Assembly (NCBI RefSeq): GCF_000003815.2 | Contig: NC_049979.1 | Span: 16,737,933-16,801,932 of the forward strand | DNA: 64,000 nucleotides | Direction of reading: 5' to 3' | DNA from: Branchiostoma floridae | Lineage: Eukaryota; Chordata; Leptocardii; Amphioxiformes; Branchiostomatidae | Shown here: one piece after another, positions 1 through 64,000 of the stretch | Numbering within the stretch: position 1 is the first letter of the stretch | How the letters are laid out: each line of letters begins with the position of its first letter | Program-made: the position numbers and the translations under genes | Notes under the pieces: generated by a model | The model's input: only the letters and a program-made list of their open reading frames with translations | The model's database searches: none | What the model was told of the DNA's origin: nothing

Positions 1-2740
1 GATAGTTCTGCTTGGAGATTACTTTATTACACTTACAATACAGTGATGCTATCATATTATAATGAAGCTTTCTTTGTGCACCAAGTCGATTTCTACACGT
101 CCTTAATACAAAGATACTTCATCAAAGTCAAAGTCACGTAGATCAGTCGTGTGATGTCATTAACGTGCAAAGATTGATTCAGCTGCAGTTTTGAATACTC
201 ACCTCACCTCACCTCACCGGTCCCATAGCCTCATCGGCCGTAGGGGTGAATACTGGGTGTCTAAAAATCTACGACATCAGAAACATCATCGATGTCTTGT
301 CCGGATATAAGTCACTCTTACTATGATTGTCCTTTGTAGTATATGATATTAGGTGTTTCCTAATTCCGCCGGGCTGAGGAAGGAAGATAGATGAAAAACT
401 CCCCATGACCGGTACAACGGCGCGTCAAGTCTTTGTTATTGATTCCTACGAGCCTATACATCCTGCAGTAGGTGGGCCGTGGTGCGGGGAAATTTAAGTC
501 AGTACTTGTGCTAAATTGGCATGATTGTGGTCCGTGACGCTGGTACAGTTGTGCAGACGACGTTGATGCATGTGTAGCTTAGGCACGGTTAGTACTGGCG
601 CATACATCATATTCGTCACCGAGCATTAGTGGAGACTTGTCAATCTTTCAATATGCATACTCATGCCAAAACATAGTCCTTAAGTTATGATACGTGCAGA
701 AGCTTTTATTGGACTTGACATACCAGGTGAAGTATGATTTATAACCATGCTCTCCGTAATCCTAAGCCTTTTGCCTGTGTATGGGAGGCCGTTTCCGCTA
801 TTTCCAGTAGTGTTGATATTCCTGGCGACACCCCTGTAATCACTCCTTTATAAATGATGACGAATTCCTTATCAACTGTACAACACAGTCTTGGAAATAC
901 ACTGGTAAGTAGCTCATCACGTAGTTCGGTTAGCCAAAGGGAATTATTTACCGCCTTGCATTGGACCATGTACTTAGGCAATAATTCGTGCAGATCCCCG
1001 TTGTACTCAGCCCCGGGCGACACCGCATACATCTATTCTGTGATAAAGGGGTCTTTAATGACAGTGTACAGCGCGTGGAGAGGGGACAGAGACGGATAAC
1101 TCAGACAGACTTCCGTAGGTACAACTCATCTCAAAGGTCTGCAAAACTTGTTACTCATCAGTGTGCTTCTTATAAGGAACTGCTTGCTTCAGTGGGCCTC
1201 GTCACAGTAGGCCTCTGGCACAAAATGTACGGCTGCTACGCGTTGGGCTGGTCTTCCTTATCACTGACGGGGATGTCGTCTAATGGAAGGACATGTATCA
1301 GCGTTCTACCGCAGGTGTTTGGTGTAAAATTCTATCAATAGTAACATCGCATACCTGAGGCAGGGACATTATCAGCGCTGTACCAGGAGCGTCGTATCTT
1401 ATGGCATCCAGATAGGTCTCCGGGAGGGAGTTATAGAACTTGTAAAATCTACTGTACATTAGGGAATAAACAAAGACCAGGCTTCGGGCGCTAGATGGTG
1501 TCATTGAGCAGATATTTACAACGTACATGTAGACGTTTTACATATGCATGTAGACATTGGGTACATACTAGAGTTTTCATCTATGTGCCATGTTGGATAT
1601 CAGTCTGTTTTGCAGACGTAAAACTTGGGGACTCCTATAATGGTGATTAAAGAAAAAACACAGCATGCCTCTATGATGATGTATTGCGCACTCAGAAGGC
1701 AGACCATAGGACATGATTATGGCGCCACGACAGAGAAGTGTGTTCGAGTCGTTTTGATAAATGGCTGGGAGGTCACGTAACGGCCGTCTCTAAATCAACC
1801 CATCACGAAGTGACTGTTACCGCAGCATGGAAAAGGCCAAAGCATCCATAGCTAGACTATGATTATGTAGATTTAAAGCACATTCCTATATCTTCCAGAT
1901 TCACGCCATAAGAAGTCTTAAATCAGTGTCAGCGATTTTTAGCACACATTGCTGTAAGAAGAACCTAGTTTTGCACAACGTTTTGAGAATAGTCACTCAT
2001 CTATCTTTCCCCACGACTAAATGCGTGCAGGAAATGAAGGTTGAATCCCTCATCTTCGTTAACGGTCGCCTTCAGACACGGAATGTCCGGATTTAGGGGC
2101 TGTGTCGGCTTGTTTTATAGTCCCAGTAAAACTCACCATCAGACGCGTACACTTCTGGGCTGTTGGAAATTCATCTTGTGTTGACTGTAATCGATTATTG
2201 TGTTGGGAGGACATTTGTGGACTGGATTCATCCAATCTTCATCAAATGATAAATTCATGATATATGGGAGTTCTATTCTACAACATGGCTATCAGTTCAT
2301 TTTGATGCATAGTTCATGTACATTCCGTTCTGATAAGAAAAGTTATAAACATATGACGTGTAATCTTCTTTTTGACGGATGTTGTTTGAGCGACTTTACT
2401 TTGGCCTGGAGTACAAATCGTTATACACAGAGATTTTGTCTGGCACGTTCTGTGGAAACATGCTCTGGAAGAAACTTACGGCGAGTATGAAAATCACTCC
2501 TTACACGGAATAACGGGCCTGGAGTTTTTAGTCACCTATCAGGATTAACGACGAACTTTTCTAGGTGGTACGACACTCTTCATATTTTGTCTGTTGTTGA
2601 TCTAAATTTGCACATCTGTACACTAGATTTATTCAATTGCAAGCTTCGTCAATAAAACAGAGAGGGTTTGAGCTACGACAGTTTTACCTTTCATAAAACC
2701 TAGCTAGTTTCACATCATCTGGATACATTCAAACGGATCT
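1..2740. other. No gene recognised
   Basis: Short chance open frames only, with no domain, codon-phase chain or recognisable repeat. Confidence 0.6.
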
Positions 2741-2744
2741 AGTT

Positions 2745-3010
2745 ACCTCCATGAAAAGGGAGGTATAGTTTTTGGTGTGTCTGTCTGTATGTCTGTCTGT
2801 TCGTCTATCTGTGTGTCTGTTTGTTTGTGTGTCCCGATATTTGTGCATTTGTCAGCATAACTCTGGGTGGATTGTAATGATATTTGGTACGTAGGTAGGG
2901 GCTGGGAAGACGAAGGGCCAAGGTGCGACCTTGGTACTGCAGCAGAACTTCGATTTTTCGTATCTTTTGACCTGGACATGCTATGATTTGCAAATAAGAA
3001 TATTTCGTGG
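2745..3010 (+). repeat. Dispersed repeat with CTGT/GT-rich 5' part, copy 1
   Basis: A GT/CTGT-rich stretch (2770-2835) is followed by an AGCATAACTC...GGATTGTA.TGATATTTGG segment. The same order, GT-rich then the same core, recurs at about 4000-4210, so this is one of two diverged copies of an interspersed repeat. Confidence 0.6.
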
Positions 3011-3189
3011 AGGTCTCCGAACTCTTGTTTGAGGTCGATATTATGTTTTTAATTTTGCACGTATGAATTACCTCCGATTTTCCTTAGTTTGGAACGCAAA
3101 TTGTCGTACGTTAGCCCTGTATAAAGGTCAACTCCGCCAACAAACACAGAAGATACGTTGTTTGGTAGTCCTTTCGAAACTCAGAAATA

Positions 3190-3590
3190 GTACTTTTCTG
3201 GACGTTAGTAGGTTCATCTTAGGTTAGCCGCTATTGATCATTACATTACTAGTACTCTCCTGGACGTATGTAGGTTCATCTTAGGTTAGACGCTATTGAT
3301 CATTACATTACTCTCCTGGACGTTAGTAGGTTCATCTTAGGTTAGCCGGTGTTGATCATTATATTACTCTCCTGGACTGTATTAGGTTCATCTTAGGTTA
3401 GCCGCTATTGATCATTACACTGCTTTCCTGGAGTGTTGTAGGTTCATCTTAGGTTAGCCGCTATTGACCATTACACTACTTTCCTGGACTGTAGTAGGTT
3501 CATCTTAGGTTAGCCGCTATTGATCATTACATTACTCTCCTGGACTGTAGTAGGTTCATCTTAGGTTAGCCGCTATTGATCATTACTTTG
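3190..3590 (+). repeat. 56-bp minisatellite, seven copies
   Basis: The segment GGTTCATCTTAGGTTAG recurs at 3211, 3273, 3329, 3385, 3441, 3497 and 3553; the spacing is 56 bp apart from the first interval (62 bp). Units also share CTCCTGGAC and CGCTATTGATCATTAC. No coding content. Confidence 0.95.
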
Positions 3591-3999
3591 GAAGCTCACT
3601 TGTGCACTGTCATCAGCTGGTACGGGAATCACATTGAGCTGCCAGACTAGCTATAAAGAGAAAGTTGAGGCGAGTTGAGAAAGTCTACATCCCTACATTG
3701 TGTTTTCTATCGTTTTGTTCTTTAACTCTAATGACCGTTTGCTGCTTGCAGGATTTCCATTTGGAATGCCCCTAGAAAAAGGAAAGAACATGCCCTAAAG
3801 TAGACTTACAGTTGGTTGCGATGGTCGATGCACAGTAACTACTGAGGTACATGATAAGTCAGGCAGTTAGACAAAGATGTTTGTTCTACTGTCTTTTTTT
3901 ACATGGTATCTTCCACCAGGGGCACTTCATCATGTAGGCAACCAACTACTAAATTTAAAGAAACATTTGGCAAGATTTAGTTACTTTCCCCAAGAAGGT

Positions 4000-4215
4000 T
4001 ATATTTTGGTTAGTGTTTGGGTGTGTTTGTGTGTTTGTAGAAGACCAGCATAACTCGAGAACGCCTGGATGGATTGTATTGATATTTGGTGTATGGGTAG
4101 GTCTTGATTATACCTAGAAATGATGAGATTTTCCCCCTAGCGGCTTGTTAAGTTACTGCCGCGGAACTTCCGGGTTTGATATTTCTAGTTCCGGACAAGC
4201 TATGGTCATTATTTT
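4000..4215 (+). repeat. Dispersed repeat, copy 2
   Basis: Shares with 2745-3010 the GT-rich leader, the AGCATAACTC core, GATGGATTGTATTGATATTTGG, and an ending of the type GGACAAGCTATG. Same orientation as copy 1. Confidence 0.6.
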
Positions 4216-5584
4216 TTAATTGGTAGATGGAACGAGTGTAAGTGGTGTAGGTTTGGGGACCCCTATTGGCATGTTGGAACTGCAAGGACTGGTTTAGTTT
4301 CAGACTTTGAAAGGGAATAACTAAAAAAAGGTGTTGATGGATTTCTGGTTTGTAGACTGCTTAAGTGATGCTTCATATGGTTGAAGGTATGAGGTCGTGG
4401 AACTCTAGTTAATGAAACGTCATCCCACTCTCTGGTACTCAAGTAATCTTCGTAAACGTGACTGACACACCTCGTTCGGCTGCATTTTATACTTCGGATC
4501 GTATCCTTCTCCCCTGTAGAGGAACTGATCCTTAGCTTCATTATCTGTAAGCAACCAGCGCCTGGGGTGGGCTTGTTATTGAGATACGTCAGTAGGAGTT
4601 AGTGTCGCTCAACTTGACGCCCGAGCTACGGGAATTGTTTTCCCTCTGTTGTAATGCACATGACACTTTTTAGCAACTCATAAATCTGTGAAATGAAAAA
4701 AGTTTCTTGTTTTCTCCTGTATGAGAGACTTTTGTTAGGTGAAGTAGATCACATGGACGTGAAATGACCAGAAATAATGGGTAGATATGTCCCAAAACGC
4801 TTGAGACGTTTATCAACGTCTTCGTGTAATCCAAATATAGCCTAAATACAATCAACGTCTTCGTGTAATCCAAATATAGCCTAAATACATCATAGGGAAA
4901 TCAATCATCTTATGAAGCTATTCCACATCACACCACGATGTCCTTTTTCCGGGCTAATGGACAATGCTGCCTCTTGTTTCTTCTATCATTGCCAGCGAAG
5001 GAAACTAGCAAACTAGGTTAACATCATCGTCCCGCTTCAGTAAACGTTTAGTATCATAAATGTATTTTAATAATTAACAAGCTCTATGTGTGGCGGTAAT
5101 TATACTTTTCCAGTACTATAGAAAAGCACCATCCGTTAGCCGACATGATTGAGTGCCTGTTCCTTCTGCCTACAGACCTGAGCACGTCATTTCCTTCCCT
5201 CATAATTGCGCGGCACCATAGCTGCTGAGTGGGCGGCAGGGCAGGATTATGGCTTTCGGCACTGAGCGGGAATTCGGCTCCTACTTGTTCTGGTGAGTAA
5301 AGCTTGGTTTGTCCTCTAACATTCCAGAAAACACGCGCTCCTCTGTTAGGTCGATATTAGCCACATGGTGTCCGTCGAGGTCGATCAACGCCATCTGCCA
5401 CTTAGCGAATACGAAGGAGCATTCTGTACGAACAACTTAGCTTAAGTAGTTTACATTTTGACTTGGATTCAAGTTGATTTTGAAGAAACAAGCAGGGCCG
5501 CTTCATGGAGTTTGTTCTACTTCGAGACTAGTACTGTAAAGCGCAGATTGCAGCGGGAGTGGGAGGCCCCTTGCGTAGGCGGTG

Positions 5585-5905
5585 TACCGAAAGTGCGAAA
5601 AGGAACGAAAAGGAACGAAAAGGAGCGAAAAGGAACGAAAAGGAACGAAAAGGAACGAAAAGGAGCGAAAAGGAACGAAAAGGAGCGAAAAGGAACGAAA
5701 AGGAACGAAAAGGAAAGTACCGAAAGTGCGAAAAGGAACGAAAAGGAACGAAAAGGAAAGTACCGAAAGTGCGAAAAGGAACGAAAAGGAACGAAAAGAT
5801 TGGGTAGGAACGAAAAGGAACGAAAAGGAAAGTACCGAAAGTGCGAAAAGGAACGAAAAGGAACGAAGTATGAAGCAAAGTGAAATAAAATCGATGGGAA
5901 TATAA
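5585..5905 (+). repeat. GGAACGAAAA decamer array with recurring head motif
   Basis: Dozens of units of GGAACGAAAA or GGAGCGAAAA. The array is restarted four times by the head motif ACCGAAAGTGCG (5586, 5719, 5762, 5834). The tail GAAGTATGAAGCAAA...AATATAAGG matches, in reverse, the edge of the arrays at 6960-7330. Ten-base units without stops keep all frames open, so the Lys/Arg/Glu-rich and Phe/Ser-rich open frames here are not genes. Confidence 0.95.
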
Positions 5906-6120
5906 GGTAACGGTACTGTGATCGGCAATTGCATTTGAAACGGTCTTTATTTTTGCATTTTGTGGCTTGTTCCACGAAATTCCTAGAGCTCCAATGGTTC
6001 AACGGCGAACCGGCGGGAAAGTGCACGCGTGGAAATAGCTAAATACAAATCAAAGGCGATGGGCGGAGTCACGAATCAGTGAGTCCCGGGTTCCCACGCG
6101 GGCTGCCACAGATCAAATTC

Positions 6121-6136
6121 GGGGGGGGGGGGGGGG
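6121..6136 (+). repeat. G16 homopolymer
   Basis: Sixteen consecutive G after GATCAAATTC. Possible quadruplex or sequencing-unstable site. Confidence 0.9.
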
Positions 6137-6960
6137 TTAGGTTGAGTATTGCGTCTGAAAAACGTTTGACGGGCTGACATTCTGGTGTAGATTATTTTTC
6201 TACGGTCCAAAAAATGTCACAAAGTCGTTTTCTAGTGCTCCCGGCCTAAATTATAAGTGGCCCAGGGCAATCGGGACACCGCGTTGATTTCAATTCGAGG
6301 CCTGGTTCCAAAGACTTTTTCTGCCGAACCCGCACGGGAGACGTGAGTCGCCCGCCAGATCTCTCCTTAGTTTCCTATCATCCTTTGCACAAATTCTTCA
6401 CGTTGGCCCTTTCTTCCCGCCAAAATGATTAATACTCATGATACAACGTGATGAAAACTCCTTGGTACAATGTATACATGTCTATCCTTTCACAGCTTTT
6501 CTTTTGTCGTGAACGAGCAAGAAGATATGTCTCCAGTTTCCAGAAAACCATGTTGTGGGCCTTGTTGAAGGGAGCTGTCATGCTCGTGGGGCAGCAGTTT
6601 ATTATTTAGCATATCATTCCAGACCGGATTTCTATTAGACGTAAACAATCGCAGGTCATTTGCATGCGGCGCTCCCATCTTGGGAGAGCAGAAGCCACCC
6701 AAATACAACAACAACGCTACAATCTTGCCTCATTCTGAAAATGTATATAAATCGATATTTATCCATCACCCACCAGTAACTGAATTTTAATCCTTACTTT
6801 CTTATCTCAGTTCTGTTTCCTTGTATTTCGCTGATCTTCAGAGAATAATTTAGCCACACAAACACAACAGCCTAAAACAGCGTCGTAAAAATTTGATATT
6901 GCCAAATTCTGAGTAAAATAAAACACGTTTCATAGGCTTCTAACGCCCGCAGTACCGGTC

Positions 6961-7323
6961 CCTTATATTCTCATTGATTTTATTTTAGTTTGCTTCATAC
7001 TTCGTTCCTTTTCGTTCCTTTTCGTTCCTTTTCGTTCCTTTTCGTTCCTTTTCGTTCCTTTTCGCACTTTCGGTAGACCCTGCGTAGGTATACTGTACAA
7101 ACGATTTATATACCACCTCATTGATTTTATTTTAGTTTGCTTCATACTTCGTTCCTTTTCGTTCCTTTTCGTTCCTTTTCGTTCCTTTTCGTTCCTTTTC
7201 GTTCCTTTTCGTTCCTTTTCGTTCCTTTTCGTTCCTTTTCGTTCCTTTTCGTTCCTTTTCGTTCCTTTTCGCACTTTCGGTAGACCCTGCGTAGGTATAC
7301 TGTACAAACGATTTATATACCAC
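6961..7323 (-). repeat. Two tandem copies of a unit carrying decamer arrays of 6 and 12 repeats
   Basis: Unit 1 (6971-7117) and unit 2 (7118-7323) share identical flanks: TCATTGATTTTATTTTAG, TTTGCTTCATAC on one side and GCACTTTCGGTAGACCC, TGCGTAGG, TATACTGTAC on the other. Between them are 6 and 12 perfect TTTTCGTTCC decamers respectively. This is the same family as 5585-5905 in the opposite orientation. Confidence 0.95.
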
Positions 7324-8246
7324 CGAGATCGAACCAAAGGTGTTGTTTGATGTTTGCCACCATTAGATGGTATGTGGGCGGCAATAATTGCTTAGAAAAG
7401 GGCGTTCTTATTGTCTGTACAGAAAAGCTCACAGGTATGACCACAGGGATGTTTCCTTAAAGGTTGTCGCCAACATAGTTCCCAAGGCGCGGTCCCAAGG
7501 CTTGTACTGTCCAACCAGTTTTACCCACAACTATCTGAGATCAAATTGAACGACTGTCTTTTCTTCATAAGTATGCAACCTCTGTGCCCTGGAATCACCG
7601 CGCTGTCCCATACCTTTGTCCGTTGTGAATACTAATGGTAGCGAATGCTCCATGGATATTCTTTACAGAAGATTAGTGCCACTTACCGGGAAGACTGCAG
7701 CTAAATAATTGTGCATAGGTCTACTTAAAGTAGATGAAAGTAAGAGCGTCATAATCGTGTTTGCCACACAAATGTCTTGCCAATTATTTTGCTAATTTTG
7801 TGCCTAAGTTGACCCATCAGGGGCTGTAGACTGCATGTAAACGCGTAGGGACTGTTGGTCCTTCGGACTGGAGTGCATGGATCAGAGAACTACAGATACT
7901 GTGCATAAACGAAACAAATCCCTGTATATCCACTGGCGGATTGTTCTAACCAAGGATCTTCAAACAGATCAAGAAGGAGACGGGAGGTCTACTGCCATAA
8001 ACCATCTGTATTACTTTGGGGACAGTTACGTTCAACGATCAGGGCAGTTGTGGTATTACCAATGTTAAAAGTTATTCGCCGTTCTGGTTTGTCCTTGTTT
8101 GGCCACTTGTTTGGCCGTTGCACCAACTGCTTCTGTTACACATGTTCCCCATGCTTACATGTGTAAAGCTATAACAGGATATCAGTTTTAGGAAACTATA
8201 ACAGAGCATCAGTTCTAGAAACACCCACAGTCCCACACACAACTTA

Positions 8247-8364
8247 CTGTAAATGCATTTAATTTCGCGGTAGCGGGAAAAATGACTTTTCGCGGTGGTT
8301 TTAAGTTCGCGGTGAAGTGGTCACCGCGAACATTAATCCACCGCGAACATTTCTGCATTTACAG
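8247..8364. mobile_element. Short inverted-repeat element (MITE-like)
   Basis: Terminal inverted repeat CTGTAAATGCA (8247-8257) and its complement TGCATTTACAG (8354-8364). Inside are further complementary TTCGCGGT / ACCGCGAA blocks, so the 118 bp can fold into a near-complete hairpin. No coding capacity. No target duplication seen. Confidence 0.75.
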
Positions 8365-9654
8365 AATCTACTGCGTTTTAAAGCACAGTTTTCTATGTTT
8401 TATTGCAACAAATAGTTGCTGTATGAAAAGAACAAAAAACTGTATGAAAGACGCATGCAGCAAGATCTTAATCCCAAACCCCCGTTATATGGACCAGTTG
8501 TCTTGAGTTATAGCAGTAGGTCGTGCATGGTGAAATGAGACCGCGTGCGACACACGACTTTTCCTCATGCGTCACCACAAACAATGTACGGAATTAACAA
8601 GCGGCAGAAAATCTTGAGCTGCCAAAGTGTCTGGGCTTATCTACCACACAGCACTCCAGGCTACCCCATTCAGCAGACTCACGCGACCAGAGGTGCTTCA
8701 GTAGAGGCTGATTTATCACAGGTGGTGGCTTCACGGCCGGCGGAGTGCCGATCCAATCTGTCCCAGGTAATCCTGACTCATGAGTACCGCCATACCAGCT
8801 CCGGGACAGACCGGCCAGCTGCGACCTTCCAGCCAGTAAATCATATTACGATCAGGATTCGGTTTCACCAGACAAATTATCGCGAGAAACACCTTGAGAA
8901 TCAAAGTCCGTCGTAACGAAGGGGCTGCAGTGACCATTAGAGGTGTAGCGGTACGGCGATGAGGAACATGCCTGAGGACGTCTCCCTACATCTCCTGCAG
9001 TACAGGAAGCCCCTCGAGTTCCGTCGGCAGAAGGTACGTGTGGTCACCTGGAGTTATGTAGCCAGAGTTTATGTGAAGTCAGCGGAGCATTCATGGCTCT
9101 GTTTCCAGGAGATACCTGGAGACATCTTTCAGTTTGTATGAAATCACTCCTCTATAAGCGACCATCGAAGTAACCAATCCGACTGTTTCCTTCCACTTTG
9201 TCTTGGATATGAAAAAAAATGATAGTCCCTGTACTACTAATTTTGAGTGAGTCTTAGAAGAATCGCAATCCTTTCATCTCCATTCATGCGTTATGTGCAA
9301 CGTTTTACGTCGCATCATAAACTTATCTTTCATCCTTTTCTCCTTGAAATGTAATCCTATTGTAAAAAGAAAAGATGACAAGGTTTCCTGAACATCTTTA
9401 AACATCTGGACCAAGAAGATTTACTGCCTAATATACAGTCACTTGTGTCATTGGAAACTGTTTCAAATGCACTCGCTATGCTTTTATCCACCATCTATCA
9501 CTATTGATAGATTTAGTTGTATTTCAAATACATGTTTATTTATTTATCTAAATTTTATTTATTAGAATTCTCCATATACGAAGGGTATAGCGAAACAGGT
9601 GTCAAAGATCACCTCTTCAAAGCCGCCATACACACATGTTCGCACGTGTTTACA

Positions 9655-10026
9655 CACGGCGGGGTTATACCCTTTCGCTGGCTAATTATAAGACGGGGAT
9701 GCGCCAGGTCTCCCGTCCGGGTGATTTGAAGTGAATCACCAACTCCAGACAGAAGGGTTTGCTCCATCTCACACCGCACCATCGCACGTGTGGGGGTTCT
9801 TTAACGTGCATAGGGTGTGACTCTCCCCATACACGAGACCTCCATTTAACGTCCTATCCGAGGGACGGCCCTAGCCGAAGCTAGGTACTCATTTTCACCT
9901 GAGTATAGTGAGGAAAGCAGTGTAAAGTGCTTTTCCCAAGGACACAAGATCGGTGACACGCAGTCGGATTTGAACCCGCGACCTCTCGGTCACGAGGCAC
10001 AAATGCCGCCGCTGCGCCACGCGACT
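9655..10026 (-). mobile_element. tRNA-derived SINE, copy 1 (minus strand)
   Basis: Read on the minus strand from about 10026, it begins with a tRNA-like head containing an A-box (TGGCGCAGCGGC) and a B-box (GGGTTCAAATCC). The body (CTCAGGTGAAAATGAGTAC, TAGCTTCGGCTAGG, CCGTCCCTCGGAT, AACCCCCACACGTGCGATGG) is shared with the plus-strand copy at 17041-17350. It is not an intact tRNA gene. Confidence 0.85.
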
Positions 10027-11540
10027 TCACATATGACTCATGTATGTGTCAGACGAACCTACCATTTGTCGAACACACAGGCTGTGCTGTTCTGTAAGTT
10101 ATGTCTTGAAGAGTTTGACGTGTCATCAAATCAAAGTTTTCCGTGTTGTAAAGAAACCGAGGAGTAAGGTTGAAGCATATTTCTATCTGACCCCACATCA
10201 TATATGCATGCTTGGAATTCAAGGCAACAAAGATACATCTATAACGCACATAAAACATCAATAGACCTGGTTTCTTTTATTTCATATTCTTTAAAAGTCA
10301 TCATATACCTTATCATTCATGTACAAACACCATGTTGGTCTTCAGACACATACAAGACATTTCCCCATTCACGTCTCTTACGATATTCTGTAGCTACTTT
10401 AACGTTAACTATGTAGCTGTGAAATATTACCCAAAGATAGCCATACATATGCTATGCATACACCTAGTGCCAACTCGAATCAGATCTTGGAAAATTTCCT
10501 CAACACACGTAAGATGGACTAAGCAGCTGGACGTAACAATTAGTTCTTGCGTCAACATTGAAGAGGTATACGTAGCTGTTTTATGATGTTGACAGTAAAG
10601 CAAGCTTAAGCTTGTATCACTTCTCTGAAGCGTAAGTCATTTCTTGAGTGGGTTTTCTCTACTGTCACACATTGATCGGATCGACTAACGTGACCTGAAT
10701 CAAGCATGCAGAAAATATTGCCCCTCCTAGCGGTAACTAAGCGGCCCTTATCCGTGGTGTTGTGAAGAAATACTAACAAAAACAATTACCGACTGGTGAC
10801 ATCCGGCAGAGCAAGTCCTTTGCGTATAAGACAGATTTGTTTATGCTATTTACTTATTTGCGCCACCATGTTTGCCCCACAATGTTTGGCCCCACAATCT
10901 TCTTATTTACATACCTTGTTGACCTTAAACACACATAACATTGCTTTTGTACAAGCAATAATCAACATAACGCTGTGTGTCATGATATTCACGGTTGTAC
11001 CTTTCAACAACACTATATGTTCGCCGATATTTCACAATACTTGAGCGACCCACGGCCGTGTCTTTATATGCGTTTTACTTGCACCTCACAGGAACGTAGC
11101 GCGCGGGACCTTTACCGCACGCTAAGATCAGAATTAATTTCAGGCCCCCCACTATGGCAGCCTGGGAGGCATGTTCGCACTGAAGTAATCAGGCTTGCCG
11201 TAATTTGGGATCTTGTAAATACTCCAGTGTTCAATACGAGTCCAGAAATCACCTTCTCCTGGACTCGCAGGGGAAGCAGACATGACATAGCCATTTGGTA
11301 ATGAGAAACGGTGACAGCTCCGCACCAGTGTGGTGACCGCAATCTGGTCTGATCACCTTCACAGCCAGAACCCATCTCCCCACCCAGCACCCAGCACCTT
11401 GCCTGGAGGACATGCTTACATCTGCAGTCATACTGCGTCGTAAATGTCTTTAGGAGAAGATTGCGCGATGTAACAGCGGCTAGCTCCGTGTAGTTGTAAA
11501 TCATGAACGGAAAAGTTGGTACATTCTGGTTCACTGACCT

Positions 11541-11760
11541 TGAAATACTTTTGCATGTAAGCAACTTTGTACACTTACTCTTGTGCCTGACGATGAAGTA
11601 CTTTTTGCATGTAAGCTAACTTTGTACACTAACTCTTGTGCCTGACGATGACATACTTTTTGCAAGTAAGCTAACTTCGTACACTTACTCTTGTGCCTGA
11701 CGATGAAGTACTTTTTGCATGTAATCTAACTTTGTACACTAACTCTTGTGCCTGACGATG
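11541..11760 (+). repeat. 55-bp minisatellite, four copies
   Basis: TACTTTTTGCATGTAA recurs at about 11546, 11599, 11654 and 11709, with CTCTTGTGCCTGACGATG in each unit. Copies 2 and 4 are nearly identical. Confidence 0.93.
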
Positions 11761-11764
11761 TATG

Positions 11765-14700
11765 CGTTCGTCAAGTCTTCCACTGAAGGAGGCAGCATAA
11801 CAGAATCTATAACTACAGTCTTGCAGCTTTGACTTTTTATCACTTGTCCTGATGATAGACCGTTCTGCGATGGTGTATTTCTCTCTACGGAAATGTTGTC
11901 ATCCTAGATTACCGTAAGCCCATGGCTCGTTTTCTCGTTGTCCGTGGCTCCATTCTGCGGCTAGAATCGATTTTACCGAGCGATTTCATGTTATATTGGG
12001 CGGGCGGTATGGGCTAATGGGAATTAAAAGAATAAGCAGAGAAAGGATAGAGTCACAAGGGGTATGATTCCTGTAGTGACACGAAAACATAAAATGCTAC
12101 AGGGGAACCTTAATGTTTCTTCCTCTGTACAGGATAGGTCATCACTCACACATCGGGGAGATCTCAGGGCGCCGTTTGGCCTGCCTTGACTTAGGAGCGA
12201 TAGGCACTGCATCATCTAAATGACAAATCTAACTTTACCAACCATAAAACGCGCCATTCCACACATGGCCCAGGGCACAATTTCGTTTCCAAAGGTCAGA
12301 TAGAACATTTTCTCAGCGCCCTTTTGTGCTCAAGCCAACATGAAGAAAGATGACCCGTTCCGGCGCGAAGCTACTGCGCTGAAGATCCGTTCCCGATGGT
12401 GATTTTCCCCATAACGATCAATAAGGTTTCATCTACGGGATTATGTTCGCATATTCCCACCTACAGCTTTATGTTACCGGAAGGAATTGAAAACTTCAGA
12501 AGCCATGCTGTGCATATTTACCACTTGCACCACCTATACTGGGCAGGGAGACACGGTATTACTGCCATTCGTGGGGTGATGTTTGCATAAAAACCACGTT
12601 CAGGGTGAACTCTCTTCATGTATAAATTGGAGTTACAATCGATGTCTGAAGGAATCAACTTGAAAGAGTTTAGAGGCTTCCATCATTGAAAATGTTGAGC
12701 ACTTTCAATGGTGCTGAATCATTTGATGCTCTAAACACATCTGCTTTCCATCTGCATGGATATATCTGCATTGTTTTAACTGTCTTCAATCGGGCCCAGA
12801 TGAATCGACCCATTTTACGACACGGTAATTAGTTCAAACAATCCGAGATTAATCAGTGGCTTCGCCTCATTAATCGAGTCCTCTGCGCAGTCTTTGTGCC
12901 GGGAAAAGATACAGCGAGAACCATGACAAGATAAGAACACAGCGGACATGTTGTCTGAACATCAGAACTGCAATCGCCCCAGAGACGCCAGCCTCATCCC
13001 AGTTTGCTTCCTTTTGACTTGCACACGTTTTACCTTAATCCAGCCGTGGCCCCTCTTGGGTGATTAATCCATCAATATGCCATGACCCAAACGATGATAC
13101 CACATCTATGATAAGCTCGCCGTAATCAGCGAATTGCTCGTGCTAACAAGACCCGTCTTATCATAATCCACTTTGTTGCTCTCAGACGCTTAACGATAGT
13201 TTGTTTCAGTTGTAAAGGCAATGTTTTACAACTTTGTTGCTCATGTGACGAACAACCTATGAACGAACCCGTATACGTGCGTTGACGAGAAGCTGCTGTA
13301 CGACTTACATTAGCAGGTCTTCGACATTACGTCTCAATATTTAACGTAGTGAGTGCTGTTTGGGAAATAGCCATCATCTATCCTAAGAATGTAACGAGAA
13401 AATAGTGAAAAGAAAGCATTGAAGGTAACGTTACCGATTTGTCAAGATGGATACCGTGTAAAATACAACCCACAATCTAATGTCATGACGGTGTAAAGAA
13501 ATGCCATTTAGGTGCAACGAGGAATGAAGGTGTTACAACATCCTTCTAACGATATTTTATTACATGTGAACCGGCCTGACGTTTATTGCACAACGTGCAA
13601 TTGGTCTTTACAACTGAGGCGTGATGGACGGAAACAGAAGTGATGCTTACAATCTCGAAAACGAATTGATGGTGTTATAAAGATTTTATACACCATATCC
13701 GTACACAAGTAAGCCGGCGCGTACAAACAAGCTTTCAATCAGTCCTTTGATCCTCGAAATCACGCTAAGCCCATGTCACGTGACCTAAACGGATGTACGA
13801 CGTCAGTAATGGGTCGAAAGTGCTCTATAGTTAATAGCGGCCTCCGTCTCGGTTGATATTGTCGACAAGCCCTAGTGTACATTATCCATTTCAAGTCATG
13901 TGAACCCTGGGGTCATTTCTACTTGAGAAGGATCAGAGGAGTAATCAAAAGCTTATCAGTACGAGCTTCGCCTTGTGTTTGGAAATACGTGTAGCAAATG
14001 AAAGTTTAGTTATTTCAATTACCACCACGGATAAACTTTTCATTTGAAATGAATGATATTCATTATTTACATAAAAACGGGAAAATCCTTATTTAGCAAG
14101 TAAATTGATTTGGTCTCCATGTAGAGTCTATCTCTAAAAACAGCTTTTAATTTCAAACCATGGCTACCTCTATTGCTGCCATACAGCCATACATTAAGTA
14201 AAGGTACCTTGATACCGTTACATGTGATTGTTTTACATACACGTACGACTGTTTTACATACGTTATCGCTCCCGCCATAACAGAACAGGCGGCAGGAAGT
14301 CGCTCGGAGGGAAGTCGTTTGCTGAAGCGTAGCGGTGGTCGACATATGTGAAGGATAGCCGGGACGTTCAGAGAAAAACATGCCCCAGGCGACATAACAA
14401 CCAATCAGGTAAGCCTGCGTACTATTAGTATTGTAAACCTGTATTTGACTCTTCTATTTAGGGAATGTATTGCATTCTACTCATATCATCAGTACTGGCA
14501 ATCTTGAAATAGACATAGTAGGCATCATCATTTGGTATAATCGTCTTCGACTTCGGGCCGTCCCTTTTCAATGGGAACCTGGCGCGTTTCAAATTATTGC
14601 TACACATCGGGCATCCGTCAAATATCCTTTGTTTTGGAATCTTTCTCTGGACACCATATCATGTTCATCACCTGTAGCAAATCTCAATACAAAAGTGATG

Positions 14701-16126
14701 TGGCCCTGCCCATCTTTTGAGACGACAATTTAGCTATTTGACGTGGTTTGAATTTTTGCGGACTAAAATATCAGAAGCATAATTTACGAATTTGGGAATC
14801 TTTCTTGTGTCTTTTGTTTTTACTTTAAGCACACATACCAGAACAATGATATGGCAACGATAGAAAACGTTTCAATGGACGTAAGTCTCGAACAGCTCGG
14901 TACAGAAGGAAAATGTGGCAAAACAAACGTCCCTCTAGATCAGATCATCCTACCCAACAGACTGTTTCTTAATAGTAAGTAGTCTTGTTATGACTCAGGT
15001 TCAACCAGAGACATGAATGCAGAAGCGTGAAGAAATTGCAGGGAAAAGTTTATCTTGCAAAGAATTATGGCTGGTACACTTGCATGGCATACCCATAAGA
15101 GCGCATCAAGCTATTGTAAATCATATTCATTCATTATCAACTGCGTTTGGAGAAATGCTAATCAACGTTGCTTGCTAAAAGCTTCATTAAGTGTACACAA
15201 AGCCTAACTAATTATTCTACAGAGAGGTAGATGTAGCAGTTATCAAATCATAACTTATGTGTCGCGTAAATCTTCCTACTCTATTTGAATGTCTGTATGT
15301 GCAATGAAGCAGACATTAAGTACCGAAGTACCGAAATGATGGCCTTTGTCTCTTGGCTTGAACCACTCCCTCGGTTCCAGTTGAACACAAACTTTTCTCG
15401 GAGCAAACTAGTAATGGGACGTGTAACTTTGCTATAGGTATTCATGTTCACCTGAAGTTGTGAGGTCCTCGGCCAATCTTCAGACTTGATTATCTTTGAT
15501 TTCGTGTTTGTGTATGTCGATGTCAATATAAGCTGTAAAACGTGCAGTACCATAACGTCTTATGCTGTTTCACAAAGTATTCCATTGAATGGAACATTAA
15601 ACGCTTCTATCCTTCCTCGCCTTTCTTGCCTATAACACCTTTTTTTTCCATTTCTGTCACAGCTCTCAAATATTGGGGGAGGTTGTTGTTGTTGTTTTAA
15701 CGTAGACTCAATCGCTTTGTGTATCCTTCAAGACACCCTTCAACAGAAAAATCAAATTTATCTATTCTTGTAAACTTTAGTTTCAGCAGTAGTGCCGGTA
15801 ATTTTGTGGCGTCACGGCTGCAAAGATGCTGCCCACACCCGAGGCGCATCACGCCGCCTAGACGTAATCCGAAGTGACGGCTGACATGCCCGACACCTTT
15901 TTACGCCCGGGTGTGAGCGCGAATGGGTTCCCAAGTGCGGCTGTATGGATGGAGTGGAACCGACCTGTCGGGCCGAGTTAGTCCAGTTGTCCTTCAGTCT
16001 GAGAAGTGCGAGTGGGAAGTAATGAAGGACGGAATCATGACGCTAAGCAGCTCATTTAACCTGACAGGGAAAAAAACACCACTCGCTTTTTGACAAACGA
16101 CTGAGAACATCCATTAAGAAGTAGTC
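11765..16126. other. No gene recognised
   Basis: Unique-looking non-coding sequence. Short open frames lack phase continuity or known domains. Confidence 0.55.
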
Positions 16127-16380
16127 TCCATGGTAGCGGAAGTGGGACTAGAAGCCGTGAGTTCGATTCCGGCTGTGTCACTCATCCGACATTCACGCTA
16201 CAGGGACAGTGTTGCAGTCCGTTGGACGGGACTAAGCCGTGGTCCACTGTTGATTGTGCTTGTCGTAAAGAGCTAGGGGAATTTCCCCGGTACAATGAAC
16301 CTGTAAATACTCTACATAGCGCCTGTCCTCTCTGTCACGACCAGTGGAAGACTAGCTCTTCAGTGAGCTAAAACTGGATC
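16127..16380 (+). mobile_element. Second tRNA-derived SINE-like element
   Basis: TAGCGGAAGTGGG fits a Pol III A-box and GAGTTCGATTCCGGC a B-box at typical tRNA spacing. The downstream body differs from the 9655/17041 family, so it is a separate family. End is approximate. Confidence 0.6.
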
Positions 16381-16412
16381 GAGATCACTTTCCTTTCCTC
16401 CTTCCAAACGAG

Positions 16413-16515
16413 AACACTAATTACATCAACCATATTGCTACTCATAATGTTTGGTTTATCATGTTAACCAACAAACCACCTTAGCCAAAGCAATATGGTT
16501 GATGTAATTAGTGTT
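16413..16515. mobile_element. 103-bp hairpin element with perfect 27-bp inverted repeat
   Basis: Positions 16413-16439 (starts AACACTAATTACATC) are the exact reverse complement of 16489-16515, with a 49-nt loop. No target duplication is apparent. It is probably a recent MITE insertion; a small-RNA hairpin is the alternative. Confidence 0.8.
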
Positions 16516-17014
16516 GGCGTATATGTTTGCGATTGGTAGATGTACGTCATAACAAAGGAGTGGTAAACATTTTGACGCTGGTTTCAGATAATACAGAGAT
16601 TGCTGGCCAAAGTTGAAACTATTGCCAGACGGTGGACCTATCAGTTTTCTGCTCCTACGTTAAGTCGACATATCTAACAATATTTTCATTTATGGTACTT
16701 TAATTGCTACATTTCGCTGTTTTTTGCTATGCATACATGATTTGTTATCGTACTGTATTTGATTTCTTATCGCAAATTTACTATTAGATGGCTTCATTTA
16801 TGATACAATAGTTGCTATATTTCCTTGTCGTTAATCATTTGATTGTTACTGATCTGTGATTTGTTATTTTTCGCTTCCTATTTCAATTATTTCAATAGAA
16901 TTGTGTTAAGTATTTGTTAGAAGGGGGCTTGAATAAGCCTAATAGGCCATATCATTCTCTCGCACGGTATTTCTATGTTATTTAACTTTTACTTTCTGCA
17001 ATTTCTTTTACGTC

Positions 17015-17042
17015 CACACACACACACACACACACACACACA
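17015..17042 (+). repeat. (CA)n microsatellite
   Basis: An alternating CA tract adjoining the SINE head at 17041. Confidence 0.9.
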
Positions 17043-17350
17043 GGGACCGCGTAGCGCAGAACCGGCTCGGGACCGAGAGGGTTCGAATCTGGCTGCCGTG
17101 CTACCAATCTTGTGCCCTTTGGAAAGGCAGACGACTATCCTCTCTTTACTCAGGTGAAAATGAGTACTTAGCTTCAGCTAGGACCGTCCCTCGGATTGGA
17201 CGTAAAATGGAGGTCCCGTATCTGGGGAGGGCCATACCCAGGCGCGTTGAAGAACCCCCACACGTGCGATGGTGCGGTGTTCGATGGTGCAAAATCCTTC
17301 CGTCTAGAATTGGTGATTCTCTACAAATCACTCGGACTCTAGGAAGAATA
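17041..17350 (+). mobile_element. tRNA-derived SINE, copy 2 (plus strand)
   Basis: The head has an A-box-like TAGCGCAGAACCGG and a B-box GGTTCGAATCTGG directly after a (CA)n run (17015-17042). The body matches the 9655-10026 element in the opposite orientation over about 300 bp, ending near GGTGATTCTCTACAAATCAC. Pol III promoter boxes identify the family; mobility today is not shown. Confidence 0.85.
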
Positions 17351-17399
17351 GTGACATAGCAGTCACTAATGGAGATCTGTATAACCAAACCAAACGTAG

Positions 17400-20300
17400 C
17401 TTTTGTGGAAATCTCTTCTTAGGATACGAAATGTGACTGCAGAATTAGAGGAAACCCAATGTCAAATCTATAGTAGACTTTTATACTATAATCTGCTGTT
17501 GACTACGCCTTAATGATTGCTTTCATGCTCACTCTTATTGCGATACGATCTTATTTTTGTGCTGTGAGCGCGCTCTTTGGGTAACTATCCGATTGTGGTC
17601 ATATGACATTTCTATCGGATTTTGAAGCCTTATGTATGTTTCCATTACTTCACTAATCCCAACCGTAATCAACATTATACAGTACATATATCAACGTCGA
17701 CGTCCACAGTAGGGAACTTGCAATGCCCTTGACACCCATACTTTAGGATTGCAGAGTCAAGGTAAACTAGACGTCTTGGTACTACTACTTTAAAGATAAA
17801 CTGCCAGGCAGCTGTCAAAAGAACTAATCAGGTCGTTGTGATGAAGATGCATCCACCTTGAAGTGAAATATAATCTACTTAGAAGTAGTTTTAATTACCG
17901 CCACGCTTTCGAACGTGGCCAAGCGGGAAATGAAAGCAGCCATCGCTGTCAGGACTTCGATCGCAGATGAGGAGATATGTAGCGCACTGTGGGAGTGTAA
18001 GCGGAACCTGATATGACTATCTTGGCCCCATTTTCTACTCTCGTGAGCAACACCGCCTCCGGTGTGCTCAAGATGGATGGTGACAAGGCCCTGGTGTGTA
18101 TGCTTTACCGTGGTAAGTGCAATATTCTCTGGGAATTTACTGCTCTTGGGATTTCACGCCTTATTTCCCAGCCGTGACGCTATGCAGTTTGGTGTGTTTT
18201 ATTCACAATCGAACTGTCAAGCCATCCCCTAAACTCTTTACTGCTATTCAATCTTAGGGAGGGAAGTTCCTGAAAAAAGGAAACAGTATGGTGTTTTCCG
18301 CCCCAAGAACTGCTGCAATCCAACAAAGGACCGCCTCTGAATCGAACAGGTGCAGTACAGATGCGCGTCGCAGTGGATAAGGTCGCTTCTACAAGGTAGA
18401 CATTTCTGGCACAGGTGCAAGAGCCGCGCGCAATTGTGTTTTCGTGCACAACATATCTAACCTTTGAGACCTTAATTATAACCTCATGATAACACTAAAA
18501 CAGACTTAGCTAGCAGACATGAGTCATGATAGTTCTTGCAATCCGAATACCATGTTCGTTCTTGTTTCTCGTTGTGACGCTTTCTTAAGTAAAACCCAGA
18601 TGTAGAGCATCAGCCTGGCAGACCGGGGAACGCCGGGACCGCGCCGAGAGGTCGTCTTTAGATACTGCACTTCCAGCAGGAAAAGGAATTTCCGCTGAAT
18701 AGTTACTAGCAGCAAAACGACAATGTGTAGCAAAGTTTTACCTCACTCAAGACGTTCCAGAAAATAGTAGGAGCTTTAGAAACTGTGTCTACGTGGCCAC
18801 ATCCATCTAACCTTTACCGGACGGTTTATCATCCTTACGTTCCACTTGTCCAGAGTCTTAAACTACACTCCACGCTTGAACCCACCGATAACCCGCACTG
18901 ATTGCTCTGGCGGGAGATATGCCCTAACCTTGCCTCTCAGGTCGTGCAGGGCCGCGGGCAACATACTGAGTGGGGGATTACTGCTCCAAGATGCCCCTTC
19001 AAGATTAATGAAGGTCAAGAACATGGCAATCTGGAAAGACTCTATCCAGAGCTCAATGAATACTAACTTTGTCTCATTACATGGGTGGTATGAATGGACA
19101 GATTGAGTAGCGTTAATTTTTCATTTTAATTTTCAACAAATATTGTCTCGTGTTGTACTCGAGATCGTCTTAATGTAAGTTAATCATCCCTTACTCATAG
19201 CTATAGCACTGAGGTTGAGAAATGAATCTAAAATTAAGTAACATCCAATATTCTTTTATTCCGGTTAATCAGAACACATAGTATGAATAGATGATACAAC
19301 TATCCAAGCACTTGAAGTTTTGTACGGATGTCTCTTCCCTAGTGGACCACATAGCTAAAATGTTCGAACAGATCTTTCCGCTATTTTACAGAGCTTTGCT
19401 AATCTCGTCATCCAGTGTCCCTAATGTTCCTTCTCTTTTGCGTTCTTCCTCACAATATGTGCTTAGTCCACGTCACACCGTTTCTGCTATAACCGCTGCT
19501 TCATTAGTTTTCCACATCTACAAAGTTTTATATCGGTCTCAAGAGCTTAAGATTTAAGGTCTCGTCTCAATGAGAAAGCTCCATCCTTGATTGCCTACGT
19601 CATTGACAATCCTGTGCTGCCTTCCCCTGAGTCCTAGGTGAGTTACAGAGTACTCCCACCCAAGTCATTTAGAGGTCATGAGAAATAGCCATCTCAGTGA
19701 ACATCCCTGGTGACTCCACGTACATTGAATGTCAATTCCACGCACGATTACGAATGACGTTTGCGGTAGCGAAGTACTCTCTAAATTTCCGGGTAATCCT
19801 AATGCTATACAGAAAAACGCCGATAAATCACAATGACAGGCTTGGGGTATATTCGGGACATATAAGTAATATCACAACCTGAACCACTGTCTCGATATGC
19901 TTGAAGGCAAGATAATAATGATAGGCATAGTTCGGCATTATGTACCAACAAGAAATATGTACTTTCATGCACTTAAGTAAGCATGACAACTAAATACTTT
20001 TTTTCAATCGTGTAGATGTATAGAAACAACTTACGCATTTTCGGCGTGGTAAGGACTACGTCTTTCTTTTCCGTGTCGATGCACAGAGGTGAAAGTGATG
20101 AAGCGTGTTTTGTAGTGTGTACAACGTGCGAACTGATCATGAATTGACCCAGCCAGTGTTTCAATCCGAAACAGGGTAAATAACAATCACCCAAGGAGCT
20201 GACTTTGAGAAACTGTCTGGTGAATTCTGTAAGTAGGCGAGTTTTAGACATCTGACGGATTGCCCCACAACCACTCTCAGTGTTAAAAGCATGACTCTTG

Positions 20301-20400
20301 ATCCTGGTAATGGGTTAGCGTCTCGTGATACTGTGTGTCATGTGCTGACAGGAAAAGCTCGTTGTGCACGACACTCACGTTTTACTGTGGTCCTAGTCTC
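17400..20400. other. No gene recognised
   Basis: Only short unrelated open frames; no splice-linked coding chain found. Confidence 0.55.
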
Positions 20401-20404
20401 GGCG

Positions 20405-20990
20405 ATGTACCAGGGCCAGGTAAACAGTGTGGTAGTCCCTGTCCTTGGTGCTGAACACCATCACTTGAACATTGTCGCTTAAACCTTCACGTGAACAGCG
20501 TTGTAGTCCCTGTCCTTGGTGCTGAACACCATCACTTGAACATTGTCGCTTAAACCTTCACGTGAACAGCATCGTAGTCCCTGTCCTTGGTGCTGAACAC
20601 CATCACTTGAACATTGTCGCTAAAACCGTCACGTGAACAGTGTCGTAGTCCCTGTCCTTGGTGCTGAACACCATCACTTGAACATTGTCGCTTAAACTTT
20701 CACGTGAACAGCGTCGTAGTCCCTGTCCGTGGTGCTGAACACCACGACATGAACGGTGCGGTAGTCCCCGTTCCTGGTGCTAAACACCATCATACGAACA
20801 GTGCAGTAGTCCTGTCCATGGTGCAGAACACCATCACGTGAACAGTGTGGTGGTCCCCGTCCTTAGTGCTGAACACCATCACACAACCAGTGTGGTGGTC
20901 CCTGTCCATGGTGCTGAACACAATCACGTGAACAGTGCGATAGTCCCCGTTCATGGTCCTTAACACCATCATGGGAACACTTTGATAGGT
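20405..20990 (+). repeat. Minisatellite alternating 71-bp and 45-bp units
   Basis: GTAGTCCCTGTCC-like starts occur at 20432, 20503, 20574, 20645 and 20716 (71-bp spacing), then 20761, 20806 and about 20850 (about 45-bp spacing), all sharing GGTGCTGAACACCATCAC. The short unit lacks the TTGAACATTGTCGCTTAAAC insert. An 80-residue open frame on the minus strand is only the repeat translated. Confidence 0.93.
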
Positions 20991-21116
20991 GAAGTTACCA
21001 TCACCTGATACTAAAAGGGCACTGTTATACAACGGTCTTGTTTGATTAATAGATTCATGTTCTGAACACTAAGTCTGCTCGTAAGTGTCTCTTCAGTCAA
21101 GGTTTAGAGAGAATCT

Positions 21117-22649
21117 TCAGTACTTGCAGACCAGAACGTCCTTCAGTGTTTTCCTAAATGTCTTGTTGCAAAAGGCATAGCACCAAGGGTTGATTGTGCT
21201 GTTGACGTAGCACAGCCAGTACCCTACGTCCCAGACTATCTGTGGCACTTCACAAAATGGTTTAAATAGCACAGTCACACTATATGGTAACCAGGTAATG
21301 ACAAAAGCTAAGAGAATGGCACTCAACATTCGTAGAGCCTTACTCGTTCTCAGCAAGTTGGCAAAACTTCCATTTCTCCTTCCCCTTCTGCCCTTGCTGT
21401 AGTGAGCATTCATTCTGGTGAGTGGAGCGCCACGCCTGCGTCTGGTGTCCCCCGGTGAAGGAGCCCGGGTGTTTGGGTCATCTATGATCTCTGTTGCCGG
21501 CATTTTGGCCTTCTTACCCATGCTTCCATCTTTTGATATTTTAGTGATGATGTTGTACTTCTTCAGTCTTGAAGCGTGCTTTGTGGGTTTCTCGGTGACA
21601 ATGTGTTTCGTTTTGGGATCTGCCTTGGTGGGTATGCTATCAGGGCTCTCCAGTGACGATTCATCGTCCTTATATGATGCTTTTCTTGAGATGGAAGGAC
21701 GTTCATCTCCTTTTCCACTAGGGTCTACAGCGTCGTGCGCCTTAGCCTGGTGGCGATGTCCTTCGGATAGCTTTGCCGAAGACGTTAGCGAAGTATTCGA
21801 TCGGGATGTTGTAAACTTGCTACTTGCTTGCAACACAGAAAGGTTTTTCTGTCTCTCCTGCGTCTCCCTGTAGATCCTGTAGTACAGAGTACACATGATA
21901 ATGACCGGGATGTAAAAAGCCACTGCTATGGTTAAATAGTTCACGTAAACACTGTCCTCTATAAACTGGATGTAGCACTGGCCCTCCGGTACGTTCCTAC
22001 CGCCCACGATGTACTGCCAGCCCACGATGAGCGGTGCCCACACCAGCACCGACGTCACCCAGGCCAAGGCGATCAGACAGGCGGCCCGCCTGGGGGTTCT
22101 CTTGGCGCGGTACGTCAGCGGACGGGTGATGGAGAAGTAGCGGTCAAAACTGATCACGCACAAGTTCATGACGGAGGCGTTGGAACTCACATAGTCCACG
22201 GTCAAGTACAGGTCACAGATCGCCGGTCCTAAGGCCCACCTGCCCATCACCATATACACGGTGTACAAGTTCATGGACAAGAGTCCGATCAGGGTGTCGG
22301 CCACCGCCAGACTCAGCAGGAAGTAGTTATTGACGGTGTGAAGTTGTCGGTTGACTCGGAAGGACACGAAGACCAGAATGTTTCCTCCGACGGTGATGAT
22401 ACTGAGAGAACAGGTGAGCAGACATATCAGCACCACCTCCCAAACCTGGTGTCCTCCCAGGGGGTCTAAGGGCGGTGCCGTGGTCACGTTACATTCCGGC
22501 GGGAGGGTAGTGCTCTCGTTGCCGCAGATCACCAAGTGGTCGCCCGGTGTTGGCCATTCTGAGACAGCCATCCCGTTGCTGAAGTCACCATCTGTGACAT
22601 TTGTCCCAAATGTCGGCTCTAAGGTGGTTGCATTGCCCTGAAACTCCAT
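21117..22649 (-). CDS. Muscarinic-type acetylcholine receptor-like GPCR, copy A (intronless)
   Basis: Complete 510-residue rhodopsin-class GPCR on one exon, starting at an ATG (22649-22647). The N-terminus (about 1-66) has four N-glycosylation sequons (N6, N17, N44, N54) and no signal peptide, as is usual for this family. Seven membrane spans follow. The TM3 segment DYVSSNASVMNL, the DRYFSITRPL motif after it and the GYWLCYVNSTINP segment in TM7 are hallmarks of muscarinic receptors. Ligand-contact residues D152 (3.32), Y153, N157, W453 (6.48), Y456 (6.51) and Y477 (7.39) are present, but position 6.52 is Ser457 where muscarinic receptors have Asn. Intracellular loop 3 is long (about 271-438) and basic; the C-tail is very short (ends LVCKY). 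Likely role: plasma-membrane G-protein-coupled amine receptor. Acetylcholine is the family-based guess, but the pocket change leaves the ligand open. It is the inverted partner of the receptor at 27317-29173. Confidence 0.93.
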   Translation of the reverse strand: MEFQGNATTLEPTFGTNVTDGDFSNGMAVSEWPTPGDHLVICGNESTTLPPECNVTTAPPLDPLGGHQVWEVVLICLLTCSLSIITVGGNILVFVSFRVNRQLHTVNNYFLLSLAVADTLIGLLSMNLYTVYMVMGRWALGPAICDLYLTVDYVSSNASVMNLCVISFDRYFSITRPLTYRAKRTPRRAACLIALAWVTSVLVWAPLIVGWQYIVGGRNVPEGQCYIQFIEDSVYVNYLTIAVAFYIPVIIMCTLYYRIYRETQERQKNLSVLQASSKFTTSRSNTSLTSSAKLSEGHRHQAKAHDAVDPSGKGDERPSISRKASYKDDESSLESPDSIPTKADPKTKHIVTEKPTKHASRLKKYNIITKISKDGSMGKKAKMPATEIIDDPNTRAPSPGDTRRRRGAPLTRMNAHYSKGRRGRRNGSFANLLRTSKALRMLSAILLAFVITWLPYSVTVLFKPFCEVPQIVWDVGYWLCYVNSTINPWCYAFCNKTFRKTLKDVLVCKY

Positions 22650-22659
22650 CCTGTCCGGC

Positions 22660-25600
22660 TCGTCCCGTGAATATAAGAGGTGCTTCGTCGGAGGGCCCTA
22701 TGCCATATATGCAGTCTTTTCGACGAGTCGGCTATGTAAAACTACACACCACTTTCCATTGCTGAGACTCACTGACTGTTGTCTACGGGAAAGTGGACGC
22801 CAGAGCGGGGATGTGCGACATATTTACCTCAAGACTACATTGTCAATGACATTAAAATCCAGAGCAACCCAGTTACTATCAATAATTGATGTGATTTCTG
22901 TTGAAGATGTTCCCTGGTTGGCAAACGTTAATCAAATAAAAGTTCCACTGGAAGTGTTCTTCTATTTGCTGACGCAGATGACGTTCCCTAGGGGAGGGCT
23001 GAGTCTGTCCGTGGCTCCGAAAGTTAGGGATCTTTCTTGCCCATCGGGAACAAGCTATAGCTAGTCTTTCATTTATTACGTCTCAGACTGCATACAAAGG
23101 TTAAAGGACATGAAAGAGAGGACGTGAATGGTGCCCATACTGATACATCCAGCCGGTGATGGGTTCCCTGAGGCAGGGACTCGCCAGAACACAAACATCC
23201 CTCCTCCCCGGGTTTAGTTATTAGCAATCTCGGTGTGCACGTCACTGGTTTTCTCCAAATCCATGTCCGTGTGGGGAACTGTCATTCGTATGTCCTTCCC
23301 TGTTGGGATAAAGGCGTAACTGCTTTATAGTTTCTGTTGTACAAATAATATCAACATGACGCATGGCTTCAACCATCATATGTGACAGGTAACGAGGTAT
23401 TCTGTGTTTGACTGACTTATTACATCACCTAATTCTGGTCTCGGTTGGTTCATGGATGCACAACAGCGGCATACACGTAGTTACATTCCATCCTCAAACA
23501 ACCGTTGTAAGGAAATGTAACGTCAAAGGCAAGTATCTCTGATCAAATAAATTGAGAGTATCAACTATCAAGGGCTGCAAAAACATTATGACAATATAAC
23601 GTTCTCGAAAGATATTCAAAGGTTACAGTTACGCTACAATTCCAAAGAAAGCCGACAGGCGACTGGAATTTGAAGAAATTCTTGACCCATTCTTCCTTTG
23701 ACTACCTTTTGATATAGCCTGTTAGCACAATGTATGTATTACTTCTAAAGCTGTGCTGGTAAACACGAGCAGACAAAAATATAATATTCTTGGTGGACGT
23801 AAGCACAAACATACCTGAGCTGTACAAACTGCTTTAAAACTCTTGCGGTCTGCGGTTCTGACTCACACTATCACTGCGCGGTGAGAGCGGAGGCTGCAGA
23901 CATCCATGGGCGGTGGACAGGAGGTCTATGCTACTCTTCAACGCTCCAGTGTGACACTGAAACCCGCTAGAAAAGACGTTGTGCCAGAAAATGGCCCTCC
24001 AGACAAAACTGATGGCCTGTATAATGGAACAATCTTACTCCGACTGGGGATGAAGAACAGTCGACTAAATGTACCAAGTTGTTTGAGATCACACGCTGTG
24101 ATGATAAAAGGCAATTTGAATGGAGTTTTGCTTTTGCTCGACATCCTGTGCCCTCGGGACGCGTGCTCGGCCACAACCTTTGCTCTAAAAGCGCTACCCT
24201 TTCTCTAAGTGATCGGAGAAGCTTTCCGCTATCGATCTTGTGCCAAGTCACACTCTTTGTTAAAGCCGCAGCCCCTCGGGGCAGTGGGAGTTCCAAGTCT
24301 AACGTACAGCGTGCCTTTGCCACGTGCGTCAGCCGGGACGTCAACGCTGACGCCGTCCCTGCGGGGGTTTCTAGTGCTTTTATTTCCGCAGAGATTTGTT
24401 GGCTGCCTTAATTCTTACATGTAGCTTTCGTGTCAAGACTTTCACGTGAGAATGGAAATCTACCGACCTTCACTGAGACCCCAGGGTAGATATGAAAGTA
24501 TACGAATATCACGACAAAGGAGGGATACTGAGTGCGGGACACTGGGATGTCTATGGTAATATTTTAGGGGTCTGTGACAACGCTCCGGGGCCTAAACAAT
24601 CGCAATAACAAAACGTTTCAAGCAAACATTTCAAGTCAAATGTAAATAAACATTTGACATGGCAATCCAGTACAGTAGCCCAAAACTTTTGAGTGGCTCT
24701 TAGAGCCTTGTTCTGTGGTGTATCTGATGTAAATAATACCCCCACCCATCCCTGTGCCCATCCGGTATCCACCCTTCTGATCATTTCCTCATTAAACACG
24801 GGAGGTCATACTTTATAGCCTTTGTATACCTGGACGGTACAATAAAGAGCTTGTTCTAATGGATATGTGGCGTTCAACATGCGTTTACTTGCAATAGAAT
24901 AACGTTTCGCTAGCTGGCGTATTGAAATTACTATTACCCCAAGGATGTAACGATTAAACAAGCATACAGCCGCAGCATGTCGACTTTGTATGAAAGTATG
25001 TTTATTTTATCACTGCCTTAACAAAACAAACATTGCTGTAGAGATGGGAACTACAGTTTCTACAACCCAAATAGTAATATGCTTCCAATTATTCTGTAAA
25101 TTCGCCAAGAAATGAATATCATAAAGTCACGGAAAGGCATTAGTAAAATTAGTCACTTCCCAAGAGTATTCGTTCATAGTCTGTCGAGTAGTTATGTTAC
25201 AATATCTAGGGGGCAATTTCGAGCTCCAATCATCAGCAAGAACTATGGAGACTTAAGGTGGTAGCTCACTGCACCTGGGGCACCGGTGCGGCACTGCGGG
25301 GTTCAAAGATACTCAACGAATGATTTCAAGAGATCGGAGAAAATAGCAAAGCAGTGCCGTAGTGAACGAACCCCTCAGTGCCGCACCGGTGCCTCAAGTG
25401 CAGTGAGATACCACCTTTACATACTCAAGTTTATGTTGCACGTATCATGACTTTATGTCAGCACCCATCTCTGGATATTGTAGATGAGCTAATACTAAAA
25501 GCGTTAATGGAAAACTTCGCGTGCCACCGATCCCCACTGGACACACAACGTCTCAATACGAAATTTTGGCCTATCAGAATACGTATGCTGGTGAGGTATG

Positions 25601-27300
25601 TAGAATTTCTGAATCGTTATTCCGCCTGAGGCGTAGTTTCTGCAGCCTTCGATGTAACATGTCGTTATTGAACAGGAAAAGTCGCACGCAAAACAGTCTG
25701 ACGAAACGACTACATACCGAGCGGTCACCACACCCGAAGAAGCGCAAAGATATCACATTGTTTATCGTTCTGGAGCTACGGGTAAACCAAGGTGGGGCAA
25801 ATCGGAGCAACCAGGGACTTAGGACTTATAATTACGTGCCGGATACAACTGACAAGAGATTACCCACAGGACACACAGAGCTAACGGCCAACCTTAGGTC
25901 TCACTTCTACACAACTGGTCAGCTCCACAACTCTGCTGTGAACGGCCGCAGGCCGGTGTGTATTTTGTGATAAGCATCCTACGTTTACCTGACGTCACGA
26001 TGACGCGTGCAACAGAAAAACACTATTCATCTGCGTCAGAGTTAAGTTATGACATTGGATTGGTAAAAACAAGGCCACGACCCTTCAGTTCATCGCCAAT
26101 ATTGTCAGAGAGTGCAATGTTTTCAAAAATGATAGTGAAAACATTATCATACATTTATTTTTCTCTACAAATGTTTGTTACCAGATTATAAATGGACATC
26201 TGATCTGAGAGTGCCGGTTTACATAGATGTGTCCGTCAGCAAACCACCATTAGCGTAAGACTGACACCACGCGCAAGAAGTTTCGACCAGCACACAAATC
26301 GCTCTATATGCTGTACAGGCAGTCACGTCGGTTCGCAATCTATTCCCGCAGAGTGTATTATTTGCATATCTCAGCACTATGTACATGTCTCTTTCCACCA
26401 GATGACGATCAGCCCCAAGGCGAAATTAAACCCATAAGTCATTCCAACGTAAAGAGTGCAGATGTCGCCTTGTACAAGATCACACGGCAACCTAATTGAT
26501 TTTGGTAAAATTCAATGGCACGAAAATAACGGCGTTGCATTTAAGAACAATGTCATTACATCCTAATGAAATAAGACCTAACCGTAGAACCACGTCTGCC
26601 ACTATCTGTGACTGTTATTCTTCTTTATCTGTTTTGTGCATCGTGTTTGTCACGTTATCTTGCACGTAGTGCATTACTTGAACAAACGCGCCTATACAGA
26701 TGTTTGTATGTACATAACATGTGCTCTACACGGCATACCATAATGAGAATAGACTTTGATCCTCAGGTAGGTTATATATGAATTTATGTTGCACTTTCTG
26801 ACACAATAATCATACAAAGCGTTGACTTAACGTCAGAAAAGGATGGCAATGGTGGCGAAAATTCCATCAGCTCCCTGGCTGTCGCCCACTTATTACCTCA
26901 TTCCTGTAGTATTTGCACGTCGCCACTTCATTTGCTCACCATCAGATTGTTTGCAGTGGACCATAGAGATGGCACACGGCCTTTGTTCCCCGGCCAAACA
27001 TGTACACAATACTTAACAGGCGGGGAGGCCTTGATGGATGTTGTGGGTGGGGGTTCCGGACTGGAGTCTCTTGCACTTTGTTGACCCCATTAAAAGTACA
27101 TTTCTGCCAGAAGTAAATATCCTGCAGTGTTTCTAGCTGTTGAAAACTTGATATTGAACATTTCATGAAAGGAAGTCGGTGAAAGGAGTAATTTGTAGGA
27201 CGACCTTTTAGTTTAGTGGACTTTTGTTCCGTCCGTTGCCACGTGACTAGCTCTAACAGGTTGTCATTCTGTCGTTCCCGTTCCAGGATGGAGTATTGAC
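22660..27300. other. Intergenic interval between the divergent receptors
   Basis: 4.7 kb without a supported gene. Contains the inverted-repeat element at 25256-25416. It must hold the promoters of both receptors, but no specific motif was secure. Confidence 0.6.
25256..25416. mobile_element. MITE with TTA target duplication (PIF/Harbinger-like)
   Basis: About 40-bp imperfect terminal inverted repeats beginning AGGTGGTA.CTCACTGCAC, flanked on both sides by TTA. A 3-bp TTA/TAA duplication is typical of PIF/Harbinger elements. 161 bp, non-coding. Confidence 0.8.
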
Positions 27301-27316
27301 ATGACGGCCAGGTAAG

Positions 27317-29173
27317 ATGGCGTTCCCGACGATCCCGCCGCCTGGCCCGGACTACACCACTCCGCTGTACGGGACAGAGGTCGTACCCGTGGTATATGAC
27401 GCCGTGAACGGGACGCCTGTGTGGTCTACTTCCGGAACTTATAACATATCTTGTGGTAACGAGAACGCTACTCTATTACCGGAATGCAACGTGACCACGG
27501 CACCGCCCTTAGACCCCCTGGGAGGACACCAGGTTTGGGAGGTGGTGCTGATATGTCTGCTCACCTGTTCTCTCAGTATCATCACCGTCGGAGGAAACAT
27601 TCTGGTCTTCGTGTCCTTCCGAGTCAACCGACAACTTCACACCGTCAATAACTACTTCTTGCTGAGTCTGGCGGTGGCCGACACCCTGATCGGACTCTTG
27701 TCCATGAACTTGTACACCGTGTATATGGTGATGGGCAGGTGGGCCTTAGGACCGGCGATCTGTGACCTGTACTTGACCGTGGACTATGTGAGTTCCAACG
27801 CCTCCGTCATGAACTTGTGCGTGATCAGTTTTGACCGCTACTTCTCCATCACCCGTCCGCTGACGTACCGCGCCAAGAGGACCCCCAGGCGGGCCGCCTG
27901 TCTGATCGCCTTGGCCTGGGTGACGTCGGTGCTGGTGTGGGCACCGCTCATCGTGGGCTGGCAGTACATCGTGGGCGGGAGGAACGTACCGGAGGGCCAG
28001 TGCTACATCCAGTTTATAGAGGACAGTGTTTACGTGAACTATTTAACCATAGCAGTGGCCTTTTACATCCCGGTCATTATCATGTGTACTCTGTACTACA
28101 GGATCTACAGGGAGACGCAGGAGAGACAGAAAAACCTACTAGAACTACAAGGAAACACAAGTACCAGAACATCGACACGATTCCGAAACACATCAACTAT
28201 GTCAACTACATCATTCCTAACAAACTCTACAATCAAATCTACATTGTCCACATCTACTATCAAGTCTACTACAAGTGTCGGCTCTAGTATGTCCAGAGAG
28301 CCTATTGCACTTAGCAGTATAGAGGAAGGATCAACCACCAGCAGTACACCCAGAAGTAAGCGTTTCTCCTCACTTTGTAAATGTTGTGTCGGAAAGTCTA
28401 GCGAAGATAACGACTCAGCTAGAGATCTCAGTAACTTCAGCACACCGACTGACCACGCCAAGGTTCTGATGAGTGCTGGTTCTAGTTCGTTTGTAGACAA
28501 GAAGGCAGGACCGGCCCTGGAGATGAGACATGTGTCTCTGTCCGTCCCCAATGGGAAAGCACATCGCATGACACCGCCCAAGACCGAGCACCCTGCCTCC
28601 AGGTACCGCATCGTTATCAAGCTGCCCGACGAATCGTCCACGGACCCTGAGGACCAGAAGACGACAATAACAATGACTCCGGATTCAGATGATTCGGACG
28701 ACAATCTAGAGCTGAAGGAGATGACGCCATCCCCACGCCCGAGCCCTGAGCCGCCAGTCAGGCCTCGGCCATCTGCAGCATCACTTTCAGCGTCACGGCC
28801 AAAGCTAAACGCGGCACAGTTGTGGAAAAAAGCTGCCGAAAACACTACACGGACTAAATTAAAAAGCGACCGTGCTAGAAAAATCTCAATGGTTCTGAAG
28901 GAAAAGAAGGCAGCAAAGATGCTGAGTGCTATCCTCTTGGCGTTTATAATTACGTGGTTGCCATACAGTGTAACGGTACTGTTCAAGCCCTTCTATAAGG
29001 TTCCACCGACCGTCTGGGATGTGGGGTACTGGTTGTGTTACGTGAACAGCACCATCAACCCGTGGTGCTACGCGCTTTGTAACAGAACGTTCAGAAAAAC
29101 GTTTAAGGACATCCTGGTGTGCCGGGTAAAGAAGCAGACCTTCAGACAACTGCAAAGCAAAAGACTGTACTAA
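27317..29173 (+). CDS. Muscarinic-type acetylcholine receptor-like GPCR, copy B (intronless)
   Basis: Complete 618-residue GPCR on one exon; the ATG at 27317 lies in the context aagATGG. From PECNVTT (about residue 56) through the QERQKNL segment at the start of intracellular loop 3 it is identical in protein to copy A, including D156 (3.32) and the DRY motif. The N-terminus, a longer Ser/Thr-rich loop 3 (about 275-530, with STSTIKST-like repeats, acidic stretches and Pro/Arg patches), TM6-TM7 and the C-tail differ. TM6 carries W547 and Y550, with Ser551 at 6.52 instead of the muscarinic Asn. The KEKKAAKMLSAILLAF segment before TM6 matches the muscarinic consensus. The extracellular loop 3 CxxC pair of vertebrate muscarinic receptors is absent (FYKVPPTVW). 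The different loop 3 suggests different desensitisation or G-protein coupling from copy A. Start codons of A and B are about 4.7 kb apart, divergently oriented. Confidence 0.93.
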   Translation: MAFPTIPPPGPDYTTPLYGTEVVPVVYDAVNGTPVWSTSGTYNISCGNENATLLPECNVTTAPPLDPLGGHQVWEVVLICLLTCSLSIITVGGNILVFVSFRVNRQLHTVNNYFLLSLAVADTLIGLLSMNLYTVYMVMGRWALGPAICDLYLTVDYVSSNASVMNLCVISFDRYFSITRPLTYRAKRTPRRAACLIALAWVTSVLVWAPLIVGWQYIVGGRNVPEGQCYIQFIEDSVYVNYLTIAVAFYIPVIIMCTLYYRIYRETQERQKNLLELQGNTSTRTSTRFRNTSTMSTTSFLTNSTIKSTLSTSTIKSTTSVGSSMSREPIALSSIEEGSTTSSTPRSKRFSSLCKCCVGKSSEDNDSARDLSNFSTPTDHAKVLMSAGSSSFVDKKAGPALEMRHVSLSVPNGKAHRMTPPKTEHPASRYRIVIKLPDESSTDPEDQKTTITMTPDSDDSDDNLELKEMTPSPRPSPEPPVRPRPSAASLSASRPKLNAAQLWKKAAENTTRTKLKSDRARKISMVLKEKKAAKMLSAILLAFIITWLPYSVTVLFKPFYKVPPTVWDVGYWLCYVNSTINPWCYALCNRTFRKTFKDILVCRVKKQTFRQLQSKRLY

Positions 29174-29601
29174 ACGCACGTGGGTAAGACAGTTCTGATT
29201 TTAACGACACTCACATAACAGGAACAATGTCAATATTTAACTTCACTGTTGTGGATGACGTAAACATACAACGGGCAGGTGACATTTCACAAAAATGATG
29301 AAGGATTGAATCAGCTGTAAGATGAACATGTGGACTGCACGTTTGAGGTATTATTATCCAGTGTGTTTTCAGACTGTCTGTGTAACTGTGTCACGGTGTA
29401 TCCCATCTGTCTGCGCCATACTGGCGTCCATCAACAAACATTTAGTCAGTAGTGTTTGTATTTACAATGTTGTGGGACAGAATCTCAGCGTCTTGTCGTA
29501 CGAAAGCTGTCTAAATAACGATCAGGTGTCCGAAAGTAATTTTATCAGGTTGGTAGAATATAGGATACTGAAGATTTCATTTACACGGCCAGTAAATACT
29601 C

Positions 29602-29607
29602 AATAAA
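29602..29607 (+). terminator. Putative polyadenylation signal of receptor B
   Basis: An AATAAA hexamer lies about 430 bp after the stop codon of the receptor at 27317-29173 and is the first one downstream in the right orientation. It would give a short 3' UTR. It is a motif match only. Confidence 0.4.
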
Positions 29608-29609
29608 TT

Positions 29610-31930
29610 TAAACGTAAGCAAGTGAGTATTTACTTGTTTAAAAGAAATATTCAATACCTTGTTAAATATTCATGTAAACTAATGAAACGTTTACAGTCT
29701 CTACATATTCAGTCGCTCTGTGGGTCTGTGGGCGACCCGGTAAATAGGTATCTGACAGGTGGCCGCCATGTTGGGAAGAACAAATAGTGTCCAGAAGTGT
29801 CAAGTCACCGCAACAATACGTCACTGATAAATGCGGAGAGAATATCTGGCATTCTACACAGTAGTGTCATATAGCAACCACTCACCTGGCGGTTGTCTGT
29901 CAGATCTTTCAACAACACTATAGCACCATAAAGTCAAATCACAGATGACCTTTCTGATAGGTTTCACTATGAGCCGTTATTCAGAGTGGAGCCTCGTGTT
30001 TGCACCCATAATAGGCTAGAGTTGATCTAGTATTCTGATTGAAGTGGAGACACTTTATAATATCAATAGTATGGTCATGTTCGTGTGTACCAGGCAGATA
30101 TAACAGGACTGTTAAAACCGTGACATGCCGTTTCTGTCAGAACAGCACAAACAGAGTACACTTTACAACTCGTCTGGTTTACCTGCTGTTTCCATTACGC
30201 TAGTGGCAAACGTAAAGCAGGTTAGAAGGGTTGAAATAATCAGTGTAGCATTTGTAAGTAGTAACGACTAAGGATACTACTCTCCTTGCAACCAACGAAC
30301 GTCGTTCTGTACATATTCTATGTAATCAGGACTGTCTCTGGCAGGACCCATCCCTCCGTCCCAGGACAGAGTGATATTTTGTAGGGACGGAGACACATGT
30401 CACCCGTCCGCCCCAAAAGTCTGACCTTCATGACATGAAATCAATGAAACATAAGAAGCTCATTTGACAACAGAAAACAACAACATGGGCTCCCAAACAA
30501 TGAAAATTATGGAAAAACCTGGAGACAGCCCTGACATAGACACAAGAGACCAGTTATCAACCTCTTGCCCTTTGTGAACAAACGTGACTATCATATTTGT
30601 AGTTGAGATAGCGTGATTATTTGGACAGGAACGAGTTTTTAAACTGCCCACTCTAGAACATTAACGTATTTGTATGTAATATATTTGTAAGGTACACGGA
30701 GATAAGAGACTAGATAACCATCAAAGCCTTAAACACAAATTTGAGAGTGTGTTCTACAAGGAAGTTAGCTGTTACATTTTAGAAAAGACGGAAGCCTGGT
30801 AGACAGATTTCCTATACATACATTCAGTCTACTCTCAACAGATTTAACTAATACGGAGGAACTGCTAATACAGCTAATACTAATAGGCTCGTTGTTCACA
30901 AGACTCGCAGGTGCGTTATTTGGAGCTGTTCTGTGGAGCATAGTGATGGCGATATGCTGTTATCTGCAGTGACGACGGGGACCACCCAAAACTGGTCGTG
31001 ACCTTTTAACCTTTGTCACCAATGGTGCATGTAGAGAGCACGCTTTGGGCGTTCTCTCAAGGTGAACAAACATGTTTGCTCAATGTCACACATGCTTTTA
31101 GGACGTCACTGGTGCCGTCTCATGTACAGACAGGTTTTGTTGTACCGTGGTTTGTATATAAATGAGTATAGTAGCTCGGCACAGATCCTCTCATATGGTG
31201 CGGTATTGCACACAAAGGCAGGGTAGGTAAGAGCACAAAGTCCACGTCATTTGTCATTGTGTGGCTGGGGCAGCTTTAATACAACAGACTAATCATAAGC
31301 AAATAAATTAAACTTCCTTAACACTAGATTTTCTCTTCAGGGCAGACTCGTATATGTAATAACAAGGCTGCTACTACTGCAATACTGTGTCCATTTTTCC
31401 TCCTCGTCTATATCTTGTACCAATTAGCATTAAACGTTTGGTTAACCCTCATTTTAAGATTTGATGTAGATGAATACTTTTCAGTTGTTTCTGTTTACAG
31501 CTATACCTACCCCCAGTATCTCACGGATCTCAATCAAAATCCTGCCGTTACTTCACGGAAAGAAAATGAGCATTCCAGGTTTGAGGTTCTAATTCTATTT
31601 TCACATATTCATAGATTTGTTGACAACAACTAATGGTGGTATTAGGTGGCCACCATCACGTGTAACGGGGGATACCAATGACAAATTTAAAAAAAAAAGC
31701 CGAAGAATTGATCAACTATGAAGTTTGTGAATTTTTCATCTCAGTCAGTCAGGATATTTAGTACAGATCTCCGTTCAAAGGATATTCCACAAAACCGAGA
31801 TCAAACCACTGTTGGTTTAATACAGAAACGGTAAGCCGAAAGATAAAACCTGTATCCTACTTTCAGTTTAAATCACAACATAAACAGGTTAAGACCGTAA
31901 AAACATCCCACAATCCACCTTCAACGTCCT
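29610..31930. other. No gene recognised
   Basis: AT-rich intergenic DNA after receptor B. No coding exon chain. Confidence 0.55.
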
Positions 31931-31933
31931 TTC

Positions 31934-32180
31934 AGGTGCAATCTCACTACACTTGCGTCAAGCTTGTATCAGTGCGGGGTTCGTTCACTGCGTCACTGTT
32001 TTGTTATTTTCTCAGATTTGTTTATAATTTAGATATTGCGTAATATGTACCCGTATGACTTAGAAGAAGACAAAATACACAAAAAGTAAGAAAATTCATT
32101 CTTTATCTCTGACATTTGTTGAGCATAATTCGAACCACACAGTGACACAAGCTTGACGCAAGTGCAGTGAGAGGGCACCT
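31934..32180. mobile_element. Related longer MITE of the 25256 family
   Basis: Terminal inverted repeats AGGTGC...CTCACT.CACTTGCG, CAAGCTTG matching each other over about 40 bp and related to those at 25256. The internal GTGCGGGGTTCGTTCACT also resembles the 25256 interior. Target duplication is imperfect (TTC/TTA). Confidence 0.7.
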
Positions 32181-32184
32181 TTAA

Positions 32185-34450
32185 CGACGGACGGTCATTA
32201 AAACATGAACCGTCTACATTTTGAATGCCGATATTGACCTGCTCACTCAGATATGACAGCCAATGACAATAACGTCGTGTCCTCATAGCTAGCTCACGTT
32301 AAGTAATGCATGGAAACGTGTGCCCTGAAGAGAAGTCATCCGCACATCAATGTCATTCATTGTGTTTTACGGAGACATACAGGTGCCCTAGGCCCTGTAT
32401 CGTGCTCTGTGGCAGAATAAGTTCTACCAGAGCCGTCTCCTTGTAGAAGGAACTGTATATCTCCAGGGCTGTGAGTCAGTATTTCTTTTATTACTGGGAA
32501 TTGAAGAAGTCCTTATCTTTTCTCCAAACCACATCTGCAATTTGCTCTTAGAAAAAATATATACTTATTGACCCCAGGGGATAAGAAACTCACTATCGGC
32601 ATATCTTATAAATAGGATGTCTCATTTCAGAAGTGGGTTATGGCTGTTAGGTATATTTTCCTGGACCCGAAAAGGCGTAGGATCCGAATCGGTCTTTTTC
32701 AAGACAAGGCACTCACCGCCTGATAAGACGTAACGAGAAATCGATCCATATATACGGCTGTCCTTGAGGAGTAGGTCGTAATCTTAAGCACTGGTTGAGT
32801 TTGTGGGCTGCCAGGAGCGGTACCAGCCTGTGTTTTACATAACGATCTGCCCTACTTTTACAACAAAAAGCTTTACAAAGTACCATCTGGCTTCTCTAAA
32901 GCACCACACACAAATTCCCAAGTATATGTTCCTTTCAATACAAAGCTAACAACGAAATTAACTCAAGAGATGGGTGGTTGGGATAACGGGCTCATTTGTT
33001 CACAGGCATTAAACCATTTGACTGCACGGGCGTCAGAAAGTCCATTTGTATTCTTCATTGAGATCTTTTGAAAGTCTAGTAAATTATCCCTCTTTGCCTA
33101 CGATGAACAATGGTAGTTATAATGTGTATGGCTAGCTTTTCTACGTTCTGTACTGTTTGTGAGTTTCAGTCAATCGGTGCTTCGTGACAGGAACAATTAA
33201 GACCAAAGCTAGGACAAAGAAGGCGTCTTGAATGACGTGTGCGTGGTCAATAAAGATCCGCCCGCCTCGCCCTGATGGTACCGGTAACACATGTTTCTAC
33301 AGTCACATGTATAGGCTGGCCTAATGTTTCCTGTATGGAAGAGACACAAAGTTTCGATCCCCCAGTAATTCGGCTCGCCTATTTACTTAAAGTCCTTTCT
33401 TAAGTTGACTGGCTGATGAATGTCTGGGCGACTGCCTGGAGGGACTATGGGGAAATGAAGGGAATCGATAGAAGCAGAACATATATGTGTCTAGTGGATC
33501 GGAATGTGGGGCTGTTTATATGAGGTTTATGAGCTTTTACTAAGCCCTCGTACAGTCAAACACACATACACAAACACACACACACACACACAAACACAAA
33601 CACACACATGTGTATTATGTACATAAAGAGATTTAGAATTGCAGAGTGCCAGTTACACAGACGTAGGGACCGAACCATAGCCTCAGCCGGAACATTGTTA
33701 ATATAGCGAGGTACGGGTGATGAAGAAGTGCAGGTGGTAACATCTTAAGGGTCACAAAATGATTTGCTTGACAAAATGGGTAGAAAAAAGGCAGGTAAAC
33801 AAAGAAAATGTCTACTTGATCTTCAACAAATTGATCAACATAATGGATAAATACACGTTGTTTTCTGAACTATTTATGTTAAACAGAAATAAATCTCTTC
33901 ACTTCCCTAAATGTTGTCAACAGACAATTAAGTGTCTTTGTGCTCTGTGACGATGTATATATACAACTATAACTATGACATGTACCTGTACAGATGTTTG
34001 TATGTACCGTAAGTCCGTGGTTCGATGTATAACGTGTTAGAAAACAAGGCAGGATCCTTACAAAAGACCACAGTTGTACATAGTAGATGTGTATATTTAC
34101 CCCCTTGTGTGGCATAGCTGGCTTTGCTGTACGTACTGAAGGGCTGGACTATGGTGTATATGTATTATGGAAAGTGGAGTAATGGCCTTGACTATTGAGT
34201 ATGTATATGAATAAATCACTGTGTAGAACTTTCAGTTGTCGCTGCTCTTTTAATTCCATTGGAAATTTTCCTGCGAGTTGAATGGTTATACACCATACAA
34301 TTATAACAAGTTTTCGTATCTACGATAACTACATACAAAACATCAAATAATTTCTTCGTTATAAGCTTGAAGTACATCTATACTATGCCGTATGTTCATA
34401 AAATAACGACGTTGGAGACTATGTCGAAGGAGCTGTGTAATCTCTAGTTG
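32185..34450. other. No gene recognised; CA-rich microsatellite inside
   Basis: Only a CA/CAAACA-rich tract at about 33560-33610 stands out. Confidence 0.55.
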
Positions 34451-34674
34451 CTCTCAGGCGATCCTGCTTCACCAGCCTATCTGGGGGCATTGGCGGAAGT
34501 TGTTGGGGAGGGGGATTTTTAGGTCGATTCGCGATTTTCAACTGAGAATACGCCGGGAAGGAAAATATCCCGCGAAAGGAAAAATGCCGGGAAAGAAATA
34601 CATGCCGGGAAGCTTGTACTCGTTTGTTCCGCCAATGCCCCCCAGAGAGGCCGGTGAAGGAGGCTACTCTCAGG
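34451..34674. mobile_element. MITE-like element downstream of the GBP-like gene
   Basis: Inverted ends of about 45 bp: GGGGGCATTGGCGGAA at the inner edge of the left arm pairs with TTCCGCCAATGCCCCC on the right, and the TTCACC.GCC blocks also pair. The interior has repeated GCCGGGAA motifs. Non-coding. Confidence 0.7.
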
Positions 34675-34958
34675 CCATTACAGTCAATGAGAGGAACAGC
34701 TGTGGCATTGTAAAAACTTTCCCTATTACTAGATAGAACAATACGGCCTCACGTATGCGTCCAAAGGCTTTACACGTGTGTCCAAAGGGTCCCACGTGTG
34801 TGTCAAAGAGCGTATTTCTTTACATCGTTTCTGTACAATATGCAACTAAAAACACACCTCCTACATCTACCATATGGATATATTAATTCATGATTTGTAG
34901 AGGAGAGAGCTAAAGCGTGTTTTAATCTGGTTCGAGAAAACGTCAGAGTGTTCAGCAA

Positions 34959-35008
34959 TTACATCACCACGCATCCACCACCGCCACCCCCATGATGAAC
35001 TACAGTAG
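34959..35008 (-). CDS. Last exon of the GBP-like gene: glycine hinge and CaaX motif
   Basis: The acceptor gtcgtttcag at 35018-35009 joins in phase 1 to the coiled-coil exon that ends at 35279. The exon reads through six consecutive glycines to Cys-Val-Val-Met and a TAA stop (34961-34959). A terminal Met in a CaaX box favours farnesyl over geranylgeranyl transfer, as established for protein prenyltransferases. Mammalian GBP1, GBP2 and GBP5 also end in CaaX boxes, so this ending supports both the exon chain and a membrane-attached GBP. Another frame over the same bases stays open longer but does not fit the incoming phase. Confidence 0.8.
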
Positions 35009-38000
35009 CTGAAACGACAATATACGACGATTAGCCACATAAACAATAATAGAAATTTAAAATAGCCCTCAACTATAACATTTTGTGGTGAATACACACG
35101 GTCAGGATTCGTCCCCGTAAATAGAGAATACCCGCCCATTATATTGGCCGTAACAAAAGCATATATATATTCTCAAAGCAGAGGTTAGGTCGAAGGATAT
35201 GATACTGGCTAGTATGATCGGATCTCAAGAATGTGGCAACACAAGCCATGATATCACGGTAACTGTCCGAAAACTTACGGGGTCTGTTCCTCAGCTCCGT
35301 GACTTGGTTCTGCAGCTGCTGCTGCTGGTTACGGAGACTCTGCATAGTGCCCTCTAGCGACCGCTTCTCACTCTCCAGCCTCTGGGTGGTCCTCTGGAAC
35401 TGCTCCTCCTGCAAATTTGGCCGGAAGGTCAACACATTAAAACATCACAAGCAAAATTCTTTTTTTTAATTACTACATTTTTATATGTAAAAATCTCTCA
35501 TGTATGCGAACCTGTACGAATGGAAGGAGGATACTGAAACGTGAACTTGAAGGATGAAAATTCACGGCATCTATACTCCCAGTTAAAAGTGAACGATGTG
35601 TCTTTTCTATATGCCCGAATACGCCTGTATTTATAAGTATAAAGCTGCCTGTGACCTGTTCCTTCTTAAAGGCGGACATCCGTGAGGAATGGTCCCTCTC
35701 CATCCTCTCCACCTGCCGCCGGCTGGCCTCCTGGTGCTCCCGGTCCAGCTGCCGCAGCCGCTGATGATTAGCCTCCTCCATGGCTTTTAACTTGGCCAAG
35801 TCCTGTTCCTTCTGCTGCTGCATCTGGCGGAACAGCCGCTCTGTCTCCTCCTGTAACGTCATGATAGATTATCTTATGTTACTAGTATACTACCATGACG
35901 TTCATCCTTTGCAACATATCATTCTCTAGATCCGAACTTAAGTCCGTATACTCTTCAGCAGTGAGAACAGAACATCTTATTCAACAATTCACTATACTGA
36001 CGCTCTACAGTCTGCACACTAATGGGTATTTCCCTCTTTCTCGAACCAATCTTTAGTGTTTAGAATCAAACCCTTTATACCAAGTTTAAGGTTAATTGAT
36101 TATTTGCCATCAATTCACTTTAATTTACTTCACTTCACTCTTCAGTTCAAATTGCTAATAAAAGAGCAACAAGGACGAACTATTTTTGCCCAGGAACATG
36201 AAACACATGTAAATTTGCTTCATTTTCTGTAACCCATCTGTTATATCCAGACCTCCTGTTCCCTGATGATGACCCTGTTCTGCTGGTCCCTGACCCTCTC
36301 CGACTCCAGCCGCCTGTCGTAGTCCTTCAGCTGACACAAGGTGTGTTCCACCCGCTCACGATGTTCCTGAAGCTCCTGCAGAAAAAGGGGAAAACATCTC
36401 TATCTATGTATTATCACAAACAAAATGTATTGAACATCGCCGCTTGTGACAACTACCATTGTTTGCACATATTTGTAAGGTGTTGCCGAATATTCTCATT
36501 CAACACTGAGAAAACCAAGACCAGTTTGATATACAAGAACATAAACATTTCTGCCAATCAAGCTGTGATTACGAATAGAACTTGTATCGTAAACGCAACA
36601 CAGTGTTTGGTGTGATCGTCATAAATCATTTTAGACGGTTTACCTTCAGAAATTCATTGTACACGTCGTTAGCTTTAGGTCCGGCTGCCATCTCCCAGTA
36701 CATTTCATCCGCTGCCTCCACGGCTCTGATGACGTCATCATATTGTGTGTTTGCACTTAGGCTGTCCAGGACTGGCTGGACGTGGACTTCCATCAGCAGA
36801 TTCTGGTGACGTCATCAATAATATTGCATCATATGATGTGATGATCTTGAAGGAAATTAATGAAATGATCAAATACGAATGATGTTTGTCTACCTATAGT
36901 GATACTTACCTTCATCTCCCGGCAGTGCTCTTCTGACTTTGCTTCATTGTCACACAAATACTGGTACAGAATACCAGCCGAGCAACGGCCACCGTCATCG
37001 AAGGCCGCGCAGCGATCCTATGGAGAAAAAGTCAACATTGTCTACCCATGGTTGCCATTTTTGTGCCACGCGGATAGCTAATACTTGGTTGATGCGTCCT
37101 TAATTAACCTAGGTGTCTTCGTAAACTACAGAATCAAACCTCAATCCTGTCACCAACTTCTTGTAACCATCCCATAAATATCCACAGTGCGTAGGAAAAA
37201 AACTTGAAGAAACGTATACAACGTTATGTACGTAGTGTGTCAGATTAAGGTTGACTGTATCATACAAAATGTTACATGTTCTCTTTCGTCCCAGCTAACC
37301 CCTCTCTGTTGACTACTAACAAAGATGAATGAAAACAGGTCTATTATTAACTCACGAAATGTCAGACAAAGATCAAGATAAGCAAGATCTACAGGCAAGA
37401 TTTACAAAAAACAAGGTGATAAATGGCAAGGAAAGCTAGTGATATCTTAGATACCGACAATGATTGATCTTTCGCTTCTTCTAAGTAGTATATCTACCTC
37501 TAGTTCCTTCATGTTCTGCTGCATGAGCGCGGAGTCGCAGTCCAGCTGGGTGTCTGCCCGGAACCCGTCCAGGGCCATCTCAAAGAAGAACTGGTGATGT
37601 CCCAGCAGCTCCTGCTCGTCACACGGCAGCCGAGCGGACAGGGCCTTCATCTCGTCCCCGTAAATCTTCACTGCGCCATCAACTAAACGTACAGGTGATG
37701 AGGACAAATAAATGGGACATCAAAGCTGACTAAAACTGGTACTCTCTAGTATGATATACTTTTTAAAGTAAAGGTTAAGCTATTTACAATGTAGCCTTGG
37801 TCCCAGTCTCCTAAGCTACATCCGTGGTTAGCAGGCGAACAAGATTGAGCCAGTGATTGCTAAGAAGTACGGCACCCAGGCAACATGTAGTTTCAATTAC
37901 GCCTCAAAATGTTCTTGGGTGCCTTTATTTTCAAAATCAGCACCGGCAATTTTCGTTTTCGCCATTAGCTTGTAGACATGTTTATCCATGCCATCAGTTC

Positions 38001-41000
38001 AAGAGAATGTACTACTAGTCTTACCAGCCCGCTGGTAGGTCAGTTGCAGTGTTTGAGTCCACGAGTCCTCCATGTTTGGTACAGTCCCTGGTGTGTTGAT
38101 GGCAGTCACGTAACACTGCAACAGGTCAGCAAGCTCTACAAAGATGATGGGTTAGTGTGGTAAGGGATGTCGCCTTTCGTTTTCTTTCTTGGACACAGGT
38201 CAGCATTCCGGGCAAACATATGCAGCATGGAATTTGTTGTCGTCCTGAAGATTTTTGCTGAGATACCGCAGTAGCAGTAGCACATCGTGTCACTAGTGTT
38301 GGTGTTTCTTTTTGTTGTATGAGTGGTGCCGTAGCTTTCTATTGGGCCGCATAAACATGCGGTAACCAATGCGAGTGGTTTCTGTCCTTGGTGCTGAAAT
38401 GCAGTCAACTTGGCAACAATTTAATGCACTTGAATAGGCCCTTGTCTCTTTGTTCTACTTCATGACTGCTACAATGACAATTAATCATCAACTACCCATC
38501 GCTTCTTTCCAAATTGACTACCTTGAAAATTGCCCATTTTATTCGATACCTGTGATGTATATGGCCGAAATGGCAATATCGTGCCAACATGAAACAAAAT
38601 GTAAATGTGTTGAGAGATTGCAGAGCTAATGTGAGTTAAACTTACGATCCCCATTGATGATGTTTCCTGCTAAGTTTCTCTTGGGAGCGAACTTCTTCAC
38701 GATCTCCTTCTTGACCCTAGCCATGCCCTGGTGGAAGGCGCTGGTCACGTGCGAGGCGTAGCGTGGGTCCTCCATGTTTTGGATAACCTTCAAAAACGAA
38801 CGCAAATTGTGCATTCAATTTCTACCTAGGGTAGAATCTGATCTAATCTATCGTCTTTAAATGTTTCACAATATCGTGAATGTCCAACCTGATTACAGAA
38901 TGTCACAAAAATGATTTCATCTGCAATGCAGTATTTGGTTCCCGGTGAAAGCTCGCCAGTGAAAGTTTTGCATGATTGAGTTACTTTCTTCTGACGTTAT
39001 AGAAATCTGTTTTACCTCCTTGTCAGCCGAGGGTGGAGGAAGGGCGAAGGCGTCGAAATCCGAGAAAAATGTCAGGATGGACTTTCTAACTCGATTCTGG
39101 TCTGCCACGTCGTCATCAAAGCCATCGTCTGCTTTCAGCACCTGAAATATAGCAGCGGATGGAACACAATAAGGTCGGGCGAAACAAAACCTTTGATAGG
39201 GAATAATATCATTTATAAAAAGATCAGGCACAAATTCTAATGCGGGATGTAATACATTATCAAATAAAAGACCACTGCCCTATCGTTCGTAAGGTTTCAA
39301 TGAGACCAAGGACGAACTTACTTTCTCCAGCAGGTACGTCTTCATGCTGCACTTGTCGCCCTTCAGGTCCGTGATCTCCAGATCCACGTCCCTTAGCAGC
39401 CAGAAGAACTGCGGCAGGCACTCACTCACCCGCCGGATCTCCTCCGCACTCCTGGCACGGCTACTGCGCACCTGGATACTCTTGGACAAGTTCCCGATGT
39501 AGCTGGGGAAACATGATTTGAAACACCATCAGTTTACAGTAAATTAAGATGTATAACGTTACATTCTATTTAGTTTTTACAATATTTTTCTCATATACCT
39601 GTGTATTTGTGTAATCATAGTCTACTGTTTATGATTTTTTTTTCTTTTTGGCTGCGTTACATCTCTCGGCCACAGTATGTTGGATCTGCAATAACCCCGT
39701 TTTTTCTCATGGTTATGGCCATAAATGAGGTAGAAAAGAGTTGCTTACTGCAAACTCTGCAGATCATGGCTGTGTGGCACACTCTTGGTGTTGTAGATGA
39801 GTAGCGAGCCGAGCAGCACGCTGAGAGAGAAGATCTGGTTGTCCGTGTTCTCCTGCGCGTCGTGCGCCTCCATCCCCTCCGTGTCGAACAGCACCACGGT
39901 CACCTGCCGCCCGTCAGGCAGGGTGCGCTGGAACGGCTGCGCACCCATCCAGATTCCTGACACACAGGACTGGGATCATGAGTCTTAAACATTTCACGCT
40001 CTCATCTTTAGATTAGTCTAGGACATTTATCCATGAAAATGCAAAGTCAGTAATTGATAAGAACACGCTATACTATTGATGAACATGGTTATCACCTAGC
40101 CTTTTCGGGCACGGACTGGATACAAAACTCTATCTAATATCACACTCTGGAGCTTCTATTCTTTGCTATTCTAAAATCTTCCTTTGCTCTCAATAAACAC
40201 AAAAAATGATGATCAGCCTTTACGGCAACTTTCATTGAACATTATACCGAAATTAATCTGTATTCTGTATATTCGTAGCCTCTCTTCTACAGAGAAACAG
40301 ATATTTCGGAAGTGGAGAAACAGAGTGTTTGCCTGACCGAGTGTTTCCCTGTCCATCTTGTTGCCCAGCCGGAATCGCCCACCCTGCAGCTGACTCAGCA
40401 GGTACGACTTCCCTGTGCGACACCGTCCCACAATGCACACCGGGCACACCGGGCCCTTTATGGTCCTCAGTATGGCCAGGGCCTCCTCACACAGTTTCAG
40501 TCCGCATCGCTCCATACCGGGGATTTCTATATGAATACATAAAGAACGGTACTGAACCAAAGAAAAAATACAATTTTCATGATCTATCCCCATCAATTCA
40601 TATCTACAACTCCACTACTTTCAAGACTACTTCCTGGCACGTTTGATCAATTGCTGACGTCACGTATCCGCAAGATCACGTGTCGGTATTGATCCTGAAG
40701 TATTCGTGTATAAGTTTGTGCTGGAAGAAAGTTTAGCATTGTAGATTTGTTGTTCGTTGTTCGTTACCCATTTCACGACAAACGTTAACTTACCTACAAA
40801 TCGGTTGTTCAGCGAGTCCCACTCCAAGTTGTCCGGTATACACAGAGGAACAGAGCCGTGACCGGTGGAGGGGATGTGGGGACCGGCCGGCACCATGGGT
40901 AGCTCACTATCCAGGCTGAGGCCGGTCAGTGATAGGGGGCGGTCTTCGGGCTGGCCACGTGCACGGCGGGGCGATTTGCGGGGACGGAGTCCGGACGATG

Positions 41001-44000
41001 GGCCTGAATCGTTCCCTGCCACAAGCCTTCCGTATAGATGCGTAAAGGTGACAATTAGGAATTACAGTCAAGGAATGTTTGTTAGGATAAAAAGTGTAAT
41101 GCTTTTCAAATCTCACTGCAAATAAGACCCATAGTTTTGTATTTGGCCCAAATTATGATCCTACGTCCCTCAACTGGTCAGAAAAATGAGACTTGCATAA
41201 TTGAATTATGAAAGGCATATGCCCTTGGACTTTGGGTTGTGTAAATTAAATAACATTACTTTTTTTGCTTAGTTTATTGTTACATTGTGTTAATTCTCAC
41301 CAACATACTTACCCCTCAGGATGCACCCTCTTGAGCTGATGACATAAGCTCTTCAGTTTCAGGAACACGGTCTTTTCTGAATCGTCTGGCAGAAGCTGTA
41401 GCGGCTTTGACACTAAAGGAGCTGTGGTAGACAAACAAATTTCCTTTTGGACACATCTCAGCGAAAAATGAGGTTGCGTATGTCAGCCGTGGTGATTCAG
41501 TGTAAGAGCGCTGACTAGCAGATAGAGTGTGTACTACAACGGGATGTTTCAAGTCCTTCTATAAAGGTGAGTTACGTAATGGCTGTTTAAAATTCTACGT
41601 CTCGTCTTTTTCCTAGCCTTAGACTAAATGTCTATACGGTAAACGCATAATATTGCAGGGTATAATTCAACATTCCTTACAACGTAAACACTCCGTCATC
41701 TTGAACATTCGGAAGAGCAGATGGCACGTGAATCCACAGAAAACCCACGACAGATATCCGGATATAAGAGACATGTATGTGCTCTTTTAAGACTTTCTCA
41801 GCTTACATCCAGTCTTACAATGATATTACTTTCCTTCGTACATAATTGTGACCGCAATGTATTATTTGCTTTGCTCTAAAGAATAAATTCTGGTATCAAA
41901 CATTGATAAAACACAATATAGTAGAGACACAATGAGACAGCTTGGTTAACATAGGTGCCATTAACACATCTCTAACTCTATATGTTACATTGTCTATATG
42001 TCAAACGCTGTGCAAGTTGAATTGTGGTGACGTCAGTATAGCGCCTGTGGTCACAAGGTGTGAGTAAACAAACCAATGGGCTAAAGTCCACATCACGACT
42101 GGAACACAAAGAAGAAACGGGAACAAGATTTGCGTCGTGGTTCTGTAGGTATTTTCACCTACTATGAAAAGAGCAGCTGAGTAAATTTTGTAGGCAATTC
42201 GGTGATTCATTCAGAAATACAATTGAATCAGTGTGCAGAACAAAACGGTCCTGTAAACAAGTAAACATATCAATGCGCTGAAAGTGAATTGCAAACTCAA
42301 CGTATATTTTTCCTTACAGTATTGCATGCATTATACATTGGTCACAATGGCAGTTCCAGTTGCAATTACAGCATATGAGGTTAGTTTAATGACTAAGTAC
42401 TGCGCTGAGTATGTTTCATAATTTGTCCTCGGCCATGGTGGTGCACATTCTAAATAACTGTGTGGGTCATAATTGTACTTTTCGTAGTTCAACTTGGCTC
42501 AACATGGCGGCTGTGATGTTGGTGATTCTCCTTGTTCTCGCCCTTCCTGCAATCCCAGCGTGCCCGGATGGGTGTCGCTGTCTCACCAAACAAACCACCG
42601 TGATCTGCCACAACTCATCATTCACAACCGTCCCAAAGAACATCCCAGCCAACACCACCACTCTGGAGATACGATACACCAAACTCAGCTCTCTGCGGGA
42701 TGGAGACTTCGCGGGGTTGCCCAGCCTTGTGAACTTGACTGCTGACGAAAACGCCATCAGTACAATCGAACCCGGGTCGTTTAACGGGCTTCACAACCTC
42801 AAAGTGCTCAACATCGCCAACAATAAAGTTTCCAAGCTCCCACCTGGATTATTTAACGGTACACAAAACTTGACAACATTCAATGCTGTAAACAATGAGA
42901 TCAAAGCCGTCCCAGTCGGTCTGTTCACTCGCCACCCCTCACTTGCCACCGTCCATTTGAGTCATAACAACATTTCAGTCGTGGAGGAAGAGGCGTTTGC
43001 GTATATGACAAACCTGGCCGAAATTGAACTAAATGATAATCGCATACAAAAGATCACTTCCTCGTACTTCTACAATGCTAAAAGCCTAACGAGGTTGTCT
43101 CTTAGTAGTAACGACATCATGTACATCGGCTCTGGTGCCTTCCAAACCTGTACAAACCTACAGGAACTTATCCTGGACAACAACGTGCTGGAGGATTTTG
43201 TCGGAATCGTTGACCATCTTGGGAGCCTGCAAAAGTTATCTCTGAACAACAATCGCGTCAACCGCCTTAAGGCGCAAATAATCGAGGGCACGCCGGCGCT
43301 ACAATTCCTTTATCTCAGCAACAATAGAATAGAATACGTGGACGAACTCGCCTTCATAAGTCTGACTAATTTGAAATACTTGTGGCTGGACCTTAACCGC
43401 ATCCAGAACTTCAGTTTTGCCTTTCTAACAAACCTTGATATTCTCAACATCAGTTACAATAGTCTGAGGTCGCTACCGACTAACATGACGGACGCATGGC
43501 AGCTTCAGGAGTTGATACTATCGGGAAACCCCATCCAAGCTCTGAAGCCGAACGGGTTTGCGGGGCTGGACCACGTGCACGAGATAGAGCTGGCCAACAT
43601 CTCATGTATCAAGTCTGGCTGCCTGGGTCCACAGTCTCTGTGCGGTAACTTGGTCAACGTGGTCTTAGACAGCAACAACTTCACAGAGTTCCCTCGGGGT
43701 ATCTTTGACTGCGCATCTCTGACTTTCTTGAGCCTGGGCTACAATAACTTGGACCATCGCAGCTTCCACGCAGACGACTTCCATCCCCTGTCATACCTGA
43801 TGAGTTTACAATTCCCGGGGAACCACATTACCAACACATCTTCCCTGGCCCAGGCTATGCGCGCCATAGAACATCTCGCGTTTTTCGACATCAGGCAGAA
43901 CCCTATTGTATATCTACCAGAGAACGCGTTCTCTATACCATCGGTATCACGGGTAGCTATGAGCGGCATGAGGCTGAGTGTGTTAGACCCGGGGGCGCTC

Positions 44001-45390
44001 GGCGGCATCTCCAGTGTCACAGAGCTGGACTTGAGCTTTAACCGACTTCAGTACCTGCCAGGCCAAATATTTGATGGGCTGGGAGGTTTTGGTCAAGTTA
44101 ACACCGACGGAAACCCTTGGAAATGTGATTGCCAGATGTACGACTTCGCCAAATGGCTGCAACAGACTACCATGCAAATTGACGTGTACTGTCACTCTCC
44201 CACAAACTTGAGTGGCAAACACTTGAAGGACATCCCATTAGAAGAGCTCCAGTGCGATTGTATCCACTACCAAGCGCCCTCTATCGATACTACTGGGAGC
44301 GACAATCACACGGAAGTTGGGAGCACTGCAAGTCTGACGTGCAACGTCACGAGTTGTCCCGACCCCGCCGTCATCTGGTCTACTCCGCAGGGAGTCATTC
44401 TGTCTGTAGATTCGGAAATGCCTCGGTTCACGGTCAAGGGAAACGGGACACTTATGATAAAGAACATTACAGAATCTGATGCGGGGGAGTACCACTGCAT
44501 GGCAGTGAACTATCTCGGCAAGGATATGGCAACCGTCTCCCTGGAAGTGGGCTAATGCATGCATGTACAATAGTCAAAATCTCTTTAATGTGACACCCAA
44601 CTGCTGTTGTCTCTCGCATCGAATGTTAACAAAACTTTTCATGTCGAATTTCTTATTGGCAGCTTTCTCTGCTCTGATATGATCATTATATAGTAATTCA
44701 AAGTACCTGATACATGTCATGATCAGCAGAGCAACGCAAAGCCGTATGACAAACTACATGATTCAATATAAGCGCTCGCAATTAAAACATGACTGTTAAC
44801 TAATACTGTGCGTTCGTTTTTAATTTCACACCTCGTGTGTAAAAGCTGGCATGAGGAACACAAAGGGTCGCCAACGCGCATGGCAGATGAAAGACGTTGA
44901 AAACGAAAGTGAAAGCACCGTGTTGCTGACTGCACAGACGACATACTAAAATGGCGACTTACTTGTCTCCGGTAGGGCTTCCACAATACGGTCCATCTCC
45001 CTCACTATGTCGTTATACATGTCAGTACACCGTTTAGACTGCATCTGGGGAGGGAACTCAAATGTCATCGGATAGTGCAGGTGGAAAAAATAAAGTGCGA
45101 ATCCGTATGTTGCATCACATCATCTTGTTACGCCACATAAAAAACTCAGGGTCAATAGGTAGTATTCCTTTTCAAATTCACCCCTGCAAAACGACCTGAC
45201 CACTTTTTAATTACAATGTATACAGGAAGTATGTTATCCCAAGCTAGTTTCACCTTTGTACCTTGAATATATTGACCATCACAAAACACAATAGCAGTAT
45301 ATGGCTGTACAGAAAAAACGACAATGACGCTCCCACCTTTTCCAACGTATTCAGACGCTTGAAGGTCGGTACGGAAAAGAGTGCCGGAGA
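34959..45390 (-). CDS. Guanylate-binding protein-like large GTPase with C-terminal CaaX box
   Basis: Seventeen phase-consistent exons on the minus strand: 45390-45337, 45044-44963, 41412-41313, 41026-40794, 40526-40338, 39956-39749, 39502-39322, 39141-39016, 38787-38646, 38135-38025, 37682-37498, 37017-36910, 36802-36644, 36375-36253, 35850-35656, 35408-35279 and 35008-34959 (2376 nt, 791 residues plus stop). The GTPase domain has the P-loop GRCRTGKS with the GBP-type arginine, GIWMG, DTEG, and LRD (the GBP guanine-specificity motif). The helical middle domain follows (YVTAINTPGTVPNMED, like GBP YVNAI...), then a long Glu/Gln/Arg-rich coiled coil (exons 14-16). The last exon reads TVVHHGGGGGGCVVM, a CaaX box after a Gly hinge. 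Known role of the family: interferon-inducible or innate-immune dynamin-like GTPases acting on membranes and pathogens. About 160 residues precede the G domain, which vertebrate GBPs lack. The true start is probably further upstream, so the 5' end is partial. First two exons and the 41026 acceptor are the weakest parts. Confidence 0.85.
42504..44555 (+). CDS. Secreted leucine-rich-repeat plus immunoglobulin protein (LRR-Ig), single exon
   Basis: The reading frame is open from an upstream ATG at 42411 (714 residues). I prefer the ATG at 42504 (683 residues) because it sits in a good Kozak context (aacATGG) and begins a clear signal peptide (MAAVMLVILLVLALPAIPA). Order of domains: LRRNT cysteine cap (CPDGCRC...C), about 18-20 leucine-rich repeats of roughly 24 residues, LRRCT cap (NPWKCDC...), then one Ig domain with the paired cysteines (SLTCNV ... 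YHCMAV) and the DAGEYHC motif. The protein stops straight after the Ig domain (VSLEVG) with no membrane span or GPI-like tail, so it should be secreted. There are many N-glycosylation sequons. LRR-Ig proteins act in cell adhesion, neuronal guidance and, in amphioxus, pathogen recognition; which applies here cannot be told. The gene lies on the opposite strand inside the second modelled intron (44962-41413) of the GBP-like gene. Confidence 0.9.
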   Translation: MAAVMLVILLVLALPAIPACPDGCRCLTKQTTVICHNSSFTTVPKNIPANTTTLEIRYTKLSSLRDGDFAGLPSLVNLTADENAISTIEPGSFNGLHNLKVLNIANNKVSKLPPGLFNGTQNLTTFNAVNNEIKAVPVGLFTRHPSLATVHLSHNNISVVEEEAFAYMTNLAEIELNDNRIQKITSSYFYNAKSLTRLSLSSNDIMYIGSGAFQTCTNLQELILDNNVLEDFVGIVDHLGSLQKLSLNNNRVNRLKAQIIEGTPALQFLYLSNNRIEYVDELAFISLTNLKYLWLDLNRIQNFSFAFLTNLDILNISYNSLRSLPTNMTDAWQLQELILSGNPIQALKPNGFAGLDHVHEIELANISCIKSGCLGPQSLCGNLVNVVLDSNNFTEFPRGIFDCASLTFLSLGYNNLDHRSFHADDFHPLSYLMSLQFPGNHITNTSSLAQAMRAIEHLAFFDIRQNPIVYLPENAFSIPSVSRVAMSGMRLSVLDPGALGGISSVTELDLSFNRLQYLPGQIFDGLGGFGQVNTDGNPWKCDCQMYDFAKWLQQTTMQIDVYCHSPTNLSGKHLKDIPLEELQCDCIHYQAPSIDTTGSDNHTEVGSTASLTCNVTSCPDPAVIWSTPQGVILSVDSEMPRFTVKGNGTLMIKNITESDAGEYHCMAVNYLGKDMATVSLEVG

Positions 45391-45460
45391 CTGCCGTTAT
45401 TGAGCAAAGTTTCGGTGATGATGATATAACGTTATTCCCACGTATGAGTCACAACACGAC

Positions 45461-45537
45461 TTTCATTCTGCGATCCTTCTCCAGTGTTGGCTCTGTGCCA
45501 ATGGCTGTCAACACTGTGTAATCAAACCGCTGCAACC
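45461..45537 (-). CDS. Possible additional 5' exon of the GBP-like gene
   Basis: On the minus strand an AG acceptor (aatacag) opens a 77-nt segment reading LQRFDYTVLTAIGTEPTLEKDRRMK, and it closes at a weak donor (AAA|gtcgtg). It ends in phase 0, which fits the next exon at 45390-45337. The hydrophilic, non-repetitive protein looks coding, but I recognise no domain and have no start codon. It may equally be a chance open stretch. Confidence 0.35.
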
Positions 45538-45869
45538 CTGTATTACTGTACCAGTTACCGGGACAACGCAGATTCAGTAGTAGGATGAAGAAACTAAAGT
45601 TTGGCGTAAGAAACGAGGGGCAGATTTGAAGAATGAGTTGCACACAGATGTATATAATACAGCGACTCTATCAGTTGGCAGGGAAAACCCGGAAGGGACT
45701 TCCCCCACGTTATCCCATGAACGCATGCGTAGAATGGCTCAAATGACCTTTGATTGTGCTCTGCATACTAGTACCCAATTCTACATGTCTATTTATATAC
45801 AGGGAGTTTCCAGGCGAACTTTAAAAAGAACCAAAAGAGGAAATGAAATTTCGTCAAATGTGTGTACAG

Positions 45870-46302
45870 TAGGGCTGGGTATCGGTACCGCGTACCGGTA
45901 CAAAACCGGTTTTTCTTATTGGACCGGTCCAGAAAAACCGGACCTGAAAAAATTAGGTGGACCGGATGTTGTACCTATTATATAGTTAACATATTATTTT
46001 ATCAGGCATTCACACGTTTTGGCGCTTGCAGTTGGAAGAAAATGACAAGAGTGAAGTAGAGTAGAGTTTATAGTAGTTTCTACCAAGGTTTACAGTCAAT
46101 CGTACAGGTGCAGTTAGCGTTGTAGGATTTTAAAACGCCAGTGTAAGTCTAATACCCCACCAAACAGATTTCTTTGTAGTTTAATGGACCATTGGTATGA
46201 GTCATTCTGAATCAGGTCCAGGTTCAGGTCCGGACCTGGACCTGATCCTTTGGACCTGAACCGGACCTGGACCTGAATGTTCTGTACCGGTACCCAGCCC
46301 TA
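45870..46302. mobile_element. Non-autonomous hAT-like MITE with 8-bp target duplication
   Basis: Terminal inverted repeats TAGGGCTGGGTATCGGTAC / GTACCGGTACCCAGCCCTA, flanked on both sides by GTGTACAG (45862-45869 and 46303-46310). An 8-bp duplication and a TAGGG-type end are characteristic of hAT transposons. The interior is built of CCGG and GGACCTG palindromic motifs. 433 bp, no transposase. Confidence 0.88.
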
Positions 46303-46558
46303 GTGTACAGGCTTTGCCATATATGTAAACACTGTTTTATGCCTTGTTGGCAATCTATCCTTCTTTAACTAACCATTCTTCCGTTAGGTGCGTCAATTAG
46401 GAGTATAGCTGCTTTAAAAACACGGAGAAAACACCCATAAGCCATACTGATGACAGCCTCTGGATACTGACAAAAATTGTGTGAGCGTGCAAAAAAAAAA
46501 GTTGCCTTTATATATGACATCTGGTCAGGAAAAACATGGTATACCTTACAATAGATTC

Positions 46559-46564
46559 TTTATT
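46559..46564 (-). terminator. Putative polyadenylation signal of the SDR gene
   Basis: TTTATT on the plus strand (AATAAA on the minus) lies about 850 nt beyond the SDR stop codon at 47414. The intervening sequence is AT-rich with no supported gene, consistent with a 3' UTR. Motif match only. Confidence 0.35.
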
Positions 46565-47413
46565 TTTGTCCTTTGAATTTCCATCACATTTTCTTGGAAG
46601 ATGCTTCACTTCAAGGGCTCAAATTACATTGCAGGGAGCATGATTATGACGGAGTCAATACAATTTACACTGGAAAAGAGGCATTGTGACATCAGTATCT
46701 GTTTTCCTATATATTTTTGCAATTACAGTATCTATTTGCTCATTTAGGAGCTTCTTTGTACATTTTACTGCATCTGCGCAAACTTATTTCTATACAACAA
46801 AATTGTTCCGTGTGTGTCCATAATAATCATGTCAGTATAGCCTGAAAAAGATTTTTAAGTACATGCATAATTATCAAATCTTAGGCAGCATTGTCTACCT
46901 TCCCACACCTGATTTCTTTAAATTGACGTAGTATTGACAACATTCAAAGACTGCCAGTAGTGAATTTCAAGCTTTACATTGCAATATGCCTTTTGTTTCT
47001 ACCACTCAACTTACAGTCTGACTGTATAATTGATATGTACACTACATTGACCTTGTCCTCTATATTGAAAGAAAGTCCTTATGATTTCAGTACATTTTTG
47101 TATTACACGAATGTTAGAAGTTATCCTATACACAGCATTGAAAATTACATGAAAATCCTTAAATATGGGATAATCAGTATGTAAAAGTAAATTACATGTT
47201 TGCCTCAGTTATAGCCTTCTACATGCTATGGTTGGCTTTTGGTACAAAATATATACTCAACTGTACATGTTACTGATTATGATCAGGCTAAGGCAATGGA
47301 GAGAAAGTTAGCATTCCATTCATACCAACCTCTTTCTCATGAATCATTATAAACTTGTTTAGAATACAATTATTTTAACAAAGATGTGGCAGTTCTGGAC
47401 TGGGGCAATGATG

Positions 47414-50397
47414 TTAGTCAGTCTTGTTGTGTGCTCCTGACTGCATCAAGTCAAAGCTAATGTTGACTGAGTTCTGCATCAATGTCTGTGTCTTGTAAGG
47501 CAGCAGTCTGTAACAAAATAAATCGATGGAAAAAATATGATTGTGCAGTTCACAATTATTATCATATTGGAATGTATCACACACCGTACTGATATGTTAT
47601 GTATAAGGTATGTTGTAAATAGTTGTATGAATGTAGAGTGACCTCTCTTTGAAGAGAAAGCTCAACACACTGCCCATTGTGGGCTAGTCATAGATTATCA
47701 TAGTTAAGGGCACAGACATTGAGGCACAGATATTGTCTTTTAATGATGTATATTGCTAGCCAGTATGAGCATTATAATATTTCAGTCTTGTCCAAAAGGA
47801 AAACAACACTAAATAATACCATGGGTACCAAAAGTCTAATGTAACATGTCATTAAATGTTACAAGACTTAAGCACAATAGGTTGATTCTAGTTTTTGTAA
47901 AACATATCCTGATAATCAAGACCATTTCTCCTTTGTTTTATACACATACCCATTATTATTCTAGCTAAGGTAAGTTAAGGTAGCTGACATACAGGGTTAT
48001 ACTGCACTGTTGAAGTTAAACACACACACGCCCCCCCCCCCCCTGGGATTGGGGGAAGGGGCAGGCTCTCCCGTCTTGAAGAATTCTAGCTAAATGTGGT
48101 CAAACTTACTGGATATTGAGAGGAACAGATCGCAACTCTGGTGGCAAAATGATACGTCTTTTGTTCTTGAGAACGGCATCAACTGCTTCCAAGGCAACTT
48201 CTTCAGGTGAAAGAATACGCAACCCACCTGTAGTACTGGAAGGTGACAACACAGGTAAACTTTGCTTTGCACATCATTCTGTGGTTCTCACTAAAGGATG
48301 ATTATTGACTTGGTCAAAGACAAGGTCATACTAAATGATACTGAGATGAGAAATGACAATAATTGGTGATAACCTTTCTCAAACAATGTGATTTTAGCAA
48401 GAATAACAATAAGGTACCCAGTGCCTCAGATTTTCTGATCCATGCTGCCATCCTGTTGTCAGACTGATGGCTCTTTCATGACCCTCACACAAGTATGTAA
48501 TCTTGTACCTTCCAAGTTTTGGGTTGGGACAAAATCCTGTGTCAATGAAGAAGGGACAGACGGTGGTTGTTTTAATTCCATCCTTCCCCTGCAGTTCCAG
48601 CTCTTTCAGCAAGGTGTCCATCAGTCCCACCACAGCATGCTTTGATGAGCTATCAAAATTACAAGAAAGACCAAGTCATCCTGTTGGTTCGAACTGTCCA
48701 TTAAAACGTTAGAAATAGTACATTGTAGTATAACGGTAGTTCACCTTTATCCACATGGTAGCCTATATCCGTTGTTATTAAAAACGACATATTTCGGGAT
48801 ATCTAGTCGACGGATGTTGGTTTCAAATTGCAATATGTTCACAGCATTCCAGTCTGAAACAGCCGTCTGTAGACTTGATATCCCTTAATACTCCGATTTT
48901 ATATACAACGGACAAAGGTTACCTCGCAGATAAAGGTGATCTAGCATTATCAAGGCATCCAAATTCATAATTTACCGTCCTCCACATCTGTCATTCTAAT
49001 TGTCAATTAGCAGATTTTCAAACACAGTAAGTAATAGTATTAGTAGTCAATATCACCTGTAGTCAACCATATATGGACTTCCATTGTAGCCTGCTATAGA
49101 GGCCAATGCAGCAATGTGCCCCTGGTTCCTGGTCATCATACCTGGCAGGAAGGCACGTATGGTCTGCAATGGGGGCAAACAAAAAGGTGGCATGAATGAC
49201 AATACATCTGTTCAACAAATGTTGATAGTTTTTATAAAAACATCAAAAATATTGCATAAGATACATCGATAATGATTTTTGAAGCAATATTCTGAATTTA
49301 AAAAAAGGCATCCTCAATTAGGATATGTATATTGTTATTTATTAAAAGAAAAAGAACTCCATCATTCAATGTTTACTCTCACCCAAAAATGTGCAAGGAC
49401 ATTGACTTGGAAGGTCCTCTCAATCTGGTCATCTGTTAGGTCCAGTACAGAGCCTGTAGTCATCACACCAGCATTGTTGAATAGAATGGTCACATCACCT
49501 ACCTCTTCTTTCACCTGGGGCAGGTGATAAAGAGGATCAAGTGATACTGTAAATGCTGCAATCTGCACGTCTTAATCCTCTTTAGATCTGGGATTATCAC
49601 TCAGCTAAAGTGGTAATGTTAATTGTAATCTGTGTAGCAGTAGCATAGTATTACTTAGTAATGGGGACTCAGATATTGACACCGGTTGTACTGCACAATC
49701 AATGTGGAGTGAATCAATCTACAAGTTTAAAACGTTAAATTTAAGACTTATAAGATCTTGTCAACCCACAAAAAATAGTGCCTACGTGTAGGTGCACAAA
49801 AATTGCTACAAAATTGATGAAATTGCAATGTAAGTTATGTGTATTAAAGTAACGATATGTGTCACTTGGGTACCACTGGCAGTGGAGACACGAAATACAT
49901 AGCCTGGATACCATACCCCAACCCCCAAAATATCTTTCGTGTTGGGCACGATAGATACTTGAGATCGGGCTCAGGGGTTTGGTAACCAGGCTACAAAATA
50001 CACGACACTTCCAACTGTTGACATTCTTCTTCTACCGGCAAATTTGTTATAAGATTGGACTGCATTTTATGAAATAAGTAGCCCCGCCCACCTGTTGGGC
50101 CACCCGCTGTATCTCCTCCCTTTTGCTACAGTCGCACTGGTAGGCTCGTGCCGTGCCGCCTTCCTCGCGGATCTGTTCGGCAGTAGTTTCATTCCCGTCC
50201 CGATTGATGTCCCACAGCACCACGGTGGCGCCCAGCCGGCCGAACTCCAGAGCCAGGCACCGCCCGACCCCGTGAGCCGCCCCGGTCACCAACACCACCT
50301 CTCCCCGCACACTCTTCCTCTTCACCGGGACAAAGTTCAACACGAAGGCCTCTAGGATAGTCCAGAAAATCTTAGCAATTAAAATGAAGATATTCAT
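47414..50397 (-). CDS. Short-chain dehydrogenase/reductase, HSD17B11/HSD17B13-like (SDR16C family)
   Basis: Six exons on the minus strand: 50397-50092, 49514-49383, 49163-49057, 48649-48509, 48235-48110 and 47507-47414 (906 nt, 301 residues plus stop, the usual length). The start is an ATG opening a hydrophobic N-terminal helix ([20 protein letters not shown]), the ER/lipid-droplet anchor of this family. The NAD(P)-binding motif TGAAHGVG, the structural NNAG, the catalytic Ser (ASIAG) and the YSSSK pair (YxxxK, created across an exon junction) are all present. Segments such as [16 protein letters not shown] and LPGMM...GHI resemble mammalian HSD17B11/13 more than retinol dehydrogenase 10, though SDR16C5/RDH10-type retinol activity is the main alternative. 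Family members oxidise steroids or retinol at the ER and on lipid droplets. The gene is divergent from the hormone-sensitive lipase gene starting at 50947. Confidence 0.9.
49900..49993. mobile_element. Short fold-back element in an SDR intron
   Basis: TAGCCTGGATACCATACCCC on the left pairs with GGGGTTTGGTAACCAGGCTA on the right. 94 bp, located in SDR intron 1. Confidence 0.65.
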
Positions 50398-50946
50398 GTT
50401 TTACTTCAAGTAGTAACGCCAACGTTACTAGAAAGTCTAAACTCTTCGACCAAACTATCCAGAGACTTCGAGGTTACGTTCACTGAGCAAATCCATTCGA
50501 ATCGCTCAGTGACGAATTTGTCGCCCGGTTCAGGGAATAATCTNNNNNNNNNNNNNNNNNNNNNNNNNNNNNNNNNNNNNNNNNNNNNNNNNNNNNNNNN
50601 NNNNNNNNNNNNNNNNNNNNNNNNNNNNNNNNNNNNNNNNNNNTCTAATAACCATGCACTGTAAGTTCCCCAAATAGAAGTACAACGCTATTCGACAACA
50701 GACGATTCAAATCTTCTGTGGGCTCAAAGCCTTGGACTATACCATTAAGGTTACGGCAATGGTTCTGATGCAAAACATTTAATGGAGCCAACACGAAATA
50801 GCTACTGTTTGATATTCGTGAAAGACACTCTTTTGATACGAAATTACTTGAGGTATTATAAAGGGATTTATTTAAAGCGTGATATTCCAGTTTATGTCAG
50901 TAAATCATAGCACCCCCAGGTCACAATAGATCCACCCGCCGGTAAG
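50398..50946. promoter_or_regulatory. Candidate bidirectional promoter between the SDR and lipase genes
   Basis: About 550 bp separate the SDR start codon (50397, minus) from the proposed lipase start codon (50947, plus). The interval includes a 100-N assembly gap (50544-50643), so its real length is unknown. No TATA box is obvious next to either start. The short divergent spacing is the evidence; shared regulation is inferred. Confidence 0.4.
50544..50643. other. Assembly gap (100 N)
   Basis: Exactly 100 N, a conventional length for a gap of unknown size, between the SDR and lipase genes. Confidence 0.98.
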
Positions 50947-51067
50947 ATGGCGGCTGTAAAGGCGGATTCAACAACCGAAGAGAAAGCAGCTGCTCCTGAA
51001 AGTAAACCCGCGGCCGAATCTGTCAGACCGAAGGAACATGGGCACAGAGACAAAAGAAAGAAAGCAG
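50947..51067 (+). CDS. LIPE: Inferred first coding exon of the lipase gene
   Basis: ATG in the context aagATGG, 40 codons rich in Ala, Lys and Glu, then a good donor (GCAG|gtaagc). It ends in phase 1, exactly what the 53980 exon needs (G + AT = Asp). The residues are not recognisable as lipase sequence. An independent small gene or a missing exon in the 52431-53073 gap are alternatives. Confidence 0.55.
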
Positions 51068-54000
51068 GTAAGCGGTTTTCAGTCGTTTCGCGGGTGAAAA
51101 GACCCCTCTAGCACCGAGCTATTGGCTACTCTTGTTGATGCGTTAGTGTGACTATGACTGTGATGGTGGGCGTTTGCGTTTGTGACTGATTACCGATAAC
51201 TCGGACTGGAATTCCTGAATTCACATCAAATCGATTTTTGTTTAAAACACAGTAACGTTACACATCGAGAATTGTAATACCTCGTTTAAAAGCGGCATTA
51301 TCACTTTGGAATTCCAAAATCGTACCCGTTGATCAGAAATCCACGACTGATACCAAAACATAATGTCCCTATCCCAAGTTCCTCGATTTTTGTGTGGGAC
51401 GTCGACCGTGAGTCAGAATTTTAAGGTGTAACTTACTACTCAACATCGTCGGAATAACAAGTACATCACCATAGTCAGAATTTAGACGTGGTAAAAGGGC
51501 TTACATAGTTAATGTAGATGTTTGTCTTTTCAACAAATTCCATGCATAGCATAGAAACGTCTTGAGATTAAGCAACACCATTTCTATGAGTCATAGTTTG
51601 ATTCTTCCTGTGTTTTTCACCACCGTCATTTACAATATAGGGTTTGAGTGTCTCTTTTATAGGAGATATAACGTTAGCGTTATATGTTTTAAAAAATCAT
51701 TAAATACAACACTCAATATTGTTTCTTTCTCAATTATGGTTCTGCATGAAGGTGACATTTGGCCCAGAGGGATTACCTATCTCCTGAATCAAGGACATCC
51801 TTGCTTGAATGGATTGCATTCCAGCAGTCTACTGGTCCATGTTCAAACAATTGTTAGACTCATACATGCAAGTCTACGAAAGCTTCACCTTCCGCACTGG
51901 AACCGAGTGCTGAAAACAATGGTCGAATCGGCCTCAGCACTCGGCGCCCAGTGCTGAAGAATCTTCAGCACTCGTTTTCCAGTGCTGATCGGCCTTTCTC
52001 CAGTGCTGAAGCTCCCTCAGCACTCGTTTTCCAGTGCTGAAAAGACGTCAGCACTCGTTTTCCAGTGCTGAAACGACGTTTTCCAGTGCTGAATGCTCGT
52101 CAGCACTCGGCTCCAGTGCTGAACTCGCGGCCCGGGCGGCGACGGGTCAGGTCAAAGGCAACTCAGCACTGGTTACCCAGTGCTGAAACCGCCGTCAGCA
52201 CTGGAACCGAGTGCTGATATACAAAAGCTTCGCCTTCCGCACTCGATTTTCCAGTGCTCAGGGGCACTTCAGCACTGGAACATCAGTGCTGAGAAATCTT
52301 CAGCACAGGAAAACGAGTGCTGACGTCTTTTCAGCACTGGAACGTTCTTCAAACCAGTGCCGAAGTCTTTCGAGCACTGGAGTGTCCTAGTGCTGAGAGC
52401 GGTACTTGACGTATACTGATTAAAAATAAANNNNNNNNNNNNNNNNNNNNNNNNNNNNNNNNNNNNNNNNNNNNNNNNNNNNNNNNNNNNNNNNNNNNNN
52501 NNNNNNNNNNNNNNNNNNNNNNNNNNNNNNNNNNNNNNNNNNNNNNNNNNNNNNNNNNNNNNNNNNNNNNNNNNNNNNNNNNNNNNNNNNNNNNNNNNNN
52601 NNNNNNNNNNNNNNNNNNNNNNNNNNNNNNNNNNNNNNNNNNNNNNNNNNNNNNNNNNNNNNNNNNNNNNNNNNNNNNNNNNNNNNNNNNNNNNNNNNNN
52701 NNNNNNNNNNNNNNNNNNNNNNNNNNNNNNNNNNNNNNNNNNNNNNNNNNNNNNNNNNNNNNNNNNNNNNNNNNNNNNNNNNNNNNNNNNNNNNNNNNNN
52801 NNNNNNNNNNNNNNNNNNNNNNNNNNNNNNNNNNNNNNNNNNNNNNNNNNNNNNNNNNNNNNNNNNNNNNNNNNNNNNNNNNNNNNNNNNNNNNNNNNNN
52901 NNNNNNNNNNNNNNNNNNNNNNNNNNNNNNNNNNNNNNNNNNNNNNNNNNNNNNNNNNNNNNNNNNNNNNNNNNNNNNNNNNNNNNNNNNNNNNNNNNNN
53001 NNNNNNNNNNNNNNNNNNNNNNNNNNNNNNNNNNNNNNNNNNNNNNNNNNNNNNNNNNNNNNNNNNNNNNNNNTTTCTCCTTTATTTTATATTGTACGCC
53101 AACCTCCTCCTCAGGGGCATATGTTGTGCTCTATACAAATTGTGTTCTGTTTCTTTAATACCTCTATCTACATGCAAAGCAAGGCAGAATACTTCAAATC
53201 CACAGGCTCCTAGATGGTTCATTTTCCAACTTGTTTATGTTGTTACAGCAATATAGACAGGTTTGCTTTGTATTGTTTTCTATACAGAGCCAATAATAGG
53301 ATCACTTGTCACACCAACTACACAAGAATGATAGGAAGACATGATAAGATACATTTTGTATGTATAAATAATCCAGGTCTCCAGACCTGAACACCAGCTG
53401 GAGGGTATTTACCCCCACAGCCACCCTGGTGACCTTTTGACATACAGGCACAGTGTTGTTGACTTGACATCTGATAAGTAATGTAGGGATGGTGTGTATC
53501 AAGGTGACCTACTTTAGTACAAATTCTAAAGGTGTAACTGCACTGACACTGGGTCAAAAATATCCAGGCTCAGACTGTATCATGAATTGAATAGATTACT
53601 GTAGTCCTGATACATGCATAAAACATCTGGTTCCTGCACCTAGATAACTATAGGCATTGAAGCATAACCTACAAGTATTACATTATTATACTGTATACAT
53701 GTATAGGCCAAGGCACTGACCCGTCTGAAACCTAAAAAAAAACACTTGCTACAAGTATACAATTAAGGAGGTTGATTGATAGTTAAACCTCATGCACCAT
53801 TTAGCAAACAAAACTATATATAGTATATCTAGTAAAAAATCTCAAGATGCAGCTTAATATTATAGTTATGTAGATGATAAACCAATGTCCAAAATTGAAT
53901 AATCTGTCATTAGTTAGAGAGGAGCAATTGTAATCCCTGGTGCCTTATTTTAAGGATTATTTGACTTTATTTGTTTCAGATGTGGTAGACTCTGCCTACA

Positions 54001-57000
54001 ACTGTTGGTTCAAGACTCTACGTTCCCTAACAGCTAATAACAGTGAGTACTTTGAGCGACACAAGACTCAGTACTCCAGTCGCTTCTCCTCTGCAGTGTG
54101 CATCCTTCAGGGACATGCAGACGCAATCCAGCCCATCCTCGAGGGCTTCATCAGAATAGCGCCCGACTTCGACGTGGACGAAAGCACGCCCAGCAACGGC
54201 TACCGCAGCTTGGTGAAAGTGGTGGGGACTTGCATACGGCGTATCATACACGTCCAACGGAAGGTGGTGAACAATCGTGATGGTCTCCTGTTCCAGAGCA
54301 AACACTACTGCCAGGAACTGGAGGCGTATGCCTCAGTGCTGTGCCAGCTCAGAGCAATCATGGATGTTGCACAGAAGGTGTTAGCCAAAAGTAAACATGG
54401 CCAACTCTTCCCAGAGGAGAAACTCTTTCCTGAGTTCCTGTTTGAGGAAGCCGAGTCGTTGGATAAGGAGTGTTTTTACGGAAGATGTGTTGGGTTTCAG
54501 GTAAAATAGATGTAGTCCCTCATGACAGTTGGTATATTCCTCGAGTCACTTGACAGCATCTTCTATACATGAATGACTATGATATTGTCCATGATTTGGA
54601 TGGCATACTAGTATTTTGATTGTACAAAATACAGAGTACATGTGCCAAAAATAGTTACTCAAGCAACTGGATATGGTTTTGAAACGGTCAGACGTTTCGG
54701 ATAGAATCCACTATCCTTCGTCAGTGACACTGAAGAGATCTGGAAGAAACAGGTTCTTTTATACTCTAACTATGAATGAAGACAATTCAGANNNNNNNNN
54801 NNNNNNNNNNNNNNNNNNNNNNNNNNNNNNNNNNNNNNNNNNNNNNNNNNNNNNNNNNNNNNNNNNNNNNNNNNNNNNNNNNNNNNNNNNNTGGATTCTA
54901 TCCGAAACGTCTGACCGTTTCAAACCATATCCAGTTGCTTGAGTAACTATTTTTGGCGTATCTTATTACCTGGATGTCTAACCTACATCGACGTACAGAG
55001 TACATGTATTTGGCAATTAGCATTATTGGAGCAATTTGGTTAACATTGAAACAGATGGGATTGCAGCCTAAAGTATAAATGGAGCCACATAATAATCATG
55101 TATGGTTGCCAAAACCTGTTGTTGATATTGCTGTAAAATGACAGTGTTATTATCAACAACAGAATTCATTACCTGAAATGCAAACATTTGATTTGAATTT
55201 TCTTTGAATTTGATAAATGATTTTAGACAGTTTTTTTACATCAATCTAGCTAATAGTATAAAAGACATGAATAATTACATAACTGCACCACTAAATCTAA
55301 CATGATCTCACCCAGGACAAGTCTAATCCCACCACAAACCACCAGACATATAATGATTGCATGTACTCATGTAGAGAGTATAATATACATGTAACGTTAC
55401 AGGTATATTTTGCTGGTGTTCCATAAGCCCACACAGCATAATTAACCACCATACCGATCAAAATGCACCACAAGCATGGAAATTCTATAGAGGAGGCCTT
55501 GAATTCAACAGCACAGATACCATTAGTATGATTACACAATGCTTTATCTGAAATTGCTTTTGTGAGAGTATGATTATGTTACTTAGGCTGCAGCTGGAAA
55601 AGTTACATGTTTTTGTAGGACGTCATCATGTTTGCCATAGATTTCTTTGATCATCATTTTTAGTACACACAGTGATTGACACAATAACTTAAGTGATTAA
55701 TTATATTGACCAAAATTGACTAGATGCCAAAAGTCAGTATTTAGTCTTCTGTACATTTCTAAAGTACTGGAATACTGATTATTCTGTGCTAGAACAGCTT
55801 GTGCTTTCTGTGTAAGACATTGCTGTTACCACTCACACTCACTCACTATCCAGTTTAGCGTCTGTTGTTCCCTGTCTTGCAGGGGTTGGATGTTTCCTCA
55901 AGTCGTTTCGGTCTGATTGCTGCCCTCCATGCCATCAGCCTCTGTCAAGGGGCTTGGCTTTTTGCAAGTCCAGTTTTCTAAGATCTTCATTGACACTGTC
56001 TATCCGTCTCCTCTCGGGGCGCACACATGGGTTCTGGCCCACTACAGACAAGTAGTTTATCCGAATGTAAAACCCATTGATTTTTGATATCTGTTGTGTA
56101 GTTCTGTAGCTCTATGCAGCCAATCTTCCACACCATCTCCACTGCAATGGCATCGTTTGCGGAAGCCTACAGCGACCACGATGGCCAGCTGACACGAGCG
56201 CTGGCGTCCCTGCTCAATAGCGGGAAGTACGCCATGAACCCTGAGCTGCGTGCGCGGACCATCGTCAGCATGTGTGATAAAGCAGACATCAGCTTCTGTA
56301 AGGCTTTCTGGAACATCACTGAGGAGGGACCTTTACAGGTACAGTCTCATAGTTGGACATTGATCATAAGTGTCATGAAAGGTCACCTTCCAGTGCTGAA
56401 GGTTATCTTTCTCTGCACCTTTGAGCTTTTATATTGTCAGCATTATTCATATTCAAAATGAACTGGCAAAGTAGAAAGACCTGTGTTTAAAAATATGATC
56501 TAAAGTATGACTTTTCTGGAAAGATACTCTGTACATTAGCTTACTGAAATAATCATTGCTTCATATGTTATCCACCACAGCACATGTCAGGCTTCCTGAG
56601 TAGCTCAGTTAATGTGAACAAAGTGTTCCACATCCCTGCCATGCCGTTTGAGATGGAGTCCAGTTTGGAGGACGGAGAGCTGGTGACCATCACCCCACCC
56701 TGCTCCCAGACTGGACCTGGACCTGTCCAAGTCAGGCTCATATGCTTCGAGAACAGGGAGGGACAGGTCAGTCACACTGGGTCACTTGGACTTTCTTTTA
56801 TATCATCCTAATGTCAAAGAATTATATTTGTATTTATACTTCTTAAAGCAAACAAAAATGTGATTAACACCATTATTCTAAGCCTTTTGTGTTTGTTTGT
56901 TTGCTTTTTTCTAATTTATTTCATTTATTGAATGTTACCATGATAGAAGACAAAAACTGGACCAGATACTATAATATAACAACCATATATATTCAACTAC

Positions 57001-60000
57001 AAGTTATGCCAGTTGTCCTTAGACGTTGGACAGCAATCAAGTGACTGTTCTTTCCCCCTGTTAACATCAACATGATTGACAAACTGTGTTTTTGCGAACG
57101 CCAGCCAGACGATCTGGATCTGATAGAACAATTGGAGGAATACCTGGGAACCAAGAAAAAGGTGCCCATCCTGCAGTAGCTTGGTGCCCCCCTCCCCCCT
57201 CTCTCTCTCTCTCCTCACTCACCCATCCAGAACCTGGCATCAAGCAGTGTGTGCATGTTTTCTTAGCTTGAGATTATAGAGGTACATGTAGAAGTGGGTG
57301 TGGATTTGGTAAAAGTGAAGATGCACATGGTATACAAAAGCCATGTTAATTCATCAGCATGTGTTATCCTCCTGTGCCTGGTAATGAGGAATGCATCTTT
57401 CCAATCATCTCACCTTAATTATAATGGTAAAATATGATTAATAACTGGGAGATTCTTTCTGTCTTAAAGTTACATTTTGGTTTGGTTTGGAACATACCAG
57501 AATGTGACACTGTGTTTTTAATGAATTTTGCACAATGCAACTCTAAATGTGGCCACACAGACTTTAAGACTTGCTGTACCCCTCCCAGCCTGAGGACATC
57601 TCCTCCCCCATCATGGACCAGGTGGAAGAGAAACTGGGTACGAAGAAGAAGGTTCCTGCTCCCAAGTCTGATGCTCTTATCATTCATATTCACGGAGGGG
57701 GCTTTGTGGCACAGTCCTCCAAATCACATGAGGTACAAATACTTAATACAGCTATTCCTGTCTACATGTAGTTGTCCCTTGACTTTTTAGATCCAGGATT
57801 AGCTTGACATTTCAACTGGACCTTCATTTGACCCTGCTTTGATGACATAGATATAAAGACATGTCAGCAAAGTTTGACCTGTGTACTGAATTATACAGAT
57901 GTACCTGCGGACCTGGGCGAAGGACATTGACGTGCCCATTCTGTCTGTGGACTACTCGCTGGCTCCTGCACACCCCTTCCCTAGGGCCATGGAGGAGTGC
58001 TTCTTTGCTTATGCATGGGCACTGAAGAATGCTCACATCCTTGGTCAGTACTCTTGTGACGTTGTGTGCATGGATGCGTATAAGAAATATCTTGTACATT
58101 TATGCACTTATCTTTTGTCTACATGCTAGTTTACAACAAAATATAACAATACAATCAATATCTGATATAGTGAAATGTGTCACTTTCAAAAGTAATCATT
58201 ACAGTATCCAGTTCAATAGTAGTTTTGTAGGAATGACATGTTATCGTTTATTCCCACCCCAGGCACCACAGCAGAGAGAGTATGTCTGGCTGGGGACAGT
58301 GCAGGAGGAAACCTGTGTGTGTCTGTGGCCATGAGAGCTGCTAACTATGGCATAAGGGTTGGTATTCTGCTGTGTCACAAATTTGTTTGTACACTGTTTT
58401 AACATATCAGTTTTGCTTTTTTTGTATACTGTATCTGCTTTTATGTCATACCTGTGACGCGAAAACGTTCGATACGGGTGTTCCGGACCGGGCCGTACGC
58501 TTCCGTATCGCACAGGTTTGAAAGGCGTATCACACAGGCTTTCTTCGAGTAAATCGAAGCATTTCGAGCGGGCCGAATACGGCTCGGGTGGCAATTCGAA
58601 TACCTGATTCGGACGTTGGAACATTGCTGTTGCAACACTTTTGGTTCGAGGGCACCAAATTTGTTCAACTTCTGGCGCATTTCGCATCAAAACATGGGTT
58701 TTCTCAGGTGGGTATGACATAAATGAAATACAACACGGTGTATTCCGCATCACCCTCGGTCCCAGCCCTCCCGCGGGTCGGGCCGATACCTCGGGTGATA
58801 CGGAATACACCGTGTTGTATTCTATATTTATCACAGGTACCTGCTTTTTTAATGTCACTTGTGATGAAAAACAAAGGTTTTGTTGTTCTGTAGGTTCCTG
58901 ATGGAGTCCTTGCCGCATACACCCCCTTCCTGGTCCGGTACACCCCCTCCCCCTCCCGTCTCCTGTGCATGATGGACCCCCTCCTCCCCATGGGTATCCT
59001 GTCCCGCTGCATTGCTGCTTATGCTGGTCTCAAAGAGAAGAAGCCGGGAGAAGACGTCAGTTCCTCCAGTTCGACCACGAGTTCCACCCCCCAGCTCAGC
59101 ACTCCTGAGCACAACTTCTCCTCAGCCAGACTGGTGTTTGATCCCTCTCCTACAGAACCCAAGAGGAGTGGGGAGGGGGCAGCCGCTCCAAAACTGTTAT
59201 TCACAAACACGTCGGGTGGTCTGTGTGAAGTCCATACCCCCTCACCCAGCCCTCCAGGTGGGGATGGGCCAGTCCAAACAGACATACCAGTATTAACTGT
59301 GGAAACAGAGACTGCTGTCATACAGGGCAAACTGAACACTGAACCAACCGTAGATAATCTAAAAGAGCCCCATTTTGAGGACATTGCGTTGTCTCCTTAC
59401 GAAGAAGACAGTGGTGACTCGGAGTGGTCCCTCACAGACAAACAGACTGAAGTAGACTCACCAAGTGGAGTGAGTGATGAGAAGAGTCCAGAGGAAGGAT
59501 CAGAAGGAAAGGAGAAGGACAGAGCAGCAGAGGATGACCCCAACAGGCCCTCCTCTCTTTCTCTGCCATCTCTACCATCCCTGGATGAGATCTCCATGGC
59601 GATATCGAAGATGACGGAGAGTAAACCGGAGGAGGTTGTGCTGCCCTCGGAGCCGGTACACAGTCCGACCTCGATATCCCACGTGACCAGGTACCGCCCG
59701 TCTCCCATCCTCAACAACCCCTACATGTCCCCACTCCTGGCTGATGATGAGCTGCTGAAGGGCCTCCCTCCTGTCTATCTAGTGGTGAGTTACTCTTTTC
59801 AGGTAGAAAAGCATGACTGCTACCAGGACTAAAATGATGAATAAGGGTCAGAAGTAGTTTTAGATCCTACCATTTAATGGCATCATAAAAAAATGTGATA
59901 TGGCAAATATCAAAATAACAGTAACCTGTGCCCATGTGTCCTGCAGCCCTGTGCCTTGGACCCTGTACTGGATGACTCGATCATGTTTGCGCACCGTCTG

Positions 60001-60183
60001 AAGGCCCTGGGCATCCCGTACAAGCTCCAGGTGGTGGAGGAGCTGTCTCACGGCTTCCTCAACTTCACCTCCATCTGTAAGGAGGCGCGGCAGGCCAACG
60101 ACCTCTGCATCAACAACCTGCTGGAGATGTTGGGCCGCAGACCACGTGGGGGGCGAGTTGCCACGCCCACGAGAAAACTATAG
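50947..60183 (+). CDS. LIPE: Hormone-sensitive lipase
   Basis: Nine phase-consistent exons: 50947-51067 (inferred first exon), 53980-54500, 56102-56338, 56581-56766, 57589-57732, 57899-58043, 58263-58357, 58894-59784 and 59947-60183 (2577 nt, 858 residues). The N-terminal regulatory domain carries [10 protein letters not shown] and CFYGRCVGF, matching vertebrate HSL. The alpha/beta-hydrolase core has the oxyanion-hole HGGGF, the nucleophile motif GDSAGG, the acid in DPVLDDS and the histidine in SHGF. Between nucleophile and acid lies a Ser/Pro/Glu-rich regulatory module (exon 8, about residues 520-760) ending at NNPYMSPLL, as in mammals. Function: cytosolic/lipid-droplet hydrolysis of diacylglycerol, cholesteryl and retinyl esters, activated by PKA in vertebrates. 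No Arg-Arg-x-Ser site is visible; PKRSGEG is the nearest. The 40-residue hydrophilic first exon has no homology I recognise, and a 643-N gap in intron 1 could hide another exon. Confidence 0.9.
51885..52420. repeat. Dense array of CAGCACT / AGTGCTG palindromes
   Basis: Many modules of the form CAGCACTCGTTTTCCAGTGC plus TG, each a small hairpin of about 20-22 bp, separated by short spacers. On a larger scale the segment with AAAAGACGTCAGCACTCG on the left has its reverse complement (CGAGTGCTGACGTCTTTT) on the right, and AAAGCTTC.CCTTCCGCACT recurs as a direct repeat. It lies in intron 1 of the lipase gene and runs up to an assembly gap. Confidence 0.9.
52431..53073. other. Assembly gap (643 N)
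   Basis: 643 N in the first intron of the lipase gene, directly after the CAGCACT palindrome array, which probably caused the assembly break. Confidence 0.98.
54644..54957. mobile_element. Fold-back element interrupted by an assembly gap
   Basis: Arms 54644-54710 and 54892-54957 are reverse complements apart from one base in a T run. They include AGTTACTCAAGCAACTGG and ACGGTCAGACGTTTCGG. The middle is partly N. Sits in lipase intron 2. Confidence 0.85.
54792..54891. other. Assembly gap (100 N) inside a fold-back element
   Basis: 100 N located between two arms of a near-perfect inverted repeat (54644-54710 and 54892-54957). Confidence 0.98.
57105..57161 (+). pseudogene. Degenerate or alternative duplicate of the lipase exon at 57589
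   Basis: After an AG (gaacgccag) the sequence reads [19 protein letters not shown] followed by VPILQ and a stop. The real exon at 57589 begins [21 protein letters not shown] followed by VPAPK. The shared frame and the LGTKKKVP core show an exon duplication about 480 bp apart. The copy stops before the HGGG part. It could be a 57-nt cassette using GTGCCC as donor (phase 0 on both sides), or a relic. Confidence 0.55.
57193..57222 (+). repeat. (CT)n-rich tract
   Basis: C-rich then CTCTCT run just after the duplicated lipase exon; it could act as a polypyrimidine tract. Confidence 0.7.
58440..58840. mobile_element. Fold-back element in a lipase intron
   Basis: A strong palindrome at 58727-58821 (AATACAACACGGTGTATTCC paired with its complement, followed by CATCACCC / GGGTGATA). 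A TTATGTCATACCTG motif at 58440 is repeated inverted near 58708-58722. Non-coding, inserted between lipase exons 7 and 8. Confidence 0.75.
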
Positions 60184-62146
60184 CGTTAGATTATGCTATG
60201 TTACTGTATGATTCTGGGATTTACAGACATGATAGATAGGCTGGAATGTTGATTAACGGTAACTATGGTACATCCATGTACTGGGATACTGGAGTACTCC
60301 TGCTGTAGGGCCAGCCTAGAGCTTTTGGAGTCTATTTTAGCCTGTGTTGTAACCAAGGCCTCCAACAATAGTGTGCATTACTAATATGTTATTTGAACTA
60401 AATCCTGATGTAAACATTGCTAACTTATATATATTGTATTTGAAAAGACTTTGAAGTGACTGATAGTGAAGAATTGAGCCATTTGAAAGCAATATTGAGT
60501 ACCTATTATAATATGTCACAATAATAATATGTTTTGTATAGCAAATCGGTTCTCATATATGACCAGTCAATTTTGCCCAGTGTTACAGTAGAGAGAAAAT
60601 GGTGGTGTAGATTAAATGAGAGAAGTTTATATAAGCAATCAAAAGTATGCATCTAATCAGGTGTACTCAAGAGACATTTTTTATACGTGAAAAATGAACT
60701 GCAACTTTCCCTTTGAAATGGCTGTAACCCAAGAACTGACTTTGAGGTGTGTTTTCTGCTTACTGATTACTGTAGTATACCAGTAGTAGTTTGCAGTTCA
60801 ATTCTGGATTGCAAGAATTGTGGTGTATACTTGCTGTGTTATCTGGCTCACATAAGCATGCGGGCTTCTGTTCCTTGGTGGTGTTTTTCTCCAGTTCAAC
60901 TGTAACAAGGGAGGTGTTACAATTTTTCTGACCAACTACGTCTGAGCTTTCGAATGGAGTAGTCATGAGTGAAACATATTTGGACTATTCCATGTACAAA
61001 TGCTCGCAATATTGTGAAATAACCTGGCCTTAGTTAGAAGTACCTACGTACAAATGTATACTGTTGATGTGGATGATATAGCAGTTTATGACTGCACTAC
61101 AGACTTCTCATTGTATGTTTTATTAGTGTATGAAACAGTGGAAAAATGACAATGCATTCTGAACTTTAGCCGTACTAATCAAGGGCTTAATAATTGTATC
61201 TGATGCTGTGTGATGCAGAGAAATAGTGAAGAACCAAAAGTTGGAGTTTTATTTATTGCATTGTGTAAATGTTGACTCAACTTTGCATTACTCCAAGCAA
61301 AGGTAATACATGCAAGTCAAGTGAAGACATATGCAGTTACATGTAGTATTTTCCCTGAATAAGTTCAGAAACTACAGTTTTTAATAATAACATTGAAGAC
61401 AAGTACATGAACAGTGCAATATGATACTTTTTTGATAGATACGAATTTACGTAGTTCTAGCAGGGATTTTAGGATTCAGCTACGTGTATAAAGGCCTAAA
61501 GCTGTTTGTGTGGAAATAAGGCATAGCTCTAAACTTTAAAGTGTTACAAACATGATGAAAATGAAATGTATAAAACAAGATGACATCATAGACCATTTCT
61601 ATAGATGTGTTGTGTAGAATGTCTTTTGTGGATCAGCTTACATGGCCTGACTATTCTTGGAGCTGGCCAGCCATACACAAGGAAACATGCCAATTGTAAT
61701 GAATGTGTGAAATGATTTCATTTGAAATCTGTGGTACCTATAGTGTACATGGACATACAGTATTTAACTTAAGTAGCAAAAAGACTTGTCAAACATACAT
61801 TTTGGATTGCTGTTTTACTTTTAGTAGCATTGTAGTATGTCCTTGTTTCTGTTAGTCTAAATACAATGGAACTCGGTGTAAACACCTAAAGAAGGGCCAT
61901 AGTAATTTTAGATGGGAAAAAGGGGTGGCTGGCTGTTTGGAATTGAAAACATCCCAGCAGGAAATGTCCATGGCACAGTGCTATTATTCTGTGCTGAATC
62001 CCCTTACCTGTACAGTGATCAGACAAGGACTTACGGTCTGTTCAGATTATAGGAGTACACCTGACTTTCACTCTATTCACTTCTCTTGTGTCTTCAAATG
62101 GTTTTATTCCAATTCTTTTAAAATGATTTGTAATAATCATAATAAA
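60184..62146 (+). other. Probable 3' UTR of the lipase gene with polyadenylation signal
   Basis: About 2 kb of AT-rich, non-coding sequence follows the lipase stop codon. The first convincing AATAAA in this orientation is at 62141-62146. No other gene is visible. The UTR extent is inferred from the hexamer alone. Confidence 0.35.
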
Positions 62147-62334
62147 GTACAGCCATACTGTGCCATTTTTCACTTCTCTTATAGCTATTAATTATGTAAG
62201 CCCTTCACTAGGTTGTACTCATCAGGTCCGTTCACTCCAATATTGCCCCTTAGTTTAAAAGAGCATGCATGTACATGTATGTTTAACATTATATCAGTAT
62301 GATTATAACATGCATATGTGAATATACCTCTTTG

Positions 62335-63940
62335 CTAAGGGACCGTACGATATTTATCGGGGGGGGAGGGCTGGTGCATTGGAAGTCGGATCAAAAATTT
62401 TTATGATGGCCCTCCCCCCCATCTCAAAAAATTTTAACGTGACCCTCCCCCTCCACCTAAAAAAAATCAACATGACCCTCCCCCCGACAGGCATCATTAA
62501 ACAGGTAGAAAAACAACCGATAAAATAATCTTAATACAACAAGTATAGACGTCAGGGCACAAGGGCGCCGGCCAGTGTTCTCGCCAGGATTTTTTCACAG
62601 CGTCGGGGCAGGGGTCTGGGGGCATGCTCCCCCGGGAAAATTTGGATTTTCAAACCCTCTAAAACAGAATTTCCTGCAACTTGAGACGAAAATTATGCCC
62701 TTGAGATTGGATGCCGGTTGCCTTTTTTACTCCGGCGTTTTTCAGTAATCGACGTCCGCCCTCTCCCCAAAAATACGTTATAACTATAAGCTCGGGGAAT
62801 CAGCAGTCCGTGATCTGGCCCGGGTATTATTTGTCCAGTCATGTCTATATGAAAATTTTGGGGTTTTGATGCTTCCAAACAGGGCTCTAGCCAGTGAGTT
62901 CGTCAGCCCATGGAAAAATCCTGCCAATTTTTTTCCGGCATTGAATATTAAAAGAATGCCTACCTCGTGCGATCGATGTTGCGCCCTCCCGCATCAAATG
63001 CTAGTAGTTTTTCCAGAGGATAGAATAAACGGCGCCATCACACCTTGTGTTTTTTTTTTCTACTTTGCCCGATGATTTTACTCAAATTTATCGAATCGGT
63101 CGGGTTTTACAAGGCCGCGACGTCATTTTCCACGAGCGTGCGTTTGTTTCGTGCGACCTCAGGTAACCCCGTTTTCGGCGTGAAATCTTTGGCTCACCGC
63201 TGGATTTCTTTTTAAATAGAGTAGAGTAGACCAAGAACGTTATACATTGTACATTATACGAAGGAGGGCGATCTGCTGCATCTTTGGCAGTGATCAGTGC
63301 CGGTGTAGTCTTGAAGGAGTAGCCAGAAAAGACGTGCTGGGCGCTGCGATCGACAGTCCGTCTGGGGAGGGGGGCATGCCGCGGCATGTGCTACGGACGC
63401 CAATGCCAGTGCACAGCCGACTCGATCGACACTTGACAACAATATTGCGGCCCCTTTTTCTGCCGCAAATTTTGTCTTTTTGAAACAAAAGAAATGTTTT
63501 AAATAAAAAATAAAGTGTATAGTTTTGGATTCTTCACGTATTTACCGTGCACCGCTTTTGTAACTTAAATATTTTGGGAAACTCAGCCGAGCCGAGTGCG
63601 TCTTTCCAGAAAAAAATAAGTCTGTAGACGGAATGACGTATGCCTGGCGGGAACACTGGTCCAGGGCAGCGCCACTTTGGGGGGCCTAGGGGGGCAAAGC
63701 CCCCCGGAAGCTCTTGCATTTTAGGCTATTCAGAAGGCTTATTTTATCAGTTTTAGGGCCATGTCAAGATATCAAAACAAAAAGAGTATAAACAATTCTT
63801 TCAAAAAAATTAACATGGCCCTCCCCCCTATCTAAAAAAAATTAACATGGCCCTCCCACCACCGAAAAAAAAATTAACATGGCCCTCCCCCCCTAACGCA
63901 CCAGCCCTCCCCCCCTGATAAATATCGTACAGTCCCTAAG
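62335..63940. mobile_element. 1.6-kb element with terminal inverted repeats
   Basis: Both ends read CT(A/T)AGGGAC(C/T)GTACG followed by ATATTTATC, a G run and AGGGCTGGTGC. Next to the ends lie repeated AACATGGCCCTCCC blocks separated by A runs. Inside, CCAGTGTTCTCGCCAGG (about 62573) and its inverted counterpart near 63645 form a nested inverted pair. No transposase-like frame is recognisable, so it is probably non-autonomous. Confidence 0.8.
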
Positions 63941-64000
63941 AGCATAAAACAGATTCTGACTATAACTTTTTATTTGTTTTCTGAAATGCTCTCTTTCATA

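Follow-up and report, generated by a model that had tools for sequence, protein, structure and literature searches.

We analysed a window of 64,000 nucleotides from Branchiostoma floridae (contig NC_049979.1), in which two receptor genes, here called A and B, lie as neighbours on opposite strands, head-to-head and pointing apart over a spacer of 4,667 bases (Table 1). Both genes match the Pfam family 7tm_1 (E = 5.1e-67 for gene A and 1e-62 for gene B) and both have muscarinic M3 as their best PDB match (E = 2.9e-114 and 1.3e-118, respectively). All 31 PDB matches of gene A with E ≤ 1e-60 bear muscarinic names, as do the best 31 of the 60 listed matches of gene B (277 in total), and in each gene the class A seven-helix domain is closest to M1–M5. 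Searching the window with both proteins by tblastn returned genes A and B only, with no third receptor copy, and a viral_contigs scan for relatives gave six pattern matches, none of which was confirmed. For B. floridae, a single clear muscarinic receptor is listed in PMC2246102, the pair is not mentioned in the available part of PMC6298421, and our literature search found no report of gene conversion between muscarinic acetylcholine receptor paralogues.

Table 1. Coordinates within the window of the two receptor genes and of the parts that were compared
Feature	Position	Strand	Remarks
Receptor gene A	21117-22649	-	Single open frame, 510 aa, class A GPCR, muscarinic-like
Loop 3, TM6-TM7 and tail of gene A, taken as unconverted	21117-21842	-	
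Putative conversion tract, gene A copy	21843-22490	-	End of N-terminus, TM1-TM5 and start of loop 3; maximum-likelihood borders
N-terminal codons of gene A, taken as unconverted (flanking control)	22491-22649	-	75/153 aligned bases differ from 27317-27487
Spacer with the 5' flanks of A and B	22650-27316	.	Its halves have one 13-base match (E ≤ 1)
Receptor gene B	27317-29173	+	Single open frame, 618 aa, class A GPCR, muscarinic-like
N-terminal codons of gene B, taken as unconverted (flanking control)	27317-27487	+	Same comparison as for gene A
Putative conversion tract, gene B copy	27488-28135	+	Pairs with the gene A copy as reverse complement
Loop 3, TM6-TM7 and tail of gene B, taken as unconverted	28136-29173	+	

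A Pfam scan of seven frames in the window identified the two receptors, a guanylate-binding-protein domain, the N-terminus of a hormone-sensitive lipase and an LRR-Ig protein, a set consistent with animal DNA, with two frames left without a match. Several repeats were also observed. A degenerate tandem array with a spacing of ~71 bases and its multiples (20417–20979) lies directly downstream of gene A, and an inverted match between 9715–9996 and 17066–17337 (284 columns, 81% identity) is perhaps a dispersed repeat. Low-complexity arrays at 5446–6038 and 6922–7391 contain long open frames of the KRNEKERKGT type on both strands. Near the lipase-like frame, an inverted repeat of ~67 bases (54644–54710 and 54892–54957; 98.5%) flanks a gap of 100 Ns at 54792–54891 and is possibly an assembly error.

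Alignment to M3 revealed two substitutions common to the receptors: in TM5, Ile replaces Ala after Thr (21927–21929 on the minus strand in gene A and 28049–28051 on the plus strand in gene B), and in the 'TPYN' motif of TM6, Ser replaces Asn (21279–21281, minus, and 28967–28969, plus). Neither receptor thus keeps the full classical orthosteric pocket of M1/M3. We take the two sites to be pocket positions 5.43 and 6.52, presumably the same two that are altered in the tick mAChR-B. That receptor carries A193I and N382H (M1 numbering), which have been linked to weaker atropine binding (PMC13022164). Judged by their residues, receptors A and B may have an unusual pharmacology.

The two genes are joined by a single inverted BLASTN match (21841–22526 with 28137–27452), in which 672 of 686 positions are identical. 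We located the near-identical block with a two-rate likelihood model, which covered all aligned codons, scored any base change as a difference and considered blocks of at least 20 codons. The optimal low-divergence block comprises gene A codons 54–269 (22490–21843), falling exactly on the sharp gene A borders claimed by an earlier note on this DNA, and the model is far better than a single uniform rate (log-likelihood −161 versus −351). Solutions within two log units place the start at codon 51, 54 or 55 and the end at codon 268 or 269, and diverged homologous sequence is found on either side, as expected of a conversion tract. Inside these borders, the two copies differ at only 4 of 648 bases (21918, 21999, 22098 and 22319), all four differences being synonymous, while a fifth difference (22491/27487) is the first base beyond the tract. 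The earlier count of about five differences in roughly 650 bp, none changing the protein, therefore holds as four plus the adjacent base, but the partner segment in gene B, given there as 27483–28137, has to be corrected to that in Table 1. Expressed in codons, 4/216 differ within the tract, together with 0/216 residues and 2/105 four-fold sites, and dS is 0.026 (NG86; the interval for four events is 0.007–0.066). Because four of four differences are synonymous, an outcome with a neutral probability of 0.003, the tract protein has probably been under purifying selection since the conversion.

The block is also longer than chance would produce given the overall divergence of the pair, a property expected of an interlocus conversion tract. 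Among the 339 codons at which both genes encode the same residue, 72 differ, and the longest stretch without any difference spans 72 codons; when the 72 differing codons were shuffled over the 339 positions 10,000 times, the longest run was 47 and no permutation reached the observed length.

Outside the tract, A and B are old duplicates. At the N-terminus, the residue is changed in 31 of 51 aligned codons and 9 of 20 same-residue codons differ. In loop 3, 125 of 166 residues are replaced, with a dS of 2.5 (NG86) or 1.6 (YN00), and the alignment there has little meaning. In TM6–TM7, where the proteins are again similar (13/74 residues replaced), differences are seen at 57/222 aligned bases, 33/61 same-residue codons and 18/24 four-fold sites; dS is 1.10 (YN00), and NG86 returned no value (−1) both here and for the N-terminus, which we took as saturation. 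Fisher tests of the tract versus TM6–TM7, which assume independent codons, gave P ~1e-21 for same-residue codons, ~5e-15 for four-fold sites and ~8e-9 for replacements. These results bear out the previous description of N-terminal codons that often differ, an unrelated loop 3 and a TM6–TM7 segment with many synonymous differences in a similar protein. Uniform synonymous divergence along the genes, for which a base-by-base check had been proposed, is excluded, with 4/216 codons differing inside the tract versus 33/61 in TM6–TM7.

Based on the divergence of TM6–TM7, the duplication is old. A recent duplication of the whole locus was considered and rejected because TM6–TM7 is diverged and because the spacer halves and the 3' flanks have only short, chance-like matches; the 3' flanks (17001–21116 and 29174–33300, 4.1 kb each) match each other over no more than 24 and 18 bases. 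This agrees with the earlier argument that a simple recent duplication does not account for the pair.

Protein constraint likewise fails to explain the contrast, because TM1–TM5 and TM6–TM7 are equally conserved relative to M3. In counts taken from sections of the M3 alignments, identity to the PDB M3 chain 8e9z_A is 130/204 columns in TM1–TM5 and 43/70 (A) or 45/70 (B) in TM6–TM7, two of the latter columns being gaps. Long-term constraint is therefore alike for the two segments. Between A and B, in contrast, 204/204 residues agree in TM1–TM5 and 59/69 in TM6–TM7. Equal constraint combined with unequal identity within the pair points to a recent, pair-specific cause of the TM1–TM5 identity. 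Recent interlocus gene conversion between A and B appears to be the best explanation of the block, and we assign it a probability of roughly 85%. The block, its borders, the divergence contrast and the equal constraint together support the earlier proposal of conversion between inverted copies.

The first alternative is an assembly artefact, in which sequence from only one of the genes, either reads or a haplotype, ended up at both loci and the animal itself would lack the identity. The assembly of the window is imperfect, with N runs at 50544–50643, 52431–53073 and 54792–54891, and highly heterozygous genomes are hard to assemble, the genome-wide heterozygosity of sequenced amphioxus being 3.2–4.2% (PMC12500494). 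However, the tract lies 22.4 kb away from the closest N, the two copies can be told apart at four to five sites, the flanks are wholly different, the tract borders coincide with the loss of homology between A and B, and both reading frames stay open. We therefore consider an artefact improbable, and the misassembled allele that the earlier note had set against its own reading is, on the same grounds, less likely.

Base composition bears both on a second alternative and on the direction of conversion. Without Met and Trp codons, GC3 in the tract is 157/206 (0.76) in A and 160/206 (0.78) in B, which exceeds all other parts of either gene (0.46–0.68): TM6–TM7 with the tail (36/70 in A and 56/84 in B), loop 3 (79/163 and 114/247) and the N-terminus (31/50 and 34/55). 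With Met and Trp included, the tract values are 0.77 (A) and 0.79 (B), compared with 0.67 for the top 216-codon block of the LRR-Ig gene in the window. The A tract is elevated over its own TM6–TM7 (Fisher P = 1.5e-4), and the B tract is elevated over the N-terminus (P = 0.023) and loop 3 (P = 5e-12) of B; against its own TM6–TM7, the B tract gives P = 0.055, or 0.15 on aligned codons. High tract GC3 would be expected from GC-biased repair, and we regard it as no more than suggestive of GC-biased conversion. It would also be expected from an outside donor, namely a third paralogue at another genomic locus that converted both A and B. This would require two events where one suffices, the tblastn search uncovered no such copy within the 64-kb window, and the GC3 of the B tract is not significantly above that of B TM6–TM7, so we view a third paralogue as quite improbable. 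For conversion directly between A and B, the GC3 contrast leans to B as donor, because the A tract stands out more from its own TM6–TM7. A codon-usage likelihood also leans from B to A, although not significantly (label-swap P = 0.22; 10% of 2,000 bootstraps were opposite), and either gene may have been the donor.

Finally, extreme nucleotide constraint on the TM1–TM5 segment, for example from an RNA or enhancer element embedded in the coding sequence, would fit the all-synonymous differences and the fairly good fold of one of four 101-base border segments compared with shuffles (z = −1.48; 10/200 as good or better), but it is very improbable indeed, as it would have to switch on and off at exactly codons 54 and 269 across 105 four-fold sites and be missing from the equally conserved TM6–TM7, and the remaining three segments fold like shuffles (z = 0.33, −0.06 and −0.46).

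Conversion is further favoured because the block takes up the whole of the well-matched stretch that separates the diverged N-terminus from the unrelated loop 3. As a mechanism, we propose that the diverged head-to-head paralogues exchanged sequence without crossing over, such that one copy replaced an island of ~650 bases in the other, reaching from the end of the N-terminus through TM1–TM5. The likely route would be ectopic conversion between inverted copies, with either two chromatids (sister or homologous) paired or a single chromatid folded back on itself. Conversion would proceed through pairable sequence and end at the diverged N-terminus on one side and at loop 3 on the other, with TM6–TM7 shielded by a loop that cannot pair, ~500 bases long in A and ~770 in B. 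Conversion tracts are reported to span a few hundred bp and rarely >1 kb in mammals, and to average 518 bp in Drosophila (PMC3961182), while for meiotic non-crossovers in B. floridae most reported tracts are <200 bp (PMC12500494). Because ~650 bases exceeds the typical B. floridae tract, the block would require either more than one event or a repair tract of greater length. Amphioxus non-crossovers also display evidence of GC bias, although maternal multi-SNP events are AT-biased (PMC12500494).

The conversion was probably recent. Within the tract, 0.6% of bases differ between A and B, which, like the dS given above, is on the scale of an allele pair or less when compared with amphioxus heterozygosity. 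By this measure the event would be young on a population scale, and it may be polymorphic. We give no date in years because a literature search found no value for the amphioxus de novo mutation rate.

Conversion of this sort is already known in other receptor pairs, and A and B are probably a further case. The closest known case is the chemokine receptor pair CCR2/CCR5 of mammals, likewise neighbouring class A GPCR paralogues with converted patches and a diverged remainder. In bats, patches have been overwritten in several lineages, and the events could be traced with 18 species; the converted regions are identical in Miniopterus natalensis, and the CCR5 tract of Rhinolophoidea extends from residue 66 to 191, starting in part of TM1 (PMC8877049). 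Unlike CCR2/CCR5, genes A and B are muscarinic-like and inverted head-to-head, their tract covers TM1–TM5 and they are described from one genome only. Amphioxus also has a paralogous gene region at the VCBP locus (PMC2632668), which, unlike A and B, contains immune-type genes.

With regard to the inverted layout, the pair resembles human HsInv0241, where the near-identical inverted paralogues AQP12A and AQP12B serve as substrate and recombination in the repeat exchanges their first exons (PMC3961182). HsInv0241 demonstrates inversion by crossover, whereas A and B indicate conversion only and a flip is a prediction. A crossover within the tract would be predicted to swap the promoters or 5' flanks and the N-termini between the receptor bodies. 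The tract might even act as a standing recombination switch, in which crossing over between the inverted arms of 650 bases flips the intervening ~5 kb with both 5' flanks and both N-termini, but we think this unlikely. If it were true, the signalling bodies (loop 3, TM6–TM7 and tail) would trade expression patterns, both orientations would segregate in the population and conversion would keep the arms alike. The inverted layout makes such an inversion polymorphism directly testable.

The outcome of the proposed conversion would be two receptors with a common TM1–TM5 half and distinct N-termini, third loops and tails. Conversion of this kind would mask the age of duplicates, since TM1–TM5 alone suggests a recent duplication and TM6–TM7 an old one, and whole-gene GPCR trees and clocks would be misled by it. 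The pair may thus be seen as a natural domain swap, in which one half of the receptor is kept the same while the signalling loops diverge.
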